A stretch of 64,000 nt of DNA, from NCBI GenBank assembly GCA_964035575.1, contig OZ037841.1:62001-126000 (forward strand), read 5' to 3'. The notes under the pieces were generated by a model. That model saw only the letters and a list, made by a program, of their open reading frames with translations, had not been told where the DNA came from and made no database searches. The translations under genes were made by a program, and so were the position numbers. Position 1 is the stretch's first letter, and every line of letters begins with the position of its first letter. This document shows positions 1 to 64,000 of the stretch, one piece after another. The DNA is from Rhynchopus sp. YZ270_cl-10 (taxonomy: Eukaryota; Euglenozoa; Diplonemea; Diplonemida; Diplonemidae).

Positions 1-723
1 CTGCGGGTCTGCGGGTCTGCGGGTCTGCGGGTCGGCGGGTCTGCGGGTGTGGTGTGTGTGGGTGTGGCGGGTCTGCGGGTCTGCGGGTCTGCGGGTCTGC
101 GGGTCTGCGGGTCTGCGGGTCTGCGGGTCTGCGGGTCTGCGGGTCTGCGTGTCTGCGGGTCTGCGGGTCTGCGGGTCTGCGGGTCTGCGGGTCTGCGGGT
201 CTGCGGGTCTGCGGGTCTGCGGGTCTGCGGGTCTGCGGGTCTGCGGGTCTGCGGGTCTGCGGGTCTGCGGGTCTGCGGGTCTGCGGGTCTGCGGGTCTGC
301 GGGTCGGCGGGTCGGCGGGTCTGCGGGTGTGGTGTGTGTGGGTGTGGCGGGTCAGCGGGTCTGCGGGTCTGCGGGTCTGCGGGTCTGCGGGTCTGCGGGT
401 CTGCGGGTCTGCGGGTCTGCGGGTCGGCGGGTCTGCGGGTGTGGTGTGTGTGGGTGTGGCGGGTCTGCGGGTCTGCGGGTCTGCGGGTCTGCGGGTCTGC
501 GGGTCGGCGGGTCTGCGGGTGTGGTGTGTGTGGGTGTGGCGGGTCTGCGGGTCTGCGGGTCTGCGGGTCTGCGGGTCTGCGGGTCTGCGGGTCTGCGGGT
601 CTGCGGGTCTGCGGGTCTGCGGGTCTGCGGGTCTGCGGGTCTGCGGGTCTGCGGGTCTGCGGGTCTGCGGGTCTGCGGGTCTGCGGGTCTGCGGGTCTGC
701 GGGTCTGCGGGTCTGCGGGTATG
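1..723. repeat. 8-bp minisatellite (CTGCGGGT)n
   Basis: About 90 tandem copies of an 8-bp unit, ctgcgggt, run from the window edge to the start of the next repeat. A longer variant block containing ggtgtggtgtgtgtgggtgtggcgg recurs at about 48, 329, 439 and 519, which gives a higher-order pattern. Some units read cggcgggt or ctgcgtgt. The array is G-rich on the plus strand. All long open frames here are products of the repeat, because 8 is not a multiple of 3 and the unit contains no stop codon in these frames. Confidence 0.97.
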
Positions 724-884
724 ATGGCAAAACATGGCAAATGATGGCAAATCATGGCAAATCATGGCAAATCCTGGCAAAACAATGCAAATGATGGCAA
801 ATCCTGGCAAATGATGGCAAATGATGGCAAATGATGGCAAATCATGGCAAAACATGGCAAATCATGGCAAATCATGGTAAATCC
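724..884. repeat. 10-bp minisatellite (ATSATGGCAA)n, block 1
   Basis: Tandem 10-bp units of the type atgatggcaa / atcatggcaa / atcctggcaa follow directly on the 8-bp array. The unit is unrelated to its neighbour and varies mainly at the third and fourth bases. Confidence 0.95.
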
Positions 885-1084
885 CAAGTTAGCCATAAAA
901 CTGATATCCAAAAAATATTTACAATGTTCGGAAATTTTGAACAGTATTTATGTGGGGTGGTTTTTGGGCCCAAAATTTCAACACAGTGTCTCCACTGGGG
1001 AAATTGCGTCAATTTAAGTGGGATAAGTGCTATGTGGCGAAAAAAATCGAAAATTTTGAAATTTGTTCACTACAGTGGGAAAAT
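885..1084. other. Unique spacer between two minisatellite blocks
   Basis: About 200 bases of AT-rich sequence interrupt the 10-bp array. I see no gene, RNA or mobile-element signature in it. Confidence 0.6.
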
Positions 1085-1325
1085 AGTGCAAATCATGGCA
1101 AATCATGGCAAAGCATGGCAAATCATGGCAAATCATGGCAAATGATGGCAAATCATGGCAAATCATGGCAAATGATGGCAAATGATGGCAAATGATGGCA
1201 AATCATGGCAAATTATGGCAAATGATGGCAAATCATGGCAAATGATGGGAAATCATGGCAAATGATGGCAAATCATGGCAAAGCATGGCAAATGATGGCA
1301 AATCCTGGCAAATGATGGGAAATCA
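1085..1325. repeat. 10-bp minisatellite (ATSATGGCAA)n, block 2
   Basis: The same 10-bp unit as at 724-884 resumes for about 24 copies and stops where Helitron Rep coding sequence begins. The spacer at 885-1084 either split one array or separates two. Confidence 0.95.
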
Positions 1326-1787
1326 TTGACACTCCGTGACACTTTTCAGAACACTTCTGATACTGATGCCCCTGAAGTTGTAGAGACCTCAGTCGCTGGA
1401 GTGAATACGCTTCTACCCGATGTGAGCAGCTTGCAGGCTACTCACAAAAATATTCTTGGGGATCACATTGCAATGGTGGTGGTGATGGAGTACCAGAAGA
1501 GGGGTCTGCCTCATGCTAATGCAATTCTTTGGAACAACAACAGAACATCACCGAAGAATCCTTTAAATGTGGGTCACATCGTACAACTCCCTGGACCAGC
1601 ACACCCAAACCTCTACAAAGCTTTCAGTCAGTATCTGATGAACAACAGGTGGATGGTTCATTACAATCTTCTCCTGAAATATCGGCGCCACAGAAACAAT
1701 GAGGAAGTGCGCGGGGTCCTTGTTGTTAAGTATTTGTTTAAATACTTATTCAAGGGTGAGCCTGTGACAGGTCTATTGATGCAATGA
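1326..1787 (+). pseudogene. Helitron Rep (HUH endonuclease) fragment
   Basis: The 153 residues open here match the core of Helitron Rep, the domain that nicks and joins DNA in rolling-circle transposition. The family hallmark MEYQKRGLPHA appears near residues 55-65, and VVKYLFKYLFKG near residues 133-144 corresponds to the motif carrying the two catalytic tyrosines. In the HUH position the sequence reads H-A-N, so the second metal-binding histidine seems lost. There is no ATG at the open start (it is TTG) and a stop follows shortly after the tyrosine motif, so this is an internal piece. Its partner is the helicase at 6612-9706 on the same strand, now about 4.8 kb away, with satellite and other inserts between them. 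Family assignment is firm; that both pieces come from one copy is inference. Confidence 0.8.
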
Positions 1788-1790
1788 TTT

Positions 1791-2075
1791 GTGTGGTAGA
1801 GTTGTGAACATTAAGGATAAAATAAGAAAACAAATAAAAAATAGCGATAAGTGGGGAGATGTCTTTGTGGGCTTGCGGGTTTGCGGGTTTTTTTGTCTCA
1901 GTTAATTTTTGTTTTTGCAAAGGAAATCTCTTGTGATGAAGAAAACATTATTTTTGGGGAGTTTGTTGTTAATTGCATAAAAAGAAAAGAAAAAAAGAAA
2001 AAGAAAAAGATAAAAGTTGAAGTGAAGTTACAATTACTGGCAGTAAAGCAAATAAAAAACTTCAACACCAAAACA
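1791..2075 (+). repeat. AT-rich stretch with partial copy of the Helitron 3' end
   Basis: Within this stretch, 1918-1990 matches the motif found after the helicase stop (gaaatctcttgtgatgaaga, then a run of T, G and A). It is the most diverged of three copies (the others are at 2140-2240 and 9780-9860). A short run of tgcgggtt units precedes it at about 1870-1890. Nothing coding is seen. Confidence 0.55.
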
Positions 2076-2245
2076 CAGTTCAAATGATCTAAGAAGTGTT
2101 TATTTTTCTATTTTAAATTGTTTTTTGTTTGGGTTTGTATTGGATACTTCTTCCCAGCCGGAGAGAAATCTCTTGTGATGAAGAAAACATTGTTTTTGGG
2201 GAGTTTGTTGTTGATTGCATAAAAAAAAAGGGAAAAAAAGAAAAA
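2076..2245 (+). repeat. Solo copy of the Helitron 3' end
   Basis: This segment parallels 9697-9865 base for base over long stretches. It begins in the last codons of the helicase-OTU reading frame (caaatgatctaagaa against caaatgatttaagaa). It then shares the T-rich 3' UTR, the block cttcttcccagccggagaga with its continuation, and the final gcataaaaaa tract. It therefore represents the end of a Helitron copy whose body is absent here. The true 3' terminus (usually CTRRT after a small hairpin) could not be fixed. Confidence 0.65.
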
Positions 2246-2498
2246 GAGAAAAGGTGTATCTACATTTATCAGAGCAAACCCGCAAACAAAATAACTGGGG
2301 TGTCACAGTTTTTGTTTTTTTTTATTTATTGTTTTTAGTGCCTGCTTCCGTCAGAGGTGTTTGTCAAAAATGAAATATGTCTGAACAAAAACAAAGAACA
2401 CTTCAAATTTCGTTTTTTTACTACTAGTAAAGTAATTTTACGCTTCCAAAACACACACACTACCTCAGTCAATCATACACATATTCATACACAAAAAA

Positions 2499-3002
2499 AT
2501 GCCCAAAACCCAAAGGCAACAGCTGCAGCACGACATTGACACGTTTTTGGACCTTCCTGTCACAGCTGGCCCTATAGAGCTAGCCCTGCACAAGGCAGTG
2601 GTGGCTGTCCTCTACTGCGGAGGAATTAATGAATCCGTGTGTGCAACACTGAAATCCACTGCAATGACAAGTGACGATTATGGTGCCACATTCGAGTACA
2701 AGATCGGCGGGAAGCAAAAAAGATTCTCAATTCCAGTGGGAACTCCGGCTTACGATGCCGTTCACAACTATGTGAGCGTGCGTACGGGGTTCAAAAGCCC
2801 ATACTTCTTCCTGGAATGTGACGCCACAAAATGCTTTCTGAGAGACAGGAGGATGCCAGTGAAAGCAGTGCACATGATCCTGCAAAGAATGGCTGTTACC
2901 GTAGGCACTAATCCTGCGGCTAAGCGACCTCCGTATGATGAGCATGACGCGCAGGCTGTACTAAATATTTTTTTCTACCATGTCATCTCTCTCTTTAAGT
3001 AA
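2499..3002 (+). pseudogene. Possible tyrosine-recombinase-like fragment
   Basis: An ATG-initiated frame of 167 residues. Its middle resembles the catalytic fold of tyrosine recombinases: a helix ending VLYCGGINES (about residues 37-46), a beta-hairpin with YKIGGKQKRFSIPV (about 68-81), a Y-rich helix AYDAVHNYVSVRT, then LFL-like YFFLECDATKCF and a helix KAVHMILQRMAVTVG. The spacing matches families such as Cryptons or DIRS-like elements, but the similarity is by eye and weak. It ends in AT-rich DNA and I regard it as a fossil fragment. An unrelated host gene exon is the main alternative. Confidence 0.35.
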
Positions 3003-3440
3003 AAGAAATAGCAATACGTTTGTGGGGTGTGGGTTTCTAGGGTTTCGGGTTTTTTCGTAGTAGTAGTATCTTAAGGTGTCTTCAATATTTTGGTAGTAGT
3101 AGTATTATAAATCGTCTTAAATTTTTTGGTAGTGGTAGTATGCGGGTATTTTAAAACATCTTCAATCAGAAAAAAAAACAAAAAAAACAAAACAAAAAAA
3201 AAGAAAATAATGTCACGATAAAAACAAAGAAAAGAATCTATATATTTTTTCCTTTTTTGCAAAACATTGTACCCCTCCCAAAACACACACATCACAACAG
3301 AGTAGTAACACTATGTTAGAGTAAAATGAAATAGAAAAGGTGAGACAACGTATTAGATAGTTGTAATCTAACATAATTACGCTTCAGGCACACCAGCCAG
3401 CTATCACACACACCAGCTAGATAACGATGGTTGCTCACTT
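3003..3440. other. AT-rich low-complexity DNA
   Basis: Contains an imperfect repeat of ttttggtagtagtagtat at about 3055-3145, an A-rich tract at 3168-3210 and otherwise featureless AT-rich sequence. No gene is visible. Confidence 0.6.
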
Positions 3441-3446
3441 CTCGTG

Positions 3447-3508
3447 CGGGTTTGCGGGTTTGCGGGTTTGCGGGTTTGCGGGTTTGCGGGTTTGCGGGTT
3501 TCTAGTTA
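3447..3508. repeat. 8-bp minisatellite (TGCGGGTT)n
   Basis: About seven units of tgcgggtt. This is the T-variant of the 8-bp unit at 1-723 and is the same as the array at 6262-6462, so one minisatellite type recurs at separate places. Confidence 0.95.
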
Positions 3509-3959
3509 TTACGGGTTTGAGGGGTACAAAATGGCGACGCTGCAGGATTGCTGGATCGCGTGGTCCCAGTATTTCTGATAATACACTCCGGTAGATTGGG
3601 GCCCAAAAACGACGTAATGTACTGGGTTTGGATGTTAGCATTTTCTGAAGATACCTAAAATGGGTGCGGCATTTCACGGCTATTTTTGTGAAGGAATTGA
3701 CGATATTTTGTGGTTCTAAGGTGTGTGTATTGTATGTGACGAAAATTTCAAAATGTGACATAAGTATGAAATATGGCCAGTATGCCCATAAAATGAGGCC
3801 ATTGCAACCCTGGAGGACCACATTGGACATATTGGGCCAAATTTAGGTGTGTAAGTGTATCGGCTTTAAAATATTTTTTTTCGTGATTTTTGGGGTCATT
3901 TTTTGGCTGGGAAAATTGGGCCACATTTAACCACAACTACTCAAAACATCAAATCTGTG
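3509..3959. other. Intergenic sequence without recognisable gene
   Basis: Moderately AT-rich DNA. Short frames are present on both strands, but none resembles a protein family I know. It borders the satellite at 3960-5475. Confidence 0.5.
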
Positions 3960-5475
3960 GCTTTAATGGACTGATTGGGCGTTTTTATGACCTGGACATG
4001 GGGGTCAGATACCATTTTAGACATGTTAAAAATTGGTCAGAAGACCCTGAGAGAAGAACCAAGGTCAAATTGACCTTGAGTACTGGGTCAAATTTGTGTG
4101 GGAAAAATGCCCAGTACATAATTGTTGATGCGCAAAAGTGCAAAATTCCTTCAGCAATGGCTTCATATGACATTTCCATAACCTGGACATGGGGGTCAGA
4201 CTCCACTTTTGACCACCTAAAATTTGGTCATACACATGTATGAGACCCCAAAAACCAGGATTTTGACCAAAAAATTTTTCCCAGCAATTTTTGCCTACAA
4301 AAAATCGAAAAAAAAATTTTTTGATTTTGGCTCTCCGGAGTCTGTGCGTGCTGTGGTGGGGTCAATTTGCGCTGAGAAATGGGTATTTTTGACCTAAAAT
4401 GCATGTATCAGTTTTTACATGATTTTTGGTGTTTTTGGGTTTTAGGTGGGTTTTTTGGTCAGTACCTAATTTCTGATGCTCAAAAGTACAAAATTCCTTC
4501 GACAATCGCTTCATAGGACATTTCCATAACCTGGACATGGGGGTCAGACTCAACTTTTGACCACCTAAAATTTGGTAATACACATGTGTGAGACCCCAAA
4601 AACCAGGATTTTGACCAAAAAATTTTTCCCAGCAATTTTTGCCTACAAAAAATCGAAAAAAAATATTTTTGATTTTGGGTCTCCGGAGTCTGTGTGTGCT
4701 GTGATGGGGTCAATTTGCGCTGAGAAATGGGTATTTTTGACCTAAAATGCATGTATCAGTTTTTACATGATTTTTGGTGTTTTGGGGGTTTTAGGTGGGT
4801 TTTTTGGTCAGTACATAATGTGCAATGCTCAAAAGTACAAAATTCCTTCGACAATCGCTTCATAGGACATTTCCATAACCTGAACATGGGGGTCAGACAC
4901 CACATTAGAGCAGCTAAAATTTGGTCATACACACGTATGAGACCCCAAAAACCAGGATTTTGACCAAAAAATTTTTCCCAGCAATTTTTGCCTACAAAAA
5001 ATCGAAAAAAAAAATTTTTGATTTTGGCTCTCCGGAGTCTGTGTGTGCTGTGATGGGGTCAATTTGCGCTGAGAAATGGGTATTTTTGACCTAAAATTCA
5101 TGTTTCAGTTTTTACATGTTTTTTGGTGTTTTTGGGGTATTGTGTGGGTTTTTTGGTCAGTACATAATGTGCAATGCTCAAAAGTACCAAATTCCTTCGC
5201 AATGGCTTCATAGGACATTTCCATAACCTGGACATGGGGGTCAGACACCACTTTTGACCACCTGAAAATTGGTCATACACATGTATGATACCCCAAAAAC
5301 CAGGATTTTTGACCAAAAAATTTTCCAAGCAATTTTTGCCTACAAAAAATCAAAAAAAAAAAATTTTGATTTTGGGTCTCTGGAGTCTGTGCGTGCTGTG
5401 GTGGGGTCAATTTGCACTGAGAAATGGGTATTTTTGACTTAAAATGCATGTATCAGTTTTTACATGATTTTAGAA
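3960..5475 (+). repeat. 348-bp satellite array, about four copies
   Basis: The anchor catttccataacctg recurs at 4171, 4519, 4868 and 5216, so the period is 348-349 bp. A more diverged partial unit precedes it (ggacatgggggtcaga at about 3992). Each unit contains ttttgaccaaaaaattttt, a run of A and T around aaaaaatcgaaaaa, the block ctccggagtctgtg, and tttttacatgatttttggtg. Copies differ by a few percent. No long open frame spans a unit. Part of the unit is a remote match, on the opposite strand, to the repeats at 33045-37715. Confidence 0.92.
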
Positions 5476-6250
5476 AACAGAAAACCACCATATTTTTGAC
5501 ATTGATGACAGGCTTCCCAGCACAAGTCAGTATTTAGAACAGTGTCGTTGTTCATTGGAAGCACAACGATTATCGCTTGCCACACAACTTTGTCAAACAT
5601 GGGAAGTCTCAAAATAAACGTGCCTTCCTTACGTTAAGATGTGTGGAAAATAGCCAAGCACACAAGTACCATTATTTTGACACTGGTAGCAGTCTTCCCC
5701 GGAGATGATAGTAAATAACATTGTGCAAACTGTGCAAACTTTCTTATAGTCATGCAAACCTGAAAAATTAATAGCGGCGGAGCAACCACACCACAACCAG
5801 ACAAGCTTGCTACATGTTGGCGAGCTTTCTTATCCCTGTGAGTAATTTTGCGGCGGATCCAAACAGCTTAACAACCACAGTCTCTTATGTGTCAATATTA
5901 GCGGCGGAGCAAAATATCCTTCCTTAAACACACTGCTAAACTGCTAAATTTAGCAGTTTTTGTCCAAATATTTAGTGGGTAAATCCTGCTACATTTCAGT
6001 GACCTTTTCTGATAATCTTTTACTGTATCAGTCATGTCAGCAGCATGTATCAATAATTCGCGGCGTAGCAACGTGCCTCAAAACTACATCCTCCCTCATT
6101 TTTTCGACTTTTCCGTGTCATTTCAGGTTTTCTATGAATGAATAGGCACATCATTTCTGCATTTGCTGAATGATACTAATCTTTTCAACATTAATTCGCG
6201 GCGGAGCCATATACCTCACAACCACACCATCCTGCCACATTTTAGCGAGC
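5476..6250. other. Non-coding DNA with scattered GCGGCGGAGC motifs
   Basis: Five copies of a motif close to attagcggcggagcaa lie at about 5770, 5850, 5898, 6056 and 6194, each followed by a loosely similar AC-rich stretch such as ccacaaccacaccatcctg. They look like remnants of a degenerate tandem repeat of irregular period. No gene is seen. The last copy runs into the minisatellite at 6262. Confidence 0.5.
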
Positions 6251-6261
6251 TTTCTTCTAGT

Positions 6262-6462
6262 ACGGGTTTACGGGTTTGCGGGTTTGCGGGTTTGCGGGTT
6301 TGCGGGTTTGCGGGTTTGCGGGTTTGCGGGTTTGCGGGTTTGCGGGTTTGCGGGTTTGCGGGTTTGCGGGTTTGCGGGTTTGCGGGTTTGCGGGTTTGCG
6401 GGTTTGCGGGTTTGCGGGTTTGCGGGTTTGCGGGTTTGCGGGTTTGCGGGTTTACGGGTTTG
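6262..6462. repeat. 8-bp minisatellite (TGCGGGTT)n
   Basis: About 25 units of gcgggttt/tgcgggtt, with rare a-for-g changes at both ends. It abuts Helitron helicase coding sequence that starts within 15 bases of its right edge, so the array has replaced or expanded inside the Helitron. Confidence 0.97.
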
Positions 6463-6608
6463 CGGAATAGAAATGAAGGAGAACATCTATCGATTGGGAG
6501 AATGTACTGGGTTCCTGTGAATGATAAGGAACTGCACTGCCTTCGTCTCCTTCTTCTGCGCAAGTGCGGACTGTGAGCTTTGCAGAGTTGAGAACATCAC
6601 AATCTTAA
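6463..6608 (+). pseudogene. Helitron helicase N-terminal linker, frame-disrupted
   Basis: The frame through 6463-6576 reads IGRMYWVPVNDKELHCLRLLLLRK, the conserved linker that precedes the helicase in Helitron RepHel proteins (usually IGRMYFV-P---E-YYLRLLL). The continuation SFAELRTSQS is in another frame at about 6573-6605 and ends at a TAA (6606-6608), immediately before the main open frame. So this junction carries one frameshift and one stop relative to the family. An undetected intron is a less likely explanation. Confidence 0.6.
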
Positions 6609-6611
6609 GGC

Positions 6612-9600
6612 TTGGTTCACGACACATTTTTTGAAGCTGCAGCCGAATTGGGGTTGATCCACGATGGGAAGATACTCATGAACTCGATGGAGGAGTGCAA
6701 ACAGACGACGTTGTCTTCACGGGCGATACGTTTTACCTTTGCCATGGTTATTATTCATTACATGGCTTCTGCAGCTGACGTGAAAAAAGCATGGGACCAA
6801 TATGAGTATGAGCTGTGTGTGCCAGCACTGGAGAGAGGAGAAAGGCTTCAACGGGTGCAGACAATGGGAGAAAGATACCTCTACCCCAAGGAGAAGTGCG
6901 ACGCCCTGAAGGACCTGGAGCGGCTGCTGAAGGAAGCAAACGTCAAAGCAACCATGGCAGAGCTTGGGCTTCCTACTCCTCCTGAAAGCACTGCAGGGCA
7001 GAGAACTGAGTTTGTACTTGACAGCGAGAGGTACAATGAGGGGGAGATGCTGAAGAAGTACGATGCCATTGCACCCAACCTCAATGACGGACAAAACAGG
7101 GTCTTCAACACTGTGAAAGCCTCCGTGGAAGGAAGCCAGGGAAAGATAATTTTTTTGCAGGGTGCTGCAGGAACAGGCAAGACCTTCCTGTACCAGGCAT
7201 GTCTGTACTGGGCCAGGAGCAGAAGGGCAAGGGCAGAGCAACAACAACAACAACAGCAGCCGCTTACACAACAACAGGAGGACCGATTTGCGATTGCTGT
7301 AGCTACTTCTGGAATAGCAGCAACACTTCTTCCAGGAGGCAGGACCGCCCACAGCCGGTTCAAGATCCCAATTGATCTTGAATCAAATGCAAAGAAGCTT
7401 TGCCCACTTGATGCTGATCACGTAGAACTTCTTAAGCGCACAGACCTCATTGTCTGGGATGAGGTTGTCATGGCACAAAAGTCTGTGATCGAGGTAGTTG
7501 ACAGAACACTGCAAAAGGTTAGGGGTTGTCAGCAACCTTTTGGAGGTGTTACTGTTTTGCTTGGAGGAGACTTCAGGCAAATTCTCCCTGTCCCAGGGAA
7601 AAACAAATCCAGCTATGAGAGTATTGCTATTTCCCTCCACAACTCGTACCTTTGGGATGATTTGATAAAAATGTCCCTCACGCAGGTAATGAGAGTGAAG
7701 GACGATGATGCGTTCCGCGAGTACTTGATGAAGGTGGGAGACGGCTCTATTAATGAAGACGGATGTGTTGAAGGTCCTACTGAAAATGAAGGAGATACAA
7801 CAGCAGTTCTGCAGGTTCCACGTGCTCTAATCTACAACAGAAACAACCAAAAGGTGACTGAGAAGAGTTTGATTTCCTTTACCTTTCCTGGAATTAGTCA
7901 GGGAAACTATGAAAACTGTGCGCTGCTGTGCCCGACAAACGAACGCCAGGTGTTCATGAACGAAGAGATCCTCAGCAGCTTCCCAGGGAATACAATTACC
8001 AGCCTTTCAGAGGACACATGCAAGGATCCTACCGCAGCCGAGTTCTTCTCTACAGAGGCTCTGAATAAAATGGACCACCCGCGTCTTCCGCCACATATTC
8101 TCAACCTGAAGGTCAACTGCATTGTAATGCTCCTGAAGAACTTGGACCCAGCAGGCGGCCTGTGCAACGGAACGCGTCTTGTTGTGAAGGAGGTGAAGAA
8201 GAACATCCTTGTCTGCACCCACCTGGCAGAAGAATGCGAGTGGAAAAAAAATAATGGGGCAGAGAGACCAAAGCCAGTCGCGATCCCTCGACTTCCTTGC
8301 GACGGTGATGCGAAGGATTTAACAATTGATTTTACACGTCAACAGTTTCCTGTCAGACTCTCCTTTGCAATGACGATTAATAAGTCGCAGGGACAAACGC
8401 TCAGGAGGGTGGGCCTGGATGTATCACAGTCGCCCTGCTTTTCACACGGCCACTTGTATGTTGCCATGTCAAGGGTGTGCAGCAGGAATGACATCAAGAT
8501 TTGTCTTCCACCTAGAGGTGATACATATCTCTACAACTGTGTCCACCAGGAGGTCATATCTGCAGTTCATGAGTCTGTTGGGGGAATCAAAATAAAGATC
8601 AGTGCGGAAAGGAGGAAGCAGCTGAAGCGTGACTTGAGGCTCACAGAAGCAGACTATGCAAAAAGCCTACATGATCTTGCAGCAAACCCAACAGAAGACC
8701 CGTCTGTGCATGAACCCAAAAACCTGCAAACGTCTGCTGATGGAGAGAACCCCATTGATGATTATACACATGAAGCCTGCAATCCTGCTTGTGGGAGGCT
8801 TCTTGCAGAAATAACCTATGAAAATGAAGAAGTCAGAGAAGACTACCATCCGTTTAAGTATCCAGAAGAGGACAGGTATGTTGGAAAATATTGGTTTATA
8901 ATTTATATCACGATAAAAATAATGTACAGGGAGAAGACAATCCACAACAGCAAGAAACTTTCAGAAGCTTTGCAAAGGTCAACAACAGTTTCTGAAAAAA
9001 ATATGTATGATCATTTGTTTATGATTTCATGAAACTATTACCATAATCATAACAACAGGGGAAGATCAAATTCCATTCCAGATGGATATTACAATCTTCA
9101 GAATGTTCTGTCTATGTGTGACCTGCAACCAATAAATGTTCGAGGTGATGGAACTTGTTTCTATCACGCAGTGCAGCAGCTTCTCACTGGGAAAGTAGAT
9201 GATGGGTTCAGTCTTCGTCGCACCTTTGGAGCATTCTTAGAACAGAATGAGATTCTGTTCAGGGAGCATCCCCTTATAATTGGAGACAAAAATACGTATG
9301 TACTTCTTGTAACTGCTTGACTCCATACTACCCACTATCATAAAACAACAGAAGCTTTGATATCATACTCAGCCGTGTTCAGCTAAAATCAGCAGACAAA
9401 TATGCACAGGACACTGAGATAGCATTAATGTCAGTTATGCATCAGGTTCTCATCACTGTTGTATCTTCTAGAACATTCGAAAATGATGGCTACTCTTGTT
9501 TTCATTTTTTGCCAAAGAATCTTTCTTCTGAAGAGATTCTCGAAAAAATACCACCACAAAATAGACTGTTGTTAGTGCAAACTTTTGATCCTGACCATTT

Positions 9601-9706
9601 TAACATTGGTACGGGAACTGATGGAAATGTATTGAAAGCACACGAAAAAGCCCTATTGTCCCCAACATTTCCATCAGTGATTTTTTCTGACTTTCAAATG
9701 ATTTAA
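6612..9706 (+). CDS. Helitron PIF1-like helicase fused to OTU protease, three exons
   Basis: The open frame starts at a TTG just after a stop, so the real N-terminus lies upstream in damaged sequence. Removing two introns (8876-9058 and 9296-9351) gives one frame of about 951 residues. Helicase motifs in order are Walker A GAAGTGKT (184-191), Walker B-like IVWDEV (about 280-285), FGGVTVLLGGDFRQILP and, at the C-terminal side, AMTINKSQGQT (586-596) with YVAMSR. This is the PIF1-type superfamily 1 helicase that unwinds DNA during rolling-circle transposition. A poly-Q stretch lies near residue 210. Exons 2 and 3 supply an OTU-like cysteine protease: VRGDGTCFYHAV with Cys788 and DPDHFN with His916. 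OTU domains are known from some Helitron2/Helentron-type elements (from memory). Unspliced, exon 1 would stop at 9032 after 806 residues. Expression is unknown. Confidence 0.8.
8876..9058 (+). other. Intron 1 of the Helitron helicase-OTU gene
   Basis: 183 bp, beginning GTATG and ending AACAACAG, rich in A and T. Joining 8875 to 9059 keeps the frame (a split AGG codon) and leads straight into the OTU domain, whereas read-through ends at a stop at about 9032. Confidence 0.75.
9296..9351 (+). other. Intron 2 of the Helitron helicase-OTU gene
   Basis: 56 bp, beginning GTATGT and ending CAACAG. Joining 9295 to 9352 restores the frame (a split ACA codon) between the two halves of the OTU domain. 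The shared GTATG and AACAG ends of both introns support one splicing grammar. Confidence 0.75.
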
Positions 9707-9865
9707 GAATTGTGAATATTTTGTTTGTGTTGCTTTTTTTCTATTGTTTTTTTTGTTTTGGGTTTTTGGTTTGCATTGTATACTTCTTCCCAGCCGGAGA
9801 GAAATCTCTTGTGATGAAGAAAACACTTTTTTGGGGATTTTGTTTATTGCATAAAAAAAGAAAAA
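9707..9865 (+). repeat. 3' UTR and terminal region of the Helitron
   Basis: Directly follows the helicase-OTU stop. It carries the T-rich segment, the block cttcttcccagccggagaga and its continuation, and a gcataaaaaa tract that recur at 2076-2245 and in part at 1918-1990. Recurrence next to separate copies marks it as element sequence and not host DNA. Confidence 0.65.
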
Positions 9866-10089
9866 AAATGGTCATAAGTTTTTAATTGGAGTTTTGACTC
9901 TCTTACACATAGTAGCAGTTTTTATTGTTTTAGTGGGAATGGAAACCTCACAAATTAATTTTTGAAGAGGAAAATATAGTTAATAAATGATTTCATTGAA
10001 CGCATCCCCTACTCCAATTCAATTCAACACAACTGTAGCTTATTCCCTCTCGTTCCCGTACTTAACCTCGTACTATCAAGAGCACAAAG

Positions 10090-10985
10090 GCCGAAAGGAC
10101 ATAGAGAAAGGAAAGCTTTTAACTACAGGAAGGTGTGCGTCATTTAGCTGTTACTGTGTGCTGTAAGCTGTATTAAGTTGCCAGAAAAGAATAGGCATAA
10201 CGGTGTAATATAGGTTGCCAACAGTGCACCCCTCGGTCGCACTGAGCACTACAATAAATTAAAAGCAACATCAGTACGCCATCCGACCGCACAGTGGCCC
10301 ACGTCCCCGAATGGCCACCCAGCCATCGTGTGCAGCGTGGGTGTCGACGGGGGAAAGGGCCACCTCATATGTTATTAAAGTTTTAAAGTACGTCGATAAA
10401 ATATTAAATTGCGCTGTAAAGCTGCGGTTATCTTATTGCCAGTAAAGAAAAGGCCTAAGGGTGTAATGTAGTGTACAACAGTGACCTGCACTGGCAACAC
10501 TGAGCGTTGATGTGTAATTAAAAATCAAGCCCAGTGTAACAATAAGTTATTTCGATCGCACTTTAAACGGTGGATACTACTTCTCATTTCTGAATGGCCA
10601 CCCAGCTAATTCCACTGACGTGTCGACAGAAAAAAATTTGAGAGGATGTATTCACACCGGAGGTAAGCACCTTTTGTCGTTACTCTTGTGTCTGCCTTGG
10701 AAGATTTTAATAGGCATGGTCATGACAGTAAGACAAAGCTGCGGGGCGACGTATGGCACTAAACTCAACTCGTAACCTTTTCGTTTATCAGACTGCACCT
10801 GTTAGTCTTAAGCGCTGCACACCGAGCTCGAGAAAAGATAGGCACAGTTGCAACGTAATGTGAAGTTGTTGTAGACAACAATGCGCCCGAGGGTCGCAGG
10901 TTGCTAGAGAAAAGGATAAGAGGACGACAGTAAAGAATAGTCGCTAATATGTGTAAACTTAAGACCTCACAGGACGACTTCAAAC
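10090..10985. repeat. Strongly degenerate tandem repeat, about three copies
   Basis: Three segments share an order of landmarks: a gtaaagctgcggttat-like block, gccagtaaagaaaaggcctaa-like, ggtgtaatgtag-like, then acaacagtgc...ggtcgca...gagc. They lie near 10170-10255, 10425-10510 and 10815-10905. Two also share gaatggccacccagc (at about 10310 and 10593). Similarity is partial, so the repeat is old. No protein-coding frame is supported. Confidence 0.5.
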
Positions 10986-11665
10986 GGCGAAAGGTGCGTT
11001 AAAATATGGAGAAGTTATTGAAAGATGATCCCAGGCCTCTCGTGCGAAGTCACATCTAGGGAGTAAAAAGAAAAAAAATGAAGAAGAGTTTCACTTCAGC
11101 CATTTTTTTTTTTTTTTTTTTTCTAAAAATATTTACTGAACGCAGAGTTCGTTTTGGCCCCGTCTGTGAGTGTTGGTTGAATTGGAGTCGGGGAGCAGAG
11201 GTTGGGGAGAAAGGGAGAGAGAAACAAATACGGGACTATCGAATTTAAACACACAATTTTCATCCTTCGATTCCAAAAAGGACCGATCCTTACGGTTTGT
11301 ATTATTTCCTAACAACCACTCCGTTGCACTGCGCTACGCTGCGTTACACTGCGTTGTTGTCTGCAAAAATAATAAAACCTACATCCTCGATACTTTTCTA
11401 CACAAATGATTTCATTGAACGCATCCTCCAGGACCCTAAGGACCCTGAGGGACGCTTCGCGAATAATTAGTAAAAAAGACTATCTCCTCCACCCCTAGGA
11501 AAAGGTGTGAAAGAGCACTGTTGGAATAAAGGAAACAACCGAATGGACAACACAAGATTGCGCAACAATTAAGGAAAGAAAATACAGACGAAGTTGACAG
11601 TACAGGCGCCTCTGGGACGCAGGCACTGATGCTCCGCGAATCAAACAGAAAAAAAGAAGAAGGAG

Positions 11666-11707
<42 letters not shown>

Positions 11708-11782
11708 ACATTGAAATAAAGCATTATAACGACAAAAGGACAAAAAATGGCACGCCATGAACACAACACCTATTTACCTCTA
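10986..11782. other. Non-coding DNA with homopolymer tracts and a 23-bp direct repeat
   Basis: Contains a T tract at 11107-11122 and an A tract at about 11669-11705. The sequence aaatgatttcattgaacgcatcc at 11404-11426 is an exact copy of 9985-10007. The A tract could be the tail of a plus-strand retroposed sequence, but I see no body for it. No gene is recognised. Confidence 0.45.
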
Positions 11783-11797
11783 TTTTTTTTTTTTTTT

Positions 11798-13960
11798 GGG
11801 GAATAGTCAGTTATGCCCTACCCTTTTTTTGAAATGGTCAGAGATACCCGAAAATAAGTTCAGATATTGGTCAGAGATACCCGAAAATAAGTTCAGATAT
11901 TGGTCAGAGATGCCCCATTTTCAAAAATAGGGCATAACTGACCAATATCTGAACTTATTTTCGGGTATTTCGGGTATCTCTGACCATTTCTCAACTTATT
12001 TTCGGGCATGTCTGACCATATCGCCAACTTTTTTCGGGTACCCCAAAAAAGTTGGTTTTCGGGTATACCCAGATACCCAGGTACCCAGGTACCCAGGTCC
12101 AGGTCCAGGTGCCCAGGAACAGGAAAAAAGTCGTGAAAGAGCAACCACAGCTCCACATGACAAACACAAAAGTGTCCAGTCACGTGGGGCATTCATGCAC
12201 TGAGGAGATAATGTTCCAACAATTTACAAGAAAGATTACTTAACCTACTGCTGGAAATTGCCAGGTCGTAGTAACACACAAAGTGTGCCTCCGTTCGGGA
12301 AGACCGGATATTCTAGAGACCAGAAAGGCCTCAAGAATATCTTCCGGTAGTCAAGGTAGAACCGAGTGAACGGCCCAAGACCCCCGTGGAGAAGTTAAAT
12401 GTTGTAATGCTATCAGGTAGAAACTGCGACCACTGTCTTACCCTCCTCAATGCATGGTGGTTGATGTCTTCCACAACAAATTTCCTGTACCCAGGTACCC
12501 AAATTCCCAGACCCACGCAGTACCACGTCGCAGTACTACGCAAAATTTACCACCAGACCCTGTCTTCGTGCACCTGAAGTACAACGCCGCAGACAGGCCA
12601 AACATGCGTTGGACTCAGAGGAATGCCCGCTGTGCAGGTATCATGAGAACCAACTCCCAGCAACAAGGGGCGCCTTTTGGCGGGCGTTGTTGAGGGTGTT
12701 TGGGGTGCAAAGTTTTCCACAATTTTGATGCGCGGGTACAGAAGTGTTATCTTGTTCTTTCATCTCTAGGAATGTAAATGTCAATCGCGTTTAACTACCA
12801 CGAGGGCTTGTTCAGTGAACCCACGAGGGGTCGAAGGGGGTTGGTTATCCCGTATCTATCAAAGGTTGTGTCGACCAGGCGAAACCACTATGTTACGCTG
12901 TACGTTGTTAAATCCGAAGAAATAACACTTTAGCAGCCGCAGGAAGTTTGCTAAAAAGAGTGCCTCACGCTACACAAACCACCACCCGCGATTGACTTAG
13001 ATGTTATAACAAAGAGAATTCAGAACAAAACAACACCCTGCCCCATACACACTAAATTGTCATGCTTCGAGAGCATGCCTGGGCCAAAATTACTTGACAA
13101 AAAAGGCAACAAGACCACCCACAAGGAGTGTGAAATGTGCACTGGTTTTCTGGGGGAACGCAATATTTTCTTGTGCCTCGTCCTCCGTAAGCAGAGGACA
13201 GACTTTCCGGAAGGTTTCCAAAGTCGAATTTCTTGCACTGCTATGCTCCCTGGGTTAATGGCTATAGCAGTGACTGACAAAGTGTTCCCACCCCCAGGTC
13301 TTCGTCCACAAACAAATCTAGAATAGATTGATTTGGGTGAAGCCTTGTATTTTGAGTTGTTGAATGTCGGAGAGCGGCGCTCATCGTAAATCACGGATGC
13401 AGTTCAGATTTCACGATCCTGTGATGAGTGTAAATGTGGGGTGTGATTAAGTATGGTGTACAAACGCAGTAGTCGGGAAGGGTGGGGTTAATGAAAAAAG
13501 TGGTAATAACTATGTATTTCCGCGAAATAAGGTAGCCTTTTTTCACGCTACAGAGAGTTTCCTGCTGCACTAATGGTTCCCAAGCGAAGCGAGGGACCAT
13601 GTATAAGGGTTTGCGGGTTTGCGGGTATTTACCCCCACTAAAAGTAACTGTGTGTGGGGTAGAGGGGTGAAAATCATACCATGCTGCTTCAATACTGTCT
13701 CTGCTGTCGCATTCCCTCATGGTGGGTCACTCACCCACTGGGCAAAAAATCAAAGGGGGTACCCCCAAATAAGTGGGTACCCCAAATAAGTTCAGAGATA
13801 CCCGAAAAAAGTTCAGATATACCCGAAAATAAGTTCAAATACCCGAAAATAAGTTCAGATATAGTCAGTTATGCCCTATTTCTGGTTTTCGGGTATATCT
13901 GAACTTATTTTCGGGTATCTCTGACCATTTCAAAAAAAGGGTAGGGTATAACTGACTATT

Positions 13961-13962
<2 letters not shown>
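11798..13962. mobile_element. Non-autonomous element with inverted ends in the A1 poly(A) tail
   Basis: The left end reads ggaatagtcagttatgccct and the right end, read on the other strand, ggaatagtcagttataccct; the match continues through aaatggtcagagatacccga for about 65 bp. Both ends lie inside a T tract (11783-11797 on the left, 13963-13991 on the right). The simplest reading is insertion into the poly(A) tail of LINE A1. The termini carry more internal hairpins (about 11870-11990 and 13780-13950). No transposase frame is seen. A 1.4-kb inner part is an inverted copy of sequence inside the element at 14655-18210. Confidence 0.65.
12115..13592. repeat. Left arm of a 1.4-kb inverted repeat
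   Basis: Reverse complement of 16548-17960, with substitutions and small indels throughout (roughly 90% by eye). Landmarks include ggcgccttttggcgggcgtt at about 12669, the block around 13060-13200, and gatgagtgtaaatgtggggt at about 13423. About 3 kb separate the arms, and the two arms lie in different inverted-end elements. Confidence 0.85.
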
Positions 13963-13991
<29 letters not shown>

Positions 13992-15127
13992 CAACTTAGC
14001 CCAAGGCTCGACTTTTTTTTTTTCCACATCAAACTGGACAGGGCGAGGGGGGTACGTTTACTATGCACATGAAAAGCACTTGGTCCGAGCGAAGCGAGGG
14101 CCAGATGTCTTACAATCTGTACAGTGCCGGTTAGTTAGAACGAGGCACAAAAGTGAACAAAACTAGAGATGGATTGTTATTGTCATCAGCACAGTCAGCA
14201 CCATTGACAATTGAGGAAAAATGGAGTATTAACATGGGAGAGGCAGGGGAGAAGACAGACTGTCCAGTCAGTGTGGTTTTACTTAGCGTTCCAGTTTGGT
14301 ACCCAGCTGGTTCTGGAGGGGGGGGGGGGATGTTTTCTTTTTACAATACGAAGTTCCGTTCTTGTCACAACAAGCGTCCTTTTTGTTCTTTTTGTCCTTG
14401 TAGTCTTTTTTGATAGGGTAATTAACGCCATTAGCGGTCACTCATGGAACTCGTATGGGAGGGGCTGGGGGGGGGGGGGGGGGAGGGGAAAGGGAATTCA
14501 CAGATTACCAAACACATCATCTTACTCACGAGTCCTTGCGTCACTCACGGCCATTCTGAGCGAGGACTAGATGCAGTTCAGCAAAAATCTAGACAAACAG
14601 GTCTCTAAAGAAGAGGGGTGGGGGAAAAGAAAAGGGAAGAAACGAGTGTTGCTACACGGCGGGGTCCGCACACCCCGAGGGTCCGTAAAACGGCATGTTA
14701 GGACACTCCCTCTTTACGGAGTGTCATTACGTACCCTAGGGTACGTAATTACGGACCCTAGGGTCCGTAATTACGGACCCTAGGGTACGTAATTACGGAG
14801 CCTCCCAGGGAAAGGGACTCTCGAAAATTTTTTTTTGCCCCCGTTTAGGGCTAATTTCGACGATTTGAGGCCATTAAAAGCAAAATTTGGCACTTTTGAG
14901 CATCTGTGGGGGTCTAAAACGCAGTTTAGAGTACCACAATTTTTAGTGGGTTTTACCGAAAACAAGTCAATTTTTGGGCCGAAAAAAATTTTTTTTTGAC
15001 ATCACAAAATTGCCCTTGGTGGGCCTATGTGTCCTCAATGCTGGGCGAAAAATGCAAATATAGCTATTTTTAACTTTCACACACACGGGTTTTACCTGTG
15101 TACCTGTGTATCTGTGTACCTGTGTAC

Positions 15128-15510
15128 AGGATATTTGTTGTGAAAGACATCTTCCACCATGCATTGAGGAGGGTAAGACAGTGGTCGCAGTTTGTACTTG
15201 ATAGCATTACAACATTTAACTTCTCCACGGGGGTCTTGGGCCGTTCACTCGGTTATACCTTGACCAGCGGAAGATATTCTTGAGGCCTTTTTGGTCTCTA
15301 GAATATCCGGTATTCCCGAACGGAGGCGCACTTTGTGTGTTACTACGACCTGGCAATTTCCAGCAGTAGGTTAAGTAATCTTTCTTGTAAATTGTTGGAT
15401 CATTATCTCCTCAGTGCATGAATGCCCCACGTGACTGGACACTTTCGTGTTTGTCATGTGGAGCTGTGGTTGCTTTTTTCACGACTTTTTTCCTTGTACA
15501 CCAGTGTACC
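15128..15510. repeat. Subunit shared with 17632-17960 and 12115-12500
   Basis: Direct copy of the 17632-17960 subunit core and inverted copy of 12115-12500. It differs from 17632-17960 in its right flank, where it continues like 12115-12200 (catgaatgccccacgtgact). Three related copies within 6 kb suggest duplication within or between the inverted-end elements. Confidence 0.75.
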
Positions 15511-15741
15511 GTGTACCGGGGTACCTGGGCCGAAAATACACCAGTACCCAGGTGCCTGGGTGCCCAGACACACCACTGTACCCAGAATCCAGTCTCCCAC
15601 CCAGAAAACCTACTCATACACCAGAAAAGTGAAAATAGCTACTCGATCAGAAAAGTCGGCTACGACCAGAAAAGTAGCTGGGAAAAGTTCAGAAAAAGCC
15701 AGAAAATTTCAACAAAACGCATTTTTAGGTTCTCGAAGACA

Positions 15742-16145
15742 CTGGGTACTGGGTACTGGGTACTGGGTACTGGGTACTGGGTACTGGGTACTGGGTACTG
15801 GGTACTGGGTACTGGGTACTGGGTACTGGGTACTGGGTACTGGGTACTGGGTACTGGGTACTGGGTACTGGGTACTGGGTACTGGGTACTGGGTACTGGG
15901 TACTGGGTACTGGGTACTGGGTACTGGGTACTGGGTACTGGGTACTGGGTACTGGGTACTGGGTACTGGGTACTGGGTACTGGGTACTGGGTACTGGGTA
16001 CTGGGTACTGGGTACTGGGTACTGGGTACTGGGTACTGGGTACTGGGTACTGGGTACTGGGTACTGGGTACTGGGTACTGGGTACTGGGTACTGGGTACT
16101 GGGTACTGGGTACTGGGTACTGGGTACTGGGTACTGGGTACTGGG
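15742..16145. repeat. 7-bp minisatellite (CTGGGTA)n
   Basis: About 57 perfect or near-perfect copies of ctgggta. Because 7 is not a multiple of 3 and no frame meets a stop, it produces long artefactual open frames on both strands. It lies inside the TA-flanked element. Short ggtaccc-rich motifs nearby (12070-12110, 15500-15570) may be the seed from which it expanded. Confidence 0.97.
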
Positions 16146-16547
16146 CACCCAGAGAAAGCACCTTAAAAGCAGCGAAGGCGCAGGTTACGGGGAAGACAAG
16201 GTATGTAATTATGTTTAACTTTCAGTTACTAGTGAAGATTGAACAAAAAAATGCCGCATATTTCAACTTGTTCGTGTTTTCAACTCGAAATAAACGCGTA
16301 ATGTTCACACTATTAAATAGCTATTTTTTTACGCACCAATCATTTTGTGTCACCTCATGACATGAAGGAGGAAATAGAAACAAAGCATTTTGAACACACT
16401 TGCGGTTCTGGGGACGAACCGCGCTGCAGAGCCACTCCTCAGGTCGAGGTGTGTGCGTTTCACCACAACCTCTCCCATGGGTTTTATCGTGTGATGAGTG
16501 TTACGTTTCTATTTGGTTCCACAGGCGCTCGTTACCTGCTTCACATA

Positions 16548-17960
16548 ATTCACCTCGCTTCACTCGAACCATTTGTGCAGCAGGTCACTCTCTCGACCTG
16601 TAGCGTGGAAAAAATCTATCTTATTTCACGGCAATAAATAGCCTTTTTTATTAACCTCACCTTTCCCGACTACTACGTTTGTATACCATAACTTAATCAC
16701 ACCCCACATTTACACTTATCACAGGATCGTGAAGTCTGAACTGCACCCGCGATTGCGATGAGAAGCTTCACCGCGGTCCGACATTCAACAACTCAAAATC
16801 TACCCGCATCAATCTATTCTCGAAGATCTGGGTGGAGGGGGGTGGGTACACTTAGTCAGTCACTGCTATAGCCATTAACCAAGGGAGCATAGCTAGTGCA
16901 AGAAATTCGACTTTGGAAACCTTCCGGAAAGTCTGTCCTCTGCTTCCGGAGGACTAGACACAAGAAAATATTGCGTTCCCCCAGAAAACCAGTGCACAAT
17001 TCACACTCCTTGTGGGTGGTCTTGTTGCCTTTTTGGTCAACAGTAATTTTGGCCCAGGCATGCTCTTGAAGCATGACAATTTAGTGTGTATGGGGCAGGG
17101 TGTTGTTTTGTTCTGAATTCTCTTTGTTATAACATCTAAGTCAATCGCGGGTGGTGGTTTGTGTAGCGTGAGGCACTCTTTTTAACAAACTTCCTGCGGC
17201 TGCTAAAGTGTTATTTCTTCGGATTTAACAACGTACAGCGTAACATAGTGGATTAGCCTGGTCGACACAACCTTTGATAGCTATGGGATAACCAACCCCC
17301 TTCGACCCCTTGTGGGTTCACTGAACAAGCCCTAGTGGTAGTTAAACGCTATTGACATTTACATTCCTAAAGATGAAAGAACAAGACAACACTTCTGTAC
17401 CCGCGCATCAAAATTGTGGAAAACTTTGCACCCCAAACACCCTCAACAACGCCCGCCAAAAGGCGCCCCTTGTTGCTGGGACTTGGTTCTCATTGATACA
17501 CTGCACAGCAGGCATTCCTCTGAGTCCAACGCAGTTTGGCCTGTCTGCAGCGTTGCACCGAAGGTGCACGAAGACAGGGTCTGGTGGTAAATTTTGCGTC
17601 TCGCATTCCCTCAGGGAAGTTTAAAAACTCTTGAGCTCGGTTTGTTGTCAAAGAAATATTCCACCATGTATTGAGGAGGGTAAGACAGTGTTCGCAGTTT
17701 CTACTTGATAGCATTACAACATTTAACTTCTCCACGGGGGTCTTGGGCCGTTCACTCGGTTATACCTTGACTACCGGAAGATATTCTTGAGGCCTTTTTG
17801 GTCTCTAGAATATCCGGTCTTCCCGAACGGAGGCACACTTTGTGTGTTACTACGACCTGGCAATTTCCAGCAGTAGGTTAAGTAATCTTTCTTGTAAATT
17901 GTTGGATCATTATCTCCTCAGTGCATGGTGGAAGACGTCTTTGACAACTAACCGAGCTCA
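16548..17960. repeat. Right arm of a 1.4-kb inverted repeat
   Basis: Partner of 12115-13592 in opposite orientation. The outermost 300 bp (17632-17960) is also present in direct orientation at about 15128-15510, so three copies of that subunit exist. Confidence 0.85.
17632..17960. repeat. 329-bp unit with about 48-bp terminal inverted repeats
   Basis: The left end reads tgagctcggtttgttgtcaa and the right end, on the other strand, tgagctcggttagttgtcaa; the pairing continues through caccatg and tgagga. This gives a MITE-like structure nested in the larger element. No clear target duplication was found. It has no coding capacity. It could be a small DNA transposon or only an internal palindrome of the host element. 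Confidence 0.55.
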
Positions 17961-18277
17961 CGACTTTTTTCGGTATGTAACTTGGGATAGGCCCACATGA
18001 TCATGGTCTATCATGTGGTACCTGTGTACCACTCGGTTTGCTCCCAGGGCTTTTCGACCAGCAGTCACACATCCAAACAGTGATTTCCCACCTTAGACCA
18101 CGTAATTACGGACCCTAGGGTCCGTAATTACGGACCCGGGTCCGCACTTGAGGGTCCGTAAAGAGGGTCCGTAAAATTTACGGACCCTCGGGTGTGTGGA
18201 CCCCGCCGTGTACACACAAAAGAAAAGGGGGGGGGGGGGGGGGTCTAAAAACGAATCTAATGCTGGCCGCTTTCCTC

Positions 18278-21200
18278 CTAAGCAGCCATCCTACGGAGCA
18301 GCTCCTTGGCGTTCCGGAACCGCTCCGTCTCTCTCTTCTCCCGTCTCCCGTCACCGCTCACCTGCCTCTCCTCCCACCACTCCTGCAGGTCCTGCAGCGC
18401 TCTCTCCGGACTCAGGGGGGTGCTGCCCTGCTTCTGCCCACGCTCGGGGTAGAAGTGCCTCCGCCACTCATCTACACTGGCGGGCACAGTCTCTCCATAC
18501 CTCGCACAGGAAGCTACCTCCACAGGGGCGTCAGATCCTGCTGGGTGGGCGGTGGGTGCTCGCCTTTTGGCCGCAGCCTTCTCTGCGCGTTTTTCGGCGA
18601 CGCGCTGCTCCGCCTGTTCCCTCCTCTTCCTGGCGGATGCTTCCTTCCATGCACCCTTTTTGGCCGACCCCTCCTTTAATTCGCACAGGATAGCTGATGG
18701 CTTTTGTTGTTGAAAGCTGGTCCTCATTGCGGTCATTGTCGGTGCGGCGTTCTCGGTCATGTTAGTGTCGTGGTTGGTGTCGGCAACGTCGTCGTCGTTG
18801 TTGTCAGTGTTGGTGTCGTTGTTGTTGTTGCTGTTGTTGTTGTTGTTGCTGTTGCTGTTGCTGTTGCTGCGCCTTTCCATCTCCATGCGGCTGGACTCGA
18901 AGGCCTCATCCAACTCCTCTTCCTTAATCTCTACCTCGGCCAGTGGGGGTGCTGGGTTGCTGTTGTTGTAAAAGCTACCTCCCTGGCTGGTGGTCGATGT
19001 AGAAGGAGTGGTGGTGGCTCTGCGCCTGCGTGCTGCACATTTAGCGCCCTCCCCTGCGCAGGCCTCATTAGTACACCACTTGAGTGGGCACGCCGAACAG
19101 AACCAATGTGCAATGCTGTCCTCGAATACCGCAGCGCAGCCCTCGCACGTCACCATCTCTCCGTCTCTATCCTGCCTGTCACCCATGTACGACAGCGTTC
19201 CGGTGTTCATGCACTGCATCTCCACAGGGGGGATTTGTGGCTCCATCTTCATCATCATCCCCCTCGCCACTGCACCTACCACTAGAGGGGAGTAGTGCCC
19301 GGCGCCCACCGGTCCTTCGTGTAGCAGGGCTATCGCACCTCGTGGGGCTGCCGCCGGTCTCAGGAATGTCGTCTTGCTGTCCGCCCGCACCACCGCCACA
19401 ACTATCTGTAATGCACGGGAGAGACCAGCCAACGCCGTCACGTCCGCCCACGAACGAGTGTCCGGACTCCCCTCCACGCTCATCCAGCGCACCCACGACC
19501 CGAAAGTCGGTTCCGCCGAGTTCGCCAGGTCCCTGTCCTGCTTGACCCTCGTCACTGCAAGCTTCCGCAGGTCCCCAGAGGAGATGTCCCTCCACTCCCG
19601 TAGCAGCCACCTGACTGCATCAAAGGCGCAGTCCCCGACAGTGAACGGCACTGTTACCGTTGGGACTGTCATCCCGAGGGTGTTCCAAAGTTCTTCGTGG
19701 AACGTCTGTGGTCGAGTTGCGCTCCCATCCGCCGGGTTAGGGCAAGGTGGAGGGTCAGGGTGCTCCGCAGGCTCTTCGGGGTTCAGTGCGGACACGTCGA
19801 TATCGAATAGACCGTCGTCTGGTGCATAATCTATGGGAGGCAGGTGGTCGGGAGGAAGTCGGAAGTGTTCGTCCTCACCTGGCAACGGCGCGACGTCCAC
19901 CTCTATCCTCTCCCTGAGCGCGCCTGCTGTGTCCCCGCGCAGACACCCTCTGTCCCTGACTTGCCAATCATCCGCTGCAGCGTAGTGCCCATCCCCCACG
20001 CCCAACGACGCGACATCTCCTGCTTGCTGCCCAGCTTCCTGTCGGCTGCGAAGCGTAGCATTTGCGTCCAGATTGTGGATGCCGCAGGCCCGAACCCTCC
20101 CGTCGTCTCCAACGCGAATGGAGTGAAGGTGATCCGTGCAGCAATGCAGGCGGCCTGGTGCTTCCCCCTCTTCGCCGCCTCCGCCTTCGTTGCCGTGTAC
20201 CCCTTGGCCACCGCAGCACCCTGCACCATCGACTTGCACGTCGGGGTCCACACTGTCACGTCAATGGCCCGCCCCCGCGACTCGCCCACCCCCGTGGACA
20301 GGAAGAGGTCTGCTGGCTTCTTGTTCCCCAGTACCAGGTGTTGGGGTTCGAGAGTGGGGCCTAGACCTGCTTCGTTCGCAACGGAGTAGACGAAGTCGCG
20401 TACTGCGTTGTGCCTCAGAATGCGGTGTCCTCCCATCTTGCAGGCGAAAATGTGGTCGCCTCTCGCGTCCATGGCCTGCCCACACTGCCTGCACTGGACC
20501 CCGTCTGCGAAGAGAGGTAGGTGCATGCGGATCCTGCAGACCGCCTGGAACTGCTCCGGGGGGATGTGATGTTCCCACGTTGGGGGCGCCATGAGCCACG
20601 CGCCTGCATGCGGAAGGGAGAGGGAGTTCATCCGTGCCCGATCAGCCGCATCACCCTCCAGGTACAGTCGCCGCAGCTGTTCTTCGAGGATTCCTGCCGA
20701 TAGCTCCCTTTGTCGCACAGGGGTGGCTGGTCTCACCAGAGGGTCTACTTTGTCTGCTTCTGCTACATGTCGGTTGTGCTCCGTCGCAGTCTCTTTCCAC
20801 CCTTCCGCATCCCATTGGAACTCCGGGTCTAGCACCTTACACAACTCATGTAGCCCGCTCCGCGACCCCATCGCCGCGGCCGTCCAGTGGTCACGGATGC
20901 GACGGACTCCCATGCCTCCAGCTCTGCAGGGAAGTGCTGCCTGACGACGTGCCATCTCTGGGAGAAGCCCTTCCGTGTCACCCATCAACGAGGCGAGCGC
21001 AGCGTCGACCTCCTTGTCGTACTCCTTGAGGTACTGATGAGTACACGCATGTCCGATAGCACGCATGTAAAACACCATCCTCGCGAAGCCTTCACACTGG
21101 CGAAGAAGCGTCAACCCGACCTGTACGTCCTTGAGGTCCTTGAGGAGGCGGAGCTGCTCAGCGAACTCCTTCACCTGCTTGTCCATGTAGGACTCGCAAA

Positions 21201-23808
21201 ACTCGTCGTCACCGATAGGCGCCCCCAAGAACGCGAACCCACCGTACTGCACCTTCATGGCCTTGCCCTCACATGCTGCGCACGCACCGTCGTCCGGGTA
21301 TCCATGGGCACACACTGGCAAGCCCGCCTGTGCTAGGTCACGTGGCGTCTGCTGTCCTAGCGCAATCACCTCGCATTTCGCCAGCTTCACCCGCAGACCC
21401 ATCGCCAGGCTCCGCTCCTGCACCAGCTTCAACGCCCGTCCCACTGCTTCGGGTGGGCCCATGATGGTCCCGTCGTCCAGGTACCACAAGCTGGCATCAA
21501 TCCCCGGCATCGCCTTCACCTCCTCCGTCAGTTCCTTGATCCCTAGGGAGAAAAGAAGCGGTCCTGCCGGGTCACCCTGCTGTGCCCCTCGTTGCGACTG
21601 GATGAGGTCGTCGCCGTGCAGGAGGGAAGTCGGCCTGCCGTAACACCACTCGATCCATGGGGAGATGGTGGGGAGGTACTTTCGAGTAGCCGCGAGGAAG
21701 GTGGACCGGTGGATGCTGTTGAAAGCGTTTTCATAGTCCACGAGGACTATCACCTTGTTCTTCCCTAGGTTGCGTTTCACGTAATCCGCCACCACCATTG
21801 TAGCAGCCTCCAGTCCACCATCCACCGCCACCCCTACTTGGCGACCAGGGAGAAGCTTGTCCCGCGCCTGCGTCCGGACTGATCCCACTTCAATCTTGCT
21901 CACCACCCGACGAAGTGTGTTGCCTGCAGATATGGGGCGGACATCCGTTTCACCTTTCTTCAGGGCGACGAGCGTGGCTCCGGCAAGAAATTCTGCTGCC
22001 TCAGGTGGGGCCTGGCCTCTTCGCAATAGGTCCAGGACTAGCGTCATGAGGGGGAGGAGGTTGAGGTCAGGGTGTTTGACCATCCATTCCTTCAAATGGT
22101 CGCCCCTGAGACCGAATGGGCCTGGTGATGATCCCTTCGACATGCTCTTGATGGCCTTCAGGGCGTCGATGGGCTTCAGGGGTTCGAGGGCAACGTGCGC
22201 AGTGGTGTTTGCCACCTGTGGGGCCTCCTCCGGGTGCTTCGCCCTCAGCTTCGCTGTCGTCTCTATCGTAACGGGCGCAGTACCGCCTTTGTGGAGACGA
22301 CTCATCCCTGCTGCGAGCCTACCGTTCCGGACTTCAGTGACACACGCTTTCTCCCTCTCCTCCTTCGTCGGCTCCTTCCGCTCCTTGCCCGGCCCACGCC
22401 CAGGAAGAGATCGAGTCGCTGCAGACCACATCGCCGCAATTTCCCCCTGCGACCACTCCGTCACCTCCGCCTCCCGCTGTGCCACCACCTTCTTGCTGAT
22501 GTTCGCACCTCCCCGTTTTCTGGACAACACGAGTTTTGCGAACATGCAAAGCCTCTTCCAGCTGTTCTCGTCGTTGCAGCCAGCTACGTCTTCCAACACC
22601 TTCGCGAACTCCACCGCCGCCGCCCGGTCAATCGCTTTGGGCACGGTGTCGTGGGTCGGGATGGGTGCTGCCGCGATCTCATACCAGTCCGGCATGTCGC
22701 GGTCGTCCACTTCCTGCGCCGGTGTGCGGATGGTGGGTGACGGGCGTGGCACCGCCTGTACCAGCCTCGAGCATTGCAGGCACGTCTCGTTCTTCGCTGC
22801 TCGGATGCCGTCACACACACCACATTGACCCAGGCCGAACTTCCGCAGAGTGTCGTGCGGAATGTGGTCTCCCTCTGCTAGGTGGCCAGCGATATGTGCG
22901 CGTAGCCCTGGACCGGATAAGGGGATGTCCCGGTGGAACCGGCTTCCCTGGCAACACGGTACTGGGCAGTAGAGGAGGGGGGAGTCCCCTTCCAGTGGAG
23001 AAGTCGCGTCCTTCGTCATGCCGGGAATCGGAGACACCGCCAGCCGGGATGGGATGAGCTCTGCAATGGGGGCGGCATTGGCTAGTGCGGAAGCCTGTGC
23101 CGGGTCCATCTGCACCTGCTCGTAGTGTTCCCCAATCAGCGATATCACCCTCACCTCCCGTGGCTTCTTCTTTTGTGTCTTCTTCTTCGACTGGCGTTCC
23201 CTGTTCACCACCACCATGGGGCACGCCCCCGGCTGCACAACCAGGATCGTCAACGACCATGTCATGGCTATGTGGTGTAGCGTCAGCAGGTCACCCCAAG
23301 CGTCTCCTTCCACCCCTGCCACCCACGTGGAGAATTCAGCCTCCGTGTCGAAGTGTCTTCTGAGGCCGCGCTTCTTCTCGGTCGTCAACGCACTCCTGGC
23401 CAGCTCTTTGCGTTCGTTGGCTACGTCCAGGTAACTGCCCATCTTGCCCATGAGGGAGACGTACATGCAGTTCCCTTGCATGTCGTTGGCGATGCGCTTC
23501 CCTCCATTGCGTTCTAGCAGCGCATCGACCTCCGCCTTGCCCAGTACATTGCCGTCATCTGCCCCCCCACGCATCGCCCCTGGCTCCATTCGGACTGTCC
23601 CCTGCTTACGGCTCTGCCACCTCTCAGCACTCCTCTTGTAAATGAGAAAGAAGCGCCGGCTGCGTCTCCTCCAGTGCCTGCGGTACCGTCTGGGCCGCCT
23701 CGGTGGGAAGAGCAGCCCTGACACCATCACAGCCATGACCAGCGCGTAGACCCACATAGCCCCCACAATTGTGGTCCACCTGGCCACCTGCTCGTATGAC
23801 GGTAACAT
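18278..23808 (-). pseudogene. LINE A1 polyprotein: OTU, Zn finger, RT, RLE, OTU
   Basis: About 1,840 residues read from ATG 23808-23806. Order: hydrophobic segment at 11-34, then a very basic RRPRRYRRHWRRRSRR-type stretch; OTU-like domain with Cys114 (GNCMYVSL) and His228 (GEHYEQV); C2H2-type finger (CPVPCC...HIAGH) and a Cys cluster (CGVCD...CLQC); reverse transcriptase with Asp691 (VDYENAFN), SQRGAQQGDPAGPLLFS and YLDD 776-779; Cys-His knuckle CRQCG...GDHIFACK...RHN; restriction-like endonuclease with PADLF (Asp1167) and IDVTVW (Asp1183); a second OTU-like domain (GDCAFDAV, GHYSPL, 111 residues apart); another Cys cluster; an acidic and N-rich tail. One frameshift near 19950 separates the endonuclease from the second OTU domain. 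In A2 the same region is open, so the A1 shift is a copy-specific defect. RT and nuclease would copy element RNA into a nicked target; the OTU role is unknown. Confidence 0.85.
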
Positions 23809-23848
23809 TGTCTGTGTGACGGGGAACCACTGCAGGATCTCGTCCTCC

Positions 23849-26800
23849 GCTTCCTCGGTGGCTCCACGTGGTCCGGCTTCACGTCCCTCTTGCGCTTCCC
23901 CTGCTGCTCCTCCGACCGGTCTGGAGCAGGACGACTCATATCGTCGTCAGGGTTCGCATCATCACAGAGAGGTTCCACGGCCCCTGCACTGCGGCGTCCA
24001 AACCGGTCCATGTCCTCTGCAGACGGTGCCACATCTACCTCCACACACGGCTCCCGCTTCAGGGTGGCAATCCCTACACACATAGCACCCCGCTCCAGAA
24101 AGGAAGATGCGACCTTTTTCTGGTACGCCACCGCAATGCTCTCCCGGATGCGCAACTCTGCCGACCCTGTCAGGTGCGACGTCTGTCCCGTCGTCAGGCC
24201 TCCAAGCTGCGCAATCAAGAGGTTCGCCTCGTCGCCTGCACCCCCGAAGGCTTCAAACACAATAGGGGAGAACTTGGTGTTGATCTTGTTCAAATCCCGC
24301 TCGTGCTTCTCCCGTTTGACCTGGCCCTGGTTCTTCGCCGACCAGCCCACAAACTTCGAGGCCCCTGTTCTGTAGGAAGGCAAGGTGGGGCACACGTGGG
24401 TGATGTCCAAACAACGAGGTCCATTTTCCGCCACTCCTACTGGGAGGTAGACGTCGCCTGGCCGCTTCTTCGACTCCAAATCCACTCTCACGGTCTCCTC
24501 CAAAGCAGGGTCCAAGCCCGCCCCTTGAGCCGCTCTGTACACCGAATCCCGCAAGGCGTTGTGGCGGGCGACGCGGTGTTTGGCGTAGGGGCAGCCAAAG
24601 GTGTGGTCGCCAAAGGAGTCCATGACAACCCTTTTCTGCCCCCCCTGACATGCCGAGCAAGTCGTTCCCTCCGCATGGATGGCCACCCCTAGTCGGAAAC
24701 GGGTCACAACCGCAAAGTCCGCTGAAGACATCTGGTTCCTTGCTGAGGGTGTCGCCGTGAGGTACGTCCCAGAAAGCGGCAGGAGAAGGGACTTCATCCG
24801 TGCTCGGTCTCGCATGCAGAGCTGTTGCATCAACTTGTCTGCCTGGGCGTCAATCACCGCAGACGACAGACTCTGCTGCTCCAGGATCTTCTTCGGCTGA
24901 GCCCTGTCCACGTGAAACGCCACCGGTACCCTGGAGTTGTACTCCTCAGCCGCGCTGTTCCATCTCTCCTCATCCCAGGTGAACGCAGGGTCCAAGGCCT
25001 GCGACAGTTGCAGGTTCCCTGACTGAGAGGCGAGGGACGCAGCCGTCCGATGGTCCACTGTGCGACGGATACCCAGCCCCCCAAGCGCCACAGGAAGCGC
25101 CGCCTGCGCCCTTGCCAACTCCGGCAGCGCCCCATCCGGGTCATGCAGAAGCGCAGCCAGGCACCTGTCAATCAGGTCGTCAAAAGCCGTCAGGTACTCC
25201 GCGCACTGTGGGATCCCCCGCATGTAGAACACCATGCGGCAGTAGCCTTCGCAGTATCTCAGTACGTAGAAGGCTGCCTGGGAGTCCCCGAGGTCCACAA
25301 GGGCTTCCAGGTTGCGGCGGGAATCGTCCACCTTCCGGGCCATGTACTCCTCGCAGAAAGCCGCAGACCCAATGGGGATGCCCAAGAAATCGAACCCATC
25401 CACATCCAACAGCCGAAACCCGCCTTCACCCATGGCGTCCTGTCCACCCTCGTTCAACGTGAACCCCACGGCCTCGAGATCCTCCTTGGAGACGCCACCA
25501 GTGGAGATGAGCTCACACTTGTTCGCGTTCACCTCCAACCCCAGTTCGGAGCTACGAGTGCACAGAACCTGGTACGCCTCGAAAACCGCCTTAGGGGACC
25601 CCCTCAGAGAGCCGTCATCGAGGTACCACAAAGTCCCATCCAGGCCTGGGTGCCCCTTCAGCTCTAGCGCCATCTGGTGTATGGTCAGGGAGAAGAGAAG
25701 CGGGCCCAAGGGATCTCCTTGTTGAGCTCCGCGCTGAGACTTTATGGTATCCCCACCATAGAACAGGCTAGAGTGCTCCAGGTAACACCATCGCACCCAT
25801 GGGGCCAGCTCGGGGAGGTTGGCGTCGACCGCTCTTAGCATCGACAGGCGGTCTACGCAGTTGAACGCGTTACGGTAGTCAATTTTCAAAATGACTTTAC
25901 CTTTTCCGCGGTTGCGCCCGGCGTACTGCGAGATAACATCAGTCGCCACTGCCGCCCCCCTTGCCGTTGCCACCCCCACCTGGTTCCCTCGAAGAAGAAG
26001 CGTCCTAGCAGGCACCCGCACTCGCGCCGACAGAATCTTTCCCACCAGTCTGCGGAGAGTGTCCCCAACCGCAATCGGACGCACGTCCTCCTCCAGGCCC
26101 GGCCCCTTTGCAGGCTTCCGGAGAGCCACCAAGTTAGCGCCGGCGAAGAACTCAGCCACCTCCACTGGAGCATTTCCTCGTGCCAAAGACGTCAACACTG
26201 CGGCCAGCGCTGCCAAAGTTCCCTTAGCCCGCCTCTGTAGGCAAAGTGTACGAAGGTGCGCGCCCGTCACGTTCGAGGGACCCGCCGCCGATGACTTCGG
26301 CATGCTCCGCAGGGCCTTCATCACCTCCACCACTGTCACCGGTGGGACCTCCTGAGGCTGTGGCCAATCCGCCTGCTCCAGGGCCTTGGCATCAGCTGTG
26401 GCTGGGTGCTTCGTCTGAAGCTTTTCCAGCGTCGCCGGTGTCTGTGGGGCGAGGCCGTCGCTGGTAGCGCATGACATGGCCTGGCTCGGGAGTCCTGCTC
26501 TCGCTTTGGCTATGGTGCGCTTCCGTCTCCCTTCGTCAGTGTCTTCATCCGACCACCCAGAGGGCCTTGGCTTCCGCTCCTCTACCGTTTGCTCCCACAG
26601 GGCGACATACTGGCCAGCCTTCCAAGCCTCCAAGTCCTTCCCCCAGGTGCTCGTCAAACGTCGCTCCTGGTCCTTGCCCCCTCGCTCTGTCCGTGTCCGG
26701 TGCAACACTGTGAAGAACAGTGCAAGGCGCTTCCAGGCCACCTCGTCCTGGTACTCCAGGATGTCCATGAGGACCCTCAGGAAGAGCTCGCTGTACAGCT

Positions 26801-28478
26801 GCAGGTGTTTGTCTGGGCACCCGCCCTTCAGCTGGATCCTGGTGGTCCCCATGACTTCAAAGGAGGGGAGGTCATCCTGATCTGTCAGCATTCCTCGACT
26901 GGAGGGAGACGGAGCGGTGAAGCCTTCTTCGCCAAAGTGCACCGTACAGGTGTTGCAGACCTCCTTGCTCTGCGGCAATAGCATGTCGCACTGATCGTTC
27001 GCACAGCGCGACATGCCCAAGTGGCCCAACAGCTCGTCGGGGATGTACGCTCCATCCGCCTGGTGGCGACGCATGTGCTGCAGCAAGCCCTTACGAGACA
27101 GGCCCCCGACCGCATCACTCGAAGACAAAATTCCCGCTCTGCATCCATCAAAGGGGCAGAACACCCGATCCGCATTGATGTGTCCCAGCTTGGTAGCCAG
27201 GGGGGCGGTGGTGGTGGTGTTGGTGGGGATGATGCCATCCAAATGCGCTGTGTCCAGCACTGCCTGCCGAGCCTCCTTCCTCATCTTCTCTGCCATCCCC
27301 TCCTTGGTCTTCCCCACCTCCGGGACAAGCTCCACTGCCTCAAAGTGAGAGTCACAGAGAGCGATGACGACCGTGGGAAGTTTCGCTTGGAAGCTCTCCG
27401 CGTACGACTTGGCGACTCTTTTGCTACCAGGGGTGATGCGCACGAGGGGGTTCTCTTCCGACGCCTGCACTACCACGATGTTGATGCGGGATGCTGTCGC
27501 GGTGAGCTGAAGCCCCAAGTGGTTGAGGTGGGCCTCGCCGGTCACACCATTGGCAAACTCCGTCATGGCCTCCTGCGACCCCAGCACCTGCACCAGGCGG
27601 TTCGACACCTCCACTGCTGTGTCATACAGCTGCTTGCGCATTGCCCTCACGTCCGGCTGCGTGTCGTGGTCCCAGAGGTGTAGTGCCACATAACCACAAT
27701 CATTTGTGGACACGTTGGGGATGCGTTTAGCTCCAAACTTCGCCAGAGTCGCGTCCACAGACACCGCTTGCTCTGTATACGCAGGAGCGTTCACGTTTGC
27801 GCACCCACCGGTCAACGCAAACGGGGACAAGCTGATCGGGTGCTCCGGATCCGCAGGGGCAGGGCGCAGGTCCCAGGGCGTCACCGCTCGCCACAACAGC
27901 GACAGCAAGACCAGTAGGGACACCACCAGCATGCCAAATGCCATCCCGATCCTACGAGTCCACCTGCGTGCTGCCACACGGCGCACCTCCAAGAGAAGAA
28001 CCCAGCCAAGTGGGCGCGCGACGCCGACCAGTGCCACAAAACCCGCCAAACAACCACCTGCGGACCATGCAACCCACACCCACTCGGCTGCACACACCGA
28101 CAACTGACCCACCCCCATCACACTGGCCCTCACCAAGCTGGCAGCCACTCGGATCCCTCCGGTCCATCGGCGCACTCGCTCGCTCGCCCCTTCCAGCCAC
28201 CGCCATCCTCTCCGAACGCGGCACAGTCCCCGCAGCACACCCACCCCCAGCACCTCCGCGTCCCGAAAAAGCGCGCAACCCAAAACATGTGGCGCTGACC
28301 TCCCAAGCTCAGACCCCACAAAAACCAGAACCCAGATGGCCACACACTGCAAAGCACCTCTCAACGCATCGGCGACCCTGATCCTGCGGAAAACTGGGTG
28401 CGCTGCCGGAGAGGGCGGACGATTGCAGGGCGCCTTGCGCCGACGGAGCCTGCCCGCCTGTGACTTGGTCCAGTTCAA
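23849..28478 (-). pseudogene. LINE B1 polyprotein, 3' truncated
   Basis: About 1,543 residues of family-B protein, read from a TTG next to the insertion; no ATG start is preserved. Hydrophobic segments occur at about 36-58, 125-158 and 173-198 (MAFGMLVVSLLVLLSLLW), so the N-terminus may span a membrane. The OTU-like domain has Cys261 (STNDCGYVAL) and His378 (CDSHFEAVEL). Next come a C2H2 finger (CPFDGC...LLQHMRRH) and a Cys cluster (CANDQCDML...CNTC). Reverse transcriptase has Asp867 (KIDYRNAFN), SQRGAQQGDPLGPLLFS and YLDD 952-955. The knuckle is CSACQG...GDHTFGC...RHN, and the restriction-like endonuclease has PGDVY (Asp1342) and LDITH (Asp1358). It ends at EPPRKR, where the A1 sequence begins in another frame. 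This is the only B copy here with the complete N-terminal half and RT on one frame. Confidence 0.85.
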
Positions 28479-28481
28479 GGA

Positions 28482-28483
<2 letters not shown>

Positions 28484-28514
<31 letters not shown>

Positions 28515-29731
28515 CTCTTTTTTGTACTTGGACTAGTTTTTTATGAGAATAGAAAGGAAAAAGGAAGAAATGGAGAAGACAATAAAGACAATAAAATGAA
28601 CAGGAAATGGAAAAGGAAAAAGGAAATGGAAAAATGAAAAGGAAAAAATGATGACCAAAAATGGTCGGTGTTTCAAGTTTTGTATAAAAGGCGGGCGAAG
28701 AGTACGGTAGAGCCAACAGAGTTTTATACAAAACAAGAAACTGCATTATGTGTTTGTTTTTTATTCTTTTTGATCAATTTGAATACACAGGCGTCACACT
28801 TCTGGGGCAAAAAAAGGAAAAAAAGAAGACCTAATCCTCCTTACTTAAAAGAAGGGAAGGGAGAATAAAAAACACATTGCCTTTGCTTTGTTGTCTGCAG
28901 AATGGTTTGTTTTAGTGCCTCCCCTGGAAAAAGAAAAATGGATTCCACTTGGTAAAAATAGCACACCTGTTGAACACACGTCAGGCCAGGAACAGAAGAA
29001 AAGCAAACGCTTCCACGAATGGAAGCAAAAGAAAAGTGTGGTGAAAAAACCCTTTTGGCCAAGGTGGTCTTGACTCTGTCTACAAACTTTGGGGATGAAT
29101 GAAAAAATGACACTGAATAAATAACAGAGAGTGGGCGGGTAAGCCACTTCTCCGAGCTAAACACAAAGTAAACACCCTCCACCCATCTGATCCCGCCCAC
29201 AAACACAAACAATCACGACAGAAACCAAGACAGGCAGAGGATGACCAGGGTAGGTTTTACTTGAACAGCGAACCTCTGCCTTGATACTTCACACGCTCAG
29301 CAGACGAGTTGCCACAACTCTCCAGACCTGCTGCAAAACAGGCCTGCACCTTTCACCGCATTTCGCTTCGTGCCCCTCATCTGGCGCACTACTGACGGGG
29401 GACGCCCCATGTAGGCACATCGGTAGGATTTCGTCTTAACATAGTTTTTTGTGTAAAAAAAAATGAACCCCTAAAAAAAAATGAACCCCTAAAAAAAAAT
29501 GAACCCCTTTTTTTAAAAAAAAATGAACCCCTTTTTTTAAAAAAAAATGAACCCCTTTTAAAAAAAAATGAACCCCTTTTTAAAAAAAAATGAACCCCTT
29601 TTTAAAAAAAAAATGAACCCCTTTTTTAAAAAAAAATGAACCCCTTTTTTAAAAAAAAATGAACCCCTTAAAAAAAAATGAACCCCTTTTAAAAAAAAAT
29701 GAACCCCTTTTAAAAAAAAATGAACCCCTTT
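28484..29731 (-). mobile_element. Poly(A)-tailed non-coding retroelement E, copy 1
   Basis: Flanked by the exact 11-bp duplication gttcaaggacc (28473-28483 and 29732-29742). On the minus strand it begins with an array of about a dozen units of aaaggggttcatttttttt (29459-29731), continues through a body of about 950 bp and ends in poly(A) (T at 28484-28514). The tail has an internal A6, then a short extension (ctagtccaagtac), then the final A tract. No reverse transcriptase is encoded, so it depends on another element, plausibly the resident LINEs. A 123-residue frame in the body looks fortuitous. It could be a large SINE, a deletion derivative of a LINE, or a retrocopy of an RNA. Confidence 0.8.
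29459..29731. repeat. About 20-bp tandem array at the 5' end of E copy 1
   Basis: Around thirteen units of aaaaaaaatgaaccccttttt with variable A and T run lengths. E copy 2 has only one unit, so the array length varies between copies, as in LINEs whose 5' UTR monomers differ in number. Confidence 0.9.
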
Positions 29732-29779
29732 GTTCAAGGACCGGTGTCCTCGTCGCGTCCTCCTGGTCCTCCTGCCCAC

Positions 29780-30739
29780 AAAAGGGGTTCATTTTTTTTT
29801 ACACAAAAAACTATGTTAAGACGAAATCCTACCGATGTGCCTACATGGGGCGTCCCCCGTCAGTAGTGCGCCAGATGAGGGGCACGAAGCGAAATGCGGT
29901 GAAAGGTGCAGGCCTGTTTTGCAGCAGGTCTGGAGAGTTGTGGCAACTCGTCTGCTGATCGTGTGAAGTATCAAGGCAGAGGTTCGCTGTTCAAGTAAAA
30001 CCTACCCTGGTCATCCTCTGCCTGTCTTGGTTTCTGTCGTGATTGTTTGTGTTTGTGGGCGGGATCAGATGGGTGGAGGGTGTTTACTTTGTGTTTAGCT
30101 CGGAGAAATGGCTTACCCGCCCACTCTCTGTTATTTATTCAGTGTCATTTTTTCATTCATCCCCAAAGTTTGTAGACAGAGTCAAGACCACCTTGGCCAA
30201 AAGGGTTTTTTCACCACACTTTTCTTTTGCTTCCATTCGTGGAAGCGTTTGCTTTTCTTCTGTTCCTGGCCTGACGTGTGTTCAACAGGTGTGCTATTTT
30301 TACCAAGTGGAATCCATTTTTCTTTTTCCAGGGGAGGCACTAAAACAAACCATTCTGCAGACAACAAAGCAAAGGCAATGTGTTTTTTATTCTCCCTTCC
30401 CTTCTTTTTAAGTAAGGAGGATTAGGTCTTCTTTTTTTCCTTTTTTTGCCCCAGAAGTGTGACGCCTGTGTATTCAAATTGATCAAAAAGAATAAAAAAC
30501 AAACACATAATGCAGTTTCTTGTTTTGTATAAAACTCTGTTGGCTCCACCGTACTCTTCGCCCGCCTTTTATACAAAACTTGAAACACCGACCATTTTTG
30601 GTCATCATTTTTTCCTTTTCATTTTTCCATTTCCTTTTTCCTTTTCCATTTCCTGTTCATTTTATTGTCTTTATTGTCTTCTCCATTTCTTCCTTTTTCC
30701 TTTCTATTCTCATAAAAAAAAAAAAAAAAAAAAAAAAAA
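29780..30739 (+). mobile_element. Poly(A)-tailed non-coding retroelement E, copy 2
   Basis: Opposite orientation to copy 1 and about 50 bp away. Flanked by the exact 10-bp duplication tcctgcccac (29770-29779 and 30740-30749). It starts with a single aaaaggggttcattttttttt unit, then has the same body as copy 1 with only a few differences (for example at 29958 and 30550), and ends in a plain A tract at 30714-30739. Independent duplications show two separate insertions and not one inverted duplication. Confidence 0.85.
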
Positions 30740-30817
30740 TCCTGCCCACTAGCCACAAAATGAGATGACTGAGGGTAGGGGCGCGTCTGTCCGGAAAGGA
30801 CAAGTGTGTTGTAATGT

Positions 30818-30893
30818 GTAAAAAAGTGGTCCCCTTGTAAAAAAGTGGTCCCCTTGTAAAAAAGTGGTCCCCTTGTAAAAAAGTGGTCCCCGC
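30818..30893. repeat. 18-19 bp tandem repeat, four copies
   Basis: Four copies of gtaaaaaagtggtcccctt, immediately before the 9-bp minisatellite, in the probable 5' UTR of LINE B1. Confidence 0.9.
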
Positions 30894-31226
30894 TGTGGAA
30901 GCTGTGGAAGCTGTGGAAGCTGTGGAAGCTGTGGAAGCTGTGGAAGCTGTGGAAGCTGTGGAAGCTGTGGAAGCTGTGGAAGCTGTGGAAGCTGTGGAAG
31001 CTGTGGAAGCTGTGGAAGCTGTGGAAGCTGTGGAAGCTGTGGAAGCTGTGGAAGCTGTGGAAGCTGTGGAAGCTGTGGAAGCTGTGGAAGCTGTGGAAGC
31101 TGTGGAAGCTGTGGAAGCTGTGGAAGCTGTGGAAGCTGTGGAAGCTGTGGAAGCTGTGGAAGCTGTGGAAGCTGTGGAAGCTGTGGAAGCTGTGGAAGCT
31201 GTGGAAGCTGTGGAAGCTGTGGAAGA

Positions 31227-31227
<1 letters not shown>
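30891..31227. repeat. 9-bp minisatellite (GCTGTGGAA)n
   Basis: About 37 near-perfect copies of gctgtggaa. Because 9 is a multiple of 3, one frame encodes an (AVE)n-like repeat on the plus strand and LPQ or STA repeats on the minus strand. These frames have no start context or similarity that would make them genes. The array lies upstream of the LINE B1 coding region on its minus strand. Confidence 0.97.
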
Positions 31228-31272
<45 letters not shown>

Positions 31273-31376
31273 CGTCGAGCAAGGTTTTGGGGAAGCTCAG
31301 GGGCCCGCAAAGGGCGACTGCCCCGGCGCAAGCCGGGGTTGTCCCCACAGGAGCGGGTGCAGGAGCGTCCCCCTTT

Positions 31377-31380
<4 letters not shown>
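31228..31380 (-). mobile_element. Short poly(A)-tailed sequence, SINE-like
   Basis: On the minus strand a body of about 105 bp contains the hairpin ccccggcttgcgccgggg (31321-31338 region) and ends gcttccccaaaaccttgctcgacg, followed by about 44 A (T at 31229-31272). I found no clear pol III A or B box and no target duplication, so a short LINE or RNA retrocopy is equally possible. Confidence 0.4.
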
Positions 31381-31417
<37 letters not shown>

Positions 31418-32274
31418 CTACATCCAGTGACAGAGGGGGTACTTACTAGTCAAGCGAGTATGTAAACAGCTAGATGTCCAGACAAGGGCACTTTACTATT
31501 GTACTGGCAAGACAGTGCCTGAAAACACAGTTAGTGGCACTAAAATAGAAAGCATGTGGGACAACTACAACCAACACTTCCCTGCAAATAAGCAAAAGGG
31601 TCGTATGTGAGTGCAATTTTTCCCAAAAGGAAAAGGGGAGGGGATGGGACGGGAGGGTTGCTCTGTCTACCGGTGTAGTTTTATTTTGCTTTGTCTTGGG
31701 GAGGGGAGGGGAGGAGAAGGAGGGGATTGAGTGAGCCGTTTCCTCTGTAACACACAAACAAATAAAAAGGAAGTTCCATAATCTTTTTAGTAGTTTTCTT
31801 TTTGGTGAAAATTTTTGAGAACTTCTGTAAGTGTGACCTGACCCGACTGACTGACACCCAAAGGGGAAAACAACAATAACGCACAACAAAATCAACAACA
31901 ACAATGGTGGGTCTCGTGCTTACCTGTGGTGGTTTTGAAAAATGAAAAATTGAAATTGACCTTCACAAGGTAAAAATGAAAAACTAAAGGAGTGAAAAAA
32001 GGAACTCAAAGGACAAGAGTTCTGTACAAACTCTACTCTACTGCACAATCTATAAAAGTGGCCCAATGGCTCCTGATGCCACTGGCCTGGCTCTTAGACA
32101 GGTCTTACTCCGAGACTGCCCTCTACCCTCGTCCAAGGGCTAAGGGCCGTCGCTGGGGTAGACCCGTCCTAGCCAGCAGCCAACCAAAAATATTAACAAA
32201 AGGAAGGGGAAAGGAAAGGGGGGGGGCATGAAAAGAACAAAAAACACAAAATAAAAAGGGTTTTTAAAAATAAA
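31381..32274 (-). mobile_element. LINE B 3' UTR fragment, 5' truncated
   Basis: Poly(A) appears as T at 31381-31415. The body 31416-32274 matches the B2 3' UTR at 43202-44090 almost exactly, starting tatctacatccagtgacaga and ending in the aaaaataaac block. It lacks all coding sequence: a typical 5'-truncated insertion. Confidence 0.85.
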
Positions 32275-32577
32275 CTTTTTTACTTTTTACTTTTCCGTTT
32301 TTTTTTTTTTTTTTTTTTTTTTGTGCTGTACAGTTTTTTTTTTCTAGAAGGTAGAATGTAAATAAATTTTTTGTGAATGATTAGATGTACAGAAAACAAT
32401 TTCTCTTGTCCTTTGTTTGTTTCCCACAATTTCCCACCCCCCTCACAGTTTTCTGGAGTAGCCCTGCGATTTCAGCGAATTTCACAGTGTCTCACACACC
32501 CTGTGGTGCCGGTGTTCCTTCTGCCCCGTTTGTGTTATTGTTGTTCCATTTGTTTTTCTTTTCAGTTTCTTTTCAGT

Positions 32578-32614
<37 letters not shown>

Positions 32615-32648
32615 TGTTGTTCAACTTAGCCCTAGGCTCGCTTTTTTT
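32275..32648. other. Unassigned sequence plus a tail-extension motif
   Basis: Holds T tracts at about 32298-32322 and 32580-32613 and about 250 bp of unplaced sequence between them. Then gtgttgttcaacttagccct and aggctcgc lead into the next LINE B end. Read on the minus strand, the motif is a 3' extension placed after a short A7 and before the long A tail. Confidence 0.5.
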
Positions 32649-33044
32649 ATCTACATCCAGTGACAGAGGGGGTACTTACTAGTCAAGCGAGTATGTAAAC
32701 AGCTAGATGTCCAGACAAGGGCACTTTACTATTGTACTGGCAAGACAGTGCCTGAAAACACAGTTAGTGGCACTAAAATAGAAAGCATGTGGGACAACTA
32801 CAACCAACACTTCCCTGCAAATAAGCAAAAGGGTCGTATGTGAGTGCAATTTTTCCCAAAAGGAAAAGGGGAGGGGATGGGACGGGAGGGTTGCTCTGTC
32901 TACCGGTGTAGTTTTATTTTGCTTTGTCTTGGGGAGGGGAGGGGAGGAGAAGGAGGGGATTGAGTGAGCCGTTTCCTCTGTAACACACAAACAAATAAAA
33001 AGGAAGTTCCATAATCTTTTTAGTAGTTTTCTTTTTGGTGAAAA
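32649..33044 (-). mobile_element. LINE B 3' UTR fragment, short
   Basis: The last 395 bp of the family-B 3' UTR, matching 31416-31810 and 43202-43600. It stops abruptly at gtgaaaatt, where satellite sequence begins. Its tail contains the extra motif gcgagcctagggctaagttg, absent from the copies at 31381 and 43156. Confidence 0.85.
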
Positions 33045-36000
33045 TTTGGTGACGGGCTAAAAAACCTGTCGTTCTTGTGTGACACTTCCATGGAAACGTG
33101 ATGAGGACCACACTTTTTTTACAGGTGGTTTTTTTTGTATGGACCTCACACACTGGGCAGGCGGTCAGCTATTCGCTTCCCGCGGGGCGTTCGCGTGCGC
33201 GCTTCGCGCGCCCGCTCACGGTAACGTGTACAAAAAAACCTCACTCATGCCTTCATGAACTGCTTTAAAGGTGGCCTGTAAAAAGTGGTGTTTTTGTGGT
33301 AAACTCCAGCTGGTCTGAAGAGTGATCTGACCATATTCCCCAGGTATAACTGGTACTCAAAAAGTTCATTAACGAAGGAATCTTGCACTTTTGACCATCA
33401 CATATTACATGTGTTTTTTCAGGTTTTTCAATACACTTTTGTGTACTGGGAAGCATGCCACAAGTGTCATGTTTTACAAGGTAAAAATGACCAAAAAAGC
33501 TGATTTTTGGCCTAATGCCACATGTCATTTGGCAGTCCATTTTTTGAACAGGACTGTCTTAAATTTGGTGACGGGCTAAAAAACCTGTCGTTCTTGTGTG
33601 ATACTTCCATGGAAACATGGAGCCGGTGAACGTGATGAGGACCACACTTTTTTTACAGGTGGTTTTTTTTGTATGGACCTCACACACTGGGCAGGCGGTC
33701 AGCTATTCGCTTCCCGCGGGGCGTTCGCGTGCGCGCTTCGCGCGCCCGCTCACGGTAACGTGTACAAAAAAACCTCACTCATGCCTTCATGAACTGCTTT
33801 AAAGGTGGCCTGTAAAAAGTGGTGTTTTTGTGGTAAACTCCAGCTGGTCTGAAGAGTGATCTGACCATATTCCCCAGGTATAACTGGTACTCAAAAAGTT
33901 CATTAACGAAGGAATCTTGCACTTTTGACCATCACATATTACATGTGTTTTTTCAGGTTTTTCAATACACTTTTGTGTACTGGGAAGCATGCCACAAGTG
34001 TCATGTTTTACAAGGTAAAAATGACCAAAAAAGCTGATTTTTGGCCGAATGCCACATGTCATTTGGCAGTCCATTTTTTGAACAGGACTGTCTTAAATTT
34101 TTTTTTTGGGCCTCAATGCCCCCAAACAACACGTTAAGCCCAAAAAATTCACTTTTGGATGAGCAACTATTTATTTAAAAAAATCGATTTTTTGGTCAAA
34201 TCCCCCTGGTGGTGAGGGGGTGTGTGTGTGTGTGTGTGTGGGTGTGTGTGGGTGTGCTGTGTGTGGGTGTGTAGTGTGTGTGGTGTGGGTGGCGCACATC
34301 TCTATAGTAAAGACTAAAAAACTAAGGTTTTTTAGCCTTTACCGGAGCAGTAGTGCCACGGCCTGCAGAGGTGGAGGAAGAAGAAGAAGAAGAAGAGGAG
34401 GCTTGAGGTTGTCGGCCTATTCCCTCTCGAGCCGCTCGTGCCTCATTCTCCCTCCTTGTACTCTCCGCTGCAAAGGCCTGCCCCCTACTGCTCCGGTTGT
34501 CCGTCAGGGCATGCAACGTCGACTTTGCCTTGCACTTTTCCTGAACCGACCACTCATGCAAACCCACCACCTTCATCACCTCATACCACTGAGTGAAAGT
34601 AGCGGTAGAGAGGGGGAGTGACAACAAGGGTCTGCCATCCTGTTTCTCTCCCTGACGGTAGTGGAACAGGGAGATCCACTTCGTCACAGAAGAAGGCACC
34701 GGCGACCCCATGGTGAGGCACGGGAAAAGACCCCCCCTCTCCGTCCGCTCCTCCTCCGTCCACATCCAAGCCTCGCTCTGCGCCCTCAGCAATTCCCTCA
34801 CCCTCGCTTGCTTCTTCTGGTCAGGGATGCCTTCCACTGACAGAGAATGCGAGCGATCCGCCCCCTCCATCGCGGTGTCGAGGTCCTCCTCCTGCTCCTG
34901 CTCATCATCATCCATCTCCTCCACCTTCACACGCACCTCGGTGTCTGCCGCCTCGGCCTGTCGCCCCACCTCCTCCTCCAGCTGATCCCGAGAAGGGGTT
35001 CCCCAGCTGACCCTGCCTTCCCGAACGACGATGACCGCGCTGGTCTTGCCCCAGGTGTCGCAGTATCCGGCCTCCCCTGCTATCTTCCTAACCGCCTGAC
35101 GGGCGACCACCGACTCCGGGCAATCACCGTCCCCCTCCCCGTTCCCACTCCACGGCTGCTGTGTCGCCCAGCAGTACAGGAACTCGCCCGGGCACGGAGA
35201 AGCACCTTGAGGACCAAAGAGAGCCATCCAGTCGCCGACACAGTCAGGTTCGAGTCCTTCAGGGTCGTCGCCCACCGCTCTCCGCACCGCATGGCAGGGG
35301 AGGAATAGCCGCCCTTCGCACACCACCCCAAAGCACCGCCCGTATGCCACCATGCGTTCTGCCTCCAGCTGTCGGGAGAGGTTCACCGCCGTCAACAACA
35401 GAGTGGTCGCCTAATGTTTGGCTTGGCCTAATGCCACATGTCATTTGGCAGTCCATTTTTTGAACAGGACTGTCTTAAATTTTTTTTTTGGGCCTCAATA
35501 CCCCCAAACAACACGTTAAGCCCAAAAAATTCACTTTTGGATGAGCAACTATTTATTTAAAAAAATCGATTTTTTGGTCAAATCCCCTCTGGATGGTGAG
35601 GGGGTGTGTGTGTGTGTGTGTGTGGGTGTGTGTGGGTGTGCTGTGTGTGGGTGTGTAGTGTGTGTGGTGTGGGTGGCGCACATCTCTATAGTAAAGACTA
35701 AAAAACTAAGGTTTTTTAGGATTTGGTGACGGGCTAAAAAACCTGTCGTTCTTGTGTGACACTTCCATGGAAACATGAGGAGGACCTCACCTTTTTTTAC
35801 AGGTGGTTTTTTTTGTATGGACCTCACACACTGGGCAGGCGGTCAGCTATTCGCTTCCCGCGGGGCGTTCGCGTGCGCGCTTCGCGCGCCCGCTCACGGT
35901 AACGTGTACAAAAAAACCTCACTCATGCCTTCATGAACTGCTTTAAAAGTGGCCTGTAAAAAGTGGTGTTTTTGTGGTAAACTCCAGCTGGTCTGAAGAG

Positions 36001-37713
36001 TGATCTGACCATATTCCCCAGGTATAACTGGTACTCAAAAAGTTCATTAACGAAGGAATCTTGCACTTTTGACCATCACATATTACATGTGTTTTTTCAG
36101 GTTTTTCAATACACTTTTGTGTACTGGGAAGCATGCCACAAGTGTCATGTTTTACAAGGTAAAAATGACCAAAAAAGCTGCTTTTTGGCCGAATGCCACA
36201 TGTCATTTGGCAGTCCATTTTTTGAACAGGACTGTCTTAAATTTTTTTTTTGGGCCTCAATGCCCCCAAACAACACGTTAAGCCCAAAAAATTCACTTTT
36301 GGATGAGCAACTATTTATTTAAAAAAATCGATTTTTTGGTCAAATCCCCCTGGTGGTGAGGGGGTGTGTGTGTGTGTGTGTGTGGGTGTGTGTGGGTGTG
36401 CTGTGTGTGGGTGTGTAGTGTGTGTGGTGTGGGTGGCGCACATCTCTATAGTAAAGACTAAAAAACTAAGGTTTTTTAGGATTTTTTGGTCAAATCCCCT
36501 CTGGATGGTGAGGGGGTGTGTGTGTGTGTGTGTGTGGGTGTGTGTGGGTGTGCTGTGTGTGGGTGTGTAGTGTGTGTGGTGTGGGTGGCGCACATCTCTA
36601 TAGTAAAGACTAAAAAACTAAGGTTTTTTAGGATTTGGTGACGGGCTAAAAAACCTGTCGTTCTGTGTGACACTTCCATGGAAACGTGATGAGGACCTCC
36701 CTTTTTTTACAGGTGGTTTTTTTTGTAAGCACCTCACACACTGGGCAGGCGGTCAGCTATTCGCTTCCCGCGGGGCGTTCGCGTGCGCGCTTCGCGCGCC
36801 CGCTCACGGTAACGTATACAAAAAAACCTCACTCATGCCTGTAAAGTGGCCTGTTAAAAAGTGGTGTTTTTGTCGTAAACGCCAGATGGTCAAAAGAGTG
36901 ATCTGACCATATTCCCCAGGTATAACTGGTACTCAAAAAATGCATTAACGAAGGAATCTTGCACTTTTGAGCATCACATATTACATGTGTTTTTTCAGGT
37001 TTTTCAATGCACTTTCCTGTGCTGGGAAGCATGCCACAAGTGTCATGTTTTACAAGGTAAAAATGACCAAAAAAGCTGATTTTTGGCCGAATGCCACATG
37101 TCATTTGGCAGTCCATTTTCTGAACACGACTGAAAAAAAATTTTTTTTTGGGCCTCAATACCCCCAAACAACACGTTAAGCCCAAAAAATTCACTTTTGG
37201 ATGAGCAACTATTTATTTAAAAAAATCGATTTGGGTGACGGGCTAAAAAACCTGTCGTTCTTGTGTGACACTTCCATGGAAACGTGATGAGGACCTCACC
37301 TTTTTTTACAGGTGGTTTTTTTTGTAAGGACCTCACACACTGGGCAGGCGGTCAGCTATTCGCTTCCCGCGGGGCGTTCGCGTGCGCGCTTCGCGCGCCC
37401 GCTCACGGTAACGTGTACAAAAAAACCTCACTCGTGCCTTCACGAACTGGCCTGTAAAGTGGCCTGTAAAAAGTGGTGTTTTTGTGGTAAACGCCAGATG
37501 GTCAAAAGAGTGATCTGACCATATTCCCCAGGTATAACTGGTACTCAAAAAGTTCATTAACGAAGGAATCTTGCACTTTTGACCATCACATATTACATGT
37601 GTTTTTTCAGGTTTTTCAATGCACTTTCCTGTACTGGGAAGCATGCCACAAGTGTCATGTTTTACAAGGTAAAAATGACCAAAAAAGCTGATTTTTGGCC
37701 GAATGCCACATGT

Positions 37714-37715
<2 letters not shown>
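33045..37715. repeat. Long satellite array, unit about 520-760 bp, five units
   Basis: The anchor ggtgacgggctaaaaaacct recurs at about 33048, 33567, 35725, 36637 and 37234. A full unit runs through a GC-rich palindromic core (gttcgcgtgcgcgcttcgcg and on), a conserved AT-rich part, ggcctcaatgcccccaaaca, a (TG)n stretch and a closing taaaaaactaaggtttttta. Units are full or truncated at different points. A LINE B fragment interrupts the second (34350-35412), LINE A2 the fifth, and LINE B2 the remainder (42989-43155). No coding function is evident. Confidence 0.88.
34350..35412 (-). pseudogene. Internal fragment of LINE B coding sequence
   Basis: Equals 44446-45500 of B2 with only a few changes. 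It encodes the C-terminal region from LTAVNLSRQLEAERM through the acidic stretch to the S-rich linker ASSSSS. It has neither a poly(A) tail nor a LINE 5' end, and about 14 unexplained bases (34336-34349) precede it. It therefore did not arrive by ordinary target-primed insertion; recombination or repair-mediated capture into the satellite is likelier. Confidence 0.85.
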
Positions 37716-37755
<40 letters not shown>

Positions 37756-40700
37756 CGACTTTTTTTTGTTCCACATCAAACTGGACAGGGCAAGGGGGGT
37801 ACGTTTATAATGCACATGAAAGGCGCTTGGTCCGAGCGAAGCGAGGGCCAAAAGTCTTACAATCAGTACATGTGCCGGTTTAGTTAGAACGAGGCACAAA
37901 AGTGAATTAAACGAGGGAGATATTTGTCATCAGCATGTCGCCCTATTATGTATCGTTGTTTGCCGAGCGAAGCGAGGCATACAACTATATTTAGCTCTAT
38001 GACAATTTGGGATAAAGGAGGGGTGAACATTAACACGGGAGAGGCAGGGGTGAATATAGACTGTCCAGTCTGTGTGGTTTTGCTGTATTTCCAGTATTGG
38101 TGCCCAGCTGGTTCTGGAGGGGAGGAAGGGGCGGGATGGGGCTTTCTTTTTACAATACGAAGTTCCTTTCTTGTTACTTTTGTTTTGTCTCTTGTAGTCT
38201 TTTTTGTTTGGATGATTAACGCCAGTAGCGACCCCCCATGGAACTCGTAGGGGATGGGGTGGGGGAAAAAATCTCCGTCGCTTACTCCTAGGCCGACGCC
38301 CACAGACAAACCGCCTCCTTGGCTTACTCCTGACGTTTTCTGTGAGGGGGAAGATTTGGAATTTACATACAATGGGCTTGACACCAGGGGGATTACACAC
38401 ATGTATCTAATGGGAGGGGTTGGGGGTAAAAAGGAAACAGGGAACTAAACAGGTGTTGCTACACACAAAAGTTGGGGTGGGGGAAAATAACAGAGAAGGG
38501 AAGGGCAACAGTGCCCACATAAACCACAATCACAACCAATCGCGAGGCCCTTCTATTTGAAGGTCGCCTCCATCATCAGCACCAGGACCGCCCTAAGCGC
38601 CCCGTACTGACTCGTCTGCCGTCCTCCGACGCGCCCCAGCTCCTCCCGCTGATCCCACCACGCGTCCAGCGCCTCGTACGCCACCTCCGGTGCCAAGGGA
38701 GTCATTCCCTCTCGCCTGGTCCCTCCCCTGGGGAAGAAGCAGTCCGCCCACTCTTCGACATTTCTCGGCACCCTGTCCCCTTCCTTCTGGCTGTGTGGGA
38801 CTAACCCTTTCGCCTCCACATCCGACCCTCGCGAGATAGGGGGAGAAGGCCGCCTTGCTGTGGTCTCCGCAGACCTGTCCTCCACTACACCGGAGCGACG
38901 AGTGTGGTTCCCCTGCGCCCGCCGCGAAGTCCCAAGGGTGGTCAGCTTCGTCCTTCTTTCCGCGTGGGACTTAGCCGTCCATCCACCAGTCTTCGCTGAA
39001 CCCAAGTGGTGGTCACCAGTCAGAGCTGTTGGTGTGGTGTTGTAGCTCTGCTCTGATGGCCCCCAGACGAAGGATTCTGCTGCGGTTGCGGTGTTGTTGT
39101 CCATGGTGGTGTCGTGGTCGGCGCAGTCGGCGGAATCCTCCTCATCCATAACCTCCTCCTTCACCTCCGTTGCCGCGTCCTGTGGGGGAGCTGGGTTGCT
39201 GTTGTAGTAGCTACCTCCCACTGTCTGCGATGTTGTCGGCTGAACTGGCTGAACTGGCTGAACTGGCTTTGCCCTCAGCACACACTTTGCGTTGGCGCTC
39301 CCACATCCCTCACACCATGTGCGCTCGCAGGAACTACAAAACCAGTGGGGGACACTACATTCGGTGATGAGTGCGCAGTTTTCGCACGTGAGCAATTCCC
39401 CCTGTCTCCCCGGGCGCTCCTCCATCCGTGACAGCGCTCCGGTGCTGTGGCACTGCATCTCTGGAAGGGGGGTGTCGGGGGCAAGGCTTCGCAGATATGC
39501 AAACGTGTTGTCTGTCATGCATAACGGCGAGAAGTGGCCAGCCTCGTGAGCTCCTGTGTGCAGCACTGCTACGGCCCCGTTCGACTTGCTGGCTGGTCTA
39601 TGGATGTGCACCTTAGAGTCCGATGACACGACCGCCACAATGACTACCTGCAAAGCCCGTGCCAGACCCGCCAGTGCTGTCTGGTCCGCCCACGACCTGC
39701 GATCCCTGTTCCCTGCCAGGCTCATCCATCGCACCCAGGTCGCGAGGTCGGGCATCGCATTTCTCGCCAGGTCAGCATCTCTCTTCACTCTCTCCACCGC
39801 CAGGGACCGAAGGGTCGACGATGTCACCACCTTCCAGCTCCGCACTGACCAGCACACTGCGTCGAACGCACAGTCTCCTACTCGGAACGGCACGGGCACC
39901 TGCGGTCGGGACAGCCCCCACTTCACCAAGTTGGCCTCCAGTTCGCTGTGGGGGGTTGGGTCCTGTGCTGCTGTCTCTGGCGCCGTTTCCTTCTCGTTGC
40001 CTGTCTCTGGCTCCTCCTCCGCACTCACCCTGATGTCTCCCTGGTGGTCGTCTGTCACTTCCAGGTTAGGTAGATGGTCGGGGGGCAAGCGTATCAAGTC
40101 CCCCTCTTCCGGGTCGACGGTGGGATCTAAGTCCACACGCTCTCGCAGAGGACCCCTCAGGCAACCAGTCAGAGACCCTCGATCCGTCGCGGCCTTCCCG
40201 ATCTGTCGCTGCAGCGTCGTCCCTAGCCCCCAATTCCACCTCTGTGACATCTCCACTCTGTTCCCAAGCTTCCTGTCCGCTGCGAAACGGAGCATCTGCT
40301 GCCATATCGACGCCGCCGCGGGTCCCAGACCTCCTGTGGTCTCCAGGGCGAAGGGTGTGAACGCCAGCCGCTCCGCCGCACACGCGTCACCATGCTTCTT
40401 CCTCTTGGCAGTTTCCGCCTTCGTCGCCGCGTACCCCTTCGCGACTGCGGCACCCTGCACCATCGACGCTGACGTCGGCGTCCACACAGTCACATCGATA
40501 GCTCGTCCTCTCGACTCCCCGACCCCTGTGGACAGCAGAATGTCAGCGGGCTTGTTGTTGCCCAGGATGAGGTGGTTGGGTTCCAGGATGGGGCTCAGAC
40601 CTGCCTCATTTGCTGCTCCATACACATAATCGCGTACTGAGTTATGTCGCAGTATACGATGCCCACCCATTCTGCAGGCGAAGATGTGGTCCCCCCTGGT

Positions 40701-42988
40701 GTCCATGGGCTGGTTGCATTGCCTGCATGAGACACCCTCCGCGTATATGGGGAGGTGGAGGCGGAGTCTGGCTGCGGCCTTGAATGCAATCGGAGGGATG
40801 TAGTGCTCCCAGGTGGGGGGTGCAGTAAGCCAGGACCCTGCTTGGGGGAGGGCCAGAGAATTGAGACGCGCCTTGTCGTACGCATCACCCTTGACGAAGA
40901 GGTCCCGCAATTGTTCCTCCAGGATCCCTGCAGACAGATCACGTTGACGCAGGGGGACGGCTGGCTGCAGCTTGGGGTCAATCCTAGCACCTTCAGCCAC
41001 TTGCTCGTTGTACAGCGTTGCCGTCCGTTCCCATCCTTCGGCGTCCCAGGTGAAGCTGGGGTCCAGTTCGGTGCACAGTTGGTGCAGGCCGCTCCTTGCT
41101 CCCATGGCTGCTGCAGTCCAGTGGTCGCGGATGCGGCGCACGCCCATGCCCCCTACCCTACATGGCAGTGCGGCCTGTCTCCGTGCTTCTTCCGGCAGGC
41201 CTCCATCCTCATCACCAAAAAGCGCGGCCAGGGCAGCGTCTACCTCCTTGTCGTACTGGCTGAGGTACTTGTGGGTGCACGCGTGACCAATGGCTCTCAT
41301 GTAGAAAACCATGCGTGCAAACCCCTCGCACTGACGGAGTAATGTCAGTCCAGCCTGCGAGTCAGACACCTTCTGCAGCAGACGCAGTTGCACCGCGAAT
41401 TCCTCCACCTTCTTCTCCATGTACGCTTCGCAGTACTCGTCGTCCCCGATTGGCGCCCCCAGGAACGCAAAGCCTCCATACTTCACGCTCATCACTTTTC
41501 CTTCACAGGCTGAGCAAGTCTCCGCCAAGTCAGTGGTGTGGCTGCACACGGGGAGGCCAGCTCTGTCCAGGTCCAACGGAGTCTGCTGTCCTAGGGCGAT
41601 GACTTCACACTTTGACAGCTTCACCTTCAGCCCCAGCTCCGCACTGCGTGTCCTCACTAACTCCAGCGCTCGAGCCACCGCCTCTGGGTTCCCCATGATC
41701 GTCCCATCATCGAGGTACCAGATGCTACAGTCGATGCCCTGGACTGCACGCACTTCGTCTGTCAGTGCTTTGATCCCCAGGGAGAAGAGTAGGGGCCCTG
41801 CGGGGTCGCCTTGCTGCGCGCCTCTGGTGGATGGGATCATCTCGTCACCATACACTAGCCCGGTGTGGGAGTTGTAGCACCATTCGACCCACGGTGAAAT
41901 GGACGGGAGATATTTCCTTGTGGCTTCCAGAAAAGTCTTGCGAAAGATGCTGTTGAATGCGTTCTCGTAGTCAATCTGTACGATCACTTTGTCGCTCCCC
42001 TGGTGTCGTTTTGCGTATGCTGCCACAACCATTGTCGCCGCTTCCAGTCCACCGTCCACCGCCACCCCAACTTGTCTCCCTGGCAGCAGCACTCCTCGTG
42101 CCTTTTCCCTCACAGACGCCACCTCGATCTTGCTCACGACTCGCCGAAGTGTGTTGCCTGCAGAGATGGGGCGGACGTCGCCTTGGTCACCCTTCTTTAA
42201 CGCCACCAGAGTAGCTCCTGCCATGAACATAGCTGTCTCGGAGGGGGCTTTCCCGCGTCGCAGCAGGTCCAGGACTTGCGTCATCAGTGGCAAGATGTTC
42301 AGGTCCGGGTGTTTGACCATCCACCCCTTGAGGTGATCCCCGCGCAGACCAAAGGGACCTGGAGCAGAGCCCTTTGCCATGCTATTTATGGCTTTGAGGG
42401 CGGCGATCGGCTTCAGCGGCTCGGAAGCAATTTCCGGCAGAGAAGTGGCAGGTTGGGGTTCCTCATGGGGGTGCTTTCTGCGGAGGATGTCTGTGGATTC
42501 CTCAGTACGCTCTGCCAGCCCACCCTTGTGGAGGCGGCTCATCCCTGCTGCCATCCTCCCATTCCGCACCTCCCGGACCATCGCCTTCTCCCTTTCTTCC
42601 CACGTTGGTTCCTTCCGCTCCTTCTCCTTCTTCGTACCGCCTGTGCGATTCGCAGCTGCTCGCCACATTGCTGCGATCTCACCTTCTCTCCACTCATCCA
42701 CATCCTTCTGCCGCAAGACTGCCACCTTCGTCTTGAGGTGCTTCCCACCTCGCTTCGCCGGTAGGACCAGCTTCGCGAACATGCACAAACGTTTCCAGCT
42801 TGCCTCATCGCCAACTGCGGCCACATCCTCAAGTGCCTGGGTGAACTCCACAGCGGCTGGACGGTCGATGCTCGTGGGGATCGCATCTGTTGTCCTGATG
42901 GGGATTTGAGCTATCTCCCACCACTCCGGCAAGTCAACGTCGTCTGCCTTTTCCACTGCGGTGCGTTCCCTGGGTGTGGGCTTTGCGA
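37716..42988 (-). mobile_element. LINE A2 (family A), 5' truncated
   Basis: Poly(A) is seen as T at 37716-37755, the 3' UTR spans 37757-38552, coding follows to about 42988. The element sits inside a satellite unit: left flank gccacatgtcat, right flank atgagcaactatttattt. In intact units about 95 bp separate these, so the insertion removed target sequence and did not duplicate it. The 5' end lies in coding sequence just before the RT region, so the N-terminal OTU-like domain is absent. Confidence 0.85.
38553..42988 (-). CDS. LINE A2 polyprotein (RT, RLE, OTU), N-terminally truncated
   Basis: One uninterrupted frame of about 1,478 residues, from the truncation point to a TAG at 38555-38553. 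It contains the reverse transcriptase (QIDYENAFN; STRGAQQGDPAGPLLFS; YLDD near 427), the knuckle CRQCN...GDHIFACR...RHN, the endonuclease motifs PADILL and IDVTVW, and then, without a break, the second OTU-like domain: Cys1042 (GDCAFDAVCW) and His1154 (AGHFSPL). A Cys cluster (CENC...HWFCSSCERTWCEGC) and a low-complexity tail follow. It aligns with A1 at roughly 70% by eye, so the two are separate subfamilies. This copy shows that RT, nuclease and the C-terminal OTU domain form one protein. No native start is present. Confidence 0.85.
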
Positions 42989-43152
42989 TGAGCAACTATT
43001 TATTTAAAAAAATCGATTTTTTGGTCAAATCCCCCTGGTGGTGAGGGGGTGTGTGTGTGTGTGTGTGTGGGTGTGTGTGGGTGTGCTGTGTGTGGGTGTG
43101 TAGTGTGTGTGGTGTGGGTGGCGCACATCTCTATAGTAAAGACTAAAAAACT

Positions 43153-43155
<3 letters not shown>
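42989..43155. repeat. Satellite remainder between LINE A2 and LINE B2
   Basis: Continues the satellite unit (atgagcaactatttatttaa, then the TG-rich part) up to gactaaaaaactaa, where the tail of LINE B2 begins. Confidence 0.9.
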
Positions 43156-43203
<48 letters not shown>

Positions 43204-46200
43204 CTACATCCAGTGACAGAGGGGGTACTTACTAGTCAAGCGAGTATGTAAACAGCTAGATGTCCAGACAAGGGCACTTTACTATTGTACTGGCAAGACA
43301 GTGCCTGAAAACACAGTTAGGAGCACTAAAATAGAAAACATGTGGGACAATTACAACCAACACTTCCCTGCAAATAAGCAAAAGGGTCGTATGTGAGTGC
43401 AATTTTTCCCAAAAGGAAAAGGGGAGGGGATGGGACGGGAGGGTTGCTCTGTCTACCGGTGTAGTTTTATTTTGCTTTGTCTTGGGGAGGGGAGGGGAGG
43501 AGAAGGAGAAGGAGGGGATTGAGTGAGCCGTTTCCTCTGTAACACACAAACAAATAAAAAGGAAGTTCCATAATCTTTTTAGTAGTTTTCTTTTTGGTGA
43601 AAATTTTTGAGAACTTCAGTAAGTGTGACCTGACCCGACTGACTGACACCCAAAGGGTAAAACAACAATAACGCACAACAAAATCAACAACAACAATGGT
43701 GGGTCTCGTGCTTACCTGTGGTGGTTTTGAAAAATGAAAAATTGAAATTGACCTTCACAAGGTAAAAATGAAAAACTAAAGGAGTGAAAAAAGGAACTCA
43801 AAGGACAAGAGTTCTGTACAAACTCTACTCTACTGCACAATCTATAAAAGTGGCCCAATGGCTCCTGATGCCACTGGCCTGGCTCTTAGACAGGTCTTAC
43901 TCCGAGACTGCCCTCTACCCTCAGAGCCTCGTCCAAGGGGTAAGGGCCGTCGCTGGGGTAGACCCGTCCTAGCCAGCAGCCAACCAAAAATATTAACAAA
44001 TAGGAAGGGGGGCGGAAAGGGGGGAAAGGGGGGGCAAACCCCAAAGGATGAAAAGAACAAAAAACACAAAATAAAAAGGGTTAAAAATAAACATGGGGCA
44101 AACTGTCATTCTCACACACTCTCACCCTCTAACTCTCTAACTCTCTAATTCTTTTTATTCCCCTTTTTCCCCTTCCTTCCTCCGCTCTGTCTCCCCTTCT
44201 GTCCACCACCGCGACCATTGCGCCCTCTCTGCACCTCCTGGGGCGAGAGCACATGCTGCGTCGCTTGTGCCACTGCGTCGGTGAACACGTTCGACGTGTT
44301 GGACCTACCCTGAGCTGCATGGCGCTGGGGTCCTTTGGGAGCTGGGGAAGGAGCAGGTTGGGCGGAGGAGGTTGCATTGCCACGGCCTGCCGATGAGGAG
44401 GAGGAAGAAGTGGAGACTGCAGGTTGGGCGATGGAGGTTGTAGTGCCACGGCCTGCAGAGGTGGAGGAAGAAGAAGAAGAAGAGGAGGCTTGAGGTTGTC
44501 GGCCTATTCCCTCTCGAGCCGCTCGTGCCTCATTCTCCCTCCTTGTACTCTCCGCTGCAAAGGCCTGCCCCCTACTGCTCCGGTTGTCCGTCAGGGCATG
44601 CAACGTCGACTTTGCCTTGCACTTTTCCTGAACCGACCACTCATGCAAACCCACCACCTTCATCACCTCATACCACTGAGTGAAAGTAGCGGTAGAGAGG
44701 GGGAGTGACAACAAGGGTCTGCCATCCTGTTTCTCTCCCTGACGGTAGTGGAACAGGGAGATCCACTTCGTCACAGAAGAAGGCACCGGCGACCCCATGG
44801 TGAGGCACGGGAAAAGACCCCCCCTCTCCGTCCGCTCCTCCTCCGTCCACATCCAAGCCTCGCTCTGCGCCCTCAGCAATTCCCTCACCCTCGCTTGCTT
44901 CTTCTGGTCAGGGATGCCTTCCACTGACAGAGAAAGCGAGCGATCCGCCCCCTCCATCGCGGTGTCGAGGTCCTCCTCCTGCTCCTGCTCATCATCATCC
45001 ATCTCCTCCACCTTCACACGCACCTCGGTGTCTGCCGCCTCGGCCTGTCGCCCCACCTCCTCCTCCAGCTGATCCCGAGAAGGGGTTCCCCAGCTGACCC
45101 TGCCTTCCCGAACGACGATGACCGCGCTGGTCTTGCCCCAGGTATCGCAGTATCCGGCCTCCCCTGCTATCTTCCTAACCGCCTGACGGGCGACCACCGA
45201 CTCCGGGCAATCACCGTCCCCCTCCCCGTTCCCACTCCACGGCTGCTGTGTCGCCCAGCAGTACAGGAACTCGCCCGGGCACGGAGAAGCACCTTGAGGA
45301 CCAAAGAGAGCCATCCAGTCGCCGACACAGTCAGGTTCGAGTCCTTCAGGGTCGTCGCCCACCGCTCTCCGCACCGCATGGCAGGGGAGGAATAGCCGCC
45401 CTTCGCACACCACCCCAAAGCACCGCCCGTATGCCACCATGCGTTCTGCCTCCAGCTGTCGGGAGAGGTTCACCGCCGTCAACAACAGAGTGGTCGCCTT
45501 CTGCTCCGACTCATGCTTAGCTGCGATGGCGTAATGCCTCTCGCAGCGTTGCCTGTCATACTCCGCCCGGAGCGACTCTCCTGCTTCGGGGTGCCGATCG
45601 CAGTCTTCCAAGTACTGCGCATGCATCTTCTTCGCGTCCTCTGCGAGTTCCCGCTTGTGCCTGGCGGTCAGCTCCTCCACACGATGCCTGTCCGCCGCCT
45701 TCGCCTGGTCCAGACGCACATTCTGTTCCTCCAGGAAACGACTCAACTCCTGCTGGCGGTCGCCAAAAGTGCCCCGAAGCGCGGCCAAATCCGGTCCCCA
45801 CGACCGACGATGCTCCCGCCGTACCTCCAGGGCTTGCTGCCACGCGTCCGACGCACGCTGCAACGCTTCCTTCTTCACCTGGTCCGCCTTTTGTTGTTGC
45901 TGCTTCTGCTGTTTCCGTTGCTTCTCGTGCTTCTGCTGCTTCTGTTCTGCCTGCTGCCCCTCTTCGCCCGCCATTGGCATGTCTACCTCCTCGACGTCCT
46001 CGCCCTCGGGAGCTGGCACTGCTGGAGAAGGAGCCCGTTTAGGTGGTGGGTCTCCGCTCCCCTCCGCAGAGGCAGCCTGAGCCGGAACATTCGAGTGCAA
46101 AAAAGACAGGGCACTGAAATATTCCGCCCTGCCAATTTGCGACAGAGGGCAGTGCTTGGACCCCTGAGCGCAGTGCAGACATGCCAAGCCACCACACGTG

Positions 46201-49200
46201 TGACAGCAGAAGTGTGCGTCCGACGCATCGAAGAGCTTGCTGCATTGTTCGCACTGCAGGAAAGTGTTCGACGCCTCCGCCTCCCTCGCTCCCACAAAAG
46301 CCATGGGGCGCTCTGACTGGCACTCCCCCTTACCACCTGTGGCCTCAAAAGACAGGATGTGCTGCTGCAGAGCCGGGTCCATGGTGAGGGGCTCGTAGTG
46401 TCCCGGGATACTGCCGGATCCATCTGCCGCATCCTGGTCACCCGAGTGGAGGAGAAGGACCACTGCCTTAGGCCGTTTTCTTGGCACCATCAGAGAAGGG
46501 CGGGCGAACTCGTTGAGGATGACCACAGATACCTCAAGAGCCTCCCCTGCCCCCGCCACTGCAATGGCATCCGCCCACGTACGCTCGTCTCCTCTGTCCC
46601 CACTCGTCATCAGCCGCTGCCAGACCCCAAAATTAGGGACAGCCGCACTCGACAGATCAGCGCGGCCCTGGACCTTCTTCACTGCCGCCTGGCGCAGACC
46701 CTCCACCGACAAATCCGTGCGCCCAGTGGCGAAGAGCAAAGCCTCAAAAGCACAGTCCCCCGCCACAAACGACCAAGTCACCTTCGAGGCTCCCAGCTTG
46801 GCCGCCTGTTCCGTCGCCCGAGGCCTCTGCGCTGCCGGGCACTCACGCAAAAACTCCCACTCACGCACCACATCGAGACCCGGCCCTTCCGGAATCACGG
46901 TAGCCGAATCGAACCTCCCGGTCCGCTTCCTCGGTGGCTCCACGTGGTCCGGCTTCACGTCCCTCTTGCGCTTCCCCTGCTGCTCCTCCGACCGGTCTGG
47001 AGCAGGACGACTCATATCGTCGTCAGGGTTCGCATCATCACAGAGAGGTTCCACGGCCCCTGCACTGCGGCGTCCAAACCGGTCCATGTCCTCTGCAGAC
47101 GGTGCCACATCTACCTCCACACACGGCTCCCGCTTCAGGGTGGCAATCCCTACACACATAGCACCCCGCTCCAGAAAGGAAGATGCGACCTTTTTCTGGT
47201 ACGCCACCGCAATGCTCTCCCGGATGCGCAACTCTGCCGACCCTGTCAGGTGCGACGTCTGTCCCGTCGTCAGGCCTCCAAGCTGCGCAATCAAGAGGTT
47301 CGCCTCGTCGCCTGCACCCCCGAAGGCTTCAAACACAATAGGGGAGAACTTGGTGTTGATCTTGTTCAAATCCCGCTCGTGCTTCTCCCGTTTGACCTGG
47401 CCCTGGTTCTTCGCCGACCAGCCCACAAACTTCGAGGCCCCTGTTCTGTAGGAAGGCAAGGTGGGGCACACGTGGGTGATGTCCAAACAACGAGGTCCAT
47501 TTTCCGCCACTCCTACTGGGAGGTAGACGTCGCCTGGCCGCTTCTTCGACTCCAAATCCACTCTCACGGTCTCCTCCAAAGCAGGGTCCAAGCCCGCCCC
47601 TTGAGCCGCTCTGTACACCGAATCCCGCAAGGCGTTGTGGCGGGCGACGCGGTGTTTGGCGTAGGGGCAGCCAAAGGTGTGGTCGCCAAAGGAGTCCATG
47701 ACAACCCTTTTCTGCCCCCCCTGACATGCCGAGCAAGTCGTTCCCTCCGCATGGATGGCCACCCCTAGTCGGAAACGGGTCACAACCGCAAAGTCCGCTG
47801 AAGACATCTGGTTCCTTGCTGAGGGTGTCGCCGTGAGGTACGTCCCAGAAAGCGGCAGGAGAAGGGACTTCATCCGTGCTCGGTCTCGCATGCAGAGCTG
47901 TTGCATCAACTTGTCTGCCTGGGCGTCAATCACCGCAGATGACAGACTCTGCTGCTCCAGGATCTTCTTCGGCTGAGCCCTGTCCACGTGAAACGCCACC
48001 GGTACCCTGGAGTTGTACTCCTCAGCCGCGCTGTTCCATCTCTCCTCATCCCAGGTGAAGGCAGGGTCCAAGGCCTGCGACAGTTGCAGGTTCCCTGACT
48101 GAGAGGCGAGGGACGCAGCCGTCCGATGGTCCACTGTGCGACGGATACCCAGCCCCCCAAGCGCCACAGGAAGCGCCGCCTGCGCCCTTGCCAACTCCGG
48201 CAGCGCCCCATCCGGGTCATGCAGAAGCGCAGCCAGGCACCTGTCAATCAGGTCGTCAAAAGCCGTCAGGTACTCCGCGCACTGTGGGATCCCCCGCATG
48301 TAGAACACCATGCGGCAGTAGCCTTCGCAGTATCTCAGTACGTAGAAGGCTGCCTGGGAGTCCCCGAGGTCCACAAGGGCTTCCAGGTTGCGGCGGGAAT
48401 CGTCCACCTTCCGGGCCATGTACTCCTCGCAGAAAGCCGCAGACCCAATGGGGATGCCCAAGAAATCGAACCCATCCACATCCAACAGCCGAAACCCGCC
48501 TTCACCCATGGCGTCCTGTCCACCCTCGTTCAACGTGAACCCCACGGCCTCGAGATCCTCCTTGGAGACGCCACCAGTGGAGATGAGCTCACACTTGTTC
48601 GCGTTCACCTCCAACCCCAGTTCGGAGCTACGAGTGCACAGAACCTGGTACGCCTCGAAAACCGCCTTAGGGGACCCCCTCAGAGAGCCGTCATCGAGGT
48701 ACCACAAAGTCCCATCCAGGCCTGGGTGCCCCTTCAGCTCTAGCGCCATCTGGTGTATGGTCAGGGAGAAGAGAAGCGGGCCCAAGGGATCTCCTTGTTG
48801 AGCTCCGCGCTGAGACTTTATGGTATCCCCACCATAGAACAGGCTAGAGTGCTCCAGGTAACACCATCGCACCCATGGGGCCAGCTCGGGGAGGTTGGCG
48901 TCGACCGCTCTTAGCATCGACAGGCGGTCTACGCAGTTGAACGCGTTACGGTAGTCAATTTTCAAAATGACTTTACCTTTTCCGCGGTTGCGCCCGGCGT
49001 ACTGCGAGATAACATCAGTCGCCACTGCCGCCCCCCTTGCCGTTGCCACCCCCACCTGGTTCCCTCGAAGAAGAAGCGTCCTAGCAGGCACCCTTACGAG
49101 ACAGGCCCCCGACCGCATCACTCGAAGACAAAATTCCCGCTCTGCATCCATCAAAGGGGCAGAACACCCGATCCGCATTGATGTGTCCCAGCTTGGTAGC

Positions 49201-50545
49201 CAGGGGGGCGGTGGTGGTGGTGTTGGTGGGGATGATGCCATCCAAATGCGCTGTGTCCAGCACTGCCTGCCGAGCCTCCTTCCTCATCTTCTCTGCCATC
49301 CCCTCCTTGGTCTTCCCCACCTCCGGGACAAGCTCCACTGCCTCAAAGTGAGAGTCACAGAGAGCGATGACGACCGTGGGAAGTTTCGCTTGGAAGCTCT
49401 CCGCGTACGACTTGGCGACTCTTTTGCTACCAGGGGTGATGCGCACGAGGGGGTTCTCTTCCGACGCCTGCACTACCACGATGTTGATGCGGGATGCTGT
49501 CGCGGTGAGCTGAAGCCCCAAGTGGTTGAGGTGGGCCTCGCCGGTCACACCATTGGCAAACTCCGTCATGGCCTCCTGCGACCCCAGCACCTGCACCAGG
49601 CGGTTCGACACCTCCACTGCTGTGTCATACAGCTGCTTGCGCATTGCCCTCACGTCCGGCTGCGTGTCGTGGTCCCAGAGGTGTAATGCCACATAACCAC
49701 AATCATTTGTGGACACGTTGGGGATGCGTTTAGCTCCAAACTTCGCCAGAGTCGCGTCCACAGACACCGCTTGCTCTGTATACGCAGGAGCGTTCACGTT
49801 TGCGCACCCACCGGTCAACGCAAACGGGGACAAGTTGATCGGGTGCTCCGGATCAGCAGGGGCAGGGCGCAGGTCCCAGGGCGTCACCGCTCGCCACAAC
49901 AGCGACAGCAAGACCAGTAGGGACACCACCAGCATGCCAAATGCCATCCCGATCCTACGAGTCCACCTGCGTGCTGCCACACGGCGCACCTCCAAGAGAA
50001 GAACCCAGCCAAGTGGGCGCGCGACGCCGACCAGTGCCACAAAACCCGCCAAACAACCACCTGCGGACCATGCAACCCACACCCACTCGGCTGCACACAC
50101 CGACAACTGACCCACCCCCATCACACTGGCCCTCACCAAGCTGGCAGCCACTCGGATCCCTCCGGTCCATCGGCGCACTCGCTCGCTCGCCCCTTCCAGC
50201 CACCGCCATCCTCTCCGAACGCGGCACAGTCCCCGCAGCACACCCACCCCCAGCACCTCCGCGTCCCGAAAAAGCGCGCAACCCAAAACATGTGGCGCTG
50301 ACCTCCCAAGCTCAGACCCCACAAAAACCAGAACCCAGATGGCCACACACTGCAAAGCACCTCTCAACGCATCGGCGACCCTGATCCTGTGGAAAACTGG
50401 GTGCGCTGCCGGAGAGGGCGGACGATTGCAGGGCGCCTTGCGCCGACGGAGCCTGCCCGCCTGTGACTTGGTCCAGTTCAAGGACCGGTGTCCTCGTCGC
50501 GTCCTCCTGGTCCTCCTGCCCACTAGCCACAAAATGAGATGACTG
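43156..50545 (-). mobile_element. LINE B2 (family B), internally deleted
   Basis: Poly(A) is T at 43156-43200, the 3' UTR spans 43201-44144, coding follows to 50532 and a 5' remnant reaches about 50545. It lies in the satellite, 3' tail first. Its 5' end is joined head-to-head to A2' at a point where both share ctgaggg, so no target duplication can be read. Relative to B1 it lacks 1,073 bp within the Zn-finger/RT N-terminal part. Confidence 0.85.
44145..50532 (-). pseudogene. LINE B2 polyprotein with 1,073-bp deletion
   Basis: The first frame (50532 to about 49090) carries the hydrophobic N-terminus and first OTU-like domain, then hits a stop soon after GLSRKG. The second (about 49093-44145) resumes at PARTLLL of the RT and continues through YLDD, endonuclease, second OTU-like domain (GDCAFEALLF, GHYEPL), Cys cluster (CEQC...HFCCHTCGGLACLHC), a Gln/Lys-rich coiled coil, an acidic stretch and a Ser-rich basic tail ending KKGNKKN. 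The deletion joins at a shared ccc (26015-26017 and 27088-27090 in B1 coordinates) and shifts the frame. The lost segment includes the fingers of the RT and the Cys cluster. Apart from this, the copy is almost identical to B3 and B4. Confidence 0.85.
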
Positions 50546-52149
50546 AGGGTACTCTGAGAGAGCGTGTGGACTTAGATCCCACCGTCGACCCGGAAGAGGG
50601 GGACTTGATACGCTTGCCCCCCGACCATCTACCTAACCTGGAAGTGACAGACGACCACCAGGGAGACATCAGGGTGAGTGCGGAGGAGGAGCCAGAGACA
50701 GGCAACGAGAAGGAAACGGCGCCAGAGACAGCAGCACAGGACCCAACCCCCCACAGCGAACTGGAGGCCAACTTGGTGAAGTGGGGGCTGTCCCGACCGC
50801 AGGTGCCCGTGCCGTTCCGAGTAGGAGACTGTGCGTTCGACGCAGTGTGCTGGTCAGTGCGGAGCTGGAAGGTGGTGACATCGTCGACCCTTCGGTCCCT
50901 GGCGGTGGAGAGAGTGAAGAGAGATGCTGACCTGGCGAGAAATGCGATGCCCGACCTCGCGACCTGGGTGCGATGGATGAGCCTGGCAGGGAACAGGGAT
51001 CGCAGGTCGTGGGCGGACCAGACAGCACTGGCGGGTCTGGCACGGGCTTTGCAGGTAGTCATTGTGGCGGTCGTGTCATCGGACTCTAAGGTGCACATCC
51101 ATAGACCAGCCAGCAAGTCGAACGGGGCCGTAGCAGTGCTGCACACAGGAGCTCACGAGGCTGGCCACTTCTCGCCGTTATGCATGACAGACAACACGTT
51201 TGCATATCTGCGAAGCCTTGCCCCCGACACCCCCCTTCCAGAGATGCAGTGCCACAGCACCGGAGCGCTGTCACGGATGGAGGAGCGCCCGGGGAGACAG
51301 GGGGAATTGCTCACGTGCGAAAACTGCGCACTCATCACCGAATGTAGTGTCCCCCACTGGTTTTGTAGTTCCTGCGAGCGCACATGGTGTGAGGGATGTG
51401 GGAGCGCCAACGCAAAGTGTGTGCTGAGGGCAAAGCCAGTTCAGCCAGTTCAGCCAGTTCAGCCGACAACATCGCAGACAGTGGGAGGTAGCTACTACAA
51501 CAGCAACCCAGCTCCCCCACAGGACGCGGCAACGGAGGTGAAGGAGGAGGTTATGGATGAGGAGGATTCCGCCGACTGCGCCGACCACGACACCACCATG
51601 GACAACAACACCGCAACCGCAGCAGAATCCTTCGTCTGGGGGCCATCAGAGCAGAGCTACAACACCACACCAACAGCTCTGACTGGTGACCACCACTTGG
51701 GTTCAGCGAAGACTGGTGGATGGACGGCTAAGTCCCACGCGGAAAGAAGGACGAAGCTGACCACCCTTGGGACTTCGCGGCGGGCGCAGGGGAACCACAC
51801 TCGTCGCTCCGGTGTAGTGGAGGACAGGTCTGCGGAGACCACAGCAAGGCGGCCTTCTCCCCCTATCTCGCGAGGGTCGGATGTGGAGGCGAAAGGGTTA
51901 GTCCCACACAGCCAGAAGGAAGGGGACAGGGTGCCGAGAAATGTCGAAGAGTGGGCGGACTGCTTCTTCCCCAGGGGAGGGACCAGGCGAGAGGGAATGA
52001 CTCCCTTGGCACCGGAGGTGGCGTACGAGGCGCTGGACGCGTGGTGGGATCAGCGGGAGGAGCTGGGGCGCGTCGGAGGACGGCAGACGAGTCAGTACGG
52101 GGCGCTTAGGGCGGTCCTGGTGCTGATGATGGAGGCGACCTTCAAATAG
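50539..52149 (+). CDS. C-terminal OTU portion of LINE A2'
   Basis: 536 residues, open from an ATG that lies in the joined LINE B 5' sequence, so the first few residues are not from family A. From LRERVDLD on it appears identical to the A2 C-terminus: second OTU-like domain (GDCAFDAVCW, AGHFSPL), Cys cluster, then an acidic and basic tail ending MMEATFK. As a stand-alone frame it could produce an OTU protein without RT, but there is no promoter evidence. The identity to 38553-40150 suggests very recent duplication or an assembly duplicate. Confidence 0.65.
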   Translation: MTEGTLRERVDLDPTVDPEEGDLIRLPPDHLPNLEVTDDHQGDIRVSAEEEPETGNEKETAPETAAQDPTPHSELEANLVKWGLSRPQVPVPFRVGDCAFDAVCWSVRSWKVVTSSTLRSLAVERVKRDADLARNAMPDLATWVRWMSLAGNRDRRSWADQTALAGLARALQVVIVAVVSSDSKVHIHRPASKSNGAVAVLHTGAHEAGHFSPLCMTDNTFAYLRSLAPDTPLPEMQCHSTGALSRMEERPGRQGELLTCENCALITECSVPHWFCSSCERTWCEGCGSANAKCVLRAKPVQPVQPVQPTTSQTVGGSYYNSNPAPPQDAATEVKEEVMDEEDSADCADHDTTMDNNTATAAESFVWGPSEQSYNTTPTALTGDHHLGSAKTGGWTAKSHAERRTKLTTLGTSRRAQGNHTRRSGVVEDRSAETTARRPSPPISRGSDVEAKGLVPHSQKEGDRVPRNVEEWADCFFPRGGTRREGMTPLAPEVAYEALDAWWDQREELGRVGGRQTSQYGALRAVLVLMMEATFK

Positions 52150-52519
52150 AAGGGCCTCGCGATTGGTTGTGATTGTGGTTTATGTGGGCACTGTTGCCCT
52201 TCCCTTCTCTGTTATTTTCCCCCACCCCAACTTTTGTGTGTAGCAACACCTGTTTAGTTCCCTGTTTCCTTTTTACCCCCAACCCCTCCCATTAGATACA
52301 TGTGTGTAATCCCCCTGGTGTCAAGCCCATTGTATGTAAATTCCAAATCTTCCCCCTCACAGAAAACGTCAGGAGTAAGCCAAGGAGGCGGTTTGTCTGT
52401 GGGCGTCGGCCTAGGAGTAAGCGACGGAGATTTTTTCCCCCACCCCATCCCCTACGAGTTCCATGGGGGGTCGCTACTGGCGTTAATCATCCAAACAAAA
52501 AAGACTACAAGAGACAAAA

Positions 52520-52524
<5 letters not shown>
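50546..52524 (+). mobile_element. LINE A2' (family A), both ends truncated
   Basis: Plus-strand copy of the 3' third of A2. It begins near the codon for LRERVDLDPTV and ends inside the 3' UTR at gacaaaacaaa, where a T tract replaces the rest. So it lacks the family-A tail, and neither end looks like a normal insertion end. Confidence 0.8.
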
Positions 52525-52565
<41 letters not shown>

Positions 52566-52603
52566 GTGTTGTTCAACTTAGCCCTAGGCTCGCTTTTTTT
52601 ATC
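52525..52603 (-). other. T tract and tail-extension motif, minimal LINE end
   Basis: About 40 T followed by ggtgttgttcaacttagccc and taggctcgctttttttatc. On the minus strand this reads as a few bases of a LINE B end (gata), A7, the extension motif and a long A tail. It is either an extremely 5'-truncated insertion or filler at the A2'/B3 junction. Confidence 0.5.
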
Positions 52604-55600
52604 AGGAGGAAGGAGGCTCGGCAGGCAGTGCTGGACACAGCGCATTTGGATGGCATCATCCCCACCAACACCACCACCACCGCCCCCCTGGCTACCAAGC
52701 TGGGACACATCAATGCGGATCGGGTGTTCTGCCCCTTTGATGGATGCAGAGCGGGAATTTTGTCTTCGAGTGATGCGGTCGGGGGCCTGTCTCGTAAGGG
52801 CTTGCTGCAGCACATGCGTCGCCACCAGGCGGATGGAGCGTACATCCCCGACGAGCTGTTGGGCCACTTGGGCATGTCGCGCTGTGCGAACGATCAGTGC
52901 GACATGCTATTGCCGCAGAGCAAGGAGGTCTGCAACACCTGTACGGTGCACTTTGGCGAAGAAGGCTTCACCGCTCCGTCTCCCTCCAGTCGAGGAATGC
53001 TGACAGATCAGGATGACCTCCCCTCCTTTGAAGTCATGGGGACCACCAGGATCCAGCTGAAGGGCGGGTGCCCAGACAAACACCTGCAGCTGTACAGCGA
53101 GCTCTTCCTGAGGGTCCTCATGGACATCCTGGAGTACCAGGACGAGGTGGCCTGGAAGCGCCTTGCACTGTTCTTCACAGTGTTGCACCGGACACGGACA
53201 GAGCGAGGGGGCAAGGACCAGGAGCGACGTTTGACGAGCACCTGGGGGAAGGACTTGGAGGCTTGGAAGGCTGGCCAGTATGTCGCCCTGTGGGAGCAAA
53301 CGGTAGAGGAGCGGAAGCCAAGGCCCTCTGGGTGGTCGGATGAAGACACTGACGAAGGGAGACGGAAGCGCACCATAGCCAAAGCGAGAGCAGGACTCCC
53401 GAGCCAGGCCATGTCATGCGCTACCAGCGACGGCCTCGCCCCACAGACACCGGCGACGCTGGAAAAGCTTCAGACGAAGCACCCAGCCGCAGCTGATGCC
53501 AAGGCCCTGGAGCAGGCGGATTGGCCACAGCCTCAGGAGGTCCCACCGGTGACAGTGGTGGAGGTGATGAAGGCCCTGCGGAGCATGCCGAAGTCATCGG
53601 CGGCGGGTCCCTCGAACGTGACGGGCGCGCACCTTCGTACACTTTGCCTACAGAGGCGGGCTAAGGGAACTTTGGCAGCGCTGGCCGCAGTGTTGACGTC
53701 TTTGGCACGAGGAAATGCTCCAGTGGAGGTGGCTGAGTTCTTCGCCGGCGCTAACTTGGTGGCTCTCCGGAAGCCTGCAAAGGGGCCGGGCCTGGAGGAG
53801 GACGTGCGTCCGATTGCGGTTGGGGACACTCTCCGCAGACTGGTGGGAAAGATTCTGTCGGCGCGAGTGCGGGTGCCTGCTAGGACGCTTCTTCTTCGAG
53901 GGAACCAGGTGGGGGTGGCAACGGCAAGGGGGGCGGCAGTGGCGACTGATGTTATCTCGCAGTACGCCGGGCGCAACCGCGGAAAAGGTAAAGTCATTTT
54001 GAAAATTGACTACCGTAACGCGTTCAACTGCGTAGACCGCCTGTCGATGCTAAGAGCGGTCGACGCCAACCTCCCCGAGCTGGCCCCATGGGTGCGATGG
54101 TGTTACCTGGAGCACTCTAGCCTGTTCTATGGTGGGGATACCATAAAGTCTCAGCGCGGAGCTCAACAAGGAGATCCCTTGGGCCCGCTTCTCTTCTCCC
54201 TGACCATACACCAGATGGCGCTAGAGCTGAAGGGGCACCCAGGCCTGGATGGGACTTTGTGGTACCTCGATGACGGCTCTCTGAGGGGGTCCCCTAAGGC
54301 GGTTTTCGAGGCGTACCAGGTTCTGTGCACTCGTAGCTCCGAACTGGGGTTGGAGGTGAACGCGAACAAGTGTGAGCTCATCTCCACTGGTGGCGTCTCC
54401 AAGGAGGATCTCGAGGCCGTGGGGTTCACGTTGAACGAGGGTGGACAGGACGCCATGGGTGAAGGCGGGTTTCGGCTGTTGGATGTGGATGGGTTCGATT
54501 TCTTGGGCATCCCCATTGGGTCTGCGGCTTTCTGCGAGGAGTACATGGCCCGGAAGGTGGACGATTCCCGCCGCAACCTGGAAGCCCTTGTGGACCTCGG
54601 GGACTCCCAGGCAGCCTTCTACGTACTGAGATACTGCGAAGGCTACTGCCGCATGGTGTTCTACATGCGGGGGATCCCACAGTGCGCGGAGTACCTGACG
54701 GCTTTTGACGACCTGATTGACAGGTGCCTGGCTGCGCTTCTGCATGACCCGGATGGGGCGCTGCCGGAGTTGGCAAGGGCGCAGGCGGCGCTTCCTGTGG
54801 CGCTTGGGGGGCTGGGTATCCGTCGCACAGTGGACCATCGGACGGCTGCGTCCCTCGCCTCTCAGTCAGGGAACCTGCAACTGTCGCAGGCCTTGGACCC
54901 TGCGTTCACCTGGGATGAGGAGAGATGGAACAGCGCGGCTGAGGAGTACAACTCCAGGGTACCGGTGGCGTTTCACGTGGACAGGGCTCAGCCGAAGAAG
55001 ATCCTGGAGCAGCAGAGTCTGTCGTCTGCGGTGATTGACGCCCAGGCAGACAAGTTGATGCAACAGCTCTGCATGCGAGACCGAGCACGGATGAAGTCCC
55101 TTCTCCTGCCGCTTTCTGGGACGTACCTCACGGCGACACCCTCAGCAAGGAACCAGATGTCTTCAGCGGACTTTGCGGTTGTGACCCGTTTCCGACTAGG
55201 GGTGGCCATCCATGCGGAGGGAACGACTTGCTCGGCATGTCAGGGGGGGCAGAAAAGGGTTGTCATGGACTCCTTTGGCGACCACACCTTTGGCTGCCCC
55301 TACGCCAAACACCGCGTCGCCCGCCACAACGCCTTGCGGGATTCGGTGTACAGAGCGGCTCAAGGGGCGGGCTTGGACCCTGCTTTGGAGGAGACCGTGA
55401 GAGTGGATTTGGAGTCGAAGAAGCGGCCAGGCGACGTCTACCTCCCAGTAGGAGTGGCGGAAAATGGACCTCGTTGTTTGGACATCACCCACGTGTGCCC
55501 CACCTTGCCTTCCTACAGAACAGGGGCCTCGAAGTTTGTGGGCTGGTCGGCGAAGAACCAGGGCCAGGTCAAACGGGAGAAGCACGAGCGGGATTTGAAC

Positions 55601-58600
55601 AAGATCAACACCAAGTTCTCCCCTATTGTGTTTGAAGCCTTCGGGGGTGCAGGCGACGAGGCGAACCTCTTGATTGCGCAGCTTGGAGGCCTGACGACGG
55701 GACAGACGTCGCACCTGACAGGGTCGGCAGAGTTGCGCATCCGGGAGAGCATTGCGGTGGCGTACCAGAAAAAGGTCGCATCTTCCTTTCTGGAGCGGGG
55801 TGCTATGTGTGTAGGGATTGCCACCCTGAAGCGGGAGCCGTGTGTGGAGGTAGATGTGGCACCGTCTGCAGAGGACATGGACCGGTTTGGACGCCGCAGT
55901 GCAGGGGCCGTGGAACCTCTCTGTGATGATGCGAACCCTGACGACGATATGAGTCGTCCTGCTCCAGACCGGTCGGAGGAGCAGCAGGGGAAGCGCAAGA
56001 GGGACGTGAAGCCGGACCACGTGGAGCCACCGAGGAAGCGGACCGGGAGGTTCGATTCGGTCTCGATGTGGTGCGTGAGTGGGAGTTTTTGCGTGAGTGC
56101 CCGGCAGCGCAGAGGCCTCGGGCGACGGAACAGGCGGCCAAGCTGGGAGCCTCGAAGGTGACTTGGTCGTTTGTGGCGGGGGACTGTGCTTTTGAGGCTT
56201 TGCTCTTCGCCACTGGGCGCACGGATTTGTCGGTGGAGGGTCTGCGCCAGGCGGCAGTGAAGAAGGTCCAGGGCCGCGCTGATCTGTCGAGTGCGGCTGT
56301 CCCTAATTTTGGGGTCTGGCAGCGGCTGATGACGAGTGGGGACAGAGGAGACGAGCGTACGTGGGCGGATGCCATTGCAGTGGCGGGGGCAGGGGAGGCT
56401 CTTGAGGTATCTGTGGTCATCCTCAACGAGTTCGCCCGCCCTTCTCTGATGGTGCCAAGAAAACGGCCTAAGGCAGTGGTCCTTCTCCTCCACTCGGGTG
56501 ACCAGGATGCGGCAGATGGATCCGGCAGTATCCCGGGACACTACGAGCCCCTCACCATGGACCCGGCTCTGCAGCAGCACATCCTGTCTTTTGAGGCCAC
56601 AGGTGGTAAGGGGGAGTGCCAGTCAGAGCGCCCCATGGCTTTTGTGGGAGCGAGGGAGGCGGAGGCGTCGAACACTTTCCTGCAGTGCGAACAATGCAGC
56701 AAGCTCTTCGATGCGTCGGACGCACACTTCTGCTGTCACACGTGTGGTGGCTTGGCATGTCTGCACTGCGCTCAGGGGTCCAAGCACTGCCCTCTGTCGC
56801 AAATTGGCAGGGCGGAATATTTCAGTGCCCTGTCTTTTTTGCACTCGAATGTTCCGGCTCAGGCTGCCTCTGCGGAGGGGAGCGGAGACCCACCACCTAA
56901 ACGGGCTCCTTCTCCAGCAGTGCCAGCTCCCGAGGGCGAGGACGTCGAGGAGGTAGACATGCCAATGGCGGGCGAAGAGGGGCAGCAGGCAGAACAGAAG
57001 CAGCAGAAGCACGAGAAGCAACGGAAACAGCAGAAGCAGCAACAACAAAAGGCGGACCAGGTGAAGAAGGAAGCGTTGCAGCGTGCGTCGGACGCGTGGC
57101 AGCAAGCCCTGGAGGTACGGCGGGAGCATCGTCGGTCGTGGGGACCGGATTTGGCCGCGCTTCGGGGCACTTTTGGCGACCGCCAGCAGGAGTTGAGTCG
57201 TTTCCTGGAGGAACAGAATGTGCGTCTGGACCAGGCGAAGGCGGCGGACAGGCATCGTGTGGAGGAGCTGACCGCCAGGCACAAGCGGGAACTCGCAGAG
57301 GACGCGAAGAAGATGCATGCGCAGTACTTGGAAGACTGCGATCGGCACCCCGAAGCAGGAGAGTCGCTCCGGGCGGAGTATGACAGGCAACGCTGCGAGA
57401 GGCATTACGCCATCGCAGCTAAGCATGAGTCGGAGCAGAAGGCGACCACTCTGTTGTTGACGGCGGTGAACCTCTCCCGACAGCTGGAGGCAGAACGCAT
57501 GGTGGCATACGGGCGGTGCTTTGGGGTGGTGTGCGAAGGGCGGCTATTCCTCCCCTGCCATGCGGTGCGGAGAGCGGTGGGCGACGACCCTGAAGGACTC
57601 GAACCTGACTGTGTCGGCGACTGGATGGCTCTCTTTGGTCCTCAAGGTGCTTCTCCGTGCCCGGGCGAGTTCCTGTACTGCTGGGCGACACAGCAGCCGT
57701 GGAGTGGGAACGGGGAGGGGGACGGTGATTGCCCGGAGTCGGTGGTCGCCCGTCAGGCGGTTAGGAAGATAGCAGGGGAGGCCGGATACTGCGATACCTG
57801 GGGCAAGACCAGCGCGGTCATCGTCGTTCGGGAAGGCAGGGTCAGCTGGGGAACCCCTTCTCGGGATCAGCTGGAGGAGGAGGTGGGGCGACAGGCCGAG
57901 GCGGCAGACACCGAGGTGCGTGTGAAGGTGGAGGAGATGGATGATGATGAGCAGGAGCAGGAGGAGGACCTCGACACCGCGATGGAGGGGGCGGATCGCT
58001 CGCTTTCTCTGTCAGTGGAAGGCATCCCTGACCAGAAGAAGCAAGCGAGGGTGAGGGAATTGCTGAGGGCGCAGAGCGAGGCTTGGATGTGGACGGAGGA
58101 GGAGCGGACGGAGAGGGGGGGTCTTTTCCCGTGCCTCACCATGGGGTCGCCGGTGCCTTCTTCTGTGACGAAGTGGATCTCCCTGTTCCACTACCGTCAG
58201 GGAGAGAAACAGGATGGCAGACCCTTGTTGTCACTCCCCCTCTCTACCGCTACTTTCACTCAGTGGTATGAGGTGATGAAGGTGGTGGGTTTGCATGAGT
58301 GGTCGGTTCAGGAAAAGTGCAAGGCAAAGTCGACGTTGCATGCCCTGACGGACAACCGGAGCAGTAGGGGGCAGGCCTTTGCAGCGGAGAGTACAAGGAG
58401 GGAGAATGAGGCACGAGCGGCTCGAGAGGGAATAGGCCGACAACCTCAAGCCTCCTCTTCTTCTTCTTCTTCCTCCACCTCTGCAGGCCGTGGCACTACA
58501 ACCTCCATCGCCCAACCTGCAGTCTCCACTTCTTCCTCCTCCTCATCGGCAGGCCGTGGCAATGCAACCTCCTCCGCCCAACCTGCTCCTTCCCCAGCTC

Positions 58601-58993
58601 CCAAAGGACCCCAGCGCCATGCAGCTCAGGGTAGGTCCAACACGTCGAACGTGTTCACCGACGCAGTGGCACAAGCGACGCAGCATGTGCTCTCGCCCCA
58701 GGAGGTGCAGAGAGGGCGCAATGGTCGCGGTGGTGGACAGAAGGGGAGACAGAGCGGAGGAAGGAAGGGGAAAAAGGGGAATAAAAAGAATTAGAGAGTT
58801 AGAGAGTTAGAGGGTGAGAGTGTGTGAGAATGACAGTTTGCCCCATGTTTATTTTTAACCCTTTTTATTTTGTGTTTTTTGTTCTTTTCATCCTTTGGGG
58901 TTTGCCCCCCCTTTCCCCCCTTTCCGCCCCCCTTCCTATTTGTTAATATTTTTGGTTGGCTGCTGGCTAGGACGGGTCTACCCCAGCGACGGC
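52604..58993 (+). mobile_element. LINE B3 (family B), 5' truncated, plus strand
   Basis: Starts within coding sequence (aggaaggaggctcggcaggc) downstream of the first OTU-like domain. It runs through the RT, endonuclease and second OTU domain to a stop at 58794, then 199 bp of 3' UTR. At 58993 it changes abruptly into the opposite strand, beginning LINE B4. No poly(A) tail is present on this copy. Confidence 0.85.
52628..58794 (+). pseudogene. LINE B3 polyprotein with 25-bp deletion
   Basis: Frame 1 (52628-56161) covers the C2H2 finger and Cys cluster, the complete RT (KIDYRNAFN, YLDD), the Cys-His knuckle and the restriction-like endonuclease. Frame 2 (from about 56068 to 58794) carries the second OTU-like domain (GDCAFEALLF, GHYEPL), the Cys cluster, the coiled coil and the tail. 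Comparison with B2 and B4 shows that 25 bp following ggttcgattcgg (about 56062) are missing here, which shifts the frame between endonuclease and OTU. If translated as is, this copy would make an RT-nuclease protein of about 1,177 residues without the C-terminal OTU domain. Confidence 0.85.
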
Positions 58994-61900
58994 ACAAACT
59001 CTACTCTACTGCACAATCTATAAAAGTGGCCCAATGGCTCCTGATGCCACTGGCCTGGCTCTTAGACAGGTCTTACTCCGAGACTGCCCTCTACCCTCAG
59101 AGCCTCGTCCAAGGGGTAAGGGCCGTCGCTGGGGTAGACCCGTCCTAGCCAGCAGCCAACCAAAAATATTAACAAATAGGAAGGGGGGCGGAAAGGGGGG
59201 AAAGGGGGGGCAAACCCCAAAGGATGAAAAGAACAAAAAACACAAAATAAAAAGGGTTAAAAATAAACATGGGGCAAACTGTCATTCTCACACACTCTCA
59301 CCCTCTAACTCTCTAACTCTCTAATTCTTTTTATTCCCCTTTTTCCCCTTCCTTCCTCCGCTCTGTCTCCCCTTCTGTCCACCACCGCGACCATTGCGCC
59401 CTCTCTGCACCTCCTGGGGCGAGAGCACATGCTGCGTCGCTTGTGCCACTGCGTCGGTGAACACGTTCGACGTGTTGGACCTACCCTGAGCTGCATGGCG
59501 CTGGGGTCCTTTGGGAGCTGGGGAAGGAGCAGGTTGGGCGGAGGAGGTTGCATTGCCACGGCCTGCCGATGAGGAGGAGGAAGAAGTGGAGACTGCAGGT
59601 TGGGCGATGGAGGTTGTAGTGCCACGGCCTGCAGAGGTGGAGGAAGAAGAAGAAGAAGAGGAGGCTTGAGGTTGTCGGCCTATTCCCTCTCGAGCCGCTC
59701 GTGCCTCATTCTCCCTCCTTGTACTCTCCGCTGCAAAGGCCTGCCCCCTACTGCTCCGGTTGTCCGTCAGGGCATGCAACGTCGACTTTGCCTTGCACTT
59801 TTCCTGAACCGACCACTCATGCAAACCCACCACCTTCATCACCTCATACCACTGAGTGAAAGTAGCGGTAGAGAGGGGGAGTGACAACAAGGGTCTGCCA
59901 TCCTGTTTCTCTCCCTGACGGTAGTGGAACAGGGAGATCCACTTCGTCACAGAAGAAGGCACCGGCGACCCCATGGTGAGGCACGGGAAAAGACCCCCCC
60001 TCTCCGTCCGCTCCTCCTCCGTCCACATCCAAGCCTCGCTCTGCGCCCTCAGCAATTCCCTCACCCTCGCTTGCTTCTTCTGGTCAGGGATGCCTTCCAC
60101 TGACAGAGAAAGCGAGCGATCCGCCCCCTCCATCGCGGTGTCGAGGTCCTCCTCCTGCTCCTGCTCATCATCATCCATCTCCTCCACCTTCACACGCACC
60201 TCGGTGTCTGCCGCCTCGGCCTGTCGCCCCACCTCCTCCTCCAGCTGATCCCGAGAAGGGGTTCCCCAGCTGACCCTGCCTTCCCGAACGACGATGACCG
60301 CGCTGGTCTTGCCCCAGGTATCGCAGTATCCGGCCTCCCCTGCTATCTTCCTAACCGCCTGACGGGCGACCACCGACTCCGGGCAATCACCGTCCCCCTC
60401 CCCGTTCCCACTCCACGGCTGCTGTGTCGCCCAGCAGTACAGGAACTCGCCCGGGCACGGAGAAGCACCTTGAGGACCAAAGAGAGCCATCCAGTCGCCG
60501 ACACAGTCAGGTTCGAGTCCTTCAGGGTCGTCGCCCACCGCTCTCCGCACCGCATGGCAGGGGAGGAATAGCCGCCCTTCGCACACCACCCCAAAGCACC
60601 GCCCGTATGCCACCATGCGTTCTGCCTCCAGCTGTCGGGAGAGGTTCACCGCCGTCAACAACAGAGTGGTCGCCTTCTGCTCCGACTCATGCTTAGCTGC
60701 GATGGCGTAATGCCTCTCGCAGCGTTGCCTGTCATACTCCGCCCGGAGCGACTCTCCTGCTTCGGGGTGCCGATCGCAGTCTTCCAAGTACTGCGCATGC
60801 ATCTTCTTCGCGTCCTCTGCGAGTTCCCGCTTGTGCCTGGCGGTCAGCTCCTCCACACGATGCCTGTCCGCCGCCTTCGCCTGGTCCAGACGCACATTCT
60901 GTTCCTCCAGGAAACGACTCAACTCCTGCTGGCGGTCGCCAAAAGTGCCCCGAAGCGCGGCCAAATCCGGTCCCCACGACCGACGATGCTCCCGCCGTAC
61001 CTCCAGGGCTTGCTGCCACGCGTCCGACGCACGCTGCAACGCTTCCTTCTTCACCTGGTCCGCCTTTTGTTGTTGCTGCTTCTGCTGTTTCCGTTGCTTC
61101 TCGTGCTTCTGCTGCTTCTGTTCTGCCTGCTGCCCCTCTTCGCCCGCCATTGGCATGTCTACCTCCTCGACGTCCTCGCCCTCGGGAGCTGGCACTGCTG
61201 GAGAAGGAGCCCGTTTAGGTGGTGGGTCTCCGCTCCCCTCCGCAGAGGCAGCCTGAGCCGGAACATTCGAGTGCAAAAAAGACAGGGCACTGAAATATTC
61301 CGCCCTGCCAATTTGCGACAGAGGGCAGTGCTTGGACCCCTGAGCGCAGTGCAGACATGCCAAGCCACCACACGTGTGACAGCAGAAGTGTGCGTCCGAC
61401 GCATCGAAGAGCTTGCTGCATTGTTCGCACTGCAGGAAAGTGTTCGACGCCTCCGCCTCCCTCGCTCCCACAAAAGCCATGGGGCGCTCTGACTGGCACT
61501 CCCCCTTACCACCTGTGGCCTCAAAAGACAGGATGTGCTGCTGCAGAGCCGGGTCCATGGTGAGGGGCTCGTAGTGTCCCGGGATACTGCCGGATCCATC
61601 TGCCGCATCCTGGTCACCCGAGTGGAGGAGAAGGACCACTGCCTTAGGCCGTTTTCTTGGCACCATCAGAGAAGGGCGGGCGAACTCGTTGAGGATGACC
61701 ACAGATACCTCAAGAGCCTCCCCTGCCCCCGCCACTGCAATGGCATCCGCCCACGTACGCTCGTCTCCTCTGTCCCCACTCGTCATCAGCCGCTGCCAGA
61801 CCCCAAAATTAGGGACAGCCGCACTCGACAGATCAGCGCGGCCCTGGACCTTCTTCACTGCCGCCTGGCGCAGACCCTCCACCGACAAATCCGTGCGCCC

Positions 61901-64000
61901 AGTGGCGAAGAGCAAAGCCTCAAAAGCACAGTCCCCCGCCACAAACGACCAAGTCACCTTCGAGGCTCCCAGCTTGGCCGCCTGTTCCGTCGCCCGAGGC
62001 CTCTGCGCTGCCGGGCACTCACGCAAAAACTCCCACTCACGCACCACATCGAGACCAGGCCCTTCCGGAATCACGGTAGCCGAATCGAACCTCCCGGTCC
62101 GCTTCCTCGGTGGCTCCACGTGGTCCGGCTTCACGTCCCTCTTGCGCTTCCCCTGCTGCTCCTCCGACCGGTCTGGAGCAGGACGACTCATATCGTCGTC
62201 AGGGTTCGCATCATCACAGAGAGGTTCCACGGCCCCTGCACTGCGGCGTCCAAACCGGTCCATGTCCTCTGCAGACGGTGCCACATCTACCTCCACACAC
62301 GGCTCCCGCTTCAGGGTGGCAATCCCTACACACATAGCACCCCGCTCCAGAAAGGAAGATGCGACCTTTTTCTGGTACGCCACCGCAATGCTCTCCCGGA
62401 TGCGCAACTCTGCCGACCCTGTCAGGTGCGACGTCTGTCCCGTCGTCAGGCCTCCAAGCTGCGCAATCAAGAGGTTCGCCTCGTCGCCTGCACCCCCGAA
62501 GGCTTCAAACACAATAGGGGAGAACTTGGTGTTGATCTTGTTCAAATCCCGCTCGTGCTTCTCCCGTTTGACCTGGCCCTGGTTCTTCGCCGACCAGCCC
62601 ACAAACTTCGAGGCCCCTGTTCTGTAGGAAGGCAAGGTGGGGCACACGTGGGTGATGTCCAAACAACGAGGTCCATTTTCCGCCACTCCTACTGGGAGGT
62701 AGACGTCGCCTGGCCGCTTCTTCGACTCCAAATCCACTCTCACGGTCTCCTCCAAAGCAGGGTCCAAGCCCGCCCCTTGAGCCGCTCTGTACACCGAATC
62801 CCGCAAGGCGTTGTGGCGGGCGACGCGGTGTTTGGCGTAGGGGCAGCCAAAGGTGTGGTCGCCAAAGGAGTCCATGACAACCCTTTTCTGCCCCCCCTGA
62901 CATGCCGAGCAAGTCGTTCCCTCCGCATGGATGGCCACCCCTAGTCGGAAACGGGTCACAACCGCAAAGTCCGCTGAAGACATCTGGTTCCTTGCTGAGG
63001 GTGTCGCCGTGAGGTACGTCCCAGAAAGCGGCAGGAGAAGGGACTTCATCCGTGCTCGGTCTCGCATGCAGAGCTGTTGCATCAACTTGTCTGCCTGGGC
63101 GTCAATCACCGCAGACGACAGACTCTGCTGCTCCAGGATCTTCTTCGGCTGAGCCCTGTCCACGTGAAACGCCACCGGTACCCTGGAGTTGTACTCCTCA
63201 GCCGCGCTGTTCCATCTCTCCTCATCCCAGGTGAACGCAGGGTCCAAGGCCTGCGACAGTTGCAGGTTCCCTGACTGAGAGGCGAGGGACGCAGCCGTCC
63301 GATGGTCCACTGTGCGACGGATACCCAGCCCCCCAAGCGCCACAGGAAGCGCCGCCTGCGCCCTTGCCAACTCCGGCAGCGCCCCATCCGGGTCATGCAG
63401 AAGCGCAGCCAGGCACCTGTCAATCAGGTCGTCAAAAGCCGTCAGGTACTCCGCGCACTGTGGGATCCCCCGCATGTAGAACACCATGCGGCAGTAGCCT
63501 TCGCAGTATCTCAGTACGTAGAAGGCTGCCTGGGAGTCCCCGAGGTCCACAAGGGCTTCCAGGTTGCGGCGGGAATCGTCCACCTTCCGGGCCATGTACT
63601 CCTCGCAGAAAGCCGCAGACCCAATGGGGATGCCCAAGAAATCGAACCCATCCACATCCAACAGCCGAAACCCGCCTTCACCCATGGCGTCCTGTCCACC
63701 CTCGTTCAACGTGAACCCCACGGCCTCGAGATCCTCCTTGGAGACGCCACCAGTGGAGATGAGCTCACACTTGTTCGCGTTCACCTCCAACCCCAGTTCG
63801 GAGCTACGAGTGCACAGAACCTGGTACGCCTCGAAAACCGCCTTAGGGGACCCCCTCAGAGAGCCGTCATCGAGGTACCACAAAGTCCCATCCAGGCCTG
63901 GGTGCCCCTTCAGCTCTAGCGCCATCTGGTGTATGGTCAGGGAGAAGAGAAGCGGGCCCAAGGGATCTCCTTGTTGAGCTCCGCGCTGAGACTTTATGGT
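58994..64000 (-). mobile_element. LINE B4 (family B), 3' part, continues beyond the window
   Basis: Minus strand. It starts in the 3' UTR (58994-59320, equal to 43822-44144) without its own tail and continues as coding sequence to the window edge. It forms the right arm of a palindrome with B3; the 128 bp at 58994-59121 are the asymmetric centre. Confidence 0.88.
59321..64000 (-). CDS. LINE B4 polyprotein, uninterrupted C-terminal 1,559 residues
   Basis: Open from the window edge to a stop at 59321. The visible part starts in the RT (about SQRGAQQGDPLGPLLFS). It includes YLDD, the knuckle CSACQG...GDHTFGC, endonuclease motifs PGDVY and LDITH, and, without a break, the second OTU-like domain: in the 1,546-residue numbering from TTG 63961, Cys678 and His796. 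Then come the Cys cluster, the Gln/Lys-rich coiled coil, two acidic stretches and the Ser-rich, finally Gly/Arg/Lys-rich tail. This copy is the best evidence that the C-terminal half of family B is one intact frame. Combined with B1, the whole protein would be about 2,470 residues. Confidence 0.88.
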   Translation of the reverse strand, partial: TIKSQRGAQQGDPLGPLLFSLTIHQMALELKGHPGLDGTLWYLDDGSLRGSPKAVFEAYQVLCTRSSELGLEVNANKCELISTGGVSKEDLEAVGFTLNEGGQDAMGEGGFRLLDVDGFDFLGIPIGSAAFCEEYMARKVDDSRRNLEALVDLGDSQAAFYVLRYCEGYCRMVFYMRGIPQCAEYLTAFDDLIDRCLAALLHDPDGALPELARAQAALPVALGGLGIRRTVDHRTAASLASQSGNLQLSQALDPAFTWDEERWNSAAEEYNSRVPVAFHVDRAQPKKILEQQSLSSAVIDAQADKLMQQLCMRDRARMKSLLLPLSGTYLTATPSARNQMSSADFAVVTRFRLGVAIHAEGTTCSACQGGQKRVVMDSFGDHTFGCPYAKHRVARHNALRDSVYRAAQGAGLDPALEETVRVDLESKKRPGDVYLPVGVAENGPRCLDITHVCPTLPSYRTGASKFVGWSAKNQGQVKREKHERDLNKINTKFSPIVFEAFGGAGDEANLLIAQLGGLTTGQTSHLTGSAELRIRESIAVAYQKKVASSFLERGAMCVGIATLKREPCVEVDVAPSAEDMDRFGRRSAGAVEPLCDDANPDDDMSRPAPDRSEEQQGKRKRDVKPDHVEPPRKRTGRFDSATVIPEGPGLDVVREWEFLRECPAAQRPRATEQAAKLGASKVTWSFVAGDCAFEALLFATGRTDLSVEGLRQAAVKKVQGRADLSSAAVPNFGVWQRLMTSGDRGDERTWADAIAVAGAGEALEVSVVILNEFARPSLMVPRKRPKAVVLLLHSGDQDAADGSGSIPGHYEPLTMDPALQQHILSFEATGGKGECQSERPMAFVGAREAEASNTFLQCEQCSKLFDASDAHFCCHTCGGLACLHCAQGSKHCPLSQIGRAEYFSALSFLHSNVPAQAASAEGSGDPPPKRAPSPAVPAPEGEDVEEVDMPMAGEEGQQAEQKQQKHEKQRKQQKQQQQKADQVKKEALQRASDAWQQALEVRREHRRSWGPDLAALRGTFGDRQQELSRFLEEQNVRLDQAKAADRHRVEELTARHKRELAEDAKKMHAQYLEDCDRHPEAGESLRAEYDRQRCERHYAIAAKHESEQKATTLLLTAVNLSRQLEAERMVAYGRCFGVVCEGRLFLPCHAVRRAVGDDPEGLEPDCVGDWMALFGPQGASPCPGEFLYCWATQQPWSGNGEGDGDCPESVVARQAVRKIAGEAGYCDTWGKTSAVIVVREGRVSWGTPSRDQLEEEVGRQAEAADTEVRVKVEEMDDDEQEQEEDLDTAMEGADRSLSLSVEGIPDQKKQARVRELLRAQSEAWMWTEEERTERGGLFPCLTMGSPVPSSVTKWISLFHYRQGEKQDGRPLLSLPLSTATFTQWYEVMKVVGLHEWSVQEKCKAKSTLHALTDNRSSRGQAFAAESTRRENEARAAREGIGRQPQASSSSSSSSTSAGRGTTTSIAQPAVSTSSSSSSAGRGNATSSAQPAPSPAPKGPQRHAAQGRSNTSNVFTDAVAQATQHVLSPQEVQRGRNGRGGGQKGRQSGGRKGKKGNKKN

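Follow-up and report, generated by a model that had tools for sequence, protein, structure and literature searches.

The window analyzed here is the whole stretch of 64,000 nucleotides, corresponding to contig C9:62001-126000 of a 152.4-Mb genome in 126 contigs. Its segment 18278-28478 carries two retroelement copies, A1 (family A) and B1 (family B), with OTU-like cysteine protease domains placed before the reverse transcriptase (RT) and after the restriction-like endonuclease (RLE), hereafter OTU-N and OTU-C (Table 1). Neither copy is whole within this segment. The junction of B1 with A1, at about 23846, truncates B1 short of its own OTU-C; A1 is without its 5′ end and has lost its 3′ UTR (junctions judged by eye). 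Moreover, the OTU-C of A1 lies in a frame (18278-20260) different from that of its RT (19903-23946). The OTU-C of family B is visible in three other copies of the window (44145-49283, 55942-58794 and 59321-64000), and A2 (38553-42995) represents a separate family, A′, with approximately 50% identity to A1 in both OTU domains. A preliminary description had named Cys114/His228 in A1 and Cys261/His378 in B1 as the Cys/His pairs of OTU-N, and these residues and coordinates are correct when numbered from the starts 23808 and 28478. It had also read the paired OTU order from the A and B copies of the window; the order stands on intact copies elsewhere in the genome, whereas both local copies are broken and A2 had to be moved to A′.

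Judged by sequence, families A and B are RLE-type non-LTR retrotransposons, since RT, CCHC, nuclease motif, zinc finger and poly(A) tails all fit this assignment. A Pfam scan of the window frames detected the reverse transcriptase in A1, B1 (Table 1) and A2 (E-value = 3e-18). OTU was matched in just one of the four frames scanned, that of A1, and below threshold. In a profile search against the PDB, R2 proteins were nearest to the RT (E-value = 3.9e-16), and LINE-1 was matched at 2.2e-13. A CCHC and nuclease motif follows the RT in A, A′, D and B, recognized as a motif only and with PAD/PGD in place of PD. The 3′ ends of A, A′ and B are poly(A), and no LTRs were seen.

Table 1. Features of the retroelement copies in the window; hydrophobic segments have a Kyte-Doolittle 19-residue mean ≥ 1.6 in the intact copies L070 and L069
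Feature	Position	Strand	Basis
A1 hydrophobic segment preceding [L/M]xGG site	23701..23778	-	hydropathy in L070, placed on A1 by residue count
A1 AMRGG, putative ubiquitin-tail-like cleavage site	23563..23577	-	motif
A1 OTU-N core, GNC..EHYEQ	23116..23475	-	Pfam OTU sub-threshold; profile match to OTUs
A1 C2H2-type zinc finger	22882..22968	-	pattern
A1 reverse transcriptase	21340..21960	-	Pfam RVT_1, E 5.8e-16
A1 CCHC + restriction-like endonuclease motif	20251..20493	-	pattern
A1 OTU-C core, GDCAF..GHYSPL, frame differs from RT	19283..19636	-	Pfam sub-threshold; profile
A1 zinc finger after OTU-C	19037..19147	-	pattern
B1 hydrophobic segment preceding [L/M]xGG site	27873..27959	-	hydropathy in L069, placed by residue count
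B1 ALTGG, putative ubiquitin-tail-like cleavage site	27804..27818	-	motif
B1 OTU-N core, NDC..SHFEA	27336..27704	-	no Pfam match alone; aligned with A, A′, D; in nine-family profile
B1 C2H2-type zinc finger	27063..27158	-	pattern
B1 reverse transcriptase	25374..26093	-	Pfam RVT_1, E 1.1e-15
B1 CCHC + restriction-like endonuclease motif	24396..24659	-	pattern
A2 (family A′) OTU-C core	39522..39878	-	model pLDDT 60; Foldseek and VIA match OTU folds
B2 OTU-C core	46386..46760	-	alignment/profile, pattern
B3 OTU-C core	56179..56553	+	pattern
B4 OTU-C core	61562..61936	-	pattern

Elsewhere in the genome, copies with a single open frame were found for four families: L069 (B, 2,651 aa in the portion examined), L070 (A, 2,137 aa), L071 (D, 2,220 aa) and L072 (A′, 2,173 aa), all lengths running from stop to stop or to the edge of that portion and not from a start codon. 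All four share the order hydrophobic region, [L/M]xGG, OTU-N, zinc finger, RT, CCHC-RLE, OTU-C, zinc finger, with the hydrophobic stretch (Kyte-Doolittle) preceding the motif in each. The first C2H2 and CCHC patterns missed family B, and looser patterns found both in the B copies of the window. The genome was searched with the OTU-N of B and A and the OTU-C of A and B; the best 150 candidates were scored per search and copy numbers are lower bounds. Among the matches listed, OTU-N and OTU-C share one frame in 147 of the 229 genome rows compared (8/13 for A, 33/42 for A′, 21/24 for D/E/F and 85/150 for B and B-like, the 150 B rows taking in fragments and five more distant relatives). This comparison left out, from the OTU-N search of A, rows of ≤30% identity and short pieces (C66:207166, C41:1413510, C2:835090, C43:741774, C1:307891 and C23:1636658), as well as the last 17 rows of the OTU-C search of A (B-like and 35%). 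Since the two domains lie in one open frame in L069-L072 and share a frame in these rows, copy breakage does not explain the paired order, and the arrangement around RT and nuclease that had been proposed from the window is confirmed.

Both regions were earlier called OTU-like from the letters alone, an identity borne out by Pfam, profile and fold matches, so that the opposite outcome, no OTU-fold match, did not occur. Pfam OTU matched OTU-N above the cut-off in A′ and below it in A and D, the OTU-N of B alone gave no match, and OTU-C gave sub-threshold matches only. Compared with ordinary OTUs of the same genome, the nine-family OTU-N profile reached 97.2% and the OTU-C profile 96.0%, while the two profiles compared with each other reached 44.7% (E-value = 2.2e-4). 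That the pair arose by a recent duplication of a single OTU is therefore disfavoured, because each domain is nearer to ordinary OTUs than to its partner. Concerning structure, the OTU-C of A2 matched OTU folds in both Foldseek and VIA, through a single model of pLDDT 60 (four further models having 37-57), and the predicted OTU-N structure (pLDDT 36) was too poor to place Cys relative to His. A PDB profile search returned three matches for OTU-N, all of them OTU and weak (E-value = 0.18-0.44), and five for OTU-C, none of them OTU; a single-sequence PDB search with the OTU-N of B gave one unrelated match, and no relative was found among IMG/VR viral contigs. Cys and His are kept in all nine families examined for OTU-N, and selection on both domains is purifying (dN/dS 0.18-0.35). 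Families E, F and B58 were examined at both OTUs only, and G and G2 are assigned to RLE solely because their OTU-N resembles that of B (39% for G; aligned) and their frames are long. The similar Cys-to-His spacing noticed in the window also recurs in open-frame copies, being 114/111 residues (OTU-N/OTU-C) in A, 115/112 in A′, 113/108 in D and 117/118 in B. Given the Pfam, profile and fold evidence together with the selection, the paired OTUs exceed chance.

An acid or Asn two residues after the His (His+2) can serve as the third catalytic residue of OTUs, some of which carry it elsewhere. His+2 is acidic in 9/9 families for OTU-N vs. 1/7 for OTU-C. It is conceivable, although we consider it unlikely, that OTU-C has degenerated, lost catalysis and been retained to bind ubiquitin or to serve a structural purpose, as the missing acid in 6/7 families and a zinc-finger pattern after the domain would suggest. 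However, Cys and His of OTU-C are retained in all seven families examined, so OTU-C too could be a protease, and an acid at His+2 is seen in just one, L091, of the six canonical OTUs from the same genome (judged by eye), which leaves room for the third residue at another position.

Upstream of OTU-N, we observed the motif [L/M]-x-G-G in 9/9 RLE families, with its second Gly 32-39 residues before the Cys: AMRGG|A in A, ALAGG|A in A′, AMRGG|N in D, ALRGG|N in E, TLRGG|N in F, QLCGG|C in G, QLVGG|C in G2, ALTGG|C in B and ALSGG|C in B58. To read this new observation as a candidate cleavage site is suggested by its likeness to the ubiquitin-tail type of site cut by certain viral proteases that process polyproteins. 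Both Gly and the Leu/Met are conserved, and neighbouring residues vary. The motif is present in 58/60 A, A′ and B loci, the two without it (L048 and L049) being matches that start inside the query. In shuffled 60-residue stretches it was rare for 8/9 families (0.6-18% of shuffles; 13% in A and 18% in A′); a single occurrence can thus be chance, and the evidential weight comes from the position shared across families. Elsewhere in the ORF, [LM]xGG is absent from A and A′, and occurs once more in D (residue 467) and twice more in B (residues 76 and 734), at positions not common to families, which were rejected as additional ubiquitin-tail sites. No conserved site of this kind was found near OTU-C in the families compared. 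The suggestion that two OTU domains might cut the polyprotein at two places is accordingly left with one candidate site, before OTU-N, and none conserved for a second cut near OTU-C.

Other OTU ORF types of the genome also carry MxGG 31-35 residues before the Cys (L002 with L003-L005, L093, L091 and L097). It is absent from L001 and L006, from the 37 residues available of L092, and from L099, in which Ser replaces the catalytic Cys. The motif also occurs outside RLE elements, since L091 and L092 extend, in L094 and L095, into an APE nuclease and an RT. An exact RLRGG between nuclease and RT of the APE-type LINE L094 was dropped as a further site, as its relative L096 has H for the Leu.

Since the Leu/Met position (P4) is Met in the APE-type and ORF1-like families with the motif, a start codon is possible there. 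More generally, the motif could be where translation of an ancestral OTU ORF began (Met-x-Gly-Gly), the leader being untranslated or a later addition, as might be argued from ATG at P4 in A, D, L002, L003, L091, L093 and L097 and from the different sequences that precede the motif in L091 and L097. We regard this as quite improbable, because P4 is CTG, TTG or TTA in 7/9 RLE families, the Gly codons differ, and the preceding sequence evolves as protein, both between D and F (dN/dS 0.16, pN/pS interval 0.08-0.41, 46 codons) and across the leader common to A′ and B (dN/dS 0.37, 0.29-0.61, 181 codons). Other comparisons before the motif have intervals which include neutrality, D-E2 (0.62, 0.23-2.12) and E2-F (0.47, 0.24-1.13), or barely include it, B-B58 (dN/dS 0.28, 0.06-1.03). 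At the DNA level, B and B58 are identical at 88/96 positions before the Ala codon of the motif and at 32/54 over the next windows, and in the D-F comparison identity does not fall at the motif. Taken together, codon usage at the motif and the way substitutions accumulate favour internal coding sequence.

On the domain order, the retained Cys and His and the purifying selection on both OTUs, all established by computation, we place a functional model to which we would give somewhat less than an even chance. The element would encode a single-ORF polyprotein, in which self-processing by OTU-N at [L/M]xGG frees the RT/nuclease and OTU-C acts on ubiquitin. Specifically, OTU-N would be the processing protease, cutting most likely in cis after the motif 32-39 residues before its own Cys, as suggested by analogy with viral sites. 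As a hydrophobic stretch precedes the site in all four full ORFs, the cut would release the RT/nuclease protein from a leader that is hydrophobic and may be held in a membrane. OTU-C, with no conserved site nearby and, in most families, no acid at His+2, is more likely to act on ubiquitin, removing or binding it on the protein of the element itself or at target chromatin. This role is a weaker inference than the cleavage by OTU-N, and countering host ubiquitin signalling, as had been suggested for both domains, would be most plausible for OTU-C.

Alternatively, both OTUs may be deubiquitinases that shield the element's protein against degradation or strip ubiquitin from target chromatin without any cut, xGG being a structural N-cap. 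Both domains do resemble deubiquitinases by fold or profile, the distance from GG to Cys is nearly fixed, as for a structural element, and in the accessible text of one source the nairovirus OTU is described as not involved in autoproteolysis (PMC3968130). Nevertheless, the two Gly and the Leu/Met are kept amid varying neighbours, the motif is of the ubiquitin-tail type, and we hold this alternative to be rather unlikely.

Concerning genomic location, usable rows among the matches listed are at most 200 kb away from a contig end in 119/123 cases for B, 32/35 for A′, 7/13 for A and 0/13 for D/E/F, the genome share of these zones being about 33%. Rows on contigs of unknown length and positioned beyond 250 kb (27/150 B, 7/42 A′ and 11/24 D/E/F) were left out and those less than 250 kb from the start of such contigs were retained, which biases the counts toward proximity to an end. 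A GGGTTTGC-type satellite was present at 5/8 contig ends examined. The repeat (CCCCATA)n opens contig C9 but is also found inside C20 near 44.5 kb, among the matches listed, and we make no telomere claim for it. An extended version of the processing model, which we offer as doubtful, would have a leader-tethered LINE polyprotein in which OTU-N cuts an adjacent ubiquitin-tail mimic, a separately acquired OTU-C handles ubiquitin at integration, and the leader is exchanged as a module between families and linked to residence close to chromosome ends; a non-LTR retrotransposon would then process its polyprotein in the manner of a virus.

LINE proteins are generally treated as unprocessed. If true, cleavage by OTU-N would provide a simple example, open to experiment, of a non-LTR element whose polyprotein matures, and would give a reason for the presence of OTU domains in such elements. 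Copies of B are nearly identical (at least 105 rows with 100% over the OTU-N query, the top 105 of the 150 matches listed), and an abundance of such closely matching copies points to recent activity, so that study in the living host may be possible.

Among known systems, R2-type elements share the RT, the zinc finger before it, the CCHC and nuclease motif after it and the poly(A) tails; in contrast, the ORF here has about double the length, carries one OTU on either side and includes a hydrophobic leader, and to our knowledge R2 carries no OTU domain. Dualen/RandI elements resemble those presented here in having an OTU-like protease in a LINE. According to the accessible text of one source, Dualen encodes both APE and RLE (PMC4640811), and no APE domain (Exo_endo_phos) was detected at E ≤ 0.1 in the 2,137-aa ORF of family A, the family searched. 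The same text describes NeSL and Utopia-1_TSP as RLE elements with one N-terminal cysteine protease (PMC4640811), a position shared with OTU-N; theirs is Ulp1-like and single, with nothing mentioned after the nuclease, whereas Pfam and profile searches give OTU here. Helentrons also combine an OTU-like protease with an endonuclease in one transposon protein, but are described, in the portion of the source available, as rolling-circle DNA transposons without RT (PMC6431247), and a paper on Ginger transposons contains the word "OTU" 17 times (PMC2836005). In the open-access literature, no paper contained both "OTU" and "Dualen", and the matches listed included neither OTU domains in an RLE LINE nor paired OTUs in any LINE; as far as this literature reaches, the paired arrangement is new among RLE LINEs. 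Finally, arterivirus PLP2 and tymovirus PRO are OTU-fold proteases which, in the text accessible to us, both process polyproteins and remove ubiquitin (PMC3968130, PMC5695851). The sites given there are RLIGG for arteriviruses (putative), LXGG for coronaviruses, and KLNGA and RLLGS for tymoviruses; RLIGG resembles [L/M]xGG, while the tymovirus sites, unlike it, do not end in GG (PMC3968130, PMC5695851). These proteases belong to RNA viruses and cut downstream of themselves, whereas the putative site here is upstream, and cleavage by OTU-N, if true, would parallel the use of ubiquitin-tail-like sites by arteriviruses and coronaviruses.

Families A' and B of the RLE-type elements, which carry one OTU domain before (OTU-N) and one after the RT and nuclease, have a leader module in common, located ahead of the [L/M]xGG site and OTU-N, with a protein identity of 76% between their open-frame copies (L072 and L069, respectively). 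Despite this common leader, the OTU-N domains of the two families are only 32% identical. Most copies of both A' and B are located close to contig ends; family A, the sister of A', bears a different leader and its confinement to contig ends is weaker. Upstream of the hydrophobic segment, the frames of the open-frame copies of all four families (A, A', B and D; L069-L072) run through trinucleotide repeats, giving a putative Ser/Asn-rich protein sequence. Comparison with other copies revealed that the broken copies B1 and A1 are fused, B1 lacking its end and A1 its beginning.

At least 88 Pfam OTU matches were detected genome-wide. APE-type LINEs with an N-terminal OTU are also present in the same genome, in two domain orders (OTU-APE-RT-RNase H and OTU-APE-RT).

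Coordinates of the features described (window positions unless a contig is named)
Feature	Locus	Position
APE-type LINE with N-terminal OTU	L091/L094	C11:1054500-1060000
APE-type LINE with N-terminal OTU	L092/L095	C8:1409850-1414200
Leader region	L069, L072; B1	B1: ~27873-28478
B1/A1 junction		~23846 (region 23700-23950)
807-aa frame		6609-9032
Inverted repeat arms		28847-29472, 29783-30408
Satellite variant		1-1300

Elsewhere in the window, an 807-aa frame appears, judged by eye, to resemble PIF1/Helitron-type helicases, and a perfect inverted repeat of 626 bp has a 310 bp spacer. Concerning the contig ends, 8-bp satellites of the GGGTTTGC type were found at five of the eight that were read (L075-L077, L079, L080), and a variant opens the window. 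The G-rich strand of this satellite type is oriented in reverse to that of the usual telomere.
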